Assembly (NCBI GenBank): GCA_963575745.1
Contig: CAUYUJ010008557.1
Coordinates: forward strand, 62,001-126,000
DNA length: 64,000 bases
Direction: 5' to 3'
From: Prorocentrum cordatum
Taxonomy: Eukaryota; Sar; Dinophyceae; Prorocentrales; Prorocentraceae
Shown here: positions 1 through 64,000 of the stretch, in pieces
Layout of the letters: every line of letters starts with the position of its first letter
Numbering within the stretch: the first letter of the stretch is position 1
Made by a program: the position numbers and the translations under genes
The notes under the pieces: generated by a model
Seen by the model: the letters and a program-made list of their open reading frames with translations, nothing else
The model's database searches: none
Told to the model about the DNA's origin: nothing

Positions 1-41
1 TCCCCATCACCTTACATATGCCAGGGTAGTCTATAGTCACA

Positions 42-388
42 GTGCTTTTCCATCGTCTCGGGGCCCTCTTGGCGGCTCTCGTTTTTCCTTGGATCGTTTT
101 GGGGGACGTCAATTTGTCCCCGACGGAGCTCAACAGGTCTCGTTTTCTTGAACCTTTAGATGCGGTGGCAATGACTGCCGATGTCGAATCCACTGCGTCG
201 CGGTATCAGGTAGCAGCCACATTGACTTTCTCATTGTAAGTAGTCATGCCCGATGTTACATTTAGTCTATGCATGCCAAATTTGACGCGCCGTGGGGCAC
301 GCATTGCGGATTAATTATCTCGCTCGCCAGCACTGGGCGTCTTTTGCTCACGAGGTCTCTGCAGCTCGCACCCAAGCTTCCTCAGGTT
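42..388 (+). pseudogene. APE-like endonuclease domain remnant of a LINE
   Basis: The translation contains WIVLGDVNLSPTEL, matching the W-x-x-x-GD-x-N motif of exonuclease-endonuclease-phosphatase domains; the Asp is at 105-107 and the Asn at 111-113. After a stop at about 237 a different frame (from 269) gives APWGTHCGL, like the conserved P-x-x-H-x-G-L stretch near the end of the same domain. Such enzymes nick target DNA to prime reverse transcription. The N-terminal half is outside the window and a frameshift separates the two pieces, so it cannot be active as shown. Confidence 0.5.
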
Positions 389-701
389 GCCAGGCCAGGA
401 ACTCTGCCTCAGCCAGGGAGCAAGTCCAGCAAGTCTAAGCAGGCCAGATTATAATCCAAGAGGAAGGCAGTCGAAGCCTTTCGAGCTGCGTGCGATGATT
501 TCTTCGGTGACTTGTCGGGATCACAGCAGCAGGAGGCCAACGTTGAGGCCAGTGTTTCTCCAGGACCAATTGGCGAGGCCACTTTATCTCATATTTCAGA
601 TGGAGACCCGTTCGAGCTTAGCCCAGATCTCTTTTGCGAAGAGAATGAAGATCCCTTCGGGATTGGCCAGGATGAGCAGGTCGACGAGCGGAGCATGAGC
701 G

Positions 702-740
702 ACCCCCCCCCGTTCCCCCCGCCCCCCCCCTTCCCCCCCG
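702..740. repeat. C-rich homopolymer tract
   Basis: Three runs of 6 to 9 C are separated by short G or T interruptions. It lies inside the LINE fragment and is translated as poly-Pro in one frame. Such tracts are common in this window and are likely places for sequencing or replication slippage. Confidence 0.9.
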
Positions 741-996
741 CGGAGGCAGCAGACTCTGTAGCGGAAGCAGTTGTCTCGTCTGCTTCCTTGCCCATTCCAG
801 ACTCCACTTGGCGTCATCATTCGGCTCAAGTGGGTCACGTTCTTCAAGCCAGGGATGACGTAGCCAATCTTGTTCCGGAGTCGCACGCTTTCGCGGTCGG
901 GGGTGATCGCAGTTTGGGGGTTAGCAGTCGCTTTGCATCATGGGTGCAAACGACAGAACGCTCGATTTCCGCTTATCGCTCTGCTGATCCAGAAGG

Positions 997-998
<2 letters not shown>

Positions 999-1041
<43 letters not shown>
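999..1041. repeat. (TA)n microsatellite
   Basis: About 21 uninterrupted AT dinucleotides, flanked on both sides by AAGGTC (AGAAGGTC before, AAGGTCGC after). It encodes Tyr-Ile repeats in some frames, which is a low-complexity artefact. Confidence 0.98.
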
Positions 1042-1045
<4 letters not shown>

Positions 1046-1269
1046 CGCTCTCGAGCCGAAGGGCCTGCTTTGCAGCAGCAGGAGGTTCAGCAGGCTCTCA
1101 AGTATCGCGAGCTTCCGCTCTCCGACAGAGTTGCCGCCTGGTGGTCCAGGGTCTTCGTGGCCCTCCAGAGGCTCTACAGGCATCGGGAACGCACCAGCGG
1201 TGTTAAGCAGATTCGGGAGCTGGTCGCGGCTTGCGTGCAGAGCCTGTTCGCGACGACGAGTCTCTCACC

Positions 1270-1616
1270 AAGGGGCACGGCTTTTTAATCCTATAGATGT
1301 TATCGATGCCAAGGCCACCAGATACCATGCCTTATGGGCTGACAAGCCAGTTACGTCTCAGCATGTCTCTCGCATTTTTGATCGTATTCGGGGCGGTTCG
1401 CGGCCGGGCGAACTACCATCGCCCGCGGTACAAGATTTGAGAATAGCTTTGAGCACGGTGCGTCCATCGGCTGGCCTTGGCGCTGATCAGCTCACACCTC
1501 TGGATTTGAAACGGCTTCCTGATTTCGCTCTTCAGTCTTTGCGTGGTTTGTACGAGGCTTGTGAGCAGACGCTCGCATGCCCATGGCAAGCTCTAGTGGT
1601 AATCGGGAAACTATAG
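1270..1616 (+). pseudogene. LINE reverse transcriptase, N-terminal (fingers) fragment
   Basis: The open frame reads through a segment with SAGLGADQLTPLDLKRLP and then CPWQALVVIGKL, the pattern of the fingers region of LINE-type reverse transcriptases (a G-x-D-x-x-x-P-x-x-L block followed by a Trp-containing helix). The frame stops at 1614-1616, before any palm motif such as YxDD. The catalytic part is missing, so this is a truncated remnant. Assignment rests on pattern memory. Confidence 0.45.
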
Positions 1617-1783
1617 GCCAAGAAATTGTAGGCCCACGGCGGCAAGTCCGCTCGCAGACGCGGACGTTCACCGTTGTGGGCGGGCACAAATCGGCCACGG
1701 TTGCGCGTAGGTCGCGCGCGCGGCAGTGCGACGCGACCGCGGCCTCGCTGCGCAGGCGCGGGCCATCGCGCCGTCGCGCGCCA

Positions 1784-1918
1784 GGGTTGCGCGTCGCGGG
1801 GGGGGGGTCGCTGCCCCGCGGCGCGTGCGCTTCGCAGGTGATTTGCTAGCGCCGGGGTTGCGTCGCCGCGGGGGGGGGTCGCTGCCCCCGCGGCGCGTGC
1901 GCTTCGCAGGCGATTTGC
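1784..1918. repeat. Tandem duplication, period 71 bp
   Basis: Copies at 1784-1846 and 1855-1918 share GGGTTGCG, a long G run, the block TCGCTGCCCCGCGGCGCGTG and GCTTCGCAG followed by ATTTGC. The copies differ by small changes in G-run length. Confidence 0.85.
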
Positions 1919-1994
1919 ATTTGGAGGAGGCGCCGCGCGCGCGCCCCGCGCGCGCGCGCGGCGGGTGCCTCCCTGGCGCGCGTTCTTTCTCTTC

Positions 1995-2146
1995 TTGTGT
2001 GTGTTGCGTGTGTGTGTGTGTGCGTGTTGTTGTGTGTGTGTGTGTGCGTGCGTGTGCGTGCGTGTGTGTGCGTGTGTGTGTGCGTGCGTGTGTGTGTGTG
2101 TGTTGCGTGTTTGTGCGTGTGTGTGCGCGCGCGCGCGCGCGCGCGC
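1995..2146. repeat. (GT)n/(GTGC)n microsatellite
   Basis: An alternating purine-pyrimidine tract of GT repeats interrupted by GTGC, ending in a (GC)n run. Sequences of this kind can adopt Z-DNA. The long ORFs across it in both directions (Cys-Val and Thr-His repeats) are artefacts of the repeat. Confidence 0.95.
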
Positions 2147-3180
2147 TCGCGCCGCCGCCGCTCCATCGGCGGGCCGCCCTCCCTCTCGCGCAGGTTCCTC
2201 TCCCCCTCTGCCCCGCAGATTGGCCGCAGGCAGGAATTGGGCCGCGCCCCGCGCTCGGGATTTGAGCGTGGGGCGCGCCGCGCGCGCGCGCGCCGCCGCC
2301 GTCGTTCGCGGGCTCCTCCTCTCCTCCTCTCCTCGCGGGTCGCCCCGTCTCTCTCTCGCTCTCTCCTGCTTGCCTGCCCTCCGTGCTCGCCCCTCGTGGC
2401 CTGTTCGCTCCCCCGCTGCTGGCTTGTGCTCGTTGCCCCTCGTGCCCTGCTCGTGCGCCGTGGCTGCCCCTGCTCTTCGCTCGCCTGCGCGCCCCTGTGT
2501 TTGCTCGTCGCCGCGCCCTTTTTCGCGTCCGCCTTTGTCGTCGCCTTGTCGCCCTCGCGTTCGGCTGTCGCTGTTGCCTCGCGTGGGGTCGTCCTGGCTT
2601 GTGCTTGTCGGCGTGCTTGCTCGCTCGCTCGGCGTCGCGTTGCCTCGCTTTTCCCGTCGCCGTCGCCCCTGCGTGCCCCCTTTGCTTTCCCTTCCGCCGC
2701 CTGCCGCTTGGCGCCTGCCTTGCTGCTTCAGCCTTCGTGCCTGGCGGTTGCCTGCTTGCCTGCCTGCTCCCTCGTCGTTTTGCCGGTGGCTCGTCTCTCT
2801 TGGGCGCAGGCCCTCGCTGGCGCGGGCCCTGTGGGCACCTCGCTCGCGTCGCCTTGGCCTTTCGGCCAGGCGAGACAATCTGCTGGATTGGCCGGCGAAG
2901 CCTGGGATGGTCGCTCAGAGAAACGACGTCGCATCGCTGGGCTACTACACGGAATCCTTGCACGCGCGGGCGTGGCGGAAGGGGCGGAAGGGCCCGCGCG
3001 CCAGCAACTGCCTGGGCGGCGCGATTTCGGAGATCTTCTGGGGGGATTTACGCGGCGCCCATTCTGCGGCAGGGCCCAGAACTCTTCAGAACAGGCTGCA
3101 ACAGCCAAGGGGGCGCGACCGCTCAAGAGTGTCTCGCCGAGCCCCAATCTATTTGGGCGGCCAGGCCCTTCATCGATAGC
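2147..3180. other. GC-rich stretch without a recognisable gene
   Basis: The segment to about 2850 is rich in CGC, CTC and TGC steps and is open in many frames at once, as expected from low complexity. From about 2860 to 3180 composition is more mixed, but I recognise no domain in any frame. Confidence 0.6.
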
Positions 3181-3350
3181 CCGCTGAAGTTCGCCCTGCA
3201 GACCGAGGGGCCCGACGGGGGCCCGACCTGGCTGCGGGCCCTGCCGACCGAGGCGCCGCGGCTGGCCATGAGGCACTTCCTCGATTATGCCTGAGGTTTC
3301 TACGAGCTGGAGATCGCGGGCGCCCTCTTGCAACCGAAGGGGGAGCGGTG

Positions 3351-3434
3351 CCGCGCGGGCAAGTCCCGCAAGGCGCCCCGCGGGCAAGTCCCACAAGGCG
3401 CCCCGCGAGGGCGAGCCTCACAAGGCGCCCCGCT
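3351..3434. repeat. 25-bp tandem repeat
   Basis: Units start at 3351, 3376, 3401 and (partial) 3428, with the core CCCCGCGGGCAAGTCCCACA followed by AGGCG. The third unit is 27 bp and diverged. Confidence 0.85.
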
Positions 3435-3628
3435 AAAGGGGTCGGAAGGGGGGCGGCCTCCAAGGCGAAGGACAAAGTCGAGATAACGCAGGGCGACGCG
3501 AGTGCCTTCGGGGCGAGATGCGAGAAGGCGTGCCAACTAGAGGATATCGACGGACTGGTGGTTTCGCTCGTCGCGGGGGGTTCAGATCTGGATATCGCTG
3601 CTACGCTTCCAAAACTAGCTTATCTAGC

Positions 3629-3693
3629 GGCCTTCGGCCCATCCGCCACCGTGCCTGGGTGATGGGTCAGAGGCTTCATGGATGTTGGTTGGG
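3629..3693 (+). repeat. 65-bp direct repeat, copy 1
   Basis: This segment matches 4410-4474 at about 59 of 65 positions by eye. Both begin GGCCTTCGGCC and contain ATCCGCCACCGTGCCT. The two copies flank the first palindromic array. Confidence 0.85.
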
Positions 3694-3720
3694 CCCGCCC
3701 CTCCCCTCGCCATGGTTCGA

Positions 3721-4020
3721 GATCTAACGTGGGCTGTTAGAAATAAATTAGAGTTCCAACGTGGGCTGTTCGAGCTCTGTCGGGTTTTAACATGGGCTGC
3801 TAGAGTTCAAATCGAGTTCTAACATGGGCAATTCGAACTCAATCGAGTTCTAGCATGGACTGTTAGAAGTCAAATCTAACGCGAAGAAGGACGGTTAGAA
3901 CTGAATCGATTCGAACATGGGCTGTTAGAGCTTAAACCAATGTCTTGCATGGGCTGCTAGAACTGATTTGAACACGAGCTGGTAGAATTCAAATCGAGTT
4001 CCGACATGGGCAGTTCGAGC
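3721..4020. repeat. Palindromic 31-bp repeat array 1 (about 10 units)
   Basis: About ten degenerate units follow one another. The idealised unit has 10-bp arms GAGTTCTAAC and GTTAGAACTC around the spacer ATGGGCT, so each unit can form a hairpin; units are joined by a few bases such as AAATC. Composition is AT-richer than the surroundings. The same family occurs at 6826-7140. I see no coding potential. Confidence 0.9.
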
Positions 4021-4082
4021 GCCTGCTCCGTGCCTCAGGTCACCGCGGCGGATGCCAGAACCTCACAGAAGCTGCAACAGTA

Positions 4083-4390
4083 ATGGTCTACGATGTAAAC
4101 AATGCGGGGATGTATAACGTCTGGGAGTGGATGGGCCTCGCGCACCGTGAGCCTGCGCTGGGCGAGTAAGATATCGCGCGCTACATCAAGTCCCCCGTTC
4201 CGCCCACGCCCCCTGGACGGGGCGCGTCGCGGGTGCTCGGGGGCCGCGCGGAGTCAACCACTGGGGGGTTGACGCGGATCCCGGCCAAGAACCTCCACAT
4301 GCAGGTGTTCCTACAACACGAAGCAGATGCTGCATTGCGGGCGCTTCGAGATGCAGCGGGGCGTCGCGAATTCGCGCGGTCGCGAATTGA
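4083..4390 (+). pseudogene. Unrecognised coding-like fragment with in-frame stop
   Basis: One frame reads MVYDVNNAGMYNVWEWMGL and then, after a TAA at about 4167, continues DIARYIKSPVPPTPPG in the same frame. A further frame change leads into NLHMQVFLQHEADAALRAL. The amino-acid composition is more protein-like than the low-complexity shadows nearby. I do not recognise a family. It may be an exon of a decayed gene whose intron held the palindromic array. Confidence 0.22.
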
Positions 4391-4409
4391 TGTTCCCCTT
4401 CTGATCAGT

Positions 4410-4474
4410 GGCCTTCGGCCAATCCGCCACCGTGCCTCGGTGATAGGTCAGAGGCCTCATGGATGCTGGTCGGG
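4410..4474 (+). repeat. 65-bp direct repeat, copy 2
   Basis: Partner of 3629-3693, same orientation, 781 bp downstream. It runs directly into an 11-bp-phased TTGG-type tract. Confidence 0.85.
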
Positions 4475-4477
4475 ATA

Positions 4478-4650
4478 TCGTGGCTGGCCTCCTCGGGGCT
4501 TCCTGGGGCATCCTGGGGGCCTCTTGGAGGCCTCTTGGAGCTTCTTGGGCGCCGCCTGGGCCCCCCCGCGGGGTTTTTCTAGAGTCATTCGGGGGCCCTT
4601 TGGGAGCCCTCTGGTGACTCTTGTGGCCCCTCGGGGGCTTCCTAGGGGCG
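4478..4650 (+). repeat. 11-bp-phased TCTTGG repeat, plus orientation
   Basis: Repeated CTTGG or CCTGG blocks at roughly 10-11-bp spacing, for example CCTCTTGGAGG followed by CCTCTTGGAGC. It is a degenerate member of the family seen more cleanly at 9300-10140, 29660-29815 and 44965-45480. Confidence 0.7.
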
Positions 4651-4772
4651 GGGGGGTTGAGTTTTCGCGCTCGGGGGGCGCGATCCTCGCGGGGGGTGTC
4701 AAAATATTATTCTCCCAAACGTCGCGCGAGAAGCTGCGGGGAACTCGAGAAGATGTTGCAGCGCGGGCGCTG

Positions 4773-4797
4773 CCCCCCCCCCCCCCCCCCCCCCCCC
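4773..4797. repeat. Poly-C tract (25 C)
   Basis: An uninterrupted run of 25 C, followed by TCTCCCCC. It is a likely place for assembly length error. Confidence 0.97.
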
Positions 4798-4986
4798 TCT
4801 CCCCCTTCCAATGCTGACTCATCGGGGCTGAGGAGTGAGGCCCGGGGGTGAGGCAGAGGACCTCAGGACACGCCCACTCCGCGACTCGGGGCACGGCGGC
4901 GGACGAGGGCCGCTCGCCGCAGCAGCCTGCCAGGGCCAGGGCGCGCGTGGACGCGGGCAGCCCAGTTTTCAACGAAGCGGTGCGGA

Positions 4987-5937
4987 ATGTGTTTGTTCTC
5001 CCGCAGAAGGGCCATGCCCTCGCGCCCCCTGAGATCCGGGGGGCCAGCTTGCAGTCGACGATCGGCGCGCGCGTCTTCGAGGCGGAGGCCCGTCGACGAC
5101 GAGGATGCTGCGACAGCTGGCGCGGATGCTGGCGCGGATGCCGCAGCGGCCGCGCCCGGGAAGGCCCTCGTGACAGCGGCCGTGCGAAAGCTTTACTGGC
5201 AGTTGACCGGCACTGGTGCGCCGTGGTTCCCCTGCGACAGCGACGTCGAGCTCCTCGAAGAGTTGCTGTCCTCGCCAGGCAACGCTGGTGGCGAGGTGAT
5301 TTTTTTCGATTCTTGCGCGCAGAGGTTGCGCCCCGCGACGGACGCTGCGAGTTCAGGAAAAGAGCCCCCCGTCATCCTGCCAGTCGCGCGCGCGGAGGGT
5401 TCGGGGCAGGATGCCCTCGACGCGCAGAATGAGGGTGATCAAGTTTCCAATGGGCACCCTTGCATTCTTCAGTTTTGCATTGCGCCTTGCAGTTTTGCTT
5501 TCCAGAAGCGCGTTGCCATGGCCCCCCGCAGCCCTGGCAATTTTGCGGCGCGGCCCAGGGGCGGGCCGGGGGCGGGCGCAAGAGGGGGGGCGGGGCATGG
5601 GCGGGGGAAGGGGGAGGGCGGGGGGGGGGGCGGGGGATTCAGCAACCAAAAGAGCGCGAGCACGGGGAGGGAGACGGGGGGGGGTCCGCAGCTGTCTCGG
5701 TTCAAGGTCGCTGCAGCAGCCATGGGGGCGCTTCGGGGCGCCTGGCCGCAGCGGGCCTCGGCGGCGATGCCCCCCGAGGGCCTCGGTCGCGACCGCGACA
5801 AAGTCAAGTGCCCCAAGTGGGGCTCTTACATCTCGGGCGATGGCAAGAGGAACAATGAAATCGTGAAGAGCTTGAAAGAGGCTGTCGCCAGCGCCATAGC
5901 CGGAGCGCCAAGAAGCCGAACAAACGTTTGGGGTTGA
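4987..5937 (+). CDS. Hypothetical protein, low-complexity
   Basis: An open frame of about 316 codons. Residues from about 60 to 160 look protein-like, with segments such as AAVRKLYWQLTGTGAPWFPC and DVELLEELLSSPGNAGGEV. The middle is a Gly/Arg-rich low-complexity block and the end contains KVKCPKWGSYISGDGKRN. No family is recognised. The broken kinase starts about 450 bp downstream on the same strand, so this could be an upstream exon of that gene or unrelated. The high GC content makes long ORFs cheap, hence the low confidence. Confidence 0.3.
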   Translation: MCLFSRRRAMPSRPLRSGGPACSRRSARASSRRRPVDDEDAATAGADAGADAAAAAPGKALVTAAVRKLYWQLTGTGAPWFPCDSDVELLEELLSSPGNAGGEVIFFDSCAQRLRPATDAASSGKEPPVILPVARAEGSGQDALDAQNEGDQVSNGHPCILQFCIAPCSFAFQKRVAMAPRSPGNFAARPRGGPGAGARGGAGHGRGKGEGGGGGGGFSNQKSASTGRETGGGPQLSRFKVAAAAMGALRGAWPQRASAAMPPEGLGRDRDKVKCPKWGSYISGDGKRNNEIVKSLKEAVASAIAGAPRSRTNVWG

Positions 5938-6387
5938 CAGAGTGGAGATTGCGTGGCCCCATGCAGTTGCCGCAGATACCTGCGTTCGGACGTTGAAGAT
6001 TGCGCTGGGCGACCATTGGAAGCGGTCCGCGACCGAGCCTGCGGGGGCGCTGGGACACGAGCAGGAGGCTGCAACGGCTTGGGGGGCAGCCGAGGAAGAA
6101 AGCCAGGAGGTCACAACGCACGCGCGCTCCGCCGCCGAAGATCCGACCCCCCGGCGGGGGCCAGCTTCGCCAGCGCAATCTGCCGCGCCATCTGCCGGCG
6201 CCGTCCGGCGCCCCGCGCGCGGGGCGTCTAGTTCGGGGGCGATCGCCTCAAGCGCTAAAACAGCTGAGGCGGGCAGGTGTGCCAATCTGCTTTCGCTGAA
6301 GCTCGAGGCGGTCAGCGCGGCGCGCGGCGCCGGGGCGCGATCGAGCGCGAGGACTTGGAACGCGCTTGCACCGTGGACTGGACAGCG

Positions 6388-7879
6388 GAGCTCGGCCAGG
6401 GAACTTATGGCAGGGTCTATCTTGGCACGAACAGCTCTCCGTGGGGTACAGACGACAAGCGAGGCAGTGCCATCGAGATGCTGCGGGGCTGCCGGGGGGC
6501 TAGTCAGATTCAGGGGTGCAATGCTGATGCCCAGGGAGAGCTGATGAAGAGGTCAGGCGACGCGTTGCTCTGGGCTTGCGCCCGAATATCGTTTGGTTAG
6601 TCGACGGGCCTCTTCTGGTAGTTGAAGGGCCATCGAGAGAAAGGACTGCAACAGTCGCGACAGTCGCTGCAGAAGAGCTGGCTTTGGTCGGTCAACATCG
6701 GCTTCGTGTTCGACCTCTACGAGATCGACGTGCGCCAATTTCTTCAGAACATCCACGGTCACACAGGGCGGCATGCGCCACTGCTGCAACGGCCTGCTCG
6801 ACGGGCTGCATTTCGAGCTCCAATCGAGTTCTAGCATGGGCTGTTAGAACTCAATCGAGTCCTAACGTGGGTAGTTATAATTTAAGTTGACTTCGAGCAT
6901 GGGCTGCTAGAACTCGATTGAGTTCCAACGCGGGCTGTTAGAACAGTTCGAGTTATAACATTGGTGGTTAGAGTTCAAGTCGAGTAGTTATAGCATGGAT
7001 TGTTAGAACTCCATGGGGTTCGAACATGGGCTGTTAGAACTCACGTCGAGTTCTATCATGGGCCGTCAGGATTGAAATCGAGGTCTAGCATGGGCTGTTA
7101 TAACTCGCATCGAGTTCTGACATGGGCTGTTCGAGCTGGAATCGCGTGCCCACCAGGGCGGCTAGAATCCGCCCCCCCCGCCAGAGGCCGTCGCCCTGCC
7201 ATCCGTCCCACCCTTCCCCCCAGAGGTCGTCGTCCTGCCGCCGTTCTCTTCCCTTCCCCCTGGAGGTCGTCGTCGCCCTCCACTCCTCCGCCCGCCCCCT
7301 CTCTCCGCAGGCGGTGATCGGCGATCTCGGCCGCGCGGAGACTGCGAACGCCCGCGCCAGGTTGCAGAGGAAGCTGCGCCCCAGCGACGACGAGATCCAC
7401 GCGCGCGCGGCCAAGTACAAGCCCCAGACGTCTTCCTAGGGAGCCAGCGCATTCAAGCATTTTTGGACATGTGGTCCTTCGGGCGCGCGGCCGCGGAGTT
7501 ATGCGCGCGCCAGCCGCTCTTCTGCGTTGCGCGCGGCAGAGACTTCGCGGACGCCATCGCGGCGATCTCATGGTCTCCAGGCAGCGAGAGAGAGGGGCCG
7601 CGGATGACAGGGCGCCCGGCCGCGCGGCTGGATTTCTCGCCTTTCTTCGAGAAGTGGCACGGGCAGTCGGGCGAGGCTTGGCTTGCGGCCAGAACAGCGA
7701 AGCCCCCGCGGGCGCGGCCCCCCCCCGGCCTCGCAGGCTGCCCCAAAGGTTTCGCCCAGCTCGTCGACCAGTTGTTGGCGCGGCTGCCGTCCGCGAGAAC
7801 GGGCGTCTCCGAGGCGGATGGGATGCCCGCTGCTTCCCGCCGCCGCCTGGCCAGGTGCCGCCGCGCGTCTGCCTTGTGA
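6388..7879 (+). pseudogene. CDK-like serine/threonine protein kinase, broken gene
   Basis: Kinase subdomains appear in order but in different frames. The glycine loop ELGQGTYGRVYLG starts at 6388. The expected VAIK is read as SAIE, with Glu at 6475-6477. RPNIVWLVDG follows at about 6570-6605, the hinge-like GFVFDLYEIDVRQFLQN from 6700, and GLLDGLHFE just before 6826. The palindromic array and a pyrimidine tract ending in AG (7309-7310) then precede a DFG-like DLG at 7323-7331. One base appears missing near 7422-7425, after which LDMWSFG (7463-7483) and AELCARQPLFC follow. The HRDLKPxN loop was not found. An intron probably lies between 6826 and 7310, but the frame breaks and the Lys to Glu change suggest a pseudogene. 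Confidence 0.6.
6826..7140. repeat. Palindromic 31-bp repeat array 2 (about 10 units)
   Basis: Same family as 3721-4020, again about ten units. The first unit is near-perfect, with arms GAGTTCTAGC and GTTAGAACTC around ATGGGCT. The array begins immediately after kinase-like coding sequence and ends about 170 bp before the putative splice acceptor at 7309-7310, so it lies within a likely intron. Confidence 0.9.
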
Positions 7880-8870
7880 AGCAGCCTTGCAAGAGCGGCG
7901 TCAGAACGATAGCGGCGGGGGACCTCGGCCAATATCTGCTTGGCTTTTTGCAGACTTGCCCAGCTGGAACAGCCCGGCCAAGCAGCGCCTGGAGACGGGG
8001 GCAACCCATTCCCAGTGCGTCCGAGGGGGGGGGGGGGGGCGGCGCCTGGCGCGCCGCGCCCTGAACGAGGGCGCGAGCTTGCAGCTTTTACCGCCGGGGC
8101 GCTTCGCCGCATTCGCGCGAGCGACGCGGGCAGCGGCTCGGCGCCAAAATGCGCGAGGCGGTCCGCGACGACGACGTGCCGGGAGAGATCTCCAAGAAGA
8201 GCGGGAAGCCCATCCTGGGACTTCCGCCGACAACGCGTTCGCGCGCGCATCGATCCAGCTTGCGGGGCCGGGCGCGCGGGGCGACGGTTGGCACGCAGAC
8301 GGCGGTTGCTCCTTGCTGCGTGCGTCCGCGACGCTTTTCGGCGCGCGCCCCGCGGATGCGAAGGTGGAAGGCCAAGTGCAACCCGCCCTCAACCAAGAGC
8401 CTGGGCCATTCTACGTCGGGGGCCCGTTCGCCCTGGACCGCCGCGCACGCCGCCGAGAGGAGTGCAATCGCACTTTCGACGGGTAGGCTGCAACGCCAAA
8501 GACCGACGACGCCCACGACCTCTGGCCGCGGATCGCCGCCGCGATCTGTTCCGACGTGTTTCGGGAGGTCAGGGCGCGCAAGATCAACTCCACGCCTGGC
8601 CATCGTGAACTGCGCCTTGGCCCAGCGCTTGGCAGAGCCCCCCGTGGCGCTCCCTGAGCTGGCGGAGGTGCTGGCCGAAGTGTCGCGCTCAGACCGTGCG
8701 AGGCAGCAGGCCACCCCTGCTTCTGGCCTGGCCGATCAGGGCCTGCCTGCAACAGTCCCAGACACTTTGGACCGAGACCTGCGGGAATCCTGCGGTTGCT
8801 TGCAAAACACATGTCTCCGATCTGCCTTCCCCCGTCCCCCGCCGAAGGTCGGCGTGTCTCTGGCGATCCT
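7880..8870. other. Region without a recognised gene downstream of the kinase
   Basis: Long GC-rich ORFs overlap on both strands. A pyrimidine-rich TTTTTGCAG at about 7944-7952 could be a splice acceptor for a further kinase exon, but I see no kinase motif after it. Segments such as QVQPALNQEPGPFYVGGPF look mildly protein-like. Confidence 0.4.
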
Positions 8871-9160
8871 GGGTGACGACGGCGAGGATGATGACGATGC
8901 TGATCATGACGGTGATGACGATGACGATGGCGATGAGGTGTCGAGGACGATGATCATGATGAAGACGACGATGTGGTGATTATGAGGATGACGATTTGAC
9001 GATGATGGTGATGATGCTGATGACGATGCTGATGAGGGTGTTGGTTGTGAGTCGATTGGGCCCGAAAAGCCAGCCGTAGGCCCAGCCATATGATGATGAT
9101 GATGATGAGGATGATGATGATGATGATGCTGATGATGATGATGATGATGATGATGATGAC

Positions 9161-9200
<40 letters not shown>

Positions 9201-9246
9201 GTGATGGTGATGGTGATGCCGCTGCCGCTGATAATGCTGATGGTGT
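8871..9246. repeat. (GAT)n trinucleotide repeat region
   Basis: Dense ATG/GAT/GAC trinucleotide repeats, purest at 9090-9210. They give poly-Asp, poly-Met or poly-His ORFs depending on frame and strand, and none should be read as a gene. Confidence 0.95.
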
Positions 9247-9299
9247 TGACGAGGAGCAGGGGCAGGAGGAGGGGGAGGAAGAAATCTGTTGGCAGCCCG

Positions 9300-10140
9300 T
9301 TGGGGCACTGTTTAGGCCTCCTGGGAGCTTCCTGGCCTCTCGAGGGCTTCTTTGGGCTTGTCGAAGGCCTTTGGATGCTCTTTGGTATGTTTCTTGGCCG
9401 TCTGAGGGCGTTCCTGTTTTTTTTTCCGACGCGGTCGGAAGCCGTTTTTGGGGGCCTCTTGGCGGACTTGAGGCCCTCTTGGGGCGCTTTTGGGTCGTCT
9501 TGGAGGCTGCCTCGGGCGTCTTGGAGGTATCATGGGCCGTCTTGGGGCCTTTGGCGCCGTCTGGTGGGCAGCTTGGGCCGTCCTTGAGCCATCTTGGAGG
9601 CCTCTCGGTCGCTCTTGGTTATTGGGGCCTCTTGAGCCATCCGGGGCCGTTGGAATGCCAAAAGTGAGCAAATCGCAAATCCTTCCAAAACCTTCGGGCA
9701 AATCGATGGTTTGGCCCGTTCGGGCCTTCCTTTCTGTCCTTTTTGGAGGCCTGTTGTGTTTTGGCCAAACCCTCCACCGTGCTTGGGGGTGTGGGTAAGT
9801 GTTCTCAGGGCTGCCTGTTGGGGTCTCTTGGGAGGCCTTTTTGCGAGCCTCCGGGACGCAGTTTTGGAACCTCTTGGGGGCCGTTCTGGGGCCTCGTGGG
9901 GCCTGCTTTTGGGGTTCTTAGGGTCTCCCGGGGTCTCTTGGAGGCCTCCTGGGGGCTTGGTGGCGGTCTTAGGGGCCTTTTTCGGGCGCAGGGCGCGACA
10001 AGTAAGTCCGTGTTTCCACTTTGGGGCCCGCCTTGGGGCCGTCTTGGGGTTCTCTTGGGCCGTCTCGGGGGCTTATTGAGCCGTCTTGGGACCTCTTAGG
10101 CGGTCTTGGGGCCCTCTTGGGTTTCTTGGCGCCCATGGGA
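9300..10140 (+). repeat. 11-bp-phased TCTTGG repeat tract, plus orientation
   Basis: Two long stretches (9300-9620 and 9720-10130) repeat blocks such as CGTCTTGGAGG and CGTCTTGGGGC at about 11-bp spacing or its multiples. The ORFs across it are Leu/Gly/Trp-rich low complexity. Confidence 0.75.
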
Positions 10141-10189
10141 GTCATTATTATCATTGACGACTATAGCTGCTGATGATGCCAGGACAATG

Positions 10190-10650
10190 CCATGATGCCA
10201 CCTGTGACGCCGTTGGTACTTATGGGGGCCGTGGACTTTATGAGACCAGCAGAGCTTGTGGTACTTGTGCGACTTGTGGAACCTGTGCGACCTGCGGGGC
10301 CGGTGCGACCTTCGAGGCCTGTGGGACCTATGAGACCTGTGGGACCTGGGAGACCTGCGGGCCTTGTGGGACTTGTGGGGCCAGTGGGGCCCATGGAACT
10401 TGTGGGGCCTCTGGGGCTTGTGGTGTAGGAGTTGTGGGGCCCTTGCGACCTGTACGGCCTGTAGGGTTTGTTGGGCCTGTGAGACCTGTGGGGCTTGCGA
10501 ACCCTGTAGGACGTGTGGAGCCTATGGGACCTGCGGGGTCTGTAGGACTCGTGGGGCCTGTGGGACCTCTGGTGCTTGTGGCACCTGTGGGACCCGTGGG
10601 ACCTGTGAGACTCGTGGGACCTGTGAAGCCTGTGTAACCTGTGTAACCTG
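10190..10650. repeat. 9-bp tandem repeat with collagen-like translation
   Basis: Degenerate tandem copies of a 9-bp unit close to CTGTGGGAC. The reverse strand reads Gly-Pro-Thr triplets (for example [20 protein letters not shown]) and the forward strand also gives Gly-Pro-Val triplets. A gene is unlikely because both strands are repetitive, with no start context or flanking domain. Confidence 0.85.
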
Positions 10651-10660
10651 TGCGCCCCTT

Positions 10661-11460
10661 GCTCCCGCTCGAGACGTCCTCGCTAGTCACTCACAGACGA
10701 GGCCCCCGTTCGAGACATCCTCGCGATTTGCCAGATTGTGGTGCTCAAGTATGCGTGCTACAGTATCCTGGTGACACGCTGGGATAAACAACGTGTGGTG
10801 AGGCCCCATCGGGAGAGGGCTCCCGCTCGATAATTCCTCGCGGTTCACTCGCAGACGAGGCCTCCGCTCGAGACATCCTCGCGATGTACCCCCTTGCGGT
10901 GCTCAAGTGATACGCCTGCTGCAGTATCCCGATGACGCGCTGGGATTAAAAACATGACGCGGGGGCCCCATAGGGAGAGGGCTCCCGCTCGATATCTCCT
11001 CGCCAATCACTCAAAGACGAGGCCCCCGCTCGAGGAATCCACACGATTCGCCCCCTTGGGGTGCTCAAGTGTTATGCCTGCTATTGTTTCCCGATGGCCT
11101 GCTCGGGTTAGAAACATGAGGCATGGATCCCATAGGGAGGGCCCCCCCCTTGATAATTCCTCGCGAATCACTCGCAGGCGAGGCCCCCGCTCGAGACATG
11201 CTCGCGATTTGCCTCCTTGGGGTGCTCAAGTGATATGATTGGTACAGGATCCCGATGTCTTCATTGCAAGCCACTCACAGACGAGGCTCCCGCCTGAGAT
11301 ATCCTCACGATTGGCCCTCTCGGGGTGCTCAAGGGATATGTTTGCTATGGTATCCCGATGACCCGCTCGGATTAAGAACCTGAGGCGGAGACCCCATACG
11401 GAGTGGTTCCCGCTCTAGACTTTCTCAGGATTCACTTCTACACGATGCTCCAGCTCGAGA
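10661..11460. repeat. Satellite, about 160-bp period, five copies
   Basis: Units start at about 10661, 10819, 10981 and 11141, each with GCTCCCGCTCGA or a close variant. A partial, rearranged copy follows from about 11262 and another start lies at 11406. Shared landmarks are CACTCACAGACGAGGC, GGTGCTCAAGTG and ATCCCGATGACGCGCT. Within a unit the CCCGCTCGAGA block occurs twice about 45 bp apart. Confidence 0.9.
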
Positions 11461-11780
11461 CTTCCCCCATATTGATACTGATGTGGCGATGATGATAGCG
11501 ATGATGATAACGATGAATGTGAAAAGGAGAGGAGGACGGGAGGGTGCTTGAGGTGAGGCCTGCCCGGGGTGTCCAGAGAAAACAACAACCCTACAGGATT
11601 TTGGGAAACAGCAGCCTCCGGAGACGCGGGCCGCCGGAGAGCCGCGACGCGCCCCAGACGATATGAGAATTTGGGGTCCGGGCGTCGAGATGGCATGACT
11701 TGCGGGCGGGAGGAACTGGTGCCTGGACGGGCGCGATGGTCACCCACCTGCTTGGCATGGGCATTGTCGAGTCGTTGACC

Positions 11781-12156
11781 TCAATATTGACGGGGGTCTG
11801 CGTCGCGGCGGTCATCATGGCCTCTTTGACTCTGGTGGGGAGGGCCACGGGGGTCCCGATACAGCATGCAAGTCGTTTGATCTGAAACGTATATGTGGTT
11901 GTAGTTAAAGGTGTCGAAGGCTGTGAGGACCCCTCCATTGTACTTACTCTGGTAGACGATGCAAGAACACACCTTTAGGCCAGTTCTTCTCTGCAACGTC
12001 TTCCAACTGTTTAACTGCAATGTTCGCTGGCACAGGATATGGTTCTCCTCGCTCGTATTGTAGATGCAGCTTATCACGAATAGGCGAACTGATCGTCGTA
12101 TACAAACGTTTCTCGAAGCGTGTGGCTGGAATCTCTGGCTTTCGCTTTTCAGGCAT
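11781..12156 (-). CDS. Hypothetical coding-like island, minus strand
   Basis: On the minus strand one frame (12156 to 11944) reads a basic, lysine-rich sequence beginning MPEKRKPEIPATRFEKRLYT. A second frame continues with VYQSKYNGGVLTAFDTFNYN, so one frameshift would join about 110 codons. The GC content is clearly lower than in the flanks and the residue mix is ordinary. No family is recognised. It could be a recently acquired gene fragment or an exon. Confidence 0.3.
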
Positions 12157-12660
12157 GTGAACTAAGCCACGTCAGTTCCTCAAGCCCTGAGCCTTGATGC
12201 CACGCCACGCTCAGCCTTGGGCGTGAGGTGTCGCCACGCTCACCCCCCACAGCTCGCACGACAGGTCGCGAGCTGTGCGCCCGAGCGCGAAGCAGCATCT
12301 AGACATCCTCTTGTGCGCTAGGCGGCCTGACTTTTCAAAAGGTTTTAAAAAGTCTGATGGCAATCTAAACGGTCGCATCTGTCAACCGCTTGGGGGCCCC
12401 TCCGAGGCCGGCCCCGCCTATGAGGTACCACTGGAATCTCTACGCAGGCTCACACCTGTGCTGCCACGCCGTGCTGGGGGCTTGTGCGCGTCAATGAAAG
12501 CCATTCTAAGCACAGTAAACCTGGTGGACGGGTCTGGGGCTCCCGAGCCCGGCCCTCGACATGCCACCGGGGCACGGGGGGCCGGCCGGGCCTCCAGAGT
12601 CTTGCGGCTGGCCAGGTCGGCCCAAGAGCCCGTTTCTTTATTGCTTGGGGCATGACGGGC
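12157..12660. other. Region without a recognised gene
   Basis: Mixed composition. An ORF at 12275-12655 has no recognisable motif, and no repeat stands out. Confidence 0.4.
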
Positions 12661-12801
12661 GTCATGGCCCCCGCTCCACCGCCCCCCCCCCCCCTATGAC
12701 GTAACGCTCCCCCCCCCAGTGCGCTCCGGGCACTGCCGCCGTGCGCATTGGGATCCGCGCAGGTGTCCGCGTAGGAATCCGCATAGGTGTCTGGTCCGCA
12801 G

Positions 12802-12836
<35 letters not shown>

Positions 12837-12870
12837 CGTCGTCGTCGCTCGTGGCTCGTCGCTCGTCGCT
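12802..12870. repeat. (GTC)n microsatellite
   Basis: About a dozen GTC units followed by degenerate GTCGCTC repeats. A similar GTC/GCTCGTC segment in the same orientation occurs at about 14110-14160, beyond the fold-back minisatellite. Confidence 0.9.
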
Positions 12871-13024
12871 CATCATCGTCGTGCGCGCGGACGCGGCTGG
12901 AGCCTGTTTTTGAGTCCGGGCCGATGATGGCAATCATCTTGGGGGGGATGGGGTCGATGACGTCACGTTTCGCGCCGGCGGCGTCTGGGAATGCATAGGA
13001 ATGACGAAGGCCGGGTATCACGAA

Positions 13025-13325
13025 CATGTAGGTGGCGATATGCACCACAACGCCTGTGTACATCACTGTGCCCGCGTGCACCACAGCGCCTGTGTACACC
13101 ACACCGCCGATGTACACCACAGCAGCCGCGTGCAACACAGCGTTCGTTTGTGCCACCGTGCCTGCGGGCACAGCAGCTCCTGTGTACACGACAGCGCCTC
13201 CGTACACCACATCAGCCGTGCGCAACACAGCACCATTGTGCACCACACTGCCTGCGTGCATTGTAGTGCCTGTGTACGCCACGGCGCGCGTGTGCACCAC
13301 ATCTGCCGTGTGCAACACAGCACCA
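13025..13325 (+). repeat. 24-bp minisatellite, left arm of a fold-back
   Basis: Degenerate tandem units close to CACAGCGCCTGTGTACAC, each about 24 bp (8 codons). The reverse complement of this unit forms the array at 13795-14090, so the two arrays face each other across about 470 bp. Confidence 0.85.
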
Positions 13326-13611
13326 TTGTTGTGTATATAATTTCAAAAAGAATCCTTGTGACAAAATGGAGCGCGTGTGGATGTCAGAGAAAGCAATGGA
13401 AAGCAATTCCTCATGGACGAAGGAGCGCCGCTGGAATCTACGAGTCCCCCCGAGTCCGCCCGCATCACCCTAACTCCCATTGGCGTCCAGGAGGCTCCAG
13501 CTAAACTGGCCGTCCGAGAACCAAGTGGACCGATTCAATCGACCATTCTGCGGTGCACGCTGCGATGCGCACGTGCGTTGTAACGCCAAGCCGCACGACA
13601 GGGGGTAAGAA

Positions 13612-13700
13612 GGAGGAAAAGGAGGTGGACGAGGAGGAGGAGGAGGATGAGGAAGAGGAGGAGGAGGAGGAGGAGGAGGTGGAGGAGGAGGGAGGAGGGA
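13612..13700. repeat. (GGA)n purine tract
   Basis: GAGGAGGA-type repeats giving poly-Glu on the plus strand and poly-Ser or poly-Pro on the minus strand. It lies between the two fold-back arrays. Confidence 0.95.
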
Positions 13701-13794
13701 AAAACATCGCATTCGATTCTCAGAACTTTCCTGGCGTGGCGTTTAGTCGTCCGCAGCAGATCCTGACGTACATGCTCCTTCTACCTGTCCTATG

Positions 13795-14090
13795 CACGCA
13801 GGCACTGTGGTGTACACCAGCGCTGCGTTGCACGCGGATGCTGTGGTGTAGACAGGCGCTGTGGCGTGCACAGGCACTGCGGTGCACGCAAGCACAGTGG
13901 TGTACACAGGCGTTGTGTTGCACATGGCTGCTGCTGCGGTGTATGTACCCCAGCGCTGTAGTGCTCCCAAGTATTGTGGTATACGCGGGCGGTGCGTTAC
14001 ACACGGCTGTCGCGGTGTACGCAGGCGCTGTGGTGCACACGCGCGGTGTGGTGCACGCGAGCGTTTGTGGTGCACAGGCGCAATGGGCAG
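13795..14090 (-). repeat. 24-bp minisatellite, right arm of a fold-back
   Basis: Units such as GGCGCTGTGGTGTACAC are the reverse complement of the 13025-13325 array. Together they could form a long imperfect stem-loop. The peptide repeats in several frames are by-products. Confidence 0.85.
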
Positions 14091-14274
14091 ATCCCCACTT
14101 ACATGCTGCTCGCGTCGTCGTCGTCGCTCGTCGCTCGTCGCTCGTCTCGTCGTGCGCGCGGGCGCGGCTGTGGTGCCGGAGCCACACGGCGGGGGGGGGC
14201 GTCACGTCATACACCCCCCCCGCCTTCCCCCCCCCATGACGCCTGTCATCGCCGAACATAAAGAAACGCGCTCC

Positions 14275-15560
14275 AAGATGGCTCCAAGCGGTCCTAAAGA
14301 TGTCTCCAAGGCACCTCCAGACGAGACAACGAAGCCCCGCTACGGCCGATGACGGCTCCGTGGCGAGCCGAAAACATTCCCAAGAGGCTCCCGACAGGCA
14401 TTTTGTTATTGTAGGTCGCTGTGTGATTTTTGTGTGCTCGCCTTTTCGGCCTTCGGGCTGCCCCAGACACCTCCAGAAAACCCAAGAACCGTTCCGCAGG
14501 GAACCCGATGGGCCCAGCGCGGCCCAGGAACCGCCGGAGACACCCCGAGGGCGTCCGAAGGCATCCCCACGAGGCTTTCAGCAGACACTGACTGCTCGTT
14601 GCTGTTTTTATCCCCATCGGTTTTTGTATGATTTTCGCATGCTCTCCTCCTCGGCCCCAAAGTTCCACATATCGTTCCCAGACGGCCTAACCGGGCCTAC
14701 GAGAAGTCGAGACGGGCCCAAGACGGTCAAAGTTGGCCCCACGCGTCACCCTGCAAGGCCTCCCCAGCGTTCAAGACGGCCAAGGGTAGGCTCCGCGAGT
14801 TCTCCGAGTCTGGGGCTAGTGCAAGTTTTTGCTTTCGTTGCCTTGCGGTCGGCCTTGCTCGCGTTGTGCGTTCTGGATCGCCCCCTTGAGGGGCAGCGGA
14901 TTCCTCCTTCTCCTCTGCTTGGTTTCTGGGGCAAGGAAAGCGTCCAAGACGGCCGAGGTGCTCCCCCAGATGTCCCAAGAGGGCCTCCAAGTCGGCCGCC
15001 GTGCTCTCAAGATGTGTCCGCACGGCCCCAGATGTGCCCAGGTCGGCCCAGGAGCCGCTGGAGCACCCCCAAGGGCGCCCGAATGCATGCCCAATAGTCC
15101 CCCCTGACAGACACATGGCTGTTATTCTTCAATGCGTTGTCGCATGTCTTTCGCATACGTGTGTTTTTTCGGTGTCGGAGTGTCCCAGACAGCTCGAGAA
15201 ACCACCGAGGTCGCTCCCAGCTGGCCTTAACGCCCCAAGAGGGTCCCAAGACGGGCCCAGGAAAGCCCAAGCTGGCCCTGAGACACCACAGGAGGGCCAC
15301 CAGATTGGTTTCAGACCGTCCGAGAAGACCCTCGCCAGCCCGAGATAAGCTCCAGACAGCCCCTAAAAACCCAATAACCTCCCACCCCAAGGGAGCCCAG
15401 ACGGACCCAAGATAACCGAAGAAGGCCTACGATGGCCCACCCCAAGACGTACCCAACACAGCTCGAACAGACCTTTACGAGGCTCTTGGACACGCCCCTT
15501 GGCACGTCCTCTGGCGCGTCCCCTCGCACGTCCCCCGGGTCTCTCAGGCTGCCTTCAGAC
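14275..15560 (-). repeat. 11-bp-phased TCTTGG repeat tract, minus orientation
   Basis: CCAAGA/CCAAG blocks recur at 11-bp steps, for example CCAAGATGGCT then CCAAGCGGTCC. This is the reverse complement of the family seen in plus orientation elsewhere. Short non-repeat inserts lie at about 14395-14450, 14590-14650 and 14810-14900. No gene is recognised. Confidence 0.75.
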
Positions 15561-15648
15561 AGTTCAAGACACCATCCCGAATAACCAATCAGGCCAGGCC
15601 AGCCCAAAGCTTTCACCATTTCCACCGCCACTTGCCCCCCAGGCAATG

Positions 15649-16066
15649 TCAAAGTCTCCCATGACGTTCGCCCTGGACCCGAGAACAGCCCCTCCAAAGG
15701 TCCGTGGACCTTTCCGTACTCCCTTTCTGTTTTTCCGTTTGCCTAGGAGCATGCGCCCAGCGCATTAAGACTTTGTTTTTTCTGCGTTTCTGGTTGACCT
15801 TGAGTGGTGGGCAGTTCACATCGTACGCCGAGTGAAAGACATTTCCCAACGTCTTTCTGCTAATGCGCGTGACCCTCCCCATCTTCTTCATCGCAGCGAT
15901 TCTCACTGGTACTCTCCATTCGAAAGTCACCTCCTCGAGGGTCGACGGAATAATTCCTCCTTGACGCACCTACGGACGTGCCGGTAGGGCGATTCGTATG
16001 AGATTTCCTCGGCGATTCTGATCCCAAGGCTCCTACGTTTCCGACAGTAACGCGGGTGGGCGGCAC
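15649..16066 (-). CDS. Weak hypothetical ORF, minus strand
   Basis: Two overlapping minus-strand frames contain ordinary-looking sequence (for example EVTFEWRVPVRIAAMKKMGR and ESTSENRCDEEDGEG), with lower GC than the flanking tracts. No family and no clear start are evident. It may equally be non-coding. Confidence 0.18.
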
Positions 16067-16590
16067 TCGCTGCTCAAACTTCAGCTCTCTCTTTCACGGT
16101 GCGCACATCCTCCTTCGGCGGCGAAATCCGAACCCTCCCCTCGCCGATCAACGTCTCAAGCAATTCGATGGGCGGCGGGCACGTCGCGAGGTCCGAACTC
16201 TGCCCCCGCCCCCCATCGATTCAGGGGGATCGATGGTTGGTGGGGCCGGGGTCCGAATGTCGCAGCCTACTTCCTCAACGTTTCCAACGGCTCCACGGAT
16301 GGAGAGCGGGCGGTTGCCCAAATGTCGATCTAGACTTCGCGGCGCGCCCGCTCGCACATTCGTGCTGGCAGCCTTCAACAGCTGCTCGGATGGAGGGCGG
16401 CCAGTTCTCAAAGTGTGGCTCTCACGCGGGGCTTTCTTGCATGTTCTGTCCCGGCGCGTCAAATTGTGCAACCATGCGTGGGTGGAGGGCGGTTCCTCCT
16501 TTCCAAAAAGCAGCGTGGATCCATCTTGGGCTGGCCTCCCGACAGGTGGCTGGTGTGCCACGCTGTTCGGGCCCTCCAGATCGAGTCCGA
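16067..16590. other. Region without a recognised gene, weak internal repetition
   Basis: Phrases like CGGATGGAGGGCGGCCAGTT and related GGTGGAGGGCGG blocks recur at about 100-130 bp, suggesting an old, strongly diverged tandem repeat. No coding motif is recognised. Confidence 0.4.
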
Positions 16591-16594
16591 GCTC

Positions 16595-17345
16595 GACAAG
16601 GTGGCCCCCACAGTGGCCCAAGATGGCGTCCCGAGGGGACCCAAGACAGCCCAAGATGCCCCGAGGACGGCCCGAGTGGATTGAAAGACGGCCCCAGAAG
16701 CCTCCAATATTGCATTGGGGGCCCTCAAGACGAGCCTCCAGGGCGGCGGAACTCAATGAGTTACTTTAGGCAACTGTCTCTGGGGCTATCTTTGACGATC
16801 CAGCGCAGACCCTCGGATACCCGCTACAAAAGACAATCTAGATTGGACCTCGAAATTGCAATCGTGCAAGTTGCTTCAGGTGTCCGACGGATTTTCGCAG
16901 TATCGCTTTTCGTAGGGCAGCGTCCGAGACGGCAAGAGGCCCCCCAACCAGACGGCCCAAGATGCGCCGAAGAGAGTGTCCCAAACGGGCCCCAAGAGTC
17001 GGCGGCGAGCCCGGGGTGGAAGTCAGAAGGAGCGGGCCCTCTCAGAAGGCTCGGAAGTCCTCGGGCCTTCTGAGAAGTTTTCTGAGCCTTCCCCGAAGAC
17101 GCAGACAACTTCTCAGAAGGTATGAGGGCTTCTGAGGAGCACCGCCGCCTTCTGAGGAGGCCTTCTCTTTCTTACTTCTCCCCCCCTCGCTCGCCGCGGG
17201 CAGTCCAATAGGGTCTCAGGACCACGAGGGCGCCAAGATGACTCCAGGGCGGCTCCAGTATGCTCCCCCAACACTGCCTCGAAGAGTTCCAGACGGCCCG
17301 CGAGGGCTCCGAGACAGCTCAAGAGGGGCATGAGGTCGCCGAGGA
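16595..17345 (-). repeat. 11-bp-phased TCTTGG repeat, minus orientation (patchy)
   Basis: Patches at about 16595-16760, 16915-17005 and 17215-17345 repeat CCAAGATG-, CCAAGACAG- and CCAGAC-type blocks near 11-bp spacing. A CTTCTGAGAAG-type purine/pyrimidine repeat lies between them at about 17035-17165. Confidence 0.6.
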
Positions 17346-17439
17346 CAGCCTCCTCCATGTTCCTCATCGCCTCTTCCCTGCCAGGAGGTCGCAAACGTGC
17401 GCCAACTGAACCGCCATATCATCAGATTCGGTCCACACC

Positions 17440-17645
17440 CTCGGGCACTCTCTATTATTCAGGAAAGAACAAACGGCCCTTGAAATGTAGACCTGCCCGG
17501 CGCACCCCCAAAGGTAGAACCCCGCCTTTCGCGCGCGGTCTACATATCAAGGTCTTTAAGGTCGGGGTCTACATTTCAGGGTGCTTATGTCTCGCGAGGG
17601 TCGACATTTCAGGGTCTGTTTGGTCGGGGTATACATTTGAACTCC
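17440..17645. repeat. Degenerate minisatellite at the left edge of the recombinase element
   Basis: Four imperfect copies of GGTCTACATTTCAGGGTC occur between about 17538 and 17640. A related copy, GGTCTACACTTGGGGGTCTG, lies just right of the element at about 24412-24431, which would fit insertion into this repeat. Confidence 0.6.
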
Positions 17646-17674
17646 CTTGCGTGGGTCTTGAGGGTGCGTGCACT

Positions 17675-17755
17675 GTGCGCTGTAATGACTTAGCGGGGTT
17701 TGGGGTGTCGGTCATATCGATCCACATCGTTGTTGCTCCGCAGTCATCCTGGCCC
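17675..17755 (+). repeat. Split direct repeat A1 (81 bp)
   Basis: Begins GTGCGCTGTAATGACTTAGC and ends CATCCTGGCCC. It matches A2 (24221-24301) with six substitutions and no indels. The end of A1 overlaps an open frame (VILALWFWH) leading into the gag-like ORF. Confidence 0.9.
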
Positions 17756-19467
17756 TATGGTTCTGGCACCGACTTCAGTCGGTGATCGGGGTCCTTCTTG
17801 CCACCTTGACCATCATCCTGCGGGACGCTGCTGAGCGGCAGTGGTCCTCTGGCCCTGCGGTGCCACCTGGGGACCACGCCTACTGGGTGCCACCGCCTGC
17901 GCCCGCGACGAGGCTGGAGGTGACCTGCCCCGAGGCGACCATCAGCCCTGACGTGGTGGAGGACATCGCTGGGCGTGTGAGGTCCGAGGCGTGCGTGTGC
18001 GAGCTCAGCTGCGACTCGGCCGAGCGCGACACGAGGCTCTTCGCCATCGCCACGCTCACAATGTGCACGGGCCATTTTTTCGTCCTCGCGATCTTCAGTG
18101 GCTGGCGCTGGGCTTGCGCCAGACGGGATGGCGCTCGTCGCAGCCCGTCGGGCATGCCTCGGGGACACATGGAGGCCTTTTTCGGTGCAGGAATTGTCGA
18201 ATAGACTGCAGCCTGGGCGGATCCTGGCTATCAAATACCCAGGGAAGGGTCCTCACCCCCGATGGGGATCTCTTCGAGGAAAATATCTTGATGGAGGCCG
18301 ACGAGGCCGAGATGCTGGTGATGCTGGATATCGCTGGAACCTGCCCTCACGCGCTGCGTGGCAAGTTCTACAGGTTCGCGGGCGGCGCTTATCCTGACGA
18401 CGACTGTGTCCGCCGTGAACCCCAGTTGGCCGTGGCGAAGATGCGGTCTGCGGGACAGGAACCTCCTGCCCCCACGCACTTCGTGAACGCGGATGGCGAG
18501 CTGGCTCCGCTGCTTGGCGTAGGGAGGCGCCTTCGCCGAGGGTGGTGTGGCTGGTAACGGAGAACGCCAAGAGACACGAGACCATGGGCATGGATGTGTC
18601 TCCGCGAGCGGGAGGCGCGATCGTCACGTCGCCGGGCGGCCTCGTCCTCAGGCACGGCGCCGTCTTGCGCGTCCAGGCGGTTGCCAGCAGCGAGTTCGTG
18701 GAGTCCATGAAAAAATTCAGGGCGCGCTACTCGGGGTCGGCCGCCGCGGCTGGGCCGTTGGCCCTATATGCCCGACCAGAGGAGGGGCCTCCTTCTCATG
18801 GTGACGACGTCCGTACCCTGTATGTCGGCTACGATGAGCTGGGCGAGAGGTTCAAGAGCTGGAAGAAGGCCGTGGAGGAGAGCAGGGAGGATCCGATTAC
18901 GGCCATGGAGGTCCAGGGTCCTGCTGGGGCTTTCCATCTCGCTCGCCACACGGAGCGCTACGGCAGAGACCCGAGTCGCTGGTGGCACCAGTTCGCGAGG
19001 GGCAACAACATCTCGTAGACCGACCGCGTCTACCATGATATGATTACCCTGGTGGGGAGTTTCAGGCTGTTCGGAGAGTAGGACCAGCTCAACCGGGGCA
19101 CGTCGGCTGGCATCGAGAAGATGGTGCGACGCATGCTGGGCGTGATCGACGCCTACTCGGCAGCGGCGCCCCTTCTTTGCACGTGGCTGTCGCGTGCGAG
19201 TGCGAGGCCAACTACAGCGACGCCATCGCCCGTGCCCTGCGCAAGCGGGGCATCAATAAGCTGAGGGACCATGGCGAGATCGAGGGCGCTCGGACGCGCC
19301 AGCTGCGGCCTGCGGCCGAGGGCGCTGACGCTGGAGGCGGCCAGGGCGCTGCCGGCGGCGGCCGAGGTCGCGGCGGCAGCAACGCAGCAGGTCAGGGCGG
19401 GCGGGGCGGAAGGATGATTGACGCGGATGACCGGCGGTGGGCGGGCCCTCGCGCCACGACCCGCTGA
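17740..19467 (+). pseudogene. Gag-like region of the recombinase retrotransposon
   Basis: The first segment (to 18204) starts with a hydrophobic stretch, VILALWFWHRLQSVIGVLLA, and has a second one (TGHFFVLAIFSGWRW), so a membrane-associated N-terminus is plausible. The second (about 18250-18530) contains CPHALRGKFYRFAGGAYP, and the third (18542 on) contains VRTLYVGYDELGERFKSWKK. After a TAG at 19016 the same frame resumes with SFRLFGE, a stop, then DQLNRGTSAGIEKMVRRML, which I recognise from gag-like ORFs of dinoflagellate retroelements. A Gly/Arg-rich tail (to 19467) would fit RNA binding. At least two frameshifts and two stops are present. Confidence 0.5.
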
Positions 19468-20084
19468 AGGTGGGATTTTCGGGCGCCAGGGCGCCCTCGT
19501 CTCGTCGAACAGTTCCCGCTGGCCTTTTCTCGGCGCGAACTTGCCCCAGCTGCTGGCGGCCGACGTCGCGGGCGTTGCCGCGCCCGAGGTCGCGTCCGAC
19601 AGTTAGTTGCGGATTCTTGCAGTGCGCGTGAGTTGCTTGAGACGGGTTCCAATCGCCCGCCTGGCGCCCCAGGGCGGCCGAGTCGCGCCGGCTGGAGCTG
19701 CGACCTTTCTTCGCGGGGGGCTGCGCTTCAGCTGGGCGAGGGCCCGGCATGCCTGGAGGCGCTGGCGGAGCCCCAGGTTCGCGACGGCGCTCGGTTGCCC
19801 AACAATCCGCCAGAAGCGGCCCTTCGGGAGTTGCTCTGTGACAAGGCGTCTGGCTACAGGATGGGCGCTTATTCGACAGCGCTCGCGCCGTGCCGACGCG
19901 GTCGGGCCCCCTCGCCCGAGGCGAGGACTAGCGCCCTCAGCATCTCGGACTTCGTCGGGGGCCGTGGCCGACGCTATCTGGAGGGCGCATGTGGGCGCAT
20001 GCTGGACCCTACTGCCAGCGACAGTTTTGACGATGGTGCTGGGCGACGCTGCGGCGACCCCCAACTCGCCGGCATCCCCTCGCT

Positions 20085-21690
20085 CCGCGCCCGCTTCCTC
20101 CGCGACCTCGAGGCCAGGAACATTATGGTATTCGGCGGTCTCCTTTTCGTTCGCGAGGAGAACGGGAAGCTCGCTTCGCCCTCGACGCGCGGCGGACCAG
20201 CGGGCGGTTCTCGCCGCCGCCCCGCGTCGACCTTCTGACGGCCGAGGGCCTCAGTCGCGTCGAGGTGGAGCTCCCCGAGGGTCAGGACTACGTTTTTCTT
20301 TGCTGCGGCGCGGCAGACGTGCGGGGCGCATTCCGCAGGATGGGCGCCCCGTCTTGGCTTTCTCGCTGGTTTTGGCTGCCGACCGCTCGAGCTGCCGACG
20401 TCGGTCGCCCGGAGACCCTGGGCGGCCCCGTCGGGTCCGACGAGATGGCGGCGCCCATGCTTCGGCGTCTGCCCATGAGCTTCTTTTGGGGCCCGTTCTC
20501 GGCGCAGGACATCGACGAGGAGGCGGCGGGCCAGGTCCTGGGTCGGACCGAGCTCCTGCGCGACAAAGGCCAGCCACTGGCCCGCACTTTGCGGGGCGCC
20601 CTGGCTTCGCGCACCAGGCGCTGCATCTGCGTCGACAACGTCGGGGTCTCTGGGTTGGACGGCAACGTTGTGGCGGCCAAGCTGGAGGACGTCTGCGCGG
20701 CTTTTAAGGCGAGGGGCCTCGCCGTGCACGAGGTCGCCACCTCCGACGCGGGCGTCGAGTCGCTCGGGGCGCCGCTGGACGGCCGTCGGCGGCGCGCGAA
20801 GCTGGCGCCCGAGCGCTTCTGGCGCGCGCGAGGCGCCCTGCAGGCCTTGGCAGGGCGGCGCCGCGCGTCTGGGCGGCAGGTGGTGGAGGTCCTTCTTGGC
20901 CGCGCCACCTTCTGCGGGCTGGCGCGGCGCGAGACGCTGTCGGTGTTCGCGACGGTCTACCTGTTCATCAGGAAGCATTGCGACCGGACTGTCGCCCCGT
21001 GGTCGCCCGTCGCCGACGAGCTGCGGGCTTTCCCTGGGCTGATGGCGCTGCTGGTTTCGAGCTGGGAGTCGGATTGGGGCCCTCCGGTCGCGGCCGCGGG
21101 CGCCTCGGAGACGGGCTCCAGCATTTGCTCGCGCTGGTTCGCTGCCGGCGACTTCGCGGCGGTCGGCCGCTGCCGCGAGCGCGACCGCTACCTCGCGAGC
21201 GACCGCGTCGGGGTTCGCGCCGCCGCCCTCGGAGACGACCCGCCGCCGCCCGAGCCCCCGGGCGTCGAGGGCTGCCTGGGCCGCGGCGACCTTCGGCCTG
21301 ATCCGACGTTCGCCGAGGTGCCCGGCTTCATGACGGACCAGTCCCAGTGGGCGGTCTTTGCGGGCTGGGGGGTTCGCCAGCCAGAGGACATCACGGCGCT
21401 GGAGGCCCACGGGGTGCCGCGGGGGCTGGAGAGAGTGAGCGGCGCCAGGTTCGGTCGCAACATTCGCCAGCTTCTTTTTGCAGACAACTTGGGGCCGTTC
21501 TAGCCACTGGCAGGCGGCGGAGAGCCTCGTCGTATTGCGCAGGATGGCGGCGCGGTGCCTCGGCCGCAAGATTCGCACGTCTGTGCGATGGATTCCGTCG
21601 GGAAAGAGTGCCGCTGATGCCCCCTCTCGTGCGTTTCGGCCACAGTCGAATTCGGCCACCAGTAAGAATGGCAATGCAGGCCGACCCCGC
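20085..21690 (+). pseudogene. Reverse transcriptase-RNase H of the recombinase retrotransposon
   Basis: Fingers: a segment around LEARNIMVFGG, then after a frame change near 20170 FALDARRTSGRFSPPPRV. Palm A is CCGAADVRGAFRRMG, followed by PSWLSRWFWLP. Palm B is PMSFFWGPFSAQ. Palm C is read as CVDN in place of YxDD, followed by FKARGLAVHEV and LGAPLDG. The RNase H-like end includes LLFADNLG (stop at 21501-21503) and, in another frame, VVLRRMAARCLGRKIRTSVR and AADAPSRAF. The order matches DIRS-type RT-RH. The VDN variant may be family-typical. Frameshifts near 20170 and 21490 break the protein. Confidence 0.6.
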
Positions 21691-22531
21691 CCCCCTTTAG
21701 CGCGCCCCCCGCGACGTAGTCAAACCCCTTGGAACGACGGCGGAACCCCTGGGCCCGACTAAGTCTTACAGCGACAGCCGCGCGGCTTTGGACGTTTCTT
21801 CAAGTTCCCCTCGGGGCCAGCCGGAAACGCTTCGTCCTGCGACCCCCCAGAGGCCCCTGAATTTTCTGGGTGGCCAGTTTCATGCTCGCGTGCCGTGGAC
21901 TGAGATGTCTTGGGGAGGCATGGGGCCTCGCGGTGCCGCGCCGGTCTCCGTCGCTTGCAGCCCCGATCCCTTCGGCGAAAGAGACGGCTCTTTAGCAGCT
22001 GTGCCTCGCCTTGCCTCCGTAGACACTTCGGCCCAAGCCAGCTCTCATGCGACCGAAAACTTGCACGTCTTTCGTCAGAGTTCAGGCCTTGGCCTCGTCG
22101 AGGCCCGAAGTGGTGCCGGTAGCCGTTCCCAGTTGGAAGCGCAGGCTGGAGAGTTCGCAGGGCAGTCTCTCCTCTCGGCAGCGCACTTCCCGTGTGCAGG
22201 GGGCGATGGGGCGGGCTGGGCATCGAAGCTCTGGCCCGCAGCGCTAGCCAGGGGCATCTTTCGGGCGCCGAGGTGAGGCGCTTGCTGGAGCAGCTGCGGA
22301 CGCTGATCAGGACGGATCCGCGCTTCGCAGAAGTCTCGAGCTCCGAGGGCGAGGAGGGCGCGCCGCCAGCTCCTCTGGCCGGGGCATCCACGCGGCGTCG
22401 CGTGCCCCTTCGCACCAAGAAGGGCGCGCTGGCCGAGCTGCCGGGGCCTCGCTTGCTGACCTGCTGCCCCGCCCCACCTTGGGGGGCGCGCGGCGGCGAG
22501 GCCGCGGGCCGAGGATCAGTGCGCCCAGGAG
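21691..22531 (+). other. Linker between RT-RNase H and recombinase
   Basis: Open in several frames, with Arg/Ser/Pro-rich translation. A segment near 22260-22345 (VRRLLEQLRTLIRTDPRFAE) looks helical and may be the N-terminal part of the recombinase protein. No catalytic motif is seen. Confidence 0.4.
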
Positions 22532-23400
22532 GTGCATCAGTTCAGCGTTTTCGCAGGTGTCAACCGCGCGATGAACGTCCCGCTGGAGGTCCTGGACGGT
22601 CTGCTGGCGCAGCGCGTCGACCGGCAGATCAGGCGGGGCGCCGGGGCCGCCCGAGGCATGGAGTTGCTGGCAGGCGCGGTTCGCGCGCGGCCGAGGGCGG
22701 GGCGGCAAGGCCCTCGCACGCTGCACCGCAGTTGGAGGGCCCTGAAAGGACGGCTGAACTTGTGCCCCTCGACGTCTCGACTGCCGGAGGCTAGGCCCAT
22801 CTGGCGCGCAGTGATGAACGGGCAGCTTGAATCGATGCGACATGGCTCTGTTCATCTGCCTCAGGTGGAGCGCCTGTGCTCGACCTACCCAGCGGATTGC
22901 GCTCGAACCCGAGTGCCTGCGCGCCCCTGGCCGCGCCGCCACCCGCCGGGCCATTCAGCTTGGCCCCGAGGCCGAGGGGGTCGCTTCACCGGCGAAGGAG
23001 TTCGACGTGGAGACCGAGCTGGACCACGAGTGGTGGCGCAGCCTCGCCCCGACGCTGGAGGCCATCAAATCGGCGCCTCCGGGGGGGGGGAGGTTCGGCT
23101 TTCCACCTGCCCTCAGCTGGCCGTTGCGGCGCAGCAGGTGTCGCGGGATCTGGGCTTCAACATAGCGGCGTGCCGGGCCAGGCGCAGCGGCGCCATTTCG
23201 GACTTCGGACATGGCCACTCGCAAAAGAACGCTAGCACGGGTGAAAAAGAGGGGCGGCTGGAAGTCCGGCCGCTCCGTGGCGAGGTGCGAGAAGGGGGCC
23301 GGGCTCAGCTCGACGCGGATGGCCCGCCCGAGCTGGCTGCGAACCCACGCCGAAGAGTGCGATAATAAGTTCGCGGAGATCTGGGCGCGCGGCCAGGCGC
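22532..23400 (+). pseudogene. Tyrosine recombinase remnant
   Basis: The N-terminal helical domain reads VNRAMNVPLEVLDGLLAQRV, then ALKGRLNLCPSTSRLP. After a frameshift near 22830 the core gives DMALFICLRWSACARPTQRI (the Arg-bearing A/R-P-x-E-like block), then FDVETELDHEWW and FGFPPALSWPL. Another frame change leads to VKKRGGWKSGRSVARCEKG, where the family normally has Arg-Tyr-Glu-Lys; the presumed nucleophile Tyr is Cys here (TGC). Such enzymes integrate a circular cDNA without target duplication. The missing Tyr and the frame breaks mean it is inactive. Confidence 0.55.
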
Positions 23401-23439
23401 GGCCAAAGCCCGCTCGCACATGGGCGACGGCTGCTTGCG

Positions 23440-24073
23440 TTGGTAACCGGAGCCCGCTTCAGTGTGCCCTTGCTTGTGGTCAGGCGTGGCTTCCTTGTCA
23501 GATGCGTAGAGGATCCGTGTGTCTCAGATGTTATTTCTTTCGGGCTGAGGTCTGACATGAGGAACGGCAAGGTCGGTGGATTGATCATTTTTGCGTGCAG
23601 CGCCCCTCTCTCGACTGGCCTAGTTCGTTTGGTGTCGGAAGCGCGCAGACTCGGACTGCCGTCAGTGATCAGTTGTTACACTTCAGTGAGTGAGACGATC
23701 CTTTCTCGTTTCCCCTACTCTTCATGCCACGCGGTTGTTTCGCACATGTGTGGATATCAAGGCGATTCCAGATTCAGTCAAACTTCTTGAATATGTAATG
23801 CCACGTCTGCCGACACGAACCGCCTCGGACTACGGCGCCCTGGCGTCATGGCCAAATGCGTCCATGGGAAACATCTATCCTGCCTCCGCCCTTTTGAACT
23901 TGTGCCCCGTCGTTTTCAGGAGGCTGTCGCTTCCATTGTTTTCAGCGCCCTTCGGGCCTTCTGCCTTACGGTGTGAGAGCAGTTTTTTTCTTGGGAACCT
24001 GACGTGGGCGTGGTTCCAACGAGAGGCGATTCCGGACACTCGCATCTTGAGCCTCGGATCCGAGTCGGTTTAA
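23440..24073 (+). pseudogene. Possible DNA-methylase-like domain remnant after the recombinase
   Basis: The frame from 23440 contains LRSDMRNGKVGGLIIFAC, which resembles the helix and strand leading to the PPC/PP-type motif of methylase-like domains carried by DIRS-type elements, though the motif itself is not intact. A second frame (from 23690) has LFRTCVDIKAIPDSVKLLEY. The position directly after the recombinase, inside the element, supports membership. The functional reading is tentative. Confidence 0.25.
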
Positions 24074-24092
24074 CCAGCGAGCCTAGTGTGTG

Positions 24093-24170
<78 letters not shown>

Positions 24171-24200
24171 AACAAAAAAAAAACTCCCCGCGAAAAACCA
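24069..24200 (+). repeat. Split direct repeat B1 with expanded (GA)n
   Basis: The left end TTTAACCAGCGAGCCTAGT and right end TCCCCGCGAAAAACCA match B2 (one mismatch each). Between them B1 carries TG, TA, a (GA)n run of about 30 units and A-rich sequence, whereas B2 has only AGAGAGACAG. The size difference is microsatellite expansion. Confidence 0.8.
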
Positions 24201-24220
24201 AGGGTCGGTCATGGGGATGC

Positions 24221-24301
24221 GTGCGCTGTAATTACTTAGCGGGTTTTGGGGTGTCGGTCTCATCGATCCACATCGTTGTTGCTTCGCAGTCATCCAGGCC
24301 C
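24221..24301 (+). repeat. Split direct repeat A2 (81 bp)
   Basis: Direct copy of A1 (17675-17755), 75 of 81 identical with no gaps. It lies between B1 and B2. Confidence 0.9.
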
Positions 24302-24331
24302 CCCTCCCTGTCGAGCCGCCTGGCTCGCCTC

Positions 24332-24377
24332 TTTGACCAGCGAGCCTAGTAGAGAGACAGTTCCCCGCTAAAAACCA
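24332..24377 (+). repeat. Split direct repeat B2
   Basis: TTTGACCAGCGAGCCTAGT, then AGAGAGACAGT, then TCCCCGCTAAAAACCA; matches both ends of B1. It would form the right end of the element. Confidence 0.8.
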
Positions 24378-25118
24378 GAAGCCTGTCAGGATTTTGAGGC
24401 CGTTCTCGCGGGTCTACACTTGGGGGTCTGTTAGCGTTTCGCATGACGTGGGAGTCTTTGGGAATTTTTGACCGTGGGACCTTGGGAGAGGCAGTAAATA
24501 ATGTGCAAAAGGCCCTAGATGACCTCACGATGCCGCTGAGACCTTGCTTTTCTGGCTGATCATGACACGACCCGTCTCCGCGTCGCGCCCTGGCGCTCAC
24601 TTCGCGAAGCGCGCGCACGCGATGGTTTCGTTAGTCGGTTTGCTGCTTGCGCCCAGGCGTGTCAGGCTGCGAGGCTGAGTTGCATGTGGCGTCCCCCTGC
24701 GGTCGTCTCAGTAATGTCGATTCGTTCTATTTCAGGAGATGGTTGCTTTCCCTCTCCACCTTCTCTTCCCCCTGATTATCAGTGCGATCCGTGCCTCCAC
24801 TTCTCATTTCTCAGCCAAGCAAGCTTTTCATAGGGTTATTCGGTGTGCCTCTCGCGCGCGGGCGTGTCAGATTGCTGGGCCGGCTTGCAGGTGACCCCCC
24901 CTTGCGGAAAAGCATAGCCTTTGCCAACCAACGCACGTCAGAAAAGAAGCCGGTTTGCCAGGAGGTGCCCCGCGGCAGTTTCTGATGCCCCGGCGGCCCG
25001 CGGGGGTCCGCCGCGGGGTCGTGAGGCCACCTTCCTGACCTCTTTGGGCCGGGCGTCCAGGAGGCCCGAAGACCTGGTGTCTCCCGTGCGCGGGCTTCCA
25101 GGGTGTCCCCGGCCAGGG

Positions 25119-25982
25119 TCATGATTGAATGTTTGGGCTGCGTGTAGGGGGGCCCGACGGGGAAGGTTCACCCACCCCGTTGCGAGCGCCAACCACCCCA
25201 AAGGGCCCACGGGCCAGCGCAACGGGGTGCCAATTGGCACCCTGAAGGAGCGCCCTGGAGGACTGCCCCTGAGGGGTGCACGCGCGGGGCATGCACGCCC
25301 GACTGGTGCGTCCAGGGTGGCCCCGGGGCCAGGGATCCTGGGGGGGGGGCAGCGGTTTTAGGGAGGGGGCGGGTCTGGATAGAGAGAGAGAGAACGAGAG
25401 AGAGAGAGAGAAAGGGATAGAGAGAGGAAAATACAAATAAAGTGTAACCGCATCGGACAGTGAGGGAGTACACGCGAGGGTGCCAGGCGGGCTGGTATGG
25501 CGCCGCGGTGGCAGTGGCTCTCGTGATTGTGGCGCTCGGAGGCAGGTATTTGCCTCTATCGCGGCAGTGAGCGGGAGCGCCTTCGCACCGCCGCGATCGC
25601 GGTTGACTGCGGGCTGGGCGGCCGAGCTGGATCTGTCAAAGGTCGCGGGGCCATCTGCTGACCGCTGTACATATGGATGCACACTGGAAGCAGGAGCGTG
25701 GGGCATTGCCGGGGGTGGTGGGGAGGTGTAATCAGGCGCTGGATGTATGTTGTTTATGTCGTTGATGTCGTTGAGGAGGCGGCGGAGGAGTATGACGAGC
25801 AGGACGAGGAGTAGACAGACGGCGGCCAGGGCCACTGCGCCCGGAATCCTGGGAAAGGCCAGGGGGCTGGCCAGCTGGCCAGCACAAGAGAGGTCTGGAG
25901 CGACCAGGAGCATGGCAGAAGGAGAACCTAGGGAAGGAGGGAAGGAGTGAGACAGCCAGGGGTTTCGAGTGCATTCTTCCAT
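25119..25982 (-). CDS. Hypothetical ORF with one transmembrane-like segment, minus strand
   Basis: About 287 codons. Near residues 45-70 there is a strongly hydrophobic stretch (ALAAVCLLLVLLVILLRRLL) followed by Asn/Asp and Pro/Ser-rich sequence, then a low-complexity region made by a (GA)n microsatellite on the other strand (25379-25430). No family is recognised. The hydrophobic segment ending in Arg-Arg would fit a single-pass membrane protein, but the frame runs through a microsatellite, so only the first half is plausible. Confidence 0.25.
   Translation of the reverse strand: MEECTRNPWLSHSFPPSLGSPSAMLLVAPDLSCAGQLASPLAFPRIPGAVALAAVCLLLVLLVILLRRLLNDINDINNIHPAPDYTSPPPPAMPHAPASSVHPYVQRSADGPATFDRSSSAAQPAVNRDRGGAKALPLTAAIEANTCLRAPQSREPLPPRRHTSPPGTLACTPSLSDAVTLYLYFPLSIPFSLSLSFSLSLSRPAPSLKPLPPPQDPWPRGHPGRTSRACMPRACTPQGQSSRALLQGANWHPVALARGPFGVVGARNGVGEPSPSGPPTRSPNIQS
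25379..25430. repeat. (GA)n microsatellite
   Basis: Purine tract of GAGA with AAAG interruptions. Confidence 0.95.
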
Positions 25983-26633
25983 TTTGTTTCTCTAGCCCAC
26001 CCTGCCGCCAAGTACGAGTCGTTGTCCGCCCCCCCCTTCCCAGGCGGCGAGAGCCGCATCGGGAGGGGGGGTGTAAGGCGGCTGCGTCCGACCGTGGACT
26101 CCGAAGCCTATGGCAGGAGGACGACGAGGGGGTGTAAGGGGAGGCGGATGTGGAGACGGGCATGGAGGCGGAAGCATACGTAGGAGGAGGCGGCCAGTGA
26201 GGAAGATGATCGTGATGAGGATGATGTGGAGGAGCTGGAGCTTCTGCAGCCGAACGGTGAGGATTTCCACACGGATGGGAATCGTGTTAGGGCTTGCAGT
26301 CATATCTATGAAGGACTGGCGACAATAGCGGCTGCTGCTGGTATGCAAGAGCAGCGGCATATGACACCCCGCGTGTCAGTATCTGGCAGTTCTGGTCAAA
26401 AAGCATTCGAGCCGTTCTGGGCCTTGTCTTCTTCCTGCGCGTCATCACAGCTCGTGTCTGCCTTGTCTGCTGGTCCCTTGGAGCCCGCTCGGAACCAGTT
26501 CGGGGCAGCGATCCGCGTATGTCCCAATACGTCAATCGCGTCGTTTCTTGGTTGGCCTCTGACATCTCCCTAGCTGCTGAAATCACACTCGCTGCATGCT
26601 ACCGTGGCCTGGCGATGCAAGTGCGAATCGCCC

Positions 26634-26745
26634 CGCCCGCCCCTGTGTTGCATGCCCCCGCCCGCTTCTGTGTCTTCTATGCCGCCGCCGTTCCCCTGTG
26701 CCTTGCATGCCGCCGCCTGCCCCTGTGCCTTGTTTGCCGGGATCG
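26634..26745. repeat. Degenerate tandem repeat, about 32 bp
   Basis: Three or four copies of a CCCCTGTG, TTGCATG, CCGCCGCC arrangement occur in tandem. A short 11-bp-phased TTGGGG patch follows at about 26805-26870. Confidence 0.7.
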
Positions 26746-26875
26746 AGCGGCGGCACCACTTAGCTTTGGTTGCGCATTTCATTAAACAATCAGCCCACTT
26801 GGAGCTTTCTTGGGGTATTTCGGGGCCTTCGTTGCGGCCCTTCTGGATGCCTTTCGGGCCCTCCTGGCGTAATTC

Positions 26876-27553
26876 TTGACGCTTCGCGGGCACAGGGACC
26901 AGTGGAGTTACGACAGGTCTTCAGACCTCCGGGCCACGCAGTCTCGTGACGACGCCTGGCGTAACCAGAACGAGCGCACGGATAATTCTGGGATATTCAA
27001 TCATGACAAATGGGTACCCTTCTTCAAGAACCCACTGACCATTCACGAGCCCAAGAAGAACGACGGGTCCAATATGTACAAGGCACCACTGCGCACGATC
27101 GACGCACAATACCCCGGGGAGTCCGACAGCACCTTCGTCTCCAGGATGCAGAGGGAACTAGGCAGCATGTTCAGCGACCTGTGGGTTGCACACTGTGCCA
27201 AAACCTGCCGCAGTAACGCCCAGCCGACCTTCGACCCGGCACTGCAGCCGCCAGGCGTGTGCCGAAATGTCATCCATGCGTAGAGCAATGCAGACTACGA
27301 CGTGTACCGCGCCGACCAGTTCATGCGCACTGAGGCCAACTTTCGCAGCCCAACTGACAGGGTCACGGCAGTCAGTAACGCCTCCAGCTCAGGCGTTGCC
27401 AGCAGCAGCGGGACCGCCGCCGCCAGGTTCCACGCAGCGGGAGAGCATCCGAGCAAAGCGAAAGGCAAGGCGAAGGACGGACCCGATTCACCGGGCAAGT
27501 CTGGGAAAAGGAGCCGAGCAACCGAGAGCCCATGGACCGAGAAACGGTTTTGA
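26876..27553 (+). CDS. Gag-like or nucleoprotein-like ORF interrupted by one TAG
   Basis: One frame stays open for about 226 codons except for a single TAG at 27281-27283. Before the stop it reads charged, ordinary sequence such as DDAWRNQNERTDNSGIFNHD and FVSRMQRELGSMFSDLW. After it comes SNADYDVYRADQFMRTEANF and then a Lys/Ser/Gly-rich tail (KAKGKAKDGPDSPGKSGKRS) that would fit nucleic-acid binding. No family is recognised; length and composition resemble a retroelement gag or a spliced host gene. The TAG may be a disabling mutation or read through. Confidence 0.4.
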
Positions 27554-27741
27554 CAGTAACACCGAGTGTGGGACACCACCCAGTTTCGTTGGGATGCGGT
27601 TTTGACATCACGCCGGGTATGTGGTACACCTAGTAGCGCCACGCGCCTACACAGCTAACTCTCTTTCTTATGCATGCGGCGGTTAGCTGCGTTCCCCTGC
27701 TCTCCTTCTCTTTCTGCCTCCTGCGCAGTCACTGCGGCTCA

Positions 27742-28011
27742 ATGGCGGCTTCAGACTGGCAGCACACCGTGATTGTCCCTGCCAAGCGTCCCATTGAAGA
27801 GCGCCCAGAATATTTCATCGACGGCACTTCCTTGCGGGCTTTTGCAGTAATGAGCGCGTGGCTAAACAAGAAAGCATGCATTGCCTACACCCGCTGGCGC
27901 ATATGGGACGGTGCGCTAGCCCAATGGAAGACCTCATCATCCGCGATTGCACGTTATTTTGCGGCTGGCAGAGCCCAGCTTTACCCAGGACTTCGTGTGG
28001 AGAACAAAGGT
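27742..28011 (+). CDS. Possible exon, conserved-looking hypothetical protein
   Basis: An ATG in the context TCAATGGCG starts MAASDWQHTVIVPAKRPIEE, and the frame continues with SAWLNKKACIAYTRWRIWDG to LRVENK, where GTAAGC follows (a plausible 5' splice site at about 28009). A possible acceptor, CTGCGCAG, lies upstream at about 27722-27729. No domain is recognised. The codon mix and flanking splice-like signals make it one of the better candidates for a host exon. Confidence 0.35.
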
Positions 28012-28411
28012 AAGCTGGTGCCAGTGGCGGGTTTACTGAGGTAAGCTTCGATACAGAGCGCCTGGCGTGCGTGTCAGTGCACGCAGGGTTATGGTGAGCT
28101 CTCCTCCTTCTTCTCCTTTTGCTTCAGCGGTTGGCTGATTCTCCCTCTCCCGTTCGACTGGGATCTTCCCTCGCGGCTGGAGTTACCGCCAATGCAGCTG
28201 CCGGGTGTTGCTTCGTCAGCTTGGATCTCACGCAAAGTTTCACGTTGGGAGTGGGCGGCGAGGTGCCCACTGGCTGCCTTAGGTCGGTGCCACCCCCCTG
28301 CTGATGGCTGAAAGGGTTCAGTGGGGCTTCGATGCACTGCTGACAGTTACGGTGCAAGGACTTCGAGTTCGGTAGGTGTCGTTATGAATGCTCACTTTCC
28401 ACGGGGGCTTA

Positions 28412-28510
28412 TTTGGCACAGTCAGGGTTGGCGTGGCCACGGCTGGCACAGTCAGGTTTGGCATAGACAGAGCGGACAAAAATGGCACAGCCACGATTGG
28501 CACTGTCAGC
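28412..28510. repeat. Degenerate tandem repeat of TGGCACAGTCAGG
   Basis: Three or four units of about 30 bp with TGGCACAG, TCAGGTTTGGC and related forms. Confidence 0.7.
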
Positions 28511-28554
28511 ATCAACTGCCCGGGTATATGTTTCCCCCCCCCTTCTCTCGCACC

Positions 28555-28715
28555 CTGTGCCTGGCGTGCGCTTCCTTCCCTCCCCTCCTGAATCCTAATG
28601 CTGCAGCGGTTAGCTGCCGCACCGGGGTGCCTACTGTGCCTGGCGTGCACTTCTCCTCCTCTCCTCGCGCATCCTTATGCCAAAGCGGCAGCTGTTGCAC
28701 CAGGGTGCTCTCCCT
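28555..28715. repeat. 80-bp tandem duplication
   Basis: Copies begin CTGTGCCTGGCGTGCGCTTC (28555) and CTGTGCCTGGCGTGCACTTC (28635) and end near CACC(G/A)GGGTGC. A more diverged duplication relates 28089-28386 to about 28700-28980 (shared TTCCCT-GGCGGCTGG and GTGCCCACTGGC blocks). Confidence 0.75.
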
Positions 28716-29230
28716 CTTGTTTCACAGGGTTCTTCCCTGGCGGCTGGGGTTGGCTGCCCAATACTGCTTCGTGATGGCGTTCAGGTGGTCTGGATTTCAT
28801 GCAAGTGCTCACACAGGGGATGGTGCTGCGTCGCTTTCGCTGAGGTCAGGTGCCCACTGGCATGCTCCTGGCTGGCGTTGGGCCCTACTGATGACCGGAG
28901 GATTCCAGTGGGTCTCTCGCAACACTGCCAACCTTGCGGTACCCGGACCTCAGGTTCGGCAAGTGTGGCTCTGTGCGCTCGTTGGCCGACGTTGTCCTGC
29001 TTGGACTTCGATTTCGACGGGTGCTACAGGGTTTACTGCCGTTTGCAGTCTTGTCGGTGATGAGGTTGCCCCACTTCGCTCGTGCGCCGACGCGATGTTT
29101 TGGCATTTGTGTCGCCTACTTCACGGATGTCGTCTGGGTGTGCCTGTCGGTCTAGTTCGTCTCTGACGGTGCTGTTTGTCTGACTCGCACCGGGCGGTCG
29201 ACCTCTGCGTGTTTACGGTCGCGCCGCCGC

Positions 29231-29242
29231 GCCATTTTGGCT
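29231..29242 (+). other. 12-nt match to the dinoflagellate spliced leader
   Basis: GCCATTTTGGCT is an exact internal 12-mer of the known dinoflagellate spliced-leader sequence. The flanking bases (CCGC before, GCGC after) do not match beyond CCG, so this is at best a relict left by retroposition of a trans-spliced mRNA, and may be chance. Confidence 0.25.
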
Positions 29243-29659
29243 GCGCTTCCTTGCTGGTCACCGCCAGGATTTCCAACGCCACCGGGCTTGGGGGCATCGG
29301 TTCTGGCCCCCCTTCTGAGTGGCTGCCCGCTCGCTCGCATCGCTTGCCTTTCTTTTCCTGCTGCCTAGTCGCGGCCCGACTTGTGTTCGGACGGCTTCGG
29401 ACCCGCCTCGCGAGCCTGTTGACCCGAAAAAAAAAACACCAGCCCATCCAGAAACGATCAGCAGGGGAGTTGGAGAATCAGGGGCGGCAGGACGCATGAG
29501 TCGCGCAGCCGTCTTCGGGAAAACCATGATCACGCGTAGTTCGCCGCATTGAAGTTTAAGATGGAAATCAGTGTAAGCTACGATGGTGCGAGGGGCGTCT
29601 CGATGACTCGTAATGGCGGTTGCACTGATTTGTATCTTAACCTCGCGTGCGTTTCGAAA

Positions 29660-29815
29660 CTTGGAGTCATCCTGGGGCTCTCTTGGGGTTCTCTTGGGGC
29701 CCTCTTGGGGCCCTCCTGGAGGTCTTTCTTGGGGCTCTCTTGGGGTCCTCCAAGGGCCTTCTCGGCGCCCTCGCGTGGCTCTTTTGGGGCGTCTTGGGGC
29801 CTTCTTGGATTCTAA
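29660..29815 (+). repeat. 11-bp-phased TCTTGG repeat, plus orientation, cleanest copy
   Basis: Successive 11-bp units such as CTCTTGGGGTT, CTCTTGGGGCC and CTCTTGGGGCC run in register. It ends about 370 bp before the copia-like element; a similar tract begins just after the element, at 44965. Confidence 0.85.
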
Positions 29816-30179
29816 GGCGAGCTGAGGGGCGCAAGTGGCGGAAGCGAGCGCGCGCCCGCGGCCGCGTCGGCCCAAGCGGCCGGCCGCCCAAATATGATTG
29901 CGCCTCGCCGCGAGGCACGCAATCGCTATCGAGACCGAAAGGATCCTCCTATTGCTTAAGATGGCACATCCTCTCCTACTGGGACTGTCGCTACCACGGC
30001 GCAACTGAGCTGGAGGTCGGCTTCGCCTGAGGCGAAACTGCTGGCTGGGCCCCCCATCCCCCTTCAAACTTGGTAGCGGGGCTGGCCTATGGTGGCCGGC
30101 TCTCGCTCTACTCCCCACCGTCCACGGCGCTATCTGGTGGGCTACGGATGCATCGGGGCGCAGTGGGCTTGCGCGGAGG

Positions 30180-31454
30180 AATGTACATGGCCGCGCATCG
30201 TCGCAAGGACACTTGCAGCGATACCTCTGCTCAAGCGGAGGTCTCTCACTTACATCCTACATCCCTGCGCTTCTACACTCCTGAAATCCAACCACCTACT
30301 CCAAGTGGAAATTTCTTCGACGATATAATGCGCAGACTGACGAATGCCCAACGGAAGGCCCGACCGACTACATCCGACTACGACCTGCGAGGCCATTGGA
30401 TCGGCGCTACTATCTTTGGGATCGCCCTGGTCGCTATTGGGCGCGCGGTGGGACACACGCGTGGCGGAGACGACGCACGAGCGTCCGGCTCTCGCTGGGG
30501 CCCAGCCGGTCAAGTACCCTTTCGCGAATGCGTCCGCGAAGTACATGCCTGGATCAACGTGACTACAGGCAATATGACGCCCTCCCAGCAGGCTGCAGCT
30601 CTGCAGCGAGGTTTGCGAGGTCTCGCACGGACTATAGCCATGAGAGCCCATCCAGCAGTTATAATTTTTTGCGTCGACATAGTTGGCCGCCATACTGACG
30701 GCGCCACCTATATCATGTTCCTCGAAGTTCGAGGCTTTAGAAGAGGAGCGCCAACTCAAATCTGGCATTGCTCTCGTTGATTTCCGAGTCCATGCGGGAG
30801 AACGCATCGACCAGGCGTTAGCGCGTTTTGAGATAGCCCGCTATGAAGCTGAAACAGCCGGCTTCAACACCCCCAATTTTCAAATCTTAACAGCGATTAT
30901 AGTCAGAGCTCTTGGAGCGGGGACATCGCGTGCACAGCAACTCCTGCAGCCTCGAAACCACAGCGCGCCGAGAGACCAGCAACAAATTGACGCTCTACTT
31001 GAACGCATGAGGTCATATGCTCACATTGCTGAGAGAACCCCCCGGCAATATTGGTGGCATCTTTAGTCGCGGCCGCCGGGCCGAGACCTTCCACGTGGAG
31101 GCTAACGCAGGGCAACCTGCCAACATCGTCTGGAATGATGATCCACAACCAACTGAGACCACTACACTGTTGGCTCAGAATGGTGGGACGGCCTCGGGGT
31201 CGCAAGACTCCTGGGCCAGGCTTCGGGGACCGCCTGACGCGGCTTCCCCCGCACAAGCCATGGCCCGAATGGGCTCAGCGGGGCAGTCCGCCGAGTCCGA
31301 CTTCGACTCCGGCATTGGTGCCGATGCGTCTTCAGACGAAGAAGCTACAGCCTTTGATTACCCTGATCTGCCTACATACCTCACTGAAGAGCAACAAGCG
31401 CAATGGTTCTTTCTAGGCTCCCAAAACACAAGCGTCGTTGGCGGAGGTGCATGA
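30180..31454 (+). pseudogene. Copia-like gag region
   Basis: The first frame contains VPFRECVREVHAWINVTTG, MTPSQQAAALQRGLRGLART and HTDGATYIMF. It shifts near 30720 to FEALEEERQLKSGIALVDF and FEIARYEAETAGFNTPNFQI, then shifts again near 31030 to PGNIGGIFSRG and FDYPDLPTYLTEEQQAQWFF. The helical, Gln/Leu/Arg-rich sequence fits a retrotransposon capsid domain. The first hairpin copy (31107-31120) encodes AGQPA in this frame. Two frameshifts prevent one protein being made. Confidence 0.5.
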
Positions 31455-32737
31455 GGAAACCAGTCCAAAAGGCAAGGCGTATCGCACGACGATCCCTCAA
31501 AGGAAAATGCAAAGGTCGAAGTGAAGGTAAAGGTAAGCGTCGGCAATTGCATGGTAGAGGCGTACTAGCAGTCTTAGCATCTCTTACTGGACCACAGTCT
31601 GAAGAAATGTTCTGAGGCACTGGCAGAAACCGCAAGCATACATCGGGAAAAGGCAAAGGGCGACGGGGAAACCCGAAGGATGCCAACGGCAAAACTATGG
31701 AGTGCGACATATGCCACAGTGCGCAGCATTTCCGACGCGAATACCTTCAAGGATATGGAATAGGCACGGGTCCGTCAATACATCTGGCTCAAACAGATTC
31801 CGACATAAAGTATGTTGACTGGGAGTCTCTTCTTGCTGACCCTGCCGATAGCTCAGCCACGGTTGTTAATTTCATGGCCGCCAGATATCGCAGCTCCAGC
31901 ATGACCCTCGAGAATTGCGCCGACGAGCTGTTCGAGGAGGTGCTCACTGGCCACAACGACATCGATTTGGCAGAATGGCTGGGCATGCCCATCGCGGGGC
32001 AACCTGCAGATATCGAATATGTCGAGAACTTCCACATGCCCGCTGAAGGATATGCTGACATGGCGGGGGCACCCGCGGATTCAGAAGTTACCATTCCTGC
32101 AACAGACGAGGAAATACAGCTGATGCTTTATCATCGGGTTATTGGAAATCCGACAGATATGGAATTGAGTGACGATGACCCTTTGCGGGGAAACCCGCGA
32201 GGCGCTAGTGATCTATCTGAGCGTATTCAATATGAGCTTGGCCATATTGAAGAATTTCATTATATTTTCTTTGCTTCAGATCGGTCCATGCGCCGCCAGA
32301 ATCGATCGGCTAGCCGCCAGGTCTCGAGGAAGAAGTATCGCGCCGACGATGGGGGCGACGAGTGGGAAGATAGCGATCGCATGATGCGTCGCGGTCGGAT
32401 CTCCAGTCGCTCGCCTGATCGTGCGCGTGCCCGCTCCAGTGGCGCTCGCTCCAGCGGTCTTCAGCGCCCTCATCCTCTTGATGCGGGAACTCCAAAGGCC
32501 CCACCATGGCAGGCTAAAAGGCCTGCCACTCCCCCGAGGATGGAACGCCTGCGGGGGCACGCGCCTCAAGAAGATCAACCGCGAGAAGAATATCCAGAGA
32601 GCGGAAGGCAGCGCCTTGTTGGTTGCGCAGGAGCTGGATTGGCTCGTCAGCGCATACCCCCAGAAAAGATGATCTTATTTGGACCAGGGTTGGACCGGGC
32701 ATCAGATCCGCCACTGGCATTCTCTTCGCAATGTTAA
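31403..32737 (+). pseudogene. Gag C-terminal region with altered CCHC zinc knuckle
   Basis: A basic block (ARRIARRSLKGKCKGRSEGK) is followed by an in-frame TGA at 31613-31615 and a Gly/Lys stretch. The zinc knuckle CDICHSAQHFRREY (31703-31744) keeps C-x2-C-x4-H, but the fourth ligand is Tyr (TAC at 31742-31744). Downstream the frame is open to 32737, with an acidic region and then an Arg/Ser-rich region (MMRRGRISSRSPDRARARSS). Hairpin copies at 31994 and 32063 encode AGQPA and AGAPA. The knuckle normally packages RNA; loss of one ligand should impair it. Confidence 0.55.
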
Positions 32738-33506
32738 ACGAGATGAGTACGGCAAGATCATTCGCTCGAAAAGGACAGGACCGGTTAAAACACAAGGAAA
32801 GATCGCCACGCGCAGCATCAAGAGAGCTTTCATGGAGGAAAGGAAACTCTACAGAAACGTCTGTTGCTCATGTCCCGAGTATGCCGACCACAGGCTCGGC
32901 TGCCCCATGAGGCGCCCATCAAGAAGCCCGAACTTTATAAAGACACAGTGGGTTTGGTCTCATGGTGATGGTCGGGGTCACTGCACCGACCCTAGTACAA
33001 CGCATGTGAGGAGCAGTTGACGGAGAACGACTACGACCACGCCACACCCGATGAGATAGCCCGATCAAACCTCGTATGGAAACACTTGTCACCTCTTCAT
33101 TATTGGATGCAGTTCGATCGCGATTGGCACGCAGGGAAACCTGCTGATCCTAGTCAGAAGAAGAAGACGATGATCAGCAAGAAACTGATGAATATGAAGA
33201 TGATGAGATGGCCGAAGCAGTTGACCCCGCGGACGCGGCCCCTGAAAGGTACGCGTCGGACGACTCCATTGTTGCGGACGCCGCGTGCCAGTCGAACACT
33301 TCGATTGATCCTAGGTATGTTGTTCCTGAAACGATGGACCTCTTCCCTGATAGGCGGATTGCTTACCGCGCTGAAGGTGTAGGCTGGATAAAGACAAGCA
33401 TAGTCGAAATACCCAGCGCCACCAAATGCCTTCTTGCAGGGAAACACAAGACCACTAGTAAGAACCTGGCCCTGAGATCGCCAAGGTCTCCATTTGAACC
33501 CTGGCC
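32738..33506 (+). other. Degraded linker region of the copia-like element
   Basis: Several frames carry short protein-like blocks (KRDEYGKIIRSKRTGPVKTQ at about 32740; CPEYADHRLGCPM at about 32875; LVWKHLSPLHYWMQFDRDWH at about 33075). The hairpin at 33131 encodes AGKPA. An acidic or Lys/Met-rich run (33155-33230) is low complexity. No domain could be assigned. Confidence 0.4.
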
Positions 33507-35098
33507 GTGGTTCCGTGCGATATGGGCCAGGGGCGCCGGCAGGGGCCGCGGCTAAGGCAGCTCCCGAGCCGAAGCCAGAGGCGCCTATCGATGCCCCACC
33601 ATCTTCGGAGTCATCAAGTCCATCGCTTGGCCCTGATCAGTTCAGACCTGAAAAGAAGAAAAGGAAGAGACCAGGTGATCCTAGCCCTGGAGACAGTAAA
33701 CAGTAGCGATCTGCGGGGCAAACTGCTGACCGACGTCGATCCAGAGGACCAGCAGTGGCTGCCGTTGCAGCTGCATTTCAAGGCACCAGTACTTCTGCTC
33801 CGAAGGAACCTGTGCCACGTCGGGGCCCTACACCAGGTCGGACGCACAGGACAGGCTGGGTGCCCTTGCTGGAAGGATCAACAAGGGATGAGTTCTGCAG
33901 GGCAACCTGCCTTCACTTTGGAGATGCCAGTGGAATGCCGAGAGTGCTGGTGCAAGTTACGCACGTCCAATCGCACGCAGACCAACCCAGCATATCATCC
34001 TCACATTGATGACGGGTCTGATCGATGCATGGCGGTGCAGTGCGACCTCGTGGACACCGCCATTCATCGTGACCAGGACGCACATGCGCGCCTGACGGTG
34101 CGCAACATTATGCGTAAACGCTCGGCACGCACGCAGGATTCTGAGAAGGAATATTTGATTGGGATCTTCGAAGCAGAAAGTATCAGAAAGCCAAGGTTCA
34201 GCTACGAGGAGCAGCGTCAATGTTCAGAGTGGCTCACGACTGCCCTTCGCCACGATTTTTTTATAGAGGTCGCCTTTCTGACAGATTCCTACGGGAAGTA
34301 CCATCCTATGATGAGTTTGATGGATGGGCTGATCTGTCAGAGTTGCTCGACCGTTGGCCAGCTGAAGGACATGAGAATCATCATCGCAAGCACCTGGGGA
34401 CTGCGCGCCAGAAGCTCAATAAACAACACTGGGCGTACCAGGCTTTAGCTGTGCTGGACCTGCTTGGCATGGTGGATCGCGCTGGGATGCAGAAAAACAG
34501 GCTACAGCTCAAGAAGTGCAAGTACACCTCCGAGTCGCACGACACGTACTTCATCCGTCCAAGCAATGGACATAGCAGCCCTGGGATAAAGTGCCCTGAA
34601 CCATTGTGTATGAAAATTACGGACTTGACCGCTCCACGTGCACCTTTTTATTGCATTCATGGTACTCAGTGGGACACTATCCCCAACCTACCAAGCGTCG
34701 GATTGTCTTGCCGCGCCGACGACTCCAGCAAGAAGAGGGGCAGACAGTTTGCACATGGTTGCCCATGCCTTCCTGGTGATAGTCGAATCCAGTCCGGCCT
34801 GCGCGTTGATTCCGAGGTGTTGGTCATGGTTAGTTTTAAGAACCTGCTTCGGGACAACATGCCGATTTGGCACTCAGCAAACGACATCATAATGTCAGCA
34901 GGCCGTGGCGGCATAATTCCTCCGACCCACATCGTTCTGTTGATGGTTATCTTGCCGAATGAATATTGTTGCAGGTGCAATCGTGTGGGACAAATATGGG
35001 TCAACCCCATGTACCTTTGGGGCACCAACCAGCAGTGTCCGTGCAGTGATGTTTCTGTCAAGAAATGTACGAATTTCGGAACGACGCGTCATCGTTGA
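33507..35098 (+). pseudogene. Tpt1/KptA-like RNA 2'-phosphotransferase domain within the retroelement
   Basis: The first frame, ending in QCSEWLTTALRHD, carries the L-R-H motif of Tpt1/KptA (Arg 34248-34250, His 34251-34253). After a frameshift near 34255 the next frame reads FDGWADLSELLD, like the family D-G-W-x-x-x-x-x-L-L, then YFIRPSNGHSSPGI, matching I-R-x-x-x-G-H-S (Arg 34556-34558), CIHGTQW, SGLRVDSEVLVMVSF (Arg 34802-34804) and GGIIPPTHI. These positions correspond to the known Arg-His-Arg-Arg tetrad. Tpt1 removes an internal RNA 2'-phosphate with NAD+. Near 34740-34770 the neighbouring frame (SLHMV) fits better, so a second indel is likely. Confidence 0.55.
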
Positions 35099-35811
35099 TG
35101 GATTGGTTTATTCCAAAGACCCCGTACAACTTTAAGTGCCCCGAACCACCACCTATTCAGGGAGTCAAGTTCTCAACAGTGCTCATGATGCAGGACGCGT
35201 TTCAAGCGGGGGCACCTGCAGGGGGATCTGATGGATCACGGATGCAAGCTCAAACTGCGGATGCGACAGGAATTACTTCAAGTGGCATCACGCCCTCCGA
35301 CACGCTGTACGCCAACGACCCTTGGCGTGCTCAGGTACAGCAGCTGCCAGTGCCCGCAGGGCAACCTGCTTCATTCGCTCCAATAAGCAGAGCCACAACT
35401 CCATTTGGTACTCCACAGAGTGCTGGGAGCACCAGCAGCCTACAGGCGAGGCTCCAACGCATTCGAATGGACCCGCAGCTCTGTCAGGCTTTACAGGCGA
35501 CATCGCCGTTTGCATCACCGCGTCCGCATGCAGGGCAACCTGCTTTTCCTGACCACCATGCTGTACAGAGAACCGAGAATTTGGTTGGTCAGCAAGAATG
35601 GATGCACCGGCAGATGCGCGAAGCCGCTCAGAGTACGCGTAGGGATGGCATTGACCTCCCTAGCGCCAACTCGACGCCGCCTCGGGAGTATGTTCCGGAC
35701 TCAAATCCATCACCGGACAACCCCGATCGGTTTGGATACGTGCCAGCATTTTTCAGTCATCCGACATGCAATTCAACGGCTGCCGACCGCCCCTTTAGAA
35801 GCACCAATTGA
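35065..35811 (+). pseudogene. Low-complexity linker ORF with AGxPA hairpins
   Basis: An open frame of 248 codons rich in Ala, Gln, Ser and Pro, for example SRMQAQTADATGITSSGITP. Hairpins at 35206, 35356 and 35530 encode AGAPA, AGQPA and AGQPA in this frame. No domain is recognised; it is probably a flexible linker between the Tpt1-like and RING-like segments. Confidence 0.45.
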
Positions 35812-35995
35812 CTACCCACGTTATCCTGATTATCACGCTCAGGTAAGTGGCACTCCCTGAGTAGGGGCACAGCCCGGAAACCCGTATGTACGGGCGACGG
35901 CCGACGACTTCTACCAGTCTCAGCTGACGCGCGGCTCAGGGCATGCATCAGGTGTGCCAGGCGAGGTCCCTCACTATTGATATCTGGCCGCCCCC

Positions 35996-37051
35996 ATGGA
36001 CCAAGATGTGCAGCAACAGGCGCCAGGTCTAGTAGTGCCATCGACCATGGGAGGGCTACGCCCTGAGATCTTAGCCATCCATGAGGCGCAGCAGGCCAAC
36101 ATGGCGATGCAGTCTGCCCGCCAGCGTCGCAACCAGGAGCGTGAGGCTAACAGAATGTTGAGCCGTGCGGGGCAACCTGCTATTTCCAATGCAGCAGGGA
36201 CACCTGCGATCAGTCCAGCCGCGCTCGCAGCAATGCAGCTACCGGTGGTTTTACCGATTCGATACGAAGCTGGTGAGACCACTCTGGAGCGCCAGACGCG
36301 TATCAGGCCATCGGCAACACCGCCCATCATCAGCGACGGCGACTTCAACAAGTGCGCAATAGGCCTGGACCATTTCATGAGCCACGATAAAGTCTGGAGG
36401 CTCCAGTGCGGCCACAGATTCTACGCACAGTGCTGGGATCGAGTTGCACGTGCTCATGTGGATAGACAGTTGGCTGGGAACATGGAAGGTTCCGCAACTG
36501 AGGCCCCCTGCGCCATATGCAGGGGTGTTGGCTTAATCACAGCCGAGTTCCATTACGCCCTCGCTGGAGATCAGGAGTCACTCGACCGTCATGAAGATAT
36601 ACTCCGAGGGGCAAACGAATTCAGGGACATCCGTGCAGAGCTCAACCGCATTACGGCGATGATGACGAACACAGCGGTTGTCTCAATAACGACACCGGCG
36701 GGGCAACCTGCATCATCAGCCAACGCTGGGCTAGTAACGGAGGCCACCACACCTGCAGGGACACCTGCTGTAGACGCGCCTATGCCACTGATAGCAGAGA
36801 CCGCTAACAATGCAGGGGCACCTGCTGCGTCAGCACCACCTTCGGTGCCGGTCAATGACACGCGGTTGAGGCGTATGGAGAGGGCTACTGATAGGGGCGT
36901 TCAGTGGCTTCAGTCCCCACGCGCGCACATGCCATATGGGCGAGACATTCGTCCGCGCAATCAGCGTGGGACAGAGAGCCAAGTGAACGTGCGTAGTGGC
37001 AACAGTGAGATATCTGAACGCGGCATGCTGCATACTGTCTGTTTATGGTAA
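35996..37051 (+). pseudogene. RING-H2-like finger domain ORF within the retroelement
   Basis: Open for 351 codons. Around residues 120-175 it reads CAIGLDHFM, then LQCGHRFYAQCW, then APCAICRGVG. This follows the RING pattern C-x2-C ... C-x-H-x2-H-x2-C ... C-x2-C with two ligands changed: the second Cys is Gly (36362-36364) and the usual His of CGHxFH is Tyr (36422-36424). RING fingers commonly act as ubiquitin ligases. Five hairpins (36167, 36194, 36698, 36755, 36812) encode AG(Q/T/A)PA in frame on both sides of the finger. Downstream is a charged tail. Confidence 0.5.
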
Positions 37052-37290
37052 ATACATATGGCCAAATGGGCATGCGCGCAGACGAGGATACGTTTCTGAC
37101 CCTGCCCACTACCTCTGCATCACGCCCATACACATATGACGAATATCCTACAGCCTGGATCTTTGAGAATAATCCTATTACGGAAGAAGAGGCTCGTGGA
37201 TATATGAACGTCTTTACATCTTTGTCTCGGAACGACTGGGTGTTGGAGCAGAGGCGCCGCAAAAGGCATGCACGGTACGACATTGTCTGA
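37045..37290 (+). pseudogene. Unassigned segment before the protease
   Basis: An 81-codon frame with ordinary composition (YDEYPTAWIFENNPITEEEA, YMNVFTSLSRNDWVLEQRRR). It overlaps the end of the RING-like ORF in another frame, so one frameshift would fuse them. Function unknown. Confidence 0.35.
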
Positions 37291-37339
37291 AGTGCCAGGA
37301 CTATTTGATGAACGCCACGAATTGGCCTCGGCAGCTAAC

Positions 37340-37850
37340 AGTAGAACTATGATGAATGGTATGCTGGCTATTCTCTTGGTTATTGGCAGCAAAGTTTAAC
37401 GATTGGTTTAAAGACGGCACAGACCTTCGAACAGGCATCTCTCTCCCGCGGACACGCCATCAAGAAGCTGAACCTGACGAAGAGGCTCTACGTGTCTGGG
37501 GTGGGACATTGCGCCACGATATGCGACGAGCCCCTGCACTGCAAGATTGCGTGCAAAGAAAGGGGAGATCCGGCGGGGGCACCTGCTGCGCCGAGACTTG
37601 ACACTTACTCAGCACATGTAGCTGAGGGTTCTGGGGGGGGCCTCCCTGCTCTCCTGGGTCTGAGGAGCATGTCCAACATGGGGGCCATCCTGATCCTGGA
37701 GCAGGGGCACGAGAAGATGATCATCCCTGGCGCTGAGATGTACAAGATTATATTTTGAAAGGGTGCCAGAGTGTTTGATTTGATGAAGACTTCTTCTGGA
37801 CATCTGGCACTCAAGGTCGACGAGTACGGGGCTGCTACTGAAGATAAAGG
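37340..37850 (+). pseudogene. Retropepsin-like aspartic protease remnant
   Basis: One frame gives LLVIGSKV, where retropepsins have a hydrophobic-DTGS/A motif (the Asp-Thr is read as Val-Ile), followed after a shift by IGLKTAQTFEQASLSRGH, KKLNLTKRLYVSGVG and LPALLGLRSMSNMGAILILE, then MIIPG. The Leu-Pro-x-Leu-x-Gly block is the usual second hydrophobic part of these proteases. The hairpin at 37573 encodes AGAPA between the two halves. The catalytic Asp is lost and the frame is broken. The assignment rests on pattern and on position upstream of integrase. Confidence 0.4.
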
Positions 37851-38429
37851 GTAACGGTCGTTTACTATTACGGCCAATCCTTAATGCGAAGATGATCCGT
37901 TGCTCGTCAAAGAGGCATCTGATCCTGAGCCAGCCGCGGGGACACCTGCTATGAGTGACCTTCATACATGTATGATGTCACAGGATACCAATGCCATCAG
38001 CTCGTCCATCAACGAGGAGACCTTCACGTTCACGATCCAGTCTCTGTGAATAACACCATGAGGACTTGGCATCGCAGGAGTACGTGCTTCGGAAGCAACC
38101 CGACCTCGGCCGACAATGACTTCACAATGCGCAACTTGCAAGCGAAGATATATCAGGCCATCTACGAGGAGGGCACGAAGTGGACGCCGCCCGATGCACG
38201 TGCAGAGACACCTGCGGAAGGAGATGATGCCGCTGGGAAGTTTGATATATTTACTTCGAGCAGCGGCTCTGCAGCGCAGCATGGCACGGGCATTTGGACG
38301 CCCCCATCGCCAAACGAGTGACGGGGGCAGGCGCATGCCACGGCCACTCGCGCTTGCTCGGACAGGCCGAACACTCAGGTACTGTCAGCAAGCGCGGGAA
38401 AACGTGCATTATTTTTCCAAGCGCCGGCT

Positions 38430-39206
38430 GTGCGCCCCAGGGGCAGTGGCCAGCCCGGCTGCGCGGCTGCCACGGATGGCAGTGGACCCGGCTGTGTGGC
38501 CGCCGCAGAAAAAGAAGGGTTATCGCATCATTATCGCTCTCGCGCATTTGTTATTGAAGATATACGGACAGCTTGCGCTGAACTCCGATGCCGCGGCTAC
38601 ATGTGTGACCGCATTACACATACAGAGGTCATGACCTCCACTGGTACACAATATGTTGGTGCTCTACTCTCGGGTGATAACCAACTGCTGTGGGCGGCAA
38701 CACCTGCTGATTGGTGTGTGAGACTGCCTGGCAAGCGGGCAGGACCACATTATCAGCGCGTCCAAATTTTGATGACCAAAGCTCGGGCTCTACGCAGGAC
38801 TATTGTGCTTGTGGGACCACCAGGACACTTCTGGAAGCAAGGTCGTATACGAGACGCGATTGAGGATCTTGATTTACATGTCATGCGTATGCGGTTCTGC
38901 CACTTCGGCTTCAAGTACGACCGTGCTAATAGGTTGCCCAGCGGATCATATCTGCAAGTGGCAACTACCTGCACGCGCATCCCGACCAATCTATGGCGAT
39001 GCACGTGCAAAACAGCAGGGAAACCTGCACAACCTACTGAGCATGTCCTGGATTGGCATGGACAAGGATCTCAGAAGGCCGAATGGCGCAACAAGACGCT
39101 AGCGATCATGACCGCAAGGTTGATCGATCAGATGGACTTACACAAGACGCAGAGAAATCACACAAGTGCTGTACATCGTAGTATCCACACTCAAGTGGAT
39201 AAGTGA
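38430..39206 (+). pseudogene. Methyltransferase-like (Rossmann) domain 1, degenerate
   Basis: Open for 258 codons. TIVLVGPPGHFWKQGRIRDA occupies the place of a PPC-type motif. MRMRFCHFGFKYDRANRLPS then YLQVATTCTRIPTNLWRCTC resembles the C-x-x-G-L ... K-x-T ... C pattern seen in methylase-like domains of dinoflagellate retroelements. The hairpin at 39015 encodes AGKPA. Capture of cytosine methyltransferases by dinoflagellate retrotransposons is established in Symbiodinium; membership of that family is inference here. Confidence 0.35.
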
Positions 39207-39830
39207 ACTCGAACTTACGTTCAGTCGCCTAAGAATGGCCCTGAGGGGGACCATGTTGTCAGACGGGTAACGATGAACCTAGACGACAACACGAGCATAC
39301 AAGACATCAAGATTCAGGACCAGCCTATCGGGTACAACTACAACGCGCCATCACCAAATGGTGTTACCAACATCCGTACTCGACTGTACTGGGAGCAGCC
39401 TGAACCGGCTCTCCTCGGACACGGGAGCTCACGTCCACGCTCAAGGCGAGTGGCGATCATCGATGACCATCGCCCCCCCTCCCTCTTCGATTGAGCGCGG
39501 CCGCGTGCTCCTCTCTATTCCCGAATTTCCGATACTCAGATTACCTGGGACCTAACAAGGGACAGCACTACCAACAGAAAGCAGACAAAGAAGCAGGCAT
39601 CAAACCACGCAAGATACCAGAGATAGTCGAAGAAGGCAACGACGATTGTGGAGATGACCTGAAAGGACTCGGATGTAGCGCGTACTACACCGTACGTACC
39701 TCTTGACTCCGACTCGGAAGGTGACGATGAAGAGGGAAATTTCATCACACTACTTGCGGGGCAACTCGCTGAATCCTACGCAGATGTAATCTCCATAATC
39801 CCCACTTTGTGATATGAGCGTCACAAGAAG

Positions 39831-40583
39831 ATGGATGCGCTGGAATTGTGTGGAGGAAAGGGAGGCATCTCTCAGCTAGTATTCAGCCGAGGTCTGTCCT
39901 CAGGGGGAAACCTCGACAAACGTACCTTTGTTGACCTTGGTAACAAGGAAGTTCAAGATGCAGTGGTGCACTATCTGGACGTTTGTTTTGTCAAAGCTGC
40001 CATACTACAAACCAACTGCAGAACAATTGGGTTGCCCTCCTATTTGAATGCGCAGGTTAACTACGATACTTGGTGCGAACATCATAGGAAGGATCTGCCA
40101 CATGCCAAGTTCTGTGGGCAGGTGGCTATACGTCAGAACGATCCTCGACTGTTCTACTTACGAGAACAAGCAGTGGGTACTTGGGTGGGTCAAATACTAC
40201 CATGGACTACGTTGGCCAAAAGCAAGGACACTTGCAAGGTGAACATGGATCAATGCACTACTGGCCAACGTGACTCCCATGGGGTACTGATACGAAAGCC
40301 GATTGACATTCTGGCCAGCCATAGCCTTTTACTCTCCCTTTTTGAACGAAAACGATGTACTGGTCATCATCAACATGCGTCGGCATGTAACAGGGAACTG
40401 CCCATGGCTGCGCAATATACTCCAAAGATGCCGTCGCTTTTTGTCCATGCTGTTCAGATTGCACACGATCTCTTCCAGGTAGCTCGTGATCCTTTTCCAT
40501 GGTCACCGTTGTTCGTCCACCGTGCTGGCCACCAACGTGAGGGGATGCGACTTGCACGATCCGAGTCTCCCTCGGCACCCTGA
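39831..40583 (+). pseudogene. Methyltransferase-like (Rossmann) domain 2, degenerate
   Basis: Begins MDALELCGGKGGISQLVFSR, like motif I of SAM-dependent cytosine methylases (hydrophobic-E-L-C-G-G-x-G). AAILQTNCRTIGLPSYLN stands where the PPC motif should be, and RLFYLREQAVGTWVGQI where the E-N-P/V motif should be. MDQCTTGQRDSHGVLIRKP follows. The catalytic Pro-Cys and Glu-Asn are not conserved, so it is either a non-catalytic derivative typical of the family or decayed. It is a second, more complete copy of the fold after domain 1. Confidence 0.4.
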
Positions 40584-40679
40584 TGGCTCGATTGCCAGAC
40601 CACCCTCGTGGGGGCTCGGATGCCCCGCAAGCTTGGATCGTGTTAACATGCATTCTCCCTCACATGACAGGAATGCGAC

Positions 40680-40800
40680 ACACTGCAGGTGATGCGATAA
40701 GGACGACTACCATTGGGAATGTCCGAGTTGTAAGAAGAACTAAGGTAATAACAAGCCTGGACACGTACTAACACTTGGCAAATGCAAGTTTGCCAAGCCC
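40680..40800 (+). other. Zinc-ribbon-like segment with in-frame stop
   Basis: One frame reads CDKDDYHWECPSCKKN, a TAA, then PGHVLTLGKCKF, giving a C...C-x2-C ... H ... C pattern. This could be a small zinc-binding motif linking the methylase-like and integrase parts. Confidence 0.25.
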
Positions 40801-40983
40801 TGGTACCACCGCGTCCTGCCGAATTGGCAGCAGGACCTGCATCACCAGCTCCTGCTGAGCCAGCAGCACCACCACCCGAGGCGCCAGCCGCATCACCACT
40901 CACGCGGCTAAGAGCACCAAGACCCGGCTCAAGAGCTGGACCTACAGCGGGTGCGAACAGTCACGACATTACTGTAGGCAGAC

Positions 40984-42215
40984 ATGCTGCTGAATCTGCT
41001 GCAGGGCAACCTGCCTCGAGTGGAGCTGGTAGTTCGGATGGCCATCTCCGACTACCACAGGTTAGAGTCAGACGTGGTCGACAGGAAGGTGGAGAAGCGC
41101 CTTCTCCACCACCAGCCGGTAACCCTGCTGCACGACCACGACTACCAGACTGGTCAGGGTTCGACGTGCAAATTAGTCTACACATTTGAAGAAACCTGCG
41201 TGGTAACGCGCAAGCTGCGGAAGTTGCACTTGCGCTGGTCCCATGCGAAAGAGCCTAAGATGAGACTCATCTTCAGCAAGATCGGACTGGACAATGTCAG
41301 AATCAACCTGATCAAAGCTGTCTGCGACACATGTCGGGAGTGCAGAGCTTGGGGCGAGCCTGGGCATGCTGTTATGCCCCCCCCCGCCGCACTGCCTGGC
41401 AAATGTAATGAAGAAGTGAAATGTGTTCTGATGTTCTACAGACAAGAACACCACATCCTCCATATCATCGATCGCTGTATACGATATGCTACTGGGATTG
41501 AGATATACCAGACAAGACGATGACAAGTATCATGGATGCATATCATCAGTGCTGGATGCAATTTGGACCTGCAAAGGTACTCTACTCCGACGGAGAGGGT
41601 GCCCTTAACCACGACACTGCGGAAGCAGTCCTCAAGGCAAAAGGCACAGAACTTAGGACACGTGCGCGTGGACAGCACGCCACGACGATCGAAGCCAGAA
41701 ATGGGATACTGCGCCATGTACTTCACGTCATGGAAGCTGAACTCAACAGGTTGGACATACCTCTTCTGTTCACACGGCTACTGCACGAAGTTTTGTTCGC
41801 CGCCAACGCTTTCACCTTCTACGACGAGGTGTCTCCATGGAACGCTCTGTTTGGACGGCAACCATCAATACTTTCTGACCTACCTGCCCTGGACCACGAG
41901 CAGCCGATGGAAACGTCGGACCATTCTCGTGTTCAGACGATACGCAGGGCATGTATTGAAATTATCACACAGGCCACAGCAGTAGCTAAGACCAATCGTG
42001 CCTCACGCACTACAGCGGTTATTACTGGCCAGCACTATTACGATGAAGGAGGCTTGGTCGATTATCATCGCCCCACGACCACGAAGGATGACTGGGGAGG
42101 CTGGAATGGCCCGTTGCCAGTTGTAAAGACTGATCCCGAAAGGGGTCAAGTTATCATCCGAGTGGGCAATCGAGATGTTCAGGTACAATATGGCGATGCA
42201 AGGCAGTTATTATAG
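40984..42215 (+). pseudogene. Ty1/copia integrase
   Basis: The zinc-binding part reads KLHLRWSHAKEP, then CDTCRECRAW (H-x4-H ... C-x2-C). The core starts KCVLMFYRQEHHILHIIDRC, where Val at 41425-41427 stands where the first catalytic Asp is expected. Around 41500-41515 two extra bases in an ATATA context move the frame to the ORF beginning at 41520. That ORF carries VLYSDGEGAL (second Asp) and TTIEARNGILRH (Glu 34 residues later), then the copia-typical SPWNALFGRQPS. A GKP/Y-type tail with DDWGGWNGPLPVVKTDPERG follows. Loss of the first Asp plus the frameshift means no activity. Confidence 0.7.
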
Positions 42216-42805
42216 ATATTAGATATTGAAGCACTGATAGCCCAGAGATTGGCTCCGACAACACGTTTCTACGCACAGGTGTAGACATTCGTGGCCCGTT
42301 TATCAGTTGGGAGACCTGCTCTGACCTTTGGCTATATTCCGACCAAGAAAGGGGCGCTTCAGATGACGAGTGCAAGCCGTCCATTCCCTAAGGTACATTT
42401 GGCGCTAGAGTACCTTACCACAAACTTTTTCCGCATTGAAAATGTAGTTTCGGTCGGGCTAGCCAAGAGTATTCATAAACTACCTCCGGTTACTTATGCT
42501 GGCAGCTGCACATTGGTCCACTATGGCAACGACGTGGATCCAGGATTTCATTATTATGAAGCAGAAGGTACTGCACTGAATATACACGATAGAATTGGAT
42601 CAGCACATTCGAGAATTATTCCATACTGAAGTGCACTTAACCCCAAGCAGGTTTTGATCAGGACATGACAAGATTTGAGGACTTGGCGGCTACACCGACG
42701 CCAGAGGGAACCACAAGAGAAGCCTCAGAAGCCGAACTGCCACGTGATGATTGACGGCTCTCTACGATCTACGAAGAATCAGAGGCCGATCTCGAGTCAC
42801 ATGTC
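42216..42805 (+). pseudogene. Post-integrase linker of the copia-like element
   Basis: The 42291-42629 frame contains GRPALTFGYIPTKKGALQMT and CTLVHYGNDVDPGFHYYEAE, a region I associate with this element family between integrase and RT. Stops flank it at about 42213 and 42627. No enzymatic motif. Confidence 0.4.
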
Positions 42806-44648
42806 ATGGAATTGCAGCATGCAGAACTGCAGGAGGAAAAGGAACTGCTGGAGGCAACTCCACCAGAGGACCTCTTTACCATGCCGACACAGATGTTTCC
42901 AGATCAAAGTGTGCTGATCATTGTAGCTGATGAACAGCGGGGACACCTGCCAAAGCGGGGGCGCACTCACGACTCCGACACCGAGGAGACGTACTACGCC
43001 CCAATGTGTGTCATGGTCGAAGACGAAGACGGCGGACTGGACTCAGACGAAAATGGTCAATATGTCGAACTCTGCTTCGCGGCAGAAATGTCAAAGGTAG
43101 TCCTGTCCGAACGACAACATATGATACTAGATGCCGACCGCGTGACCACTATGCGAGTATACGTAATCGCCGTTGCAAGGCGAGCTGCGGTCGTCAAGGA
43201 AGACGACCTCATCGCCAAAGCTGACATCCAGGCGAATCTTGATAATGCATCGAAGGCCGTCTACGCTGAACTCAAGACATGGCTCGACAACAAGAGTTTT
43301 ACTATGAAAGATATAGCTAAAGCGTCGAGCATCATGACTTCGAGATACGTGTGCAAATGGAAGTTCGCGAAGAAAAGAAAAGGGCGAGGTGGAACGCACC
43401 GTAAGACTACGCCTGGTACTCCGAGGTTTCATGGGCCTTGAAGCCTTCGACGTAGAAACCTGTCCGGGAACAGCGCGACGGTCAAGCCAGAGGCTACTCG
43501 CCAGCGAGGCAGCGTGCAAGAAGCAATGGATCATTGCTTCCCTTGACATCAACATGGCCTTCCTGAAGGGGTTGGCCGATCAGGAACTCGCTGAAGCTAC
43601 TAGTGAAAGGAAACGTCTGGCGCGTTTTACTCCGCCGCCTGGATCGGCCAAAGTGCCCCGAAATCTCCCAGGATTCGAACACTACGATGAGTCAAAGCAC
43701 CACCTGCAGTGCTTGAAACCAGGCACAGGCACCAAATACGCACCACGGGCTTTCTCTCTAAAGCTCAGAAGGGCCACCAGAGGTTTTGGTTTCCGACCCG
43801 CGCCCTACGACGAGGAGTCCGGGACGAGCAACAATTTGCTCACGGCCGAGCACGTTGATGATATCAATATGGCCGGTACTGAGGTCACCATTGACAAGTC
43901 TGCCAAGTGCGTTGAAGACACCTTTGGTGAGTGTAAACTCAACAGGCACACGTGCACCAACTATGCTGTGGTATACGCCAAGGATGAGGGCGGTAATGTC
44001 ACTTTGGGCCTAGATGAATATATCAAACAGCTCCGTCCTATACAGCATTCTGAACTTACCGGCGCCGGCGCTGACGCTCAGGCATCCAAGATGGTTGCAG
44101 ACGTGTTCGTCAGCCTCAGGGGCGCGCTGGCGCATGCATTGATGACCCGGGTGTGGTTGATGGTCTTTGTTGTATCTCTACAGCGCGCCCGAGAACCGAC
44201 CAACATCCAAGTGCGACGACTGAGCGCGATCACCAGGAAGCTACAGGCCTGCCCAAAGAAGATCGTCTACCAGGCGATGACTCCTACGGGCGAGGTCGAC
44301 CTGCATGGCGACTCAGGATACCGACGCCTGAGTGGAGACGCCGACGACGACGTCGAAGGCCATGGTATTCGCGGGGCAAACCTGCTACGACGTGGAAACA
44401 CGTCATCCGGTAAACTTGTCGTTCACATGATCGATGCGTACTGCAAGTCTCTCCGTTTGCATGTCCGCTCGAGGTATTCAGCAGAGACACTAGCAGCAGC
44501 CCATAATTGGGAGGACTGTTATCCCACGACTGTGACTCTGCACGAGCTCCACGCAGGGCCGCCCACGCCCACTCAGCTAAAATATATACTTGAGTTGGGT
44601 GGCCTGAGCATCAAGGTCACCTTGGCCATCGATGCTGAGTCTGTTTAA
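42806..44648 (+). pseudogene. Ty1/copia reverse transcriptase-RNase H
   Basis: The 5' frame ends with YAELKTWLDNKSFTMKDIAK and SRYVCKWKFAKK, the start of the copia RT domain. A one-base shift in the A-rich run at about 43370-43385 moves to the frame from 43389, which reads VRLRLVLRGFM, then SLDINMAFLKG (motif A, Asp at 43545-43547), TKYAPRAFSLKLRRATRGFG, and HVDDINMAG (YVDD variant, 43851-43862). RNase H begins at VDLHGDSGYRRLSGD. The Asp-Asp pair of the palm is kept, making RT the best-preserved module. The hairpin at 42937 is read out of the AGxPA frame. Confidence 0.75.
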
Positions 44649-44698
44649 AGTCCTTGTCAAGCAGAGACTCGAAGAAGCCGACTGACTGTGCCCTTTAA

Positions 44699-44785
44699 GG
44701 ACACATCAGTTGGATACGACAGATGATGGAACGTGGAATCGCGCACAGCATCCAGTGGTGCGACGCCCGCCAGACATCCAGTTCT
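44699..44785 (+). pseudogene. RNase H C-terminal remnant
   Basis: In another frame after the stop at 44646-44648 the sequence continues GHISWIRQMMERGIAHSIQW, then CDARQ, the conserved end of copia RNase H. Similarity fades at about 44785, which sets the right limit of recognisable element sequence. Confidence 0.45.
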
Positions 44786-44964
44786 GACGCCGCCTGAGGA
44801 GTACTTCATGTACAAAACTGTACGAGCATGGCAACTTGCGAGCGGGCCCACCTTCCTTCAGGCCCGCCCCTTTTTTTGTCCTTGTGTCTATTAGCTGCTG
44901 TGCCTGCTGCACAGGGGCGACGGGCCCGCGCTTCGTCTCCCTCCCCCCCCGACTCTAAAGCGAG

Positions 44965-45480
44965 CTGATTTTGGAGGGTCTTGGAGCTCTCTTGGGGCTC
45001 TTGGGAGTGGTCTGGGAGGCCTTTTTGCGGCCGTCTTAGGCCGCACTGATCGAACAAATGGGGGGTTCTAGTTCGGATCGCCCCCATCGGAGGCTCAAAA
45101 TGCCCTCTTGGGGCCCTCTTGGCCCGCTCTTGGTGCGCTCTTGGGCGCACTTGGGGCCGTCTTGGGGTCATCATAGACCCCTCTTGGAGCTATATCGGGC
45201 CGTCTTGGGGTCATATTGAGGCCTCAAGAGCTCATCGGAGGCGAAAAAGCGAGAAGTCAAGCACACACGGATGTTCACTAGGTGTTCGAAGGATTTTGGC
45301 GTCTTGATGGGGTCCTTGGAGGCCTCGGTGGCCATTTCAAACCGTCCTGGGTCCGTCTGGAGGCCTCTTGGACGTGTGTCGGAGGCTATCTTGACCCATC
45401 TACCGCAACCTTGGACCATTTGGGAGTCCATCTTGCGCTCCCTGAAACCCTCTTGGAGCCATCTTGGACCAACACGGACC
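44965..45480 (+). repeat. 11-bp-phased TCTTGG repeat, plus orientation
   Basis: In-register units at about 45115-45170 are CTCTTGGGGCC, CTCTTGGCCCG, CTCTTGGTGCG and CTCTTGGGCGC. Looser copies extend to 45480 and reappear at about 45715-45790. It starts about 180 bp after the end of the copia-like element. Confidence 0.8.
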
Positions 45481-45559
45481 CTCTGCCACATCGCGGCGGA
45501 GCCCGTGAAGACGAAGGGAGGGGTGGGGGGGAGGTAAACTTCCCGAGCAGGGAAAGGAA

Positions 45560-46430
45560 GGAAGTTGGAAAAGGAACGCTCTAGACCACCTGCGCCCAGG
45601 GGGCTGGTGGGATTATATAGGACATCCGCCAAGCGGTATCCACAGTTGGTGTTCCCGCATTTTGGCCCTGATTCTATCCTGGGCCTTCTAGCGGTGCGAT
45701 CGGAAGTCGGAAGCTTTTGGGGCATTCTTGAAGCCCTTTTGACCTCTCTCAAGCCTCTCTCTGCGGCCAAGCTGGGGCCATCTCGAGGCCTCACACGGGG
45801 CAGACTGCCAGCCCGTTCTGGTCCACACTCTAGGCGAGGGGGGAAGCGCTGCGGCGGGGGAGGAAACCGATCCCCCAAGGGACGAGACATTTTCCTGAAG
45901 AGCTGATGCGCCTTACGTGCGCCCACAGGGTCGATGGGATTTCGAGTCTTCCGTGCTTCCCCTGGGGCATATGCAGGCGACTTACTGCCCAACATGAGTA
46001 TACGAGCATTGCTTGGCATGGCTGGTGAGATGCTACTGGCAAGTTCGCGGGCGGCGCCCCTGTCGAAAATTGGCGGCGCGTTCTCTGCTGCTTGCGAGCA
46101 GCTGCCATGGCGGTCGCAGTAGGCAGCATTGATCGGTTACAGGGACGGATGGTCCAGGCAAGCACAACCAGTTCAGGTGTTGTAAAGGAGTCATCGGTGA
46201 AGATCTTTTGCATCTGCAGTTTTTTAGTTTCGTAGCCCTTCGATGTAAGTCTTCGGACTCAGAGAACCAGCGCATCATTCTGGTCCAGCGCCGCCGCCAG
46301 CAGACGAGCGAAGCTTCCAAGCCACGGCAGACCCGCCAGGAGCTCCTACCATTTTTTCTCCGCCCCGTTGTTTTTCCCGCCTCCTTCCATCCTCCCAGCT
46401 CCAGTCAGAAACCAGGGCGTCCGTCAAATA
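45560..46430. other. Region without a recognised gene
   Basis: Mixed composition and short ORFs on both strands with no recognisable motif. An ATTATATAGG at about 45612 resembles a TATA box by chance composition only. Confidence 0.4.
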
Positions 46431-46431
46431 T

Positions 46432-46680
46432 CGTACCTCCTCCTCGTCCTCCCGTCGCTCCTTTTATCCTTCCATCTTCTCCAGCTCCTCCCACCCTTCT
46501 CTTCCTCCGCAATTCTCCATTTCCTCCTCCTCCTCCTCCTTCTCCTCCCACTCCTCCTCCTCCTCCTCCTCCTCCTCCTCCTCCTCCTCCTCCTCTCTCC
46601 TCCTCCTCCCTCCTCCTCCTCCTCCTCCTCCTCCTCCTCCTCCTCCTCCTCCTCCTCCTCCTCCTCCTCCCCTTCTTCCT
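46432..46680. repeat. (TCC)n microsatellite
   Basis: About 250 bp of pyrimidine tract, nearly pure TCC/CTC from 46520 to 46672. Poly-Ser, poly-Pro, poly-Leu and poly-Glu ORFs across it are artefacts. Confidence 0.97.
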
Positions 46681-46745
46681 CCTACCTGCTTCCCTGGTCC
46701 ATCGCAGCATTCCAACTCCCACCTCCTCAGTTCTCGGGCGTGGAG

Positions 46746-46801
46746 TGTTTCCATGCCCGCAAACCCGGAGTGATTTTCAACTGTGAGCATGCGCGCGCAC
46801 G
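46746..46801 (+). repeat. Dispersed repeat of about 55 bp, copy 1
   Basis: GTGTTTCCATGCCCGCAAAC, then CCGGAGTGATT, then GTGAGCATGCGCGCGCAC. It matches 56971-57023 in the same orientation with a few differences, 10.2 kb apart. Confidence 0.75.
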
Positions 46802-47389
46802 CTTCTTCCGCCCCCCCCTCTGGCTCAAACCGTCTCGGCTCGAGCCCGCCCCTCGCCCAGGTACGCGCCGGGCCCGCCCCGTCGCGATGGTTTCCGGCGG
46901 CGGCGGCCCCACTGGCCCACTGGCGCCGCCCTGCGGCGGCGGCAGCGCCTTGCCGCCGCCGCCCGGGACGGGCCGCCCCTCTCCTCCGCCTGCCGCTGCT
47001 GCGGCTGGTGCCGCCGCCTCCCCCCTGGGGGCCAGCGTGCGGGGAGCGGCGGCGGCTGGCCCTGCTCGGCCCCCGGTGGCGCCTGGCCTCCGCCGCCCTG
47101 GCTGGCGGCGGTTGCCGCCGCCGCCGCCGCTGCCGCTGCCGCTGCCGCTGCCGCTGCCGGCTCTCCGCCGGCGGCGGCGGCGGCGGAGGGCGCGGTGGCC
47201 GGCGCCGCCGCGGCCGCCCCCGCGGCCGCCGGCGGCGCGGCCGCCGCCGCTGCGCCGCCGCTGCCGCCGCCCCCGCTGCTGCCGCCGCCGCCGGCTCCCC
47301 TCTGGGCGGCGGCGGCGGCGGCGGCGCCGCGGCCAGCGTGGCGGCCGCTGTCGCGGCGGCTGGCGCGGTGGCCGGCGCCGCCGAGGCGG
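46802..47389. other. GCC/GGC-rich low-complexity region
   Basis: Very GC-rich Pro/Ala/Arg-type codon repeats open in most frames. No domain. A Kozak-like ATGGTTTCCGGCGG at 46886 is the only candidate start. Confidence 0.55.
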
Positions 47390-47885
47390 CTCGCCGCTTG
47401 CCCGGCGGCTTCCCCCGCGGCCTGCCCGGCGGCCGGCCCCCCGGCCTGCCTGACTGCCAGCCCCGCGGCCGGCCCCCAGGCCCGCCCGGCGGCCTGCCCC
47501 CTTGCTGCCCGACTGCCTGCCCCGCTGCCCGGCTGCCAGCCCCACGGCCCGCCCGAAGGCCAGACCGTTGGCCCGCCCCGTTGCAGCCCGATGGCCCGCC
47601 CCACGGCCGGCCCCGCGGCCCGCCCCACGGCCCGCCCCGCGGCCAGCCCGACGGCCCGCCCGACGGCCAGCCCCACGGCCAGCCTCCCAGCAAGCCCGGG
47701 CAGCCCCACAGCCAGCCCCACGGCCAGCCCAGCGGCCAGCCCCGTGGCCAGCCTGACTGCCAGCCCCGCGGCCAGCCCCACAGCCAGCCCCACGGCCAGC
47801 CCGGTTGCCAGCCCCACGGGCAGCCCCACGGCCAACCCGACTGCCAGCCCCGCGGCCAGCCCGACTGCCAGCCCGACTGGAGCAG
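47390..47885. repeat. 12-bp repeat GGCCAGCCCCAC
   Basis: Tandem 12-bp units (GGCCAGCCCCAC, GGCCAGCCCGAC, TGCCAGCCCCGC). One plus frame reads Gly-Gln-Pro-x tetrapeptides (HGQPSGQPRGQPDCQPRGQP) and the minus strand reads Trp-rich WPWG repeats. If any frame is used, the plus frame is preferred because it leads into the downstream repeat ORF. Confidence 0.85.
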
Positions 47886-47901
47886 GCCACTGGCGACAGC
47901 A

Positions 47902-48980
47902 GGAAGACGCCCTCTGGCGACAGTCTGCGGCAAGTGCAGCGAACAAGGCACCCGTGCATCCCCGCGTCCAAGTCCTGACGCCCTCGCGGGCACCCCTGGC
48001 GGCCAGCAGACCTTTCAAAGAGAAGCAGGGCCCGTTAGGCCAGAAGGGAACGCAGCGGTGGTGTCATCGGAGTCACAACGAGAAGCAGGGCCCGTGAGGC
48101 CAGAAGGGAACGGAGACGTTCCTCTCGGTTCTGACAGTCAGGAAGAGGTACCCTTGCACCCTTGCATCCCTGTGTCCTTTGGAGCACAAGGCACCCTTGC
48201 ATCCCGGGCCCTGACGCCCTTGCGGGCACCCCTGGCGGCCAACAGACCTCTCAAAGAGAAGCAGGGCCCGCTAGGCCAGAAGGGAACGCAGCGGCTGCGT
48301 CATCGGACCCACGAGGAGAAGCAGGGGCAGGGTCCGCTAGGCCAGAAGGGAACGACGCGGTTGTGGCAGCGGACTCACACGGAGAAGCAGGGCTCGTTAG
48401 GCCAGAAGGGAACGGAGACTTTCTTCGCGATTCTGACGAAGATGTCCCCTTGCACCCTTGCATCCCCGTGTCCTTTAGCGACGACGAGGACGAGGCCGAC
48501 GATGGGCAGGTCGCGGAGGCGGAGACGAAGGACGAGGGCCCGGTGAAGGAGGAGGCTACCCTGATTCCTCCCCCCTCCCTGGATCCTCCTGCGTCGGGGG
48601 ACAGCGAGGCGAAGCCGGCGGACCTGGCCCTGATCCCCCCTCCCTCCCTGGATCCTCCGATCGAGGACGCGTGCGATGACGCAGAGGAGCTCCACGCGGG
48701 ATCTCCGCTGGCGTCCGCGAGCGGGCTGCGCGTCCAGGAACGCCGGGACCCTGCTGAGTTCGCGGCGGACGGGCGCGCGGAGGACCTCACCCGGGAACGC
48801 CTGACATACCGGAAGCACGGCCTCGTGAACATACCTCCGACCCTGGGCTGCGAGGTCTTCGCCATGGACGCCGACGACGACGAGGACGACCCCTCCCTCT
48901 CCTGCTCCCGTGTCCCTTCTCCTCCTAACCACCTGGCGATCGGACGGTTCGTCGCCCTGATTCCCTGCTTCCTTCTCTGA
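47902..48980 (+). CDS. Hypothetical acidic protein with REAGPxRPEGN repeats
   Basis: Five copies of an 11-residue motif, REAGPVRPEGN and variants (GEAGLVRPEGN), occur within two larger duplicated blocks starting at 47977 and 48213. The block offset of 236 bp is not a multiple of three, so the first block is read in one frame and the second in another. The second frame continues into acidic sequence (FSDDEDEADDGQVAEAETKD) and two copies of LIPPPSLDPP, and ends at 48980. No family is recognised. It is probably disordered and may be a spliced gene. Confidence 0.35.
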
Positions 48981-48991
48981 CGGACATCGCG

Positions 48992-50197
48992 ATGGGTAGT
49001 CGCCCTGATCCCCGCGGTGGCCTGGTTCCTCGTGGGGTTCGTGGCGACCTGATCCGTGAATGCGCCTCTGCGCCCACGCAGCGCGGCCCGGACCATGCGG
49101 GTGGGGTCGCGATGTCCCCGGCGAGCGGGCCTCCTTCTCCTGCTGACGCGGCGGCGGCGCCCTCCGCACCCCGGCCTGCCCCCGCCGGAGTCGCAGGCCC
49201 GGGGCCCCGCGGCGAGCTCGGCAGAGGGGTTGGAACGCCCGCGACTACCTTGCTGCCCCGGGCCCACCACGATGTGAGCGGCGCGACGCCTTCCACATCA
49301 AGCTGCCCTGTTCCCGCGGCGGCCCGTCCGACCAAAGCTACAACGGCCAACCCTGAACCCGCGAGCAGCTTAGCGGACGAGGAGAGAGGAGGAGGTGGGA
49401 GGAGGACGAGGAGGAAGAGGAGGAGGAGGAGGAGGAGGCACGACGACGCCAGGGCGACCACCAAGGCGAAGACCACGACGCTCGGCGATCCTGAGCCGAC
49501 GGAACCGGCGCACGTGAGTAAAGGACTGCCGCCGTCGCAGAAGATTCACGGGCGAGAGTTCTTCGACGCTACCTGGGCAGAATTTCTTAGGGGAGATCCC
49601 CTGGCGGCGGCTGAGGTAGCCCGCGCGGCTGCGAGCCGAGGCCCGAGCTCCCGTTCCACCCACCCCGGCGGCGCAGAAGGGCCTGACAGTCGCGGGGCCG
49701 CATTCCCCGGCCGCGCCCGCCCTCCTCGCGAGCAGCAGGGCTCGGTCGCTTCCAGGCGCCTCGTCCACGAAACGCGCCGGCCTACGCGAGGTGCGGGTTC
49801 CGCCGCCCCCGGCCTCCCCACCTCTTCGTCCTCCACCGGGGCGCAGCGGAGCTTCGCTGCCGCGGCCGACGGCGCGCCGGGCAGCGGCGACGACACTTCG
49901 GAGGCCCACCCAGGGCAAGCCCCACCTGAGCTTAGTCTGGCACAACATGCCGACCAGGACGTGCGCCAGGACGAGCGCCCTTCCCCGGGGCATAGCGACG
50001 CCGTCCCCGCGCCAGAAACCACGCGCCACGGCGACGGGGCGACCCTCGGTGCGCCCGTCTCGACTGCTGGTTCCGCATCGGACGCGTCCCCCGGCACCTG
50101 GGGGCGAGCGAGGGTCACCGACGGCGCCGCGCACGCGTGCCACCTGGCTGCAACCGTCGACCCCGGGCCCACGCCTGCCCTCCAAGCTGGCGGCTAG
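48992..50197 (+). CDS. Hypothetical disordered protein, part 1
   Basis: An open frame of about 400 codons, mostly Pro/Ala/Ser/Arg-rich. A basic run (RRTRRKRRRRRRRHDD, from a GGA repeat at about 49380-49440) is followed by the most protein-like segment, IHGREFFDATWAEFLRGDPL (about 49545-49605). It ends at a TAG (50195-50197), but the same frame resumes just downstream, so the stop may lie in an intron or be a mutation. No family recognised. Confidence 0.35.
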   Translation: MGSRPDPRGGLVPRGVRGDLIRECASAPTQRGPDHAGGVAMSPASGPPSPADAAAAPSAPRPAPAGVAGPGPRGELGRGVGTPATTLLPRAHHDVSGATPSTSSCPVPAAARPTKATTANPEPASSLADEERGGGGRRTRRKRRRRRRRHDDARATTKAKTTTLGDPEPTEPAHVSKGLPPSQKIHGREFFDATWAEFLRGDPLAAAEVARAAASRGPSSRSTHPGGAEGPDSRGAAFPGRARPPREQQGSVASRRLVHETRRPTRGAGSAAPGLPTSSSSTGAQRSFAAAADGAPGSGDDTSEAHPGQAPPELSLAQHADQDVRQDERPSPGHSDAVPAPETTRHGDGATLGAPVSTAGSASDASPGTWGRARVTDGAAHACHLAATVDPGPTPALQAGG

Positions 50198-50230
50198 TGC
50201 GGCCGCCGCCGCCGCCTCGCGAGCCTCGGT

Positions 50231-51005
50231 ATGCCCTTGCGCCCGGCGTTTGGCGAGACGGGCCACCAGGCCACGGCAGTGCTGCACCCCTGGGGCGACG
50301 AAGCGGGCGATCCGGGCGAGGCAGACAGGGCGGCGGACAGAGAGGCCAAACGTCTTCGTGTCGACCAGGGCTCGTTCGCCCCGATTCGCCCGCCCTCGCC
50401 CCCGAGTGACTGCGACGGTGATCCACGCCCGAGCCGCCCCAGCGTCGCCCGCAAGGGAGGGGGGCCAGGAGGCGGCGGAGCTCGCGGTCGAGGCGGCCCC
50501 GGCAGGCTCCAACGAGGAGGCCGCCGATGCCAATGCCGCCGCTGGGAGGTTGCCCGAACCTGGCCCTGCTGGAGGTTCCGCTGCTCCAGCAGCCGCGCCG
50601 GAGGGCCACGTCAGGGAGGAGGGCGAGGAGGGCGAGGAGGGCGAGGCAGAGGAGGGGAGGGAGAACGACGGCAAGGCGGACGACGCGGGCGAATCCAAAG
50701 GCGAGAGCGACGGCACGGCGGACGGCGAGGGCAAGGCCAAGGGCGAGAAGGAGGAGGAGGAGGACGAGGAGGAGGAGGTAGAGGACCGCGAGAGGCCGGC
50801 GCCTGTGGCGCGGGCAGGAGGCGACGCTCAGCCAGCCGCTCCGCCAGAAGGCGCAACCGCGGCGCGGGCGGCTGCCCCAGAAGCGGCAGAGGACGGCGGC
50901 GAGGCGAAGTCGCCCGCTGCCGACGCGTGCGCCGCCTGGACTCGCAGCGCGCTCAACGAGGTCGAGGCCCTGCTCGACAGCCACCGCGCGCGCCTCCTCC
51001 CGTAG
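50231..51005 (+). CDS. Hypothetical disordered protein, part 2 (frame change near 50450)
   Basis: Starts MPLRPAFGETGHQATAVLHP and has a basic patch, DREAKRLRVDQG. At a G-rich run near 50450-50465 the protein-like frame changes to one with AAELAVEAAPAGSNEEAADA, a long Glu/Asp/Gly/Lys-rich acidic stretch (about 50610-50800) and a C-terminal helix-like WTRSALNEVEALLDSHRARL, ending at 51005. It is in frame with part 1, so the two are probably one gene. The acidic run suggests a nuclear or chromatin-associated protein, which is a guess. Confidence 0.35.
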
Positions 51006-51550
51006 CCCTTCGCGGCCACGAAACGCCGGCTCGTAGAAGGCTCTGGATGGCGGGCCATGCGCGCCGAAATCAAAACGATAATACGCGACCGGCTCGCGCG
51101 ACATTCCTGGAGCTCCTGGAACGACGCGCCGGCGCGCGCGACACTCCTGGAACAACGCGCCGGCGCTACAACGGCTGCCCCGGGCCCGGAGGAGGAGGAG
51201 GAGGAGGAGGGGGAAGAGGAGGGGGGCGACGAGGAAAGCGACGTGGGTGGCGTAACCGCCCGTTTCGCTTGTAGGGGCCGGATTCGAGGCGTGGTAGTCG
51301 GGGCAGCGGACCGGCCCTGCCACTTCGGCCGCTGGCAGGCCCAGCTCGCGTCGAGCACTACCTGACCCTCCAGCGCGCCGGCGTGCTTGTCCTGATGCGC
51401 CGCGCCCGGGTCCTGCGACTTCTCCCTGCTCCGCCGTGGCGCATTGTGCAGGCGGCATTCCTGCGCCCTCGGGGCTGGTCCTCGGTCGCCGACTGGTCCT
51501 CCTGCTCTCTCTCCACGCGCCCCTGGCCTGTTCTCTAGGCGTCCTTCTTG
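51006..51550. other. Region without a recognised gene
   Basis: Contains two imperfect copies of CGCGACA(T/C)TCCTGGA with GCGCCGGCGC (51096-51170), a GGA run at about 51189-51218, and otherwise GC-rich sequence. Confidence 0.4.
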
Positions 51551-51551
51551 G

Positions 51552-51800
51552 GCTCGACCTGTTCGTGACCTTCGGCGCTGCCTGGCGGCTGGTGATGGAG
51601 GAGCGCCTGTCCAAGGAATTCGCGGAGGTGCAATTCCCCGTTCCCTGGCCCGACTTCGGGCGGCCTTCTATGGGTTCGACCTGTTCGCGACCTTCTACGC
51701 CGCCTTTTGGGCGCGACCTGCGCGCGCCCTTCTCCGCTGCCTGTTTCCTCGTCGCCTCGGGCGGCCTTCTAAGGTTTCGACCAGTTCGTGACCTTCTACG
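51552..51800. repeat. Degenerate tandem repeat, 100-122 bp
   Basis: The block TCGACCTGTTCGTGACCTTC and its variants recur at about 51552, 51674 and 51774, each followed by a CGCCGC or CGCTGC stretch. Confidence 0.7.
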
Positions 51801-51814
51801 CCGCTTGATTCCCT

Positions 51815-51946
51815 TGTTTCTCTCCCTCTCTCTCTCTGTCTTTTTCTCTTTCTCTTTCTCTTTCTCTTTCTCTCTCTCTCTCTATGTATATTTATATATA
51901 TTATATATATAATATATAATATATATATATATATATTGATATTTTT

Positions 51947-52001
<55 letters not shown>

Positions 52002-52002
52002 A
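51815..52002. repeat. (CT)n, (TA)n, (TC)n compound microsatellite
   Basis: CT/TTTCTC repeats (51815-51885), a (TA)n block (about 51886-51936), then T-rich and (TC)n to 52002. Confidence 0.95.
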
Positions 52003-52149
52003 TCTCTACCTAACAGCGAAGACTGATAGGTTTCTAGTGGTGTCAAAAGAGAGCATCATGACTCCTCAGGGGGGTCGGGGCGGGACCCGGAGCGGCTGCC
52101 GCCGAAACCCAAATCGCCTGGGACATCCTCGCAAAGTCGCTCTTGGCGC

Positions 52150-52470
52150 TGCTAGAATTCCATTCCCGGCGTACATTTTGGATGCCCGGAGCCAACTGTA
52201 GGCCACTTCGTGCTCTTCGAGTTCCCAGAACTCCATTCCCGGCGTACATTTGGATGCCCGGAGCCAACTGTACGTCACTTCGTGGTATTCGAGTTCCCAG
52301 AACTCCATTCCCGGGCCACATTTTGGATGCCCGGAGCCAATTGCAGGCCACTTCGTGGATTTCGAGTTTCCAGAACTCTATTCCCGGGTCACATTTTGGG
52401 TGCCCGGAGCCAACTGTAGGCCACTTCGTGGTCTTCGAGTTCCCAGAACTCCATTCCCGGGCCACATTGT
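52150..52470. repeat. 73-bp tandem repeat, five copies
   Basis: The landmark CCATTCCCGGGCCACATTTT or a variant recurs at about 52160, 52232, 52305, 52378 and 52452, with TGCCCGGAGCCAACTGTAGG and CCACTTCGTGGT between. A stray sixth copy lies at about 52779-52815 inside the next repeat. The period of 73-74 makes the frame rotate from unit to unit. Confidence 0.9.
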
Positions 52471-52473
52471 GAA

Positions 52474-53858
52474 TGCTGAGGCAGGCTGATGCTGAGGCTG
52501 GGGCAGGCTGAGGCTGAGGCTGAGGCTGAAGGCAGACTGAAACTGAGGCTGAGGCAGAGGCAGGCTGAGGCTGAGGCTGACGCAGGCTGATGCTGAGGCA
52601 GGCTGAGGCTGAGGCTGAGGCTGATGCAGGCTGAGGCTGCGGCAGGCTGAGGCTGAGCCCGAGGCTGAAGGCAGACTGAGGCTGAGGCTGAAGCAGGCTG
52701 AGGCTGAGGCTGAGGCTGAGGCTGAGGCTGAGGCAGGCCAGGCTGAGGCTGAGGCTGAGGCAGGCTGAGGCAGGCTAGTTCCCAGAACTCCATTCCCAGG
52801 CCACATTTTGAATGCTGAGCAGGCTGATGCTGAGCTGAGGCTGGCTGAGGCTGAGGCAGGCTGAGGCTGAGCCGAGGCTGAAGGCAGACTGAGGCTGAGC
52901 TGAGGCTGAGGCTGAGGCTGAGGCAGGCTGAGGCTGAGGCTGAAGCAGGCTGAGGCTGATGGCTGAGGCAGGCTGAGGCTGAGGCTGAGGCAGGCTGAGG
53001 CTGAGGCTGAGGCAGGCTCAGGCTGAGGCTGAGGCTGAGGCTGAGGCCGAGGCTGCAGGCAGACTCAGGCTGAGGCTGAAGCAGGCTGAGGCCTGAGGCT
53101 GAGGTGAGGCTGAGGCTGTGGCTGAGGCTGAGGCTGAGGCAGGCTGAGGCAGGCTGAGGCTGATGCAGGCTGAGGCTGAGGCTGAGCTGAGGCAGGATGA
53201 GGCTGAGGCTGAGGCTGAGGCTGAGGCTGAGGCTGAGGCAGGCTGAGGCTGAGGCAGGCTGAGGCTGAGGCCGAGGCTGAAGGCAGACTGAGGCTGAGGC
53301 TGAAGCAGGCTGAGGCTGAGGCTGAGGCAGGCTGAGGCTGAGGCTGAGCAGGCTGATGCTGAGGCAGGCTGAGGCTGAGGCTGAGCAGGCTGAGGCTGAG
53401 GCTGAGGCTGCAGGCGGAGGCCGAGACAGGCTGAGGCTGAGGCTGAGGCTGAGGCCGAGGCTGAAGGCAGACTGAGGCTGAGGCTGAAGCAGACTGAGGC
53501 TGAGGCTGAGGCAGGCTGAGGCTGAGGCTGAGGCAGGCTGATGCTGAGGCAGGCTGAGGCTGAGGCTGAGGCTGATGCAGGCTGAGGCTGAGGCAGGCTG
53601 AGGCTGAGGCCGAGGCCGACGGCAGACTGAGGCAGGCTGAAGCAGGCTGAGGCTGAGGCAGAGGCAGGCTGAGGCTGAGGCTGAGGCAGGCTGATGCTGA
53701 GGCAGGCTGAGGCTGAGGCTGAGGCTGATGCGGGCTGAGGCTGAGGCAGGCTGAGGCTGAGGCCGAGGCTGAAGGCAGACTGAGGCTGAGGCTGAAGCAG
53801 GCTGAGGCTGAGGCTGAGGCAGGCTGAGGCTGAGGCAGGCTGAGGCTGAGGCTGTGAC
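52474..53858. repeat. GAGGCT hexanucleotide tract, about 1.4 kb
   Basis: Near-continuous GAGGCT repeats with regular GAGGCAGGCT and GAAGGCAGACT interruptions, which suggests a higher-order unit. The minus-strand 499-codon ORF across it is simple repeat translation. Confidence 0.95.
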
Positions 53859-54050
53859 TGCGACTGCCGTTGCCACTGCGACTGTCATCGCGAATGCGAC
53901 TACGACTGCGAGAACAGCAGAATTCTACAACTGGCTTCTCATCTGAATCTTAAGGGGAATGCTTCCAGATATGCTCCTACACATCGCTGTTAGGTTGCTT
54001 TGCCGGGATAATTCTCTTTCATTTTCTCTCTCTCTCTCTCTCTCTCACGA

Positions 54051-54715
54051 ATGCACCTGACCATGGGGCGGTTAGTCCCTCCTGTCCCTGTTGGTCCTCC
54101 TGCCCTGGTTCCACAGGCTCGCCTGCCCTGCTCCCCTGGTGGCCGGCGGGGCCACCACCGAGGTGCTGGTGCGGGCGGCTACGGCGCCATGTCGCCAGCT
54201 ACGGCTGGCCCTCCCTCCTCCCCCTCCCCCCTCTCTGCCGCCTCGGCGGCCCCGCGGTCCTGGGCGCGGTGCGGCCCCGGCCCGGCCCGGGGCTCCGCGG
54301 ACAACAGCAGCGCCCTGGTACAGCGCGGCTTCGGCCGGGTCCGGAGCGCTCGCCCCTGCAGGTCCGGATCCGTTCCACCTCCTGCTCCAGCGCGCCGGCG
54401 CCCTGTCGGTCCTGTACCCTGGGCCGGTGGCACCATGAACCACCGCGGCCCTGTGGCTCCCGCTCCTGCTACCTGTACGATGGCACAACGCTGCACTCCG
54501 TCTCAGTCTCGCTCTCTTCGCTCTCCCTGATCCCTGACGCAGCTCGGTTGCAGGCGCGTCACCTCTCGCCGCCAACTCGAGGCTGGTGTAAAATGAAGAG
54601 CCGTAGACGGCGGCACCAACCACAGCATTTTGCTTCGACCGGTACTTCGCCACCAGTTTCAAGAAGGCGCCCCTTGGCAAGTTCGTCGACTTCGACACCG
54701 CCTGGTTCCTAGGTT
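54051..54715 (+). other. GC-rich region with one exon-like segment
   Basis: Several frames are open. At about 54615-54705 one frame reads FCFDRYFATSFKKAPLGKFV, then DFDTAWFLG, which looks like a real exon, but no flanking gene structure is clear. Confidence 0.25.
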
Positions 54716-54889
54716 TTGCCTCTTCCCGGCCTCGTTATGAGGCTGCGCCCCCTTTCTCCTCCCTCTACTCTGCGTAATTCAAGCTTCGCGCGGCCCGCTT
54801 AGCTTCGACTGGAAGAGGTGCGCTCTCGACATCAAATTATCCTGGCGAAGGACCCAACCATATGCAATTGTGAATACTGCAATTGTAAA

Positions 54890-56815
54890 TATCTTCTCGG
54901 TGGAGCCCCCATACGGGGCCACGAAACGTACGAGGGGTGTGCCGAAATGGGTGTGCGGGACGCATGCGGGCACACCATGGGACGGGCCTTCGTGGAGCTC
55001 CCTTGGGGCCTCGATGCGTGTGAGGGTGTGCCGAAAATTGGGTGTGCGGGCGCATGCGGGCACACGCATGGGACCTTCGGTGGAGCTCCCTTATGGGCCA
55101 CGGAACGAGGTTTTCGTGAGGGGCGTGCCGACATTGAGTGTGGGTTAGCATTGCGGGCGCGGGCACTGGGGCTTCGGTGGAGCTCCCAATGGGGCCCACG
55201 CAAGCGTTTGGCGATTCTTATTGTGAGGGGTGTGCCGAAATGGGTGTGGGTGACGCATGCGGGCGCGGGCACTGGGGCCTTCGGTGGAGCTCCCTATGGG
55301 GCCACGAAACGTGTGAGGGGTGTGCCGATATGGGTGTGGGTGACGCATGTGGGCGCGGGCACTGGGGCCTTCGGTTGAGCTCCCTATGGAGCCACGAAAC
55401 GTGTGAGGGGTGTGCCGAAATGGGCGTGGGTGACGCATGCGGGCGCGGGCACTGGGGCCTTCGGTGGAGCTCCCTATGGAGCCACGAAACGTGTGAGGGG
55501 TGTGCCGAAATTGGTGTGGGTGAGCATGCGGGCGCGGGCACTGGGGCCTTCGGCGGAACTCCCTATGGGGCCACGAAGCGTGTGAGGGGTGTGCCGAAAT
55601 GGGTGTGGGTGACGCATGCGGGCGCGGGCACTGGGGCCTTCGGTGGAGCTCCCTATGGGGCCACGAAACGTGTGAGGGGTGTGCCGATATGGGTGTGGGT
55701 GACGCATGTGGGCGCGGGCACTGGGGCCTTCGGTTGAGCTCCCTATGGAGCCACGAAACGTGTGAGGGGTGTGCCGAAATGGGCGTGGGTGACGCATGCG
55801 GGCGCGGGCACTGGGGCCTTCGGTGGAGCTCCCTAATGGAGCCACGAATGCGTAGTGGGGGTGTGCCGAATGTTTGTGGGTTTGGACGGCATGCCGAAGT
55901 GCGAACTGGGGCCTTCGGCGGAGCTCCCTATGGCGCCACGAAACGTGTGAGGGGTGTGCCGAAATGGGTGTGGGTGACGCATGCGGGCGCGGGCACTGGG
56001 GCCTTCGGTGGAGCTCCCTATGGTGCCACGAAACGTGTGTGGGGTGTGCCGAAATGGGTGTGGGTGACGCATGCGGGCGCGGGCACTGGGGCCTTCGGTG
56101 GAGCTCCCTATGGGGCCACGAAACGTGTGAGGGGTGTGCCGAAATGGGTGTGGGTGACGCATGCGGGCGCGGGCACTGGGGCCTTCGGTGGAGCTCCCTA
56201 TGCAGCCACGAAACGTGTGAGGGGTGTGCCGAAATGGGTGTGGGTGACGCATGCGGGCGCGGGCACTGGGGCCTTCGGTGGAGCTCCCTATGGAGCCACG
56301 AAACGTGTGAGGGGTGTGCCGAAATGGGTGTGGGTGACGCATGCGGGCGCGGGCACTGGGGCCTTCGGTGGAGCTCCCTATGGAGCCACGAAACGTGTGA
56401 GGGGTGTGCCGAAATGGGTGTGGGTGACGCATGCGGGCGCGGGCACTGGGGCCTTCGGTGGAGCTCCCTATGGAGCCACGAAACGTGTGAGGGGTGTGCC
56501 GAAATGGGTGTGGGGACGCATGCGGGCGGCAGCACTGGGGCCTTCGGTGGAGCTCCCTATGGAGCCACGAAACGTGTTGTGCCGAAATGGTGTGGGGACG
56601 CATGCGGGCGCGGGAATGGGGCCTTCGGTGGATGGAGCCACGAACGTGTGAGGGGTGTGCTGTGGGTGACGCATGCGGGCGCGGGCACTGGGGCCTTCGG
56701 TGGAGCTCCCTATGGAGCCACGAAACGTGTGAGGGGTGTGCCGAAATGGGTGTGGGTGACGCATGCGGGCGCGGGCACTGGGGCCGTCGGTGGAGCTCCC
56801 TATGGAGCCACGAAG
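54890..56815. repeat. 90-bp satellite, about 21 copies
   Basis: Period exactly 90 bp in the well-kept part (unit starts 56221, 56311, 56401, 56491), diverged at the left end (54890-55220). Landmarks are GTGTGCCGAAATGGGTGTGG, GGCACTGGGGCCTTCGG and GAGCTCCCTATGG. Because 90 is divisible by three and few stops occur, two plus frames and two minus frames stay open, giving 30-residue peptide repeats. No evidence that any is expressed. Confidence 0.95.
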
Positions 56816-56825
56816 CGGTGTACTG

Positions 56826-56917
56826 GGTTGGTGAAGAGGAGAGGAGGAGAGGAGGGGAGGAGAGGAGGAGAGGAGAGGAGAGGAGAGGAGAGGAGAGGAG
56901 AGGAGAGGAGAGGAACG
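56826..56917. repeat. (GGAGA)n purine microsatellite
   Basis: GAGGAGAGGA-type repeats directly after the 90-bp satellite. Confidence 0.95.
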
Positions 56918-56970
56918 CGGGGCACCGTCACTTCAAAACGAGGACCCAACACCACAGGATGGTTGGGAAA

Positions 56971-57023
56971 AAGTGTTCCCATGCCCGCAGAACCGGAGCG
57001 ATTGAAATGTGAGCACGCGCGCG
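56971..57023 (+). repeat. Dispersed repeat of about 55 bp, copy 2
   Basis: TTCCCATGCCCGCAGAACCG, then GAGCGATTGAAAT, then GTGAGCACGCGCGCGC; partner of 46746-46801. Confidence 0.75.
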
Positions 57024-57870
57024 CTAGCGCCCCACACGAGCTCCTGTCCTTGAACCGGGCGAGCCGCCCTCCTCTTCGGCTCCGACCAGGCTATCGCTCC
57101 ATCTCAGGCGACGCTGTTCTGCAAGCCGTTTGGTTACGCAGTTTCCCTCCGGCAGTGGTGATTTCGGCCACAGGCCTTGAGGTAGCCAACGCTCTTCAGA
57201 GGAACCAGAGGTCATGATAATGATGCGTTCCAGAATTTCCAAGGTTTCCAGGATACCGGAAATTTCCTAATACTCCACACTGGCTTCAAAAACGAAGGCC
57301 GCGAGACACGATGGAAATCCTGCAACGTATCCTGAGACAATATCACCATGGTATCATTATCTCCCTAACTACCGCCTGAAGCCTCGTCTCCGACCAGACC
57401 ATCGCTCCAACATGCGCCCTGGTCCTCGACGGAGTACACCTCGCCGCCCTCAACCTCAGCCTCGGTCCCGACCAGACTGCCGCAAGTTTCTTCCCCTTCT
57501 GGCGACGCCCCTCGGCTCACCTGGGAACAATAAAGTGCACCACCATTCCCAATCCTACCGATTCCCGCCAGGGAGCCTGGAGGTGGCAGCACCTGGGGTT
57601 GAGGTGGCTGTTCATGCCACAGGACCAAGCACAACACCCCCCCTACCCCCAGTCTCGCAAGATCCCGCCTAGAGGGACCCCTGGGCGGCAGAGCTGGGGG
57701 AGGGGGTACTGTTCCTGGCTGCCGTCGCCGGCATTAGACGCAGTGCCCCTCCATGGACTTGTCTCCGGGACGATCGTGACCTCTGCGGACAGACTCGGGG
57801 TAGTCTATGCTGGCTCCATGAGCCCTGCCGACGTCTACTCGGACGGGGCTAGGACCAGGATAAATCCGTT
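57024..57870. other. Region without a recognised gene
   Basis: Short ORFs on both strands and ordinary composition, with a GGAAATTTCC-type palindromic patch near 57258-57268. Nothing assignable. Confidence 0.4.
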
Positions 57871-57873
57871 CCA

Positions 57874-57912
57874 GAGCGTTCCAGAACGCTCTCAGAGCAT
57901 TCTGGAACGCTC
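57874..57912. repeat. 13-bp perfect inverted repeat
   Basis: Arms GAGCGTTCCAGAA (57874-57886) and TTCTGGAACGCTC (57900-57912) with a 13-nt loop. It includes a heat-shock-element-like GTTCCAGAAC arrangement, but no gene is clearly downstream. Confidence 0.85.
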
Positions 57913-58377
57913 TTAGACGGCCGCGGCGCCCGAGATAGCCTCCAGAGCCACTGGAACTCAGAGATTCTCGATGTCTCTTCTCCCGATTTTATCCTCGTCC
58001 TGGCCCCGCACTGGACCTGCGGGGCCCCGCCGCGGGTCGCGACGGGGACGGCCTTTTTTCGGAGCCGGTGCTCGGTGATTCCTCTCCGCCCGCTCCTCTG
58101 TCCCCGCGGATCGAGCGCACCAGGGCCAGTAAGGCGGCCAAGCGCTGCAACGCCCGGATCCCGAGGGAAGGGCGAGCGCCCGAGGCCGACCCTGCCAGGG
58201 CCGCCCCCCGCGCGAGCGTGGCGCGCTCTTCTATCCTTTTTCCTCCCGCCCCCATTCGCACCCCTTCTCCTTCTTTTCCTCTTCCTCAAGCCTCGAGCCT
58301 CCTCGTCCTCCTCGCCGCCCTCCCTCTTCGTCGGATGAGAACGTCCAGGGTCCAGGGGGACGGGGACGATGAGACGA

Positions 58378-58458
58378 GTGTGTGTGTGTGTGGGTGTGGG
58401 TGTGGGTGTGGGTGTGGGTGTGGGTGTGGGTGTGGGTGTGGGTGTGGGTGTGTGTTTG
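58378..58458. repeat. (TGTGGG)n microsatellite
   Basis: About twelve TGTGGG units, preceded by (TG)n and followed by a G run. Confidence 0.97.
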
Positions 58459-58613
58459 TGGGGGGGGGGCCCTCGGCTGGCGTGTCACCTCACTGTCATC
58501 CACGCCCGGATATGCTGTGCGACGGTAGGTGTTGTGGGATCCAGAGCGATTCCTGAGAGCCTGGCCGTGGCTCCGCATTCCGTACTTTTATTGATTCCGC
58601 CTCGTCGCCGCTC

Positions 58614-59063
58614 GTGAGGCCGCTTCCGCAACTGTCAGTGCTTGCACGTTGTTGTCTGTCGCCGTCGTTCCGACGCCGTCTGTTGTTCTGTAGTTTCTCG
58701 GTGATGCTACAAGCCGCCCACCTCGCGATCCAAGAGTTGGCCCGGGGCGTGGGCACGGGCATCGCGCTGTGGGACGGCGCGCCTGGGTGTCCGCCGTGTG
58801 TTCCGCAGCTGCACTGCCAAGGGCCGACGCCGCAAGTGTGCACCTGCGTGGGCACGAGCTGGACGGCCATCATCTCGGCCGTCAGTCTCCTGGCGGCAGG
58901 GCTGTTCTGTGCCTTCGCGGCGGGGGCCAGCTGGCAGCGGGCTCATCCAGGTGAATCGCCTGCGCCCTCGGCGGCAGGCGATAGCCTCGGACAGCTGGCC
59001 CGCCGGCAGGCGCTGCTACTCAGGCGCCGCGACCCCAGAGCGATCGAGTCCGACAGGGCCTGA
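58614..59063 (+). CDS. Gag-associated ORF 1 with transmembrane segment
   Basis: About 149 codons. The middle has a Cys-rich stretch (CPPCVPQLHCQGPTPQVCTC) followed by a hydrophobic segment, TAIISAVSLLAAGLFCAFAA, then a charged tail. A second in-frame start lies at about 58704. The same type of short membrane ORF precedes gag in the first recombinase element. The stop overlaps the start of the next ORF (59063). Confidence 0.4.
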   Translation: MRPLPQLSVLARCCLSPSFRRRLLFCSFSVMLQAAHLAIQELARGVGTGIALWDGAPGCPPCVPQLHCQGPTPQVCTCVGTSWTAIISAVSLLAAGLFCAFAAGASWQRAHPGESPAPSAAGDSLGQLARRQALLLRRRDPRAIESDRA

Positions 59064-59761
59064 TGGCACAGGCGCGGGCAGGACAGTTCGTGCTGGTAGA
59101 CTATGATGTGGGCGGCCCACGCATGCTCCGCCAGAGGCTGGTTGTGACCGCGGATGTGGGTCCGCCCGAGAGGTTCTTTGGGGTCCTTTTTGACGGTGAC
59201 TACTATGCAGAGACGCCGCTGATCGAGGGCGGCGACATCAGGGCTTTCTTCGCCCAACAGACGGCCCGAGCGCTGCCCGAGGGCGTCGATCCCCAGATAG
59301 TGTGCGGGTTCGACGACATGCCAGACCAGCTGTACGCTGACGGGCTGGCACTGATCGGAGCGGCGGAAATGCAGGTCGACCCGCCCGAGCTGCCGCTGCA
59401 CATCGCTTGGGACGTGCCGCAGCGGGATGACTTCGACGGCCTGCCGCTGGAGGATGCCGCGGCGCCCGGGCCTGGGAGCGACGGCCCGGCGCTGGAGTCC
59501 TCTCCCATTCTTGTGCGGCCTGGCTCGGAGGCGGGATTCCAGGACAGGCAAGGGGTTTTCCCGGGTGCCAGGAGGGCCTTGCCTGCAGCCGAGAGGCGGC
59601 CCGCCAGCCTGGTGCGCCCGCCTGAGCCACGCCCCACTGCCCGCCAGTTGCTGCTGCTGCCCCGGCACGGGGGACCGGGGAAGGCGCCCCAGCTCCCCGT
59701 GGACTTGGGGGGGCGCCTCAGGTTGGCCTCGTGCCGCCGCCGACGGCGCCGACCCTGCTGA
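59063..59761 (+). CDS. Gag-associated ORF 2
   Basis: About 232 codons beginning near AQARAGQFVLVDYDVGGPRM, a start I associate with gag-like ORFs of dinoflagellate recombinase retroelements. It continues with VTADVGPPERFFGVLFDGDY, GGDIRAFFAQQTARALPEGV and a Pro/Arg-rich end. It follows ORF 1 with a 1-base overlap in another frame, so translation by frameshift or a past indel are both possible. Confidence 0.45.
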   Translation: MAQARAGQFVLVDYDVGGPRMLRQRLVVTADVGPPERFFGVLFDGDYYAETPLIEGGDIRAFFAQQTARALPEGVDPQIVCGFDDMPDQLYADGLALIGAAEMQVDPPELPLHIAWDVPQRDDFDGLPLEDAAAPGPGSDGPALESSPILVRPGSEAGFQDRQGVFPGARRALPAAERRPASLVRPPEPRPTARQLLLLPRHGGPGKAPQLPVDLGGRLRLASCRRRRRRPC

Positions 59762-59791
59762 GGTGGTGCGCTCTGGAGGCGCGCTCGGGGC

Positions 59792-60148
59792 ATGAGGGGG
59801 GTAACCTGGTCGCTCACCGCTTGCCGCCTTGGCGACTGTGCGATCGTCCAGGTGGGAGGCCAGCCGCTCGCGATCGGTCAGGTGACGGCGGAGGACGCGG
59901 CGGCCCTGGCGGAGGGTGATCTTCGCACGTTGCCAGTGTTTCTTCGACCCGCAGGGCGAGCGTCGCAGGACCAGTGCAGACGTGGCGGCTCCCTCCAGCG
60001 AGAACGCGGTGCCCGGCGGGTTCGGGGTGACAGGTCTTCGCGCGCTGATCTGGACGCTGAAGTATGTTCGAGACATCGGCGGGTCTTTCTTCGCCGCTCA
60101 CGAGCAAGGTCGCCGCTGGGAGTAGGAGCGTCTACGAACACGAGGTGA
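59792..60148 (+). pseudogene. Gag-associated segment between ORF 2 and ORF 3
   Basis: This frame begins with SLTACRLGDCAIVQVGGQPL and GQVTAEDAAALAEGDLRTLP, which look coding, then degenerates after about 59950, where the better frame moves toward ORF 3. Probably one polyprotein broken by indels. Confidence 0.35.
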
Positions 60149-60939
60149 TCTCCAGGGTGCTGGACGCCGCTGCGCCGCAGGACCAGCTCAACCTGCCGCC
60201 ACTGGAGTCGTTCGAGCTCTTGTCCAGGCGCGTGGCGCTGGTCAAGGAGGCGCGCAGGCTCAACCCAGCCCCTCCCGACTACAGCATGGCGGACTTTTCC
60301 GTGGGCTGGGGGGCTCGCTCAGGAGGCGCCGCCATCGCGTTGCAGCTGGCCGCCCGCGTCGCCTCGGAGGCGCGCCAGGAGTCGGCCATCGCGAAGGAGG
60401 CCCGACAGGCGCGGGAGGAGAGGCAGCAGCGCCCCTCGCGGCGAGGCCGGCGGGGGCAGGAACCCCGCAGGGGCCTCGTGACGCGCAGAGGGCCCCGGAG
60501 CCCGCAGATGGGCTCGTCGGCGCCCTCGGCGAGGAGGCCCCACTATGCCCCGGTCGGGGGCTCGCAGGCACCGAGAGCTGCACCGCGCGACCTCTTCCCT
60601 CTTCCGAGGTTCGATGAGAACCTAGCCGCGCGCGAGGGCTTGTCGCGCCCCGTTCAGCCGAAGCTGAAGTTGCGTCACGCCAAGGGCCAGCATGCAGATG
60701 CCATGATCGACTCCCTCAACTGGCTCCACGGGGGGGGGCGCCGTCTCGCCAGGCCTGGCGCTTCTACCAGCGCTGCGCAGCGCGAAGCCCAGCGCGTTCT
60801 GCTTCGACATAGGGGTGCTGATGATGGTCGCCCCGCTGCCGACTCGCGAGAAGCCGCCCGCGTGCTTCTCCGTTCTGACCTCGGCGACGACACTGGGGGC
60901 GGGGGCCCAGTGCCGTTTCGCCTTGCGCTTGCGAGCTGA
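60064..60939 (+). CDS. Gag-like ORF 3, Arg-rich
   Basis: About 290 codons. VYEHEVISRVLDAAAPQDQL, LLSRRVALVKEARRLNPAPP and AAIALQLAARVASEARQESA form a helical core. A basic region (RQQRPSRRGRRGQEPRRG) and then DLFPLPRFDENLAAREGLSR and HADAMIDSLNWLHGG follow. This matches the gag-to-RT linker type of the same element class. From about 60735 a G run probably shifts the frame and the remainder is unreliable. Confidence 0.45.
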   Translation: MFETSAGLSSPLTSKVAAGSRSVYEHEVISRVLDAAAPQDQLNLPPLESFELLSRRVALVKEARRLNPAPPDYSMADFSVGWGARSGGAAIALQLAARVASEARQESAIAKEARQAREERQQRPSRRGRRGQEPRRGLVTRRGPRSPQMGSSAPSARRPHYAPVGGSQAPRAAPRDLFPLPRFDENLAAREGLSRPVQPKLKLRHAKGQHADAMIDSLNWLHGGGRRLARPGASTSAAQREAQRVLLRHRGADDGRPAADSREAARVLLRSDLGDDTGGGGPVPFRLALAS

Positions 60940-61171
60940 TGGCGATCCCAGAGCCGACGGAACGCCCGATCGCTGAGCAGCTGCTGGGCCCCGAGGGCGC
61001 CGCTGTCTGCGGGGGGTCGCCACTGCCATAATGTTTCACGGTGGCGACTTTGGCGGGGCCTGCGAGGCCAGCGCTCCTACGAAGCCGTGCGTGGGCACGT
61101 TTCTCGAGCGCCCCCCCGCCAAGTGCGCTGCCCCCCCCCCCCCCCCTCGCCGGCCACGAGCGGGGTGCTGA

Positions 61172-61410
61172 CGTGGATCATTTCGCCAAAAAGACCGCGT
61201 CATTCCGTTCTTTATCAAGAAGAAGAGCGGCGCCCTCAGGATCGTTCGGAACTGCCGCGGGGTGAGCGCTGGCTTCCGGGCACCTCCTGCCATGGGCTTG
61301 GCCAGCGGATCACGGTTGGCCGACGTCTCGGCCCTTGCTGGCGCTGTGCTGCACGTGGCGCAAGCGGACATATCGAACTTGTTTTATTCTCTTGCACAGG
61401 GTGTCTAGAG
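61172..61410 (+). pseudogene. Reverse transcriptase, fingers and motif A (left half)
   Basis: A short frame reads VIPFFIKKKSGALRIVRNCR, then GFRAPPAMGLASGSRLADVS, then VAQADISNLFYSLAQ. This is the RT pattern leading to catalytic Asp in A-D-I-x-x-x-F-Y. It stops just after FYSLAQGV at a TAG, where the satellite-containing insert begins. The continuation (GIPYALSEHF) is found at 63572. Confidence 0.5.
61389..61398 (+). repeat. 10-bp inverted repeat, left copy, flanking the RT insert
   Basis: CTCTTGCACA; its reverse complement TGTGCAAGAG is at 63534-63543. The pair brackets the satellite-containing insert. Confidence 0.6.
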
Positions 61411-61419
61411 CTCCGACCA

Positions 61420-63410
61420 CTTTATTTCGGCACCGCACCCCCCCCCCCCCCCCCCTCCCCCCCATCATAATCACCTCATCATCATCATCATCCACATCAT
61501 CATCATCATCATGCGCCCCTCCGTCTCAGCGCCCTCCCGCGGCTCCAGCGCCCGCCCAGTGCCCCCTCCGCCCCGACCACTTTATTTCGGCACCGCACCC
61601 CCCCCGCTCCGCCCCTCCCCCGCGCCGCCTCAGCGCCCCCCGCGGCTCCAGCGCCCGCCCAGTGCCCCCTCCGCCCGACCACTTTATTTCGCACCGCACC
61701 CCCCCCCGCTCCGCCCCCTCCCCCGCGCCGTCTCAGCGCCCCCGCGCGGCTCCAGCGCCCGCCCAGTGCCCCCTCCGCCTCGACCACTTTATTTCGGCAC
61801 CGCACCCCCCCCCGCTCCGCCCCCTCCCCCGCGCCGTCTCAGCGCCCCCCCGCGGCTCCAGCGCCCGCCCAGTGCCCCCTCCGCCCGACCACTTTATTTC
61901 GGCACCGCACCCCCTCCCCGCTCCGCCCCCTCCCCCGCGCCGTCTCAGCGCCCCCCCGCGGCTCCAGCGCCCGCCCAGTGCCCCCTCCGCCACGACCACT
62001 TTATTTCGGCACCGCACCCCCCCTCCCCGCTCCGCCCCCTCCCCCGCGCCGTCTCAGCGCCCCCGCGCGGCTCCAGCGCCCGCCCAGTGCCCCCTCCGCC
62101 CCGACCACTTTATTTCGGCACCGCACCCCCCCCGCTCCGCCCCCTCCCCCGCGCCGTCTCAGCGCCCCCGCGGCTCCAGCGCCCGCCCGGCGCCCCCTCC
62201 GCCCCGACCATTTTTTTTCGGCAGCCCCCCCCGACCCCGCTCCGCCCCCTCCCCGCGCCGTCTCAGCGCCTCGCGGCTCCAGCGCCGCCAGCGCCCCCCG
62301 CCCCGACCACTTTTTTTCGGCACCGCCCCCCCCCCTCCGCTCCCTCCCCCGCGCCGTCTCAGGCCCCCCCGCGGCTCCAGCGCCCGCTCCGCCCGACACT
62401 TTATTCGGGCACCGCCCCCCCCCCCCCCGCCCCCCCCCCCTCCCCCGCGCCGTCTCAGCGCCCCCCCCCGCGGCCCCAGCGCCCGCCATGCCCCCTCCGC
62501 CCCGAGGCACCGCACCCCCCCTCCCCGCTCCGCCCCTCCCCGCCCGTCTCAGCGCACCCGCGGCTCCGCGCCCGCCCAGTGCCCCCTCCGCCCCGACCAC
62601 TTTATTTCGGCACTGCACCCCCCCCCCCCCCCCCCGCTCCGCCCCCTCCCCCGCGCCGTCTCAGCGCCCCCGCGGTCCAGCGCCCGCCCAGCGCCCCCTC
62701 CGCCCCTACCACCGCCCGCCCATGCCCCCTCCGCGCTCGCACCACTTTATTTCGGCACCGCACCCCCCCCCCGCGCCGCCCCCTCCCCCGCGCCGTCTCA
62801 GCGCCCCCCGCGGCTCCAGCGCCCGCCCAGTGCCCCCTCCGCCCCGACCACTTTATTTCGGCACCGCACCCCCCCCCCCGCTCCGCCCCCTCCCCCGCGC
62901 CGTCTCAGCGCCCCCCGCGGCTCCAGCGCCCGCCCAGTGCCCCCTCCGCCCCGAGCGCACTTTATTTCGGCACCGCACCCCCCCCCCGCTCCGCCCCCTC
63001 CCCCGCGCCGTCTCAGCGCCCCCCCCGCGGCTCCAGCGCCCGCCCAGTGCCCCCTCCGCCCCGACCACTTTATTTCGGCACCGCACCCCCCCCCTCCCCG
63101 CTCCGCCCCTCCCCCGCGCCGTCTCAGCGCCCCCCCGCGGCTCCAGCGCCCGCCCAGTGCCCCCTCCGCCCCGACAAACCCCTCCGCCCCCTGAGCGCTC
63201 CCCCGCGGCTCGAGCGCCCGCCCGCCCCCTCCGCCCCGACAACCCCCCCCCATCCTCCCCCCCTCCCCCACACGTCTCAGCGCCCCCCACGGCTCCAGCG
63301 CTCGCCCAGCGCCCCCTCCGCCCCGCCCACTTCATTCCGGCACCGCAGCCCCTCCCTGCCCCGCCCCTTCCCGGACACCGTCTCAGCGCCCCCGCGGTTC
63401 CAGCGCCCGT
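61420..63410. repeat. About 108-bp satellite, roughly 18 copies, inside the RT
   Basis: The landmark CCACTTTATTTCGGCACCGC recurs at about 100-110-bp steps (for example 61573, 61787, 61887, 61998, 62106, 62850), followed by C runs, CCGCGCCGTCTCAGCGCC, and GGCTCCAGCGCCCGCCCAGT. Copies from 62200 to 62560 and after 63170 are diverged or shortened. Long Pro/Arg/Ala ORFs on both strands are artefacts. Confidence 0.95.
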
Positions 63411-63533
63411 CCAGTGCCCCGCGGCCCCAGTGCCCGCCAATGTCTTTCCTGCCCCGGCGCGCCCCTTTCGCCCCTTCCCCCCAGTGTTCCCCCCCCCCTC
63501 CTCCGCTTCATCCTCCTCCTCCCCCTTCCTTTT

Positions 63534-63543
63534 TGTGCAAGAG
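63534..63543 (-). repeat. 10-bp inverted repeat, right copy, flanking the RT insert
   Basis: TGTGCAAGAG, perfect reverse complement of 61389-61398. A small hairpin (TGGCAC, AC, GTGCCA) follows at about 63546-63559. Confidence 0.6.
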
Positions 63544-63571
63544 CCATGGCACACGTGCCACTTGTTTCCTG

Positions 63572-64000
63572 GGGATCCCCTACGCCCTGTCGGAGCACTT
63601 CGCGCCGCTGCCATTCGAGGTGTCGCTGGTCGCGGACTTCGCAGAGCTGCTTGGCTGCAGCGGGCTGCCGCCCCCTGGCTCGATGATCGCGCCCTGCCTG
63701 AAGGTCGCGCCGATGGGTTGGACATGGGCCATGTGGATCGCGCAGCGGGCGGTCTACCAGCAGATCGCGGAGTCCAAGGTCACCGAGCCCGGGAGGGCGA
63801 TCACTGATGAGAGGCGCATCCCCGTGCCGGTGCCAGGCAGGGCGCCACCGTTGCCCTGCGCCGATAACATCAACGCGGATGAGCGGGGGGCATCCGCGAC
63901 AAGCTGCAGCGCCATCTTGAGAAGAAGGGCTTCGCGGCCCACGAGCCGGCGGGCCCCGCGACGGACGCCGCCCCTTGGGCCACCGCATCAACGGAACCAC
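63572..64000 (+). pseudogene. Reverse transcriptase, motifs after A (right half, runs off window)
   Basis: The frame starting GGG ATC CCC gives GIPYALSEHFAPLPFEVSLV, then CLKVAPMGWTWAMWIAQRAV (motif B), then PPLPCADNINADE (motif C as C-A-D-N, similar to the CVDN of the first element). A frame change near 63890 gives IRDKLQRHLEKKGFAAHEPA (motif D). Joined to the segment ending at 61410 it would form one RT palm. It is cut by the window edge. Confidence 0.5.

What the first reader, a model, noticed from the sequence alone, without database searches (positions are those of the whole stretch)
31107..42950. A dispersed 14-bp hairpin with a GNNA loop occurs about 20 times within one retroelement
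The motif GC(A/G)GG-GNNA-CC(T/C)GC recurs at 20 positions between 31107 and 42950, and I noticed none elsewhere in the window. The stem is fixed and the four-base loop is always G-N-N-A (GCAA, GGCA, GACA, GAAA). GCAA and GAAA are classical GNRA RNA tetraloops. Such a short, sequence-constrained, multi-copy element spread through coding sequence resembles palindromic mobile elements that live inside genes, but I know of no description of it in dinoflagellates.
Basis: partly seen in the sequence, partly recalled or inferred. Interest (0 to 1): 0.87.

Follow-up and report, generated by a model that had tools for sequence, protein, structure and literature searches.

The report
Retrotransposon RNA studded with small hairpins
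A copia-type jumping gene in a very large, probably algal genome carries dozens of near-identical 14-letter RNA hairpins along its length; they stay foldable while their letters change, so they probably serve as repeated docking sites for a protein, perhaps the one that packages the element's RNA.

Summary
In detail: 19 (not 20) exact copies of GCRGGGNNACCYGC, all on the + strand, all inside one degenerate copia-type LTR element (about 29811-44967); 0.13 expected. Genome-wide there are 61,787 hits against 6,571 for the reversed pattern. Of the 100 hits listed, 91 lie in six such elements and 9 are isolated, against about 8.4 expected as background.

The conserved unit is not one sequence. It is a sense-strand hairpin with a 5-bp stem and a GNNA loop. 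The window element has 35, against 1-9 for each other loop class. A nearly intact second family scores 42, against 2.6 after synonymous-codon shuffling. Stem length spikes at 5 bp. Near-perfect stems with GNNA loops favour G·U over A·C, 92 to 28. Hairpins at matching codons in three families show paired changes.

Copies mostly share the hairpins at the same sites, so a mobile palindrome is not supported. I read them as selected RNA structures, most likely repeated binding sites for the element's own Gag (dispersed packaging-like signals). The structure is well supported; the function is inferred.

The parts
29811..44967 (+). degenerate copia-type LTR retroelement; the 3' LTR was not found in the window
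   Evidence: aligns with genome copy c2c from its 5' LTR (c2c 868) to the start of its 3' LTR (c2c 16140); RVT_2 domain
30203..30216 (+). GNNA hairpin, other stem: GCAAG-GACA-CTTGC, near the 5' end
   Evidence: c2b has GCAAG-GGCA-CTTGC in the matching part
31107..31120 (+). canonical hairpin GCAGG-GCAA-CCTGC
   Evidence: exact in c2b and c2c
31994..32007 (+). canonical hairpin GCGGG-GCAA-CCTGC
   Evidence: matches f2a 3708 with G-C in place of G·U
32063..32076 (+). canonical hairpin GCGGG-GGCA-CCCGC
   Evidence: not exact in c2a, c2b or c2c
32185..32198 (+). canonical hairpin GCGGG-GAAA-CCCGC, read in another codon phase (RGNP)
33131..33144 (+). canonical hairpin GCAGG-GAAA-CCTGC
33897..33910 (+). 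canonical hairpin GCAGG-GCAA-CCTGC
35206..35219 (+). canonical hairpin GCGGG-GGCA-CCTGC
   Evidence: exact in 15 of 31 other copies
35356..35369 (+). canonical hairpin GCAGG-GCAA-CCTGC
   Evidence: exact in 20 of 31 other copies
35530..35543 (+). canonical hairpin GCAGG-GCAA-CCTGC
   Evidence: exact in 16 of 31 other copies
36167..36180 (+). canonical hairpin GCGGG-GCAA-CCTGC
   Evidence: exact in 20 of 31 other copies
36194..36207 (+). canonical hairpin GCAGG-GACA-CCTGC
   Evidence: exact in 19 of 31 other copies
36698..36711 (+). canonical hairpin GCGGG-GCAA-CCTGC; absent in c2b
   Evidence: exact in 22 of 31 other copies
36755..36768 (+). canonical hairpin GCAGG-GACA-CCTGC; absent in c2a, c2b and c2c
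   Evidence: exact in 19 of 31 other copies
36812..36825 (+). canonical hairpin GCAGG-GGCA-CCTGC
   Evidence: exact in 20 of 31 other copies
37573..37586 (+). canonical hairpin GCGGG-GGCA-CCTGC
   Evidence: exact in 17 of 31 other copies
37936..37949 (+). canonical hairpin GCGGG-GACA-CCTGC; two hairpins stand here in some copies
   Evidence: exact in 15 of 31 other copies
39015..39028 (+). canonical hairpin GCAGG-GAAA-CCTGC; absent in f2a and f2b
39756..39769 (+). near-canonical hairpin GCGGG-GCAA-CTCGC; f2a has GCGGG-GCAA-CCCGC
39935..39948 (+). GNNA hairpin, other stem: CCTTG-GTAA-CAAGG
40222..40235 (+). GNNA hairpin GCAAG-GACA-CTTGC, shared with f2a (GCAAG-GTCA-CTTGC)
41001..41014 (+). canonical hairpin GCAGG-GCAA-CCTGC; absent in f2a and f2b
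41616..41629 (+). GNNA hairpin, other stem: ACTGC-GGAA-GCAGT
   Evidence: not kept in f2a
41905..41918 (+). GNNA hairpin with a U·G pair: CGATG-GAAA-CGTCG (c2b has CGACG-GAAA-CGTCG)
42849..42862 (+). GNNA hairpin, other stem: TGGAG-GCAA-CTCCA
   Evidence: not kept in f2a
42937..42950 (+). canonical hairpin GCGGG-GACA-CCTGC in another codon phase; f2a GCAAG-GCCA-CTTGC, f3 GCAGG-GACA-CTTGC
44390..44403 (+). GNNA hairpin ACGTG-GAAA-CACGT; c2a GCGTG-GAAA-CACGC, f2a GCGTG-GCCA-CACGC, f3 GCGTG-GACA-CACGC
34319..34903 (+). RNA 2'-phosphotransferase (Tpt1/KptA) domain
   Evidence: Pfam PTS_2-RNA, E 4.8e-15
36347..36520 (+). RING-type zinc finger
   Evidence: Pfam zf-RING_2, E 4.4e-4, below cut-off here; above cut-off in f2a
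43374..43589 (+). copia-type reverse transcriptase, partial
   Evidence: Pfam RVT_2, E 1.4e-8

Best explanation
The repeats are RNA hairpins of a copia-type LTR retroelement: a 5-bp stem closed mostly by G-C, with a GNNA loop, 14 nt in all, always on the sense (genomic/messenger RNA) strand. Selection on the RNA keeps them although they lie mostly in coding sequence; where the protein is disordered they are mostly read as Ala-Gly-X-Pro-Ala. Shown by sequence: strand, size, loop, codon restriction and paired changes across three families. Inferred: they are repeated recognition sites for one RNA-binding protein, most likely the element's own Gag, whose ORF carries an arginine-rich stretch and a zinc-knuckle-like motif. 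The array would mark full-length RNA for packaging or help it condense into particles, like the dispersed packaging signals of single-stranded RNA viruses.
For: 19 canonical hairpins, all sense. GNNA stands out among 16 loop classes in the window element, 35 against 1-9. Exact stem length spikes at 5 bp only: window 19 against 1.1 per other class, f2a 35 against 1.9. Synonymous-codon shuffles of f2a ORFs: 42 observed (one counted twice, overlapping segments) against a mean of 2.56 and a maximum of 8 in 200; without the canonical motif 17 against 2.23. In f2a ORF 3896-10813 all 19 AGxPA peptides use the motif codons. Near-perfect GNNA stems: G·U 92 against A·C 28 over seven copies, other loops 212 against 265. 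Paired changes at 42937 and 44390 across f1, f2 and f3. f2a stems kept at matching f1 codons: 12 of 28 GNNA, 0 of 35 with other loops; in f3 4 of 13 against 0 of 18. Two hairpins stand at the end of the f2a ORF and just past it. f2a has a weak CCHC hit, 18.5 bits, cut-off 20.8, and an arginine-rich stretch before it.
Against: No binding, packaging or structure-probing data exist here. In local RNA folding only 12 of 19 (window) and 11 of 27 (f2a) canonical hairpins reach a pair probability above 0.5; antisense 6 of 19 and 9 of 27. 16 of 28 f2a GNNA stems are not kept in the f1 copy used, and 2 of the 12 kept lost the GNNA loop. Within f1, non-canonical GNNA stems are kept little better than others: 12 of 31 against 25 of 90. 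f3 has only 8 perfect GNNA stems. By nucleotide alignment, f2 motif positions are no better conserved than flanks (24 of 40). The recurrence of nearly the same stem sequence exceeds what structure alone needs. Copies of a family share ancestry, so copy counts are not independent.
Confidence: 0.5

Rival explanations
1. The hairpins are selected RNA structures, but for another partner: a host or element factor for export, stability, translation or silencing, or an RNA-processing step linked to the element's own Tpt1/KptA domain.
For: All structural evidence applies equally. KptA is present in f1 and f2, and relatives of the element are found in transcriptome-derived protein sets.
Against: Nothing here ties the hairpins to KptA or to a host factor. 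A repeated array over the whole RNA is more than a single regulatory site needs (inference).
Confidence: 0.32
2. The hairpins are copies of a short mobile palindrome, or spread by template switching between hairpins.
For: Near-identical stem sequence at many sites. Gains or losses by small indels (36755, 36698, 39015, 41001). Two hairpins in place of one at 37936 in c2b.
Against: One orientation only. Sites shared across copies. No excess of isolated hits in the listed stretch. Many other stems with the same loop, which copying would not make.
Confidence: 0.07
3. The motif is a repeated peptide, Ala-Gly-X-Pro-Ala, selected at protein level (a linker or protease site), and the DNA pattern is a by-product.
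For: 17 of 19 canonical hairpins are read as AGxPA by my judgement of the frames (and the open frame at 37936). Transcript-derived relatives keep AGxPA at the same places, for example 9 of 10 at 35206.
Against: Motif codons used by 19 of 19 AGxPA in the long f2a ORF, 23 of 25 over four ORF segments. The same nucleotide hairpin read in other phases at 32185, 42937 and f2a 15405. Other stems that encode other peptides. The two hairpins at the end of the f2a ORF.
Confidence: 0.04
4. The motif acts as double-stranded DNA, a palindromic protein site or cruciform.
For: Inverted-repeat symmetry; paired changes would also keep a DNA palindrome.
Against: Strict strand asymmetry of the loop, half-site sequence that changes freely while pairing is kept, and G·U tolerated over A·C.
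Confidence: 0.07

Closest known systems
Dispersed packaging signals of single-stranded RNA viruses (MS2 and others; PMC6281560, passages read)
   Same: Many short stem-loops along the genomic RNA, overlapping coding sequence, that share a loop motif and vary in stem sequence.
   Different: Here an LTR retroelement; loop and size are far more uniform (5 bp + GNNA); no coat-protein binding has been shown.
Packaging and dimerisation structures of Ty1/Ty3 and retroviruses (PMC4974528, passages read; PMC5454406, listing and abstract start only)
   Same: RNA structures in an LTR retroelement's genomic RNA that Gag may bind.
   Different: As described there for Ty1, the cis-acting structures are concentrated at the 5' end; here dozens are spread over about 16 kb.
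Phage lambda/P22 boxB hairpins (recalled, no call)
   Same: About 15-nt hairpin with a 5-bp stem and a loop folded like GNRA, bound by an arginine-rich peptide.
   Different: boxB has a five-base loop and one or two sites in leader RNA; no binding protein is known here.
Rickettsia palindromic elements (recalled; listing only)
   Same: Hairpin-forming repeats within reading frames.
   Different: Those are longer mobile inserts, as recalled; these are 14 nt, of one orientation and shared at fixed sites.
Amoebophrya introner elements (PMC7789003, passages read)
   Same: Hairpin-forming repeats in a dinoflagellate relative.
   Different: Those are introns with 8-20-nt inverted repeats at their ends; these hairpins are exonic and complete in 14 nt.

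Membership tests
Copia-type LTR retrotransposon | copia-type reverse transcriptase (RVT_2) | tested here: met
   E 1.4e-8 in the window, 2.5e-11 in f2a
Copia-type LTR retrotransposon | paired LTRs | tested here: met
   f2a 289 nt, 98.96%; c2c 86.6%; not found as a pair in the window copy
Copia-type LTR retrotransposon | integrase upstream of reverse transcriptase | tested here: inconclusive
   no Pfam hit for the presumed integrase ORFs; order inferred by eye
Selected RNA hairpin | more hairpins than codon usage and protein sequence give | tested here: met
   42 against 2.56, f2a ORFs, 200 synonymous shuffles
Selected RNA hairpin | changes on both sides that keep pairing | tested here: met
   42937 and 44390; pairs changed on both sides still pair in 16 of 25 GNNA and 16 of 44 other cases
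Selected RNA hairpin | stable fold in context | tested here: inconclusive
   12 of 19 and 11 of 27 above 0.5
Dispersed packaging signals | bound by the element's coat/Gag protein and needed for packaging | not testable with these tools
   needs binding and packaging assays
GNRA tetraloop | third loop base a purine | tested here: not met
   third loop base C in 34 of 42 (f2a), 7 of 20 (window), 7 of 8 (f3); GNNA in general
Palindromic mobile element | both orientations and presence/absence at orthologous sites | tested here: not met
   one orientation in the window; sites shared in 31 copies, with few absences

The most novel reading that the evidence does not exclude
A lineage of LTR retrotransposons has turned its whole 16-kb RNA into an array of dozens of uniform GNNA hairpins that its Gag reads as a multi-site packaging code, written through the coding sequence by codon choice and, in disordered protein regions, by AGxPA peptide insertions.
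Probability: 0.35. Interest if true: 0.88.

Novelty: new variant of a known kind. Interest (0 to 1): 0.74.

Why it matters
Multi-site packaging signals are debated in RNA viruses because their motifs are loose. Here the unit is sharp (5 bp, GNNA, one strand), repeated dozens of times per RNA, and present in very many copies of several families in one genome, so covariation and gain/loss can be measured at scale. If the packaging reading is right, it brings the dispersed-signal principle to LTR retrotransposons and gives a simple, directly testable RNA-protein pair. It also shows RNA structure shaping protein sequence, with AGxPA peptides as the visible trace.

Tried and rejected
Rejected: mobile palindrome, peptide-only repeat and DNA palindrome (see rivals). 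Kissing-loop dimerisation was set aside because most loops (GCAA, GCCA, GACA, GTCA) are not self-complementary (reasoning only). GNRA tetraloop in the strict sense fails on the third loop base. A link to introners was considered after PMC7789003 and dropped, since the hairpins are complete within 14 nt and lie in open frames. Relatives of the RING ORF and the RT in viral contigs: none. Literature: seven of my ten searches touched this question; 'GNNA tetraloop' gave 0 papers, and the dinoflagellate/hairpin/retrotransposon searches listed no description of it. I claim no more than that.

Not done: genome-wide counts of G·U against A·C forms and of other loops. The genome search did not answer these requests.
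Full report
WHAT IS THERE. The pattern GCRGGGNNACCYGC occurs 19 times in the window, all on the + strand between 31107 and 42950; shuffles give 0.13 on average. The hits lie in one element of about 15 kb (29811-44967) with a copia-type reverse transcriptase, a Tpt1/KptA RNA 2'-phosphotransferase and a RING-like finger. The element is degenerate: its reading frames are broken in many places, and alignment with copy c2c ends where that copy's 3' LTR begins.

GENOME. The window lies in a genome of 4.13 Gb in 21,875 contigs. The pattern has 61,787 hits there; read backwards it has 6,571. Only the first 100 places are listed. I counted them: 91 lie in six element copies and 9 are isolated, against about 8.4 expected from the control density over the stretch covered. 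So in that sample the excess sits in these elements. A search with the RING ORF found 114 scored matches from 13,852 first-look candidates; one with the RT ORF found 96 from 10,692, many with an open frame of about 2200 aa. These are lower bounds of large families.

THREE FAMILIES. Family f1 holds the window copy, three copies on contig C2 (c2a, c2b, c2c; 74-76% identical to it), g2636 and others. Family f2 (f2a, f2b) is younger: LTRs of 289 nt at 98.96% identity and an open frame of 2306 aa. f3 (contig C1, 1213500-1230000) is 28-70% identical to f2a in protein, stretch by stretch. f2a carries 27 canonical motifs; the two canonical f3 motifs sit at codons that match f2a hairpins 9188 and 9224.

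THE UNIT IS A HAIRPIN, NOT A SEQUENCE. On the + strand of the window element, perfect 5-bp tetraloop stems number 40 (30071-44770), of which 20 have a G..A loop; without the canonical motif it is 8 of 28. With one G·U allowed the numbers are 35 for G..A and 1-9 for each other class. Exact stem length for G..A loops follows the other classes at 2, 3 and 4 bp and then jumps at 5: window 19 against 1.1 per other class, f2a 35 against 1.9, f3 8 against 1.6; f3 also shows 8 at 4 bp against 2.7. Loops of 3 and 5-8 bases show no such excess of G..A (f2a loop 5 has 5 of 29). The closing pair is G-C in 17 of 20, 32 of 42 and 7 of 8. The third loop base is A or C, seldom T, not G.

NOT CODON USAGE OR PEPTIDE. 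Shuffling synonymous codons in the f2a ORF segments leaves 2.56 GNNA hairpins on average (maximum 8 of 200) against 42 observed; one hairpin is counted twice because two segments overlap. Without the canonical motif it is 17 against 2.23. Other loops also exceed the shuffles, 42 against 27.3, though far less. Dinucleotide-type resampling gives 41 against 0.95 for f2a and 8 against 1.23 for f3. In the long f2a ORF all 19 Ala-Gly-X-Pro-Ala peptides use the motif codons; over four ORF segments it is 23 of 25. In the window 17 of 19 hairpins are read as AGxPA by my judgement of frames, while 32185 and 42937 are in another phase. In f2a, hairpins at 11079, 12660, 15387, 15405 and 16839 use other phases, and 17408 and 17427 stand at the end of the last ORF and just past it.

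SENSE RNA. Among stems with a single imperfect pair, GNNA loops have G·U 92 times and A·C 28 times over seven copies, more G·U in each of the seven. Other loop classes have 212 and 265. The rest of the window has 8 and 4 (GNNA), 132 and 108 (other). G·U in the sense RNA is A·C in the antisense, so this points to the sense RNA. Copies of one family are not independent; the family-level counts are 15:3 (window), 13:6 (f2a) and 11:3 (f3).

COVARIATION. At 42937 the forms are GCGGG-GACA-CCTGC (window, c2b), GCGGG-GAGA-CCCGC (c2c), GCGGG-GGCA-CTTGC (c2a), GCAAG-GCCA-CTTGC (f2a, f2b) and GCAGG-GACA-CTTGC (f3); g2636 has a broken pair. At 44390 they are ACGTG-GAAA-CACGT (window, g2636), GCGTG-GAAA-CACGC (c2a), GCGTG-GCCA-CACGC (f2a, f2b) and GCGTG-GACA-CACGC (f3); c2c is broken and c2b does not cover it. 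For f2a stems mapped by codon to the first available f1 copy in a fixed order, all five pairs are kept in 12 of 28 GNNA cases and 0 of 35 others (Fisher p 1.1e-5); in f3 4 of 13 and 0 of 18 (p 0.023). Two of the 12 kept stems no longer have a GNNA loop. Pairs changed on both sides still pair in 16 of 25 and 16 of 44. A nucleotide-based comparison of copies gave 21 of 48 against 7 of 56 between f1 and f2, but within f1 only 12 of 31 non-canonical GNNA stems against 25 of 90 others.

CONSERVATION AND GAIN/LOSS. Between the window and c2a-c, fixed motif positions agree in 502 of 548 cases, flanks in 4739 of 6581; third codon positions 84% against 62%. Against f2a/f2b the few alignable motif positions show no advantage (24 of 40). 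In 31 other copies of the central region (two identical loci and one repeated locus were dropped), 183 of 310 site-copies are exact and 82 differ at one constrained position, which looks like decay after insertion. Absences: 36755 in c2a-c, 36698 in c2b, 39015 and 41001 in f2a/f2b. Proteins from a 'Pyramimonas sp. AAC' set in EukProt are the only relatives found in three protein searches (2, 5 and 14 hits; the first scored only the 7998 best candidates). They keep AGxPA at 35206 in 9 of 10, at 35356 in 9 of 11 and at 35530 in 4 of 8 that cover the place. The name may reflect contamination; I could not test it.

HOW IT LIKELY WORKS. Shown: selection keeps sense-strand 14-nt GNNA hairpins along the RNA. 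Inferred: one protein reads them. The f2a Gag-like ORF has an arginine-rich stretch and a weak CCHC hit, 18.5 bits against a cut-off of 20.8, so Gag is the nearest candidate, and a multi-site packaging signal the nearest known mechanism. PMC6281560 (passages) describes dispersed stem-loops with a shared loop motif in MS2 and suggests such assembly may extend to Gag-like proteins. PMC4974528 (passages) describes the Ty1 5' end as highly structured. Folding of the canonical hairpins in context is only partly favoured (12 of 19, 11 of 27), perhaps because arms of neighbouring hairpins can pair with each other.

VERDICT. The mobile-palindrome reading is not supported; an RNA-hairpin array is. Host identity, protein partner and function remain open.

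Noticed in passing
34319-34903: A Tpt1/KptA RNA 2'-phosphotransferase domain lies inside a copia-type retroelement, also in f2a; a role in RNA repair or processing is possible.
   Followed up: partly
36347-36520: A RING-type finger in the same element (above Pfam cut-off in f2a).
   Followed up: partly
L138-L139 and rows: A large young family (f2) with many copies that keep an open frame of about 2200 aa; LTRs of f2a are 98.96% identical.
   Followed up: partly
37936-37949 and c2b, c2a, c2c: Two hairpins about 24 nt apart in some copies, one in the window, which looks like deletion between hairpins.
   Followed up: partly
proteins P0001-P0021: All relatives found by protein search are labelled Pyramimonas sp. 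AAC in EukProt; contamination or a related element there is untested. P0017 and P0018 change frame relative to the others.
   Followed up: no
52475-53854: Long GCTGAG-type tandem array overlapping a 499-aa open frame on the - strand.
   Followed up: no
55222-56814: 90-nt tandem repeat, 18 copies, 91% alike.
   Followed up: no
3717-3964 and 6821-7131: About 32-nt tandem repeats with a TCTAACATGGGC-like core at two places.
   Followed up: no
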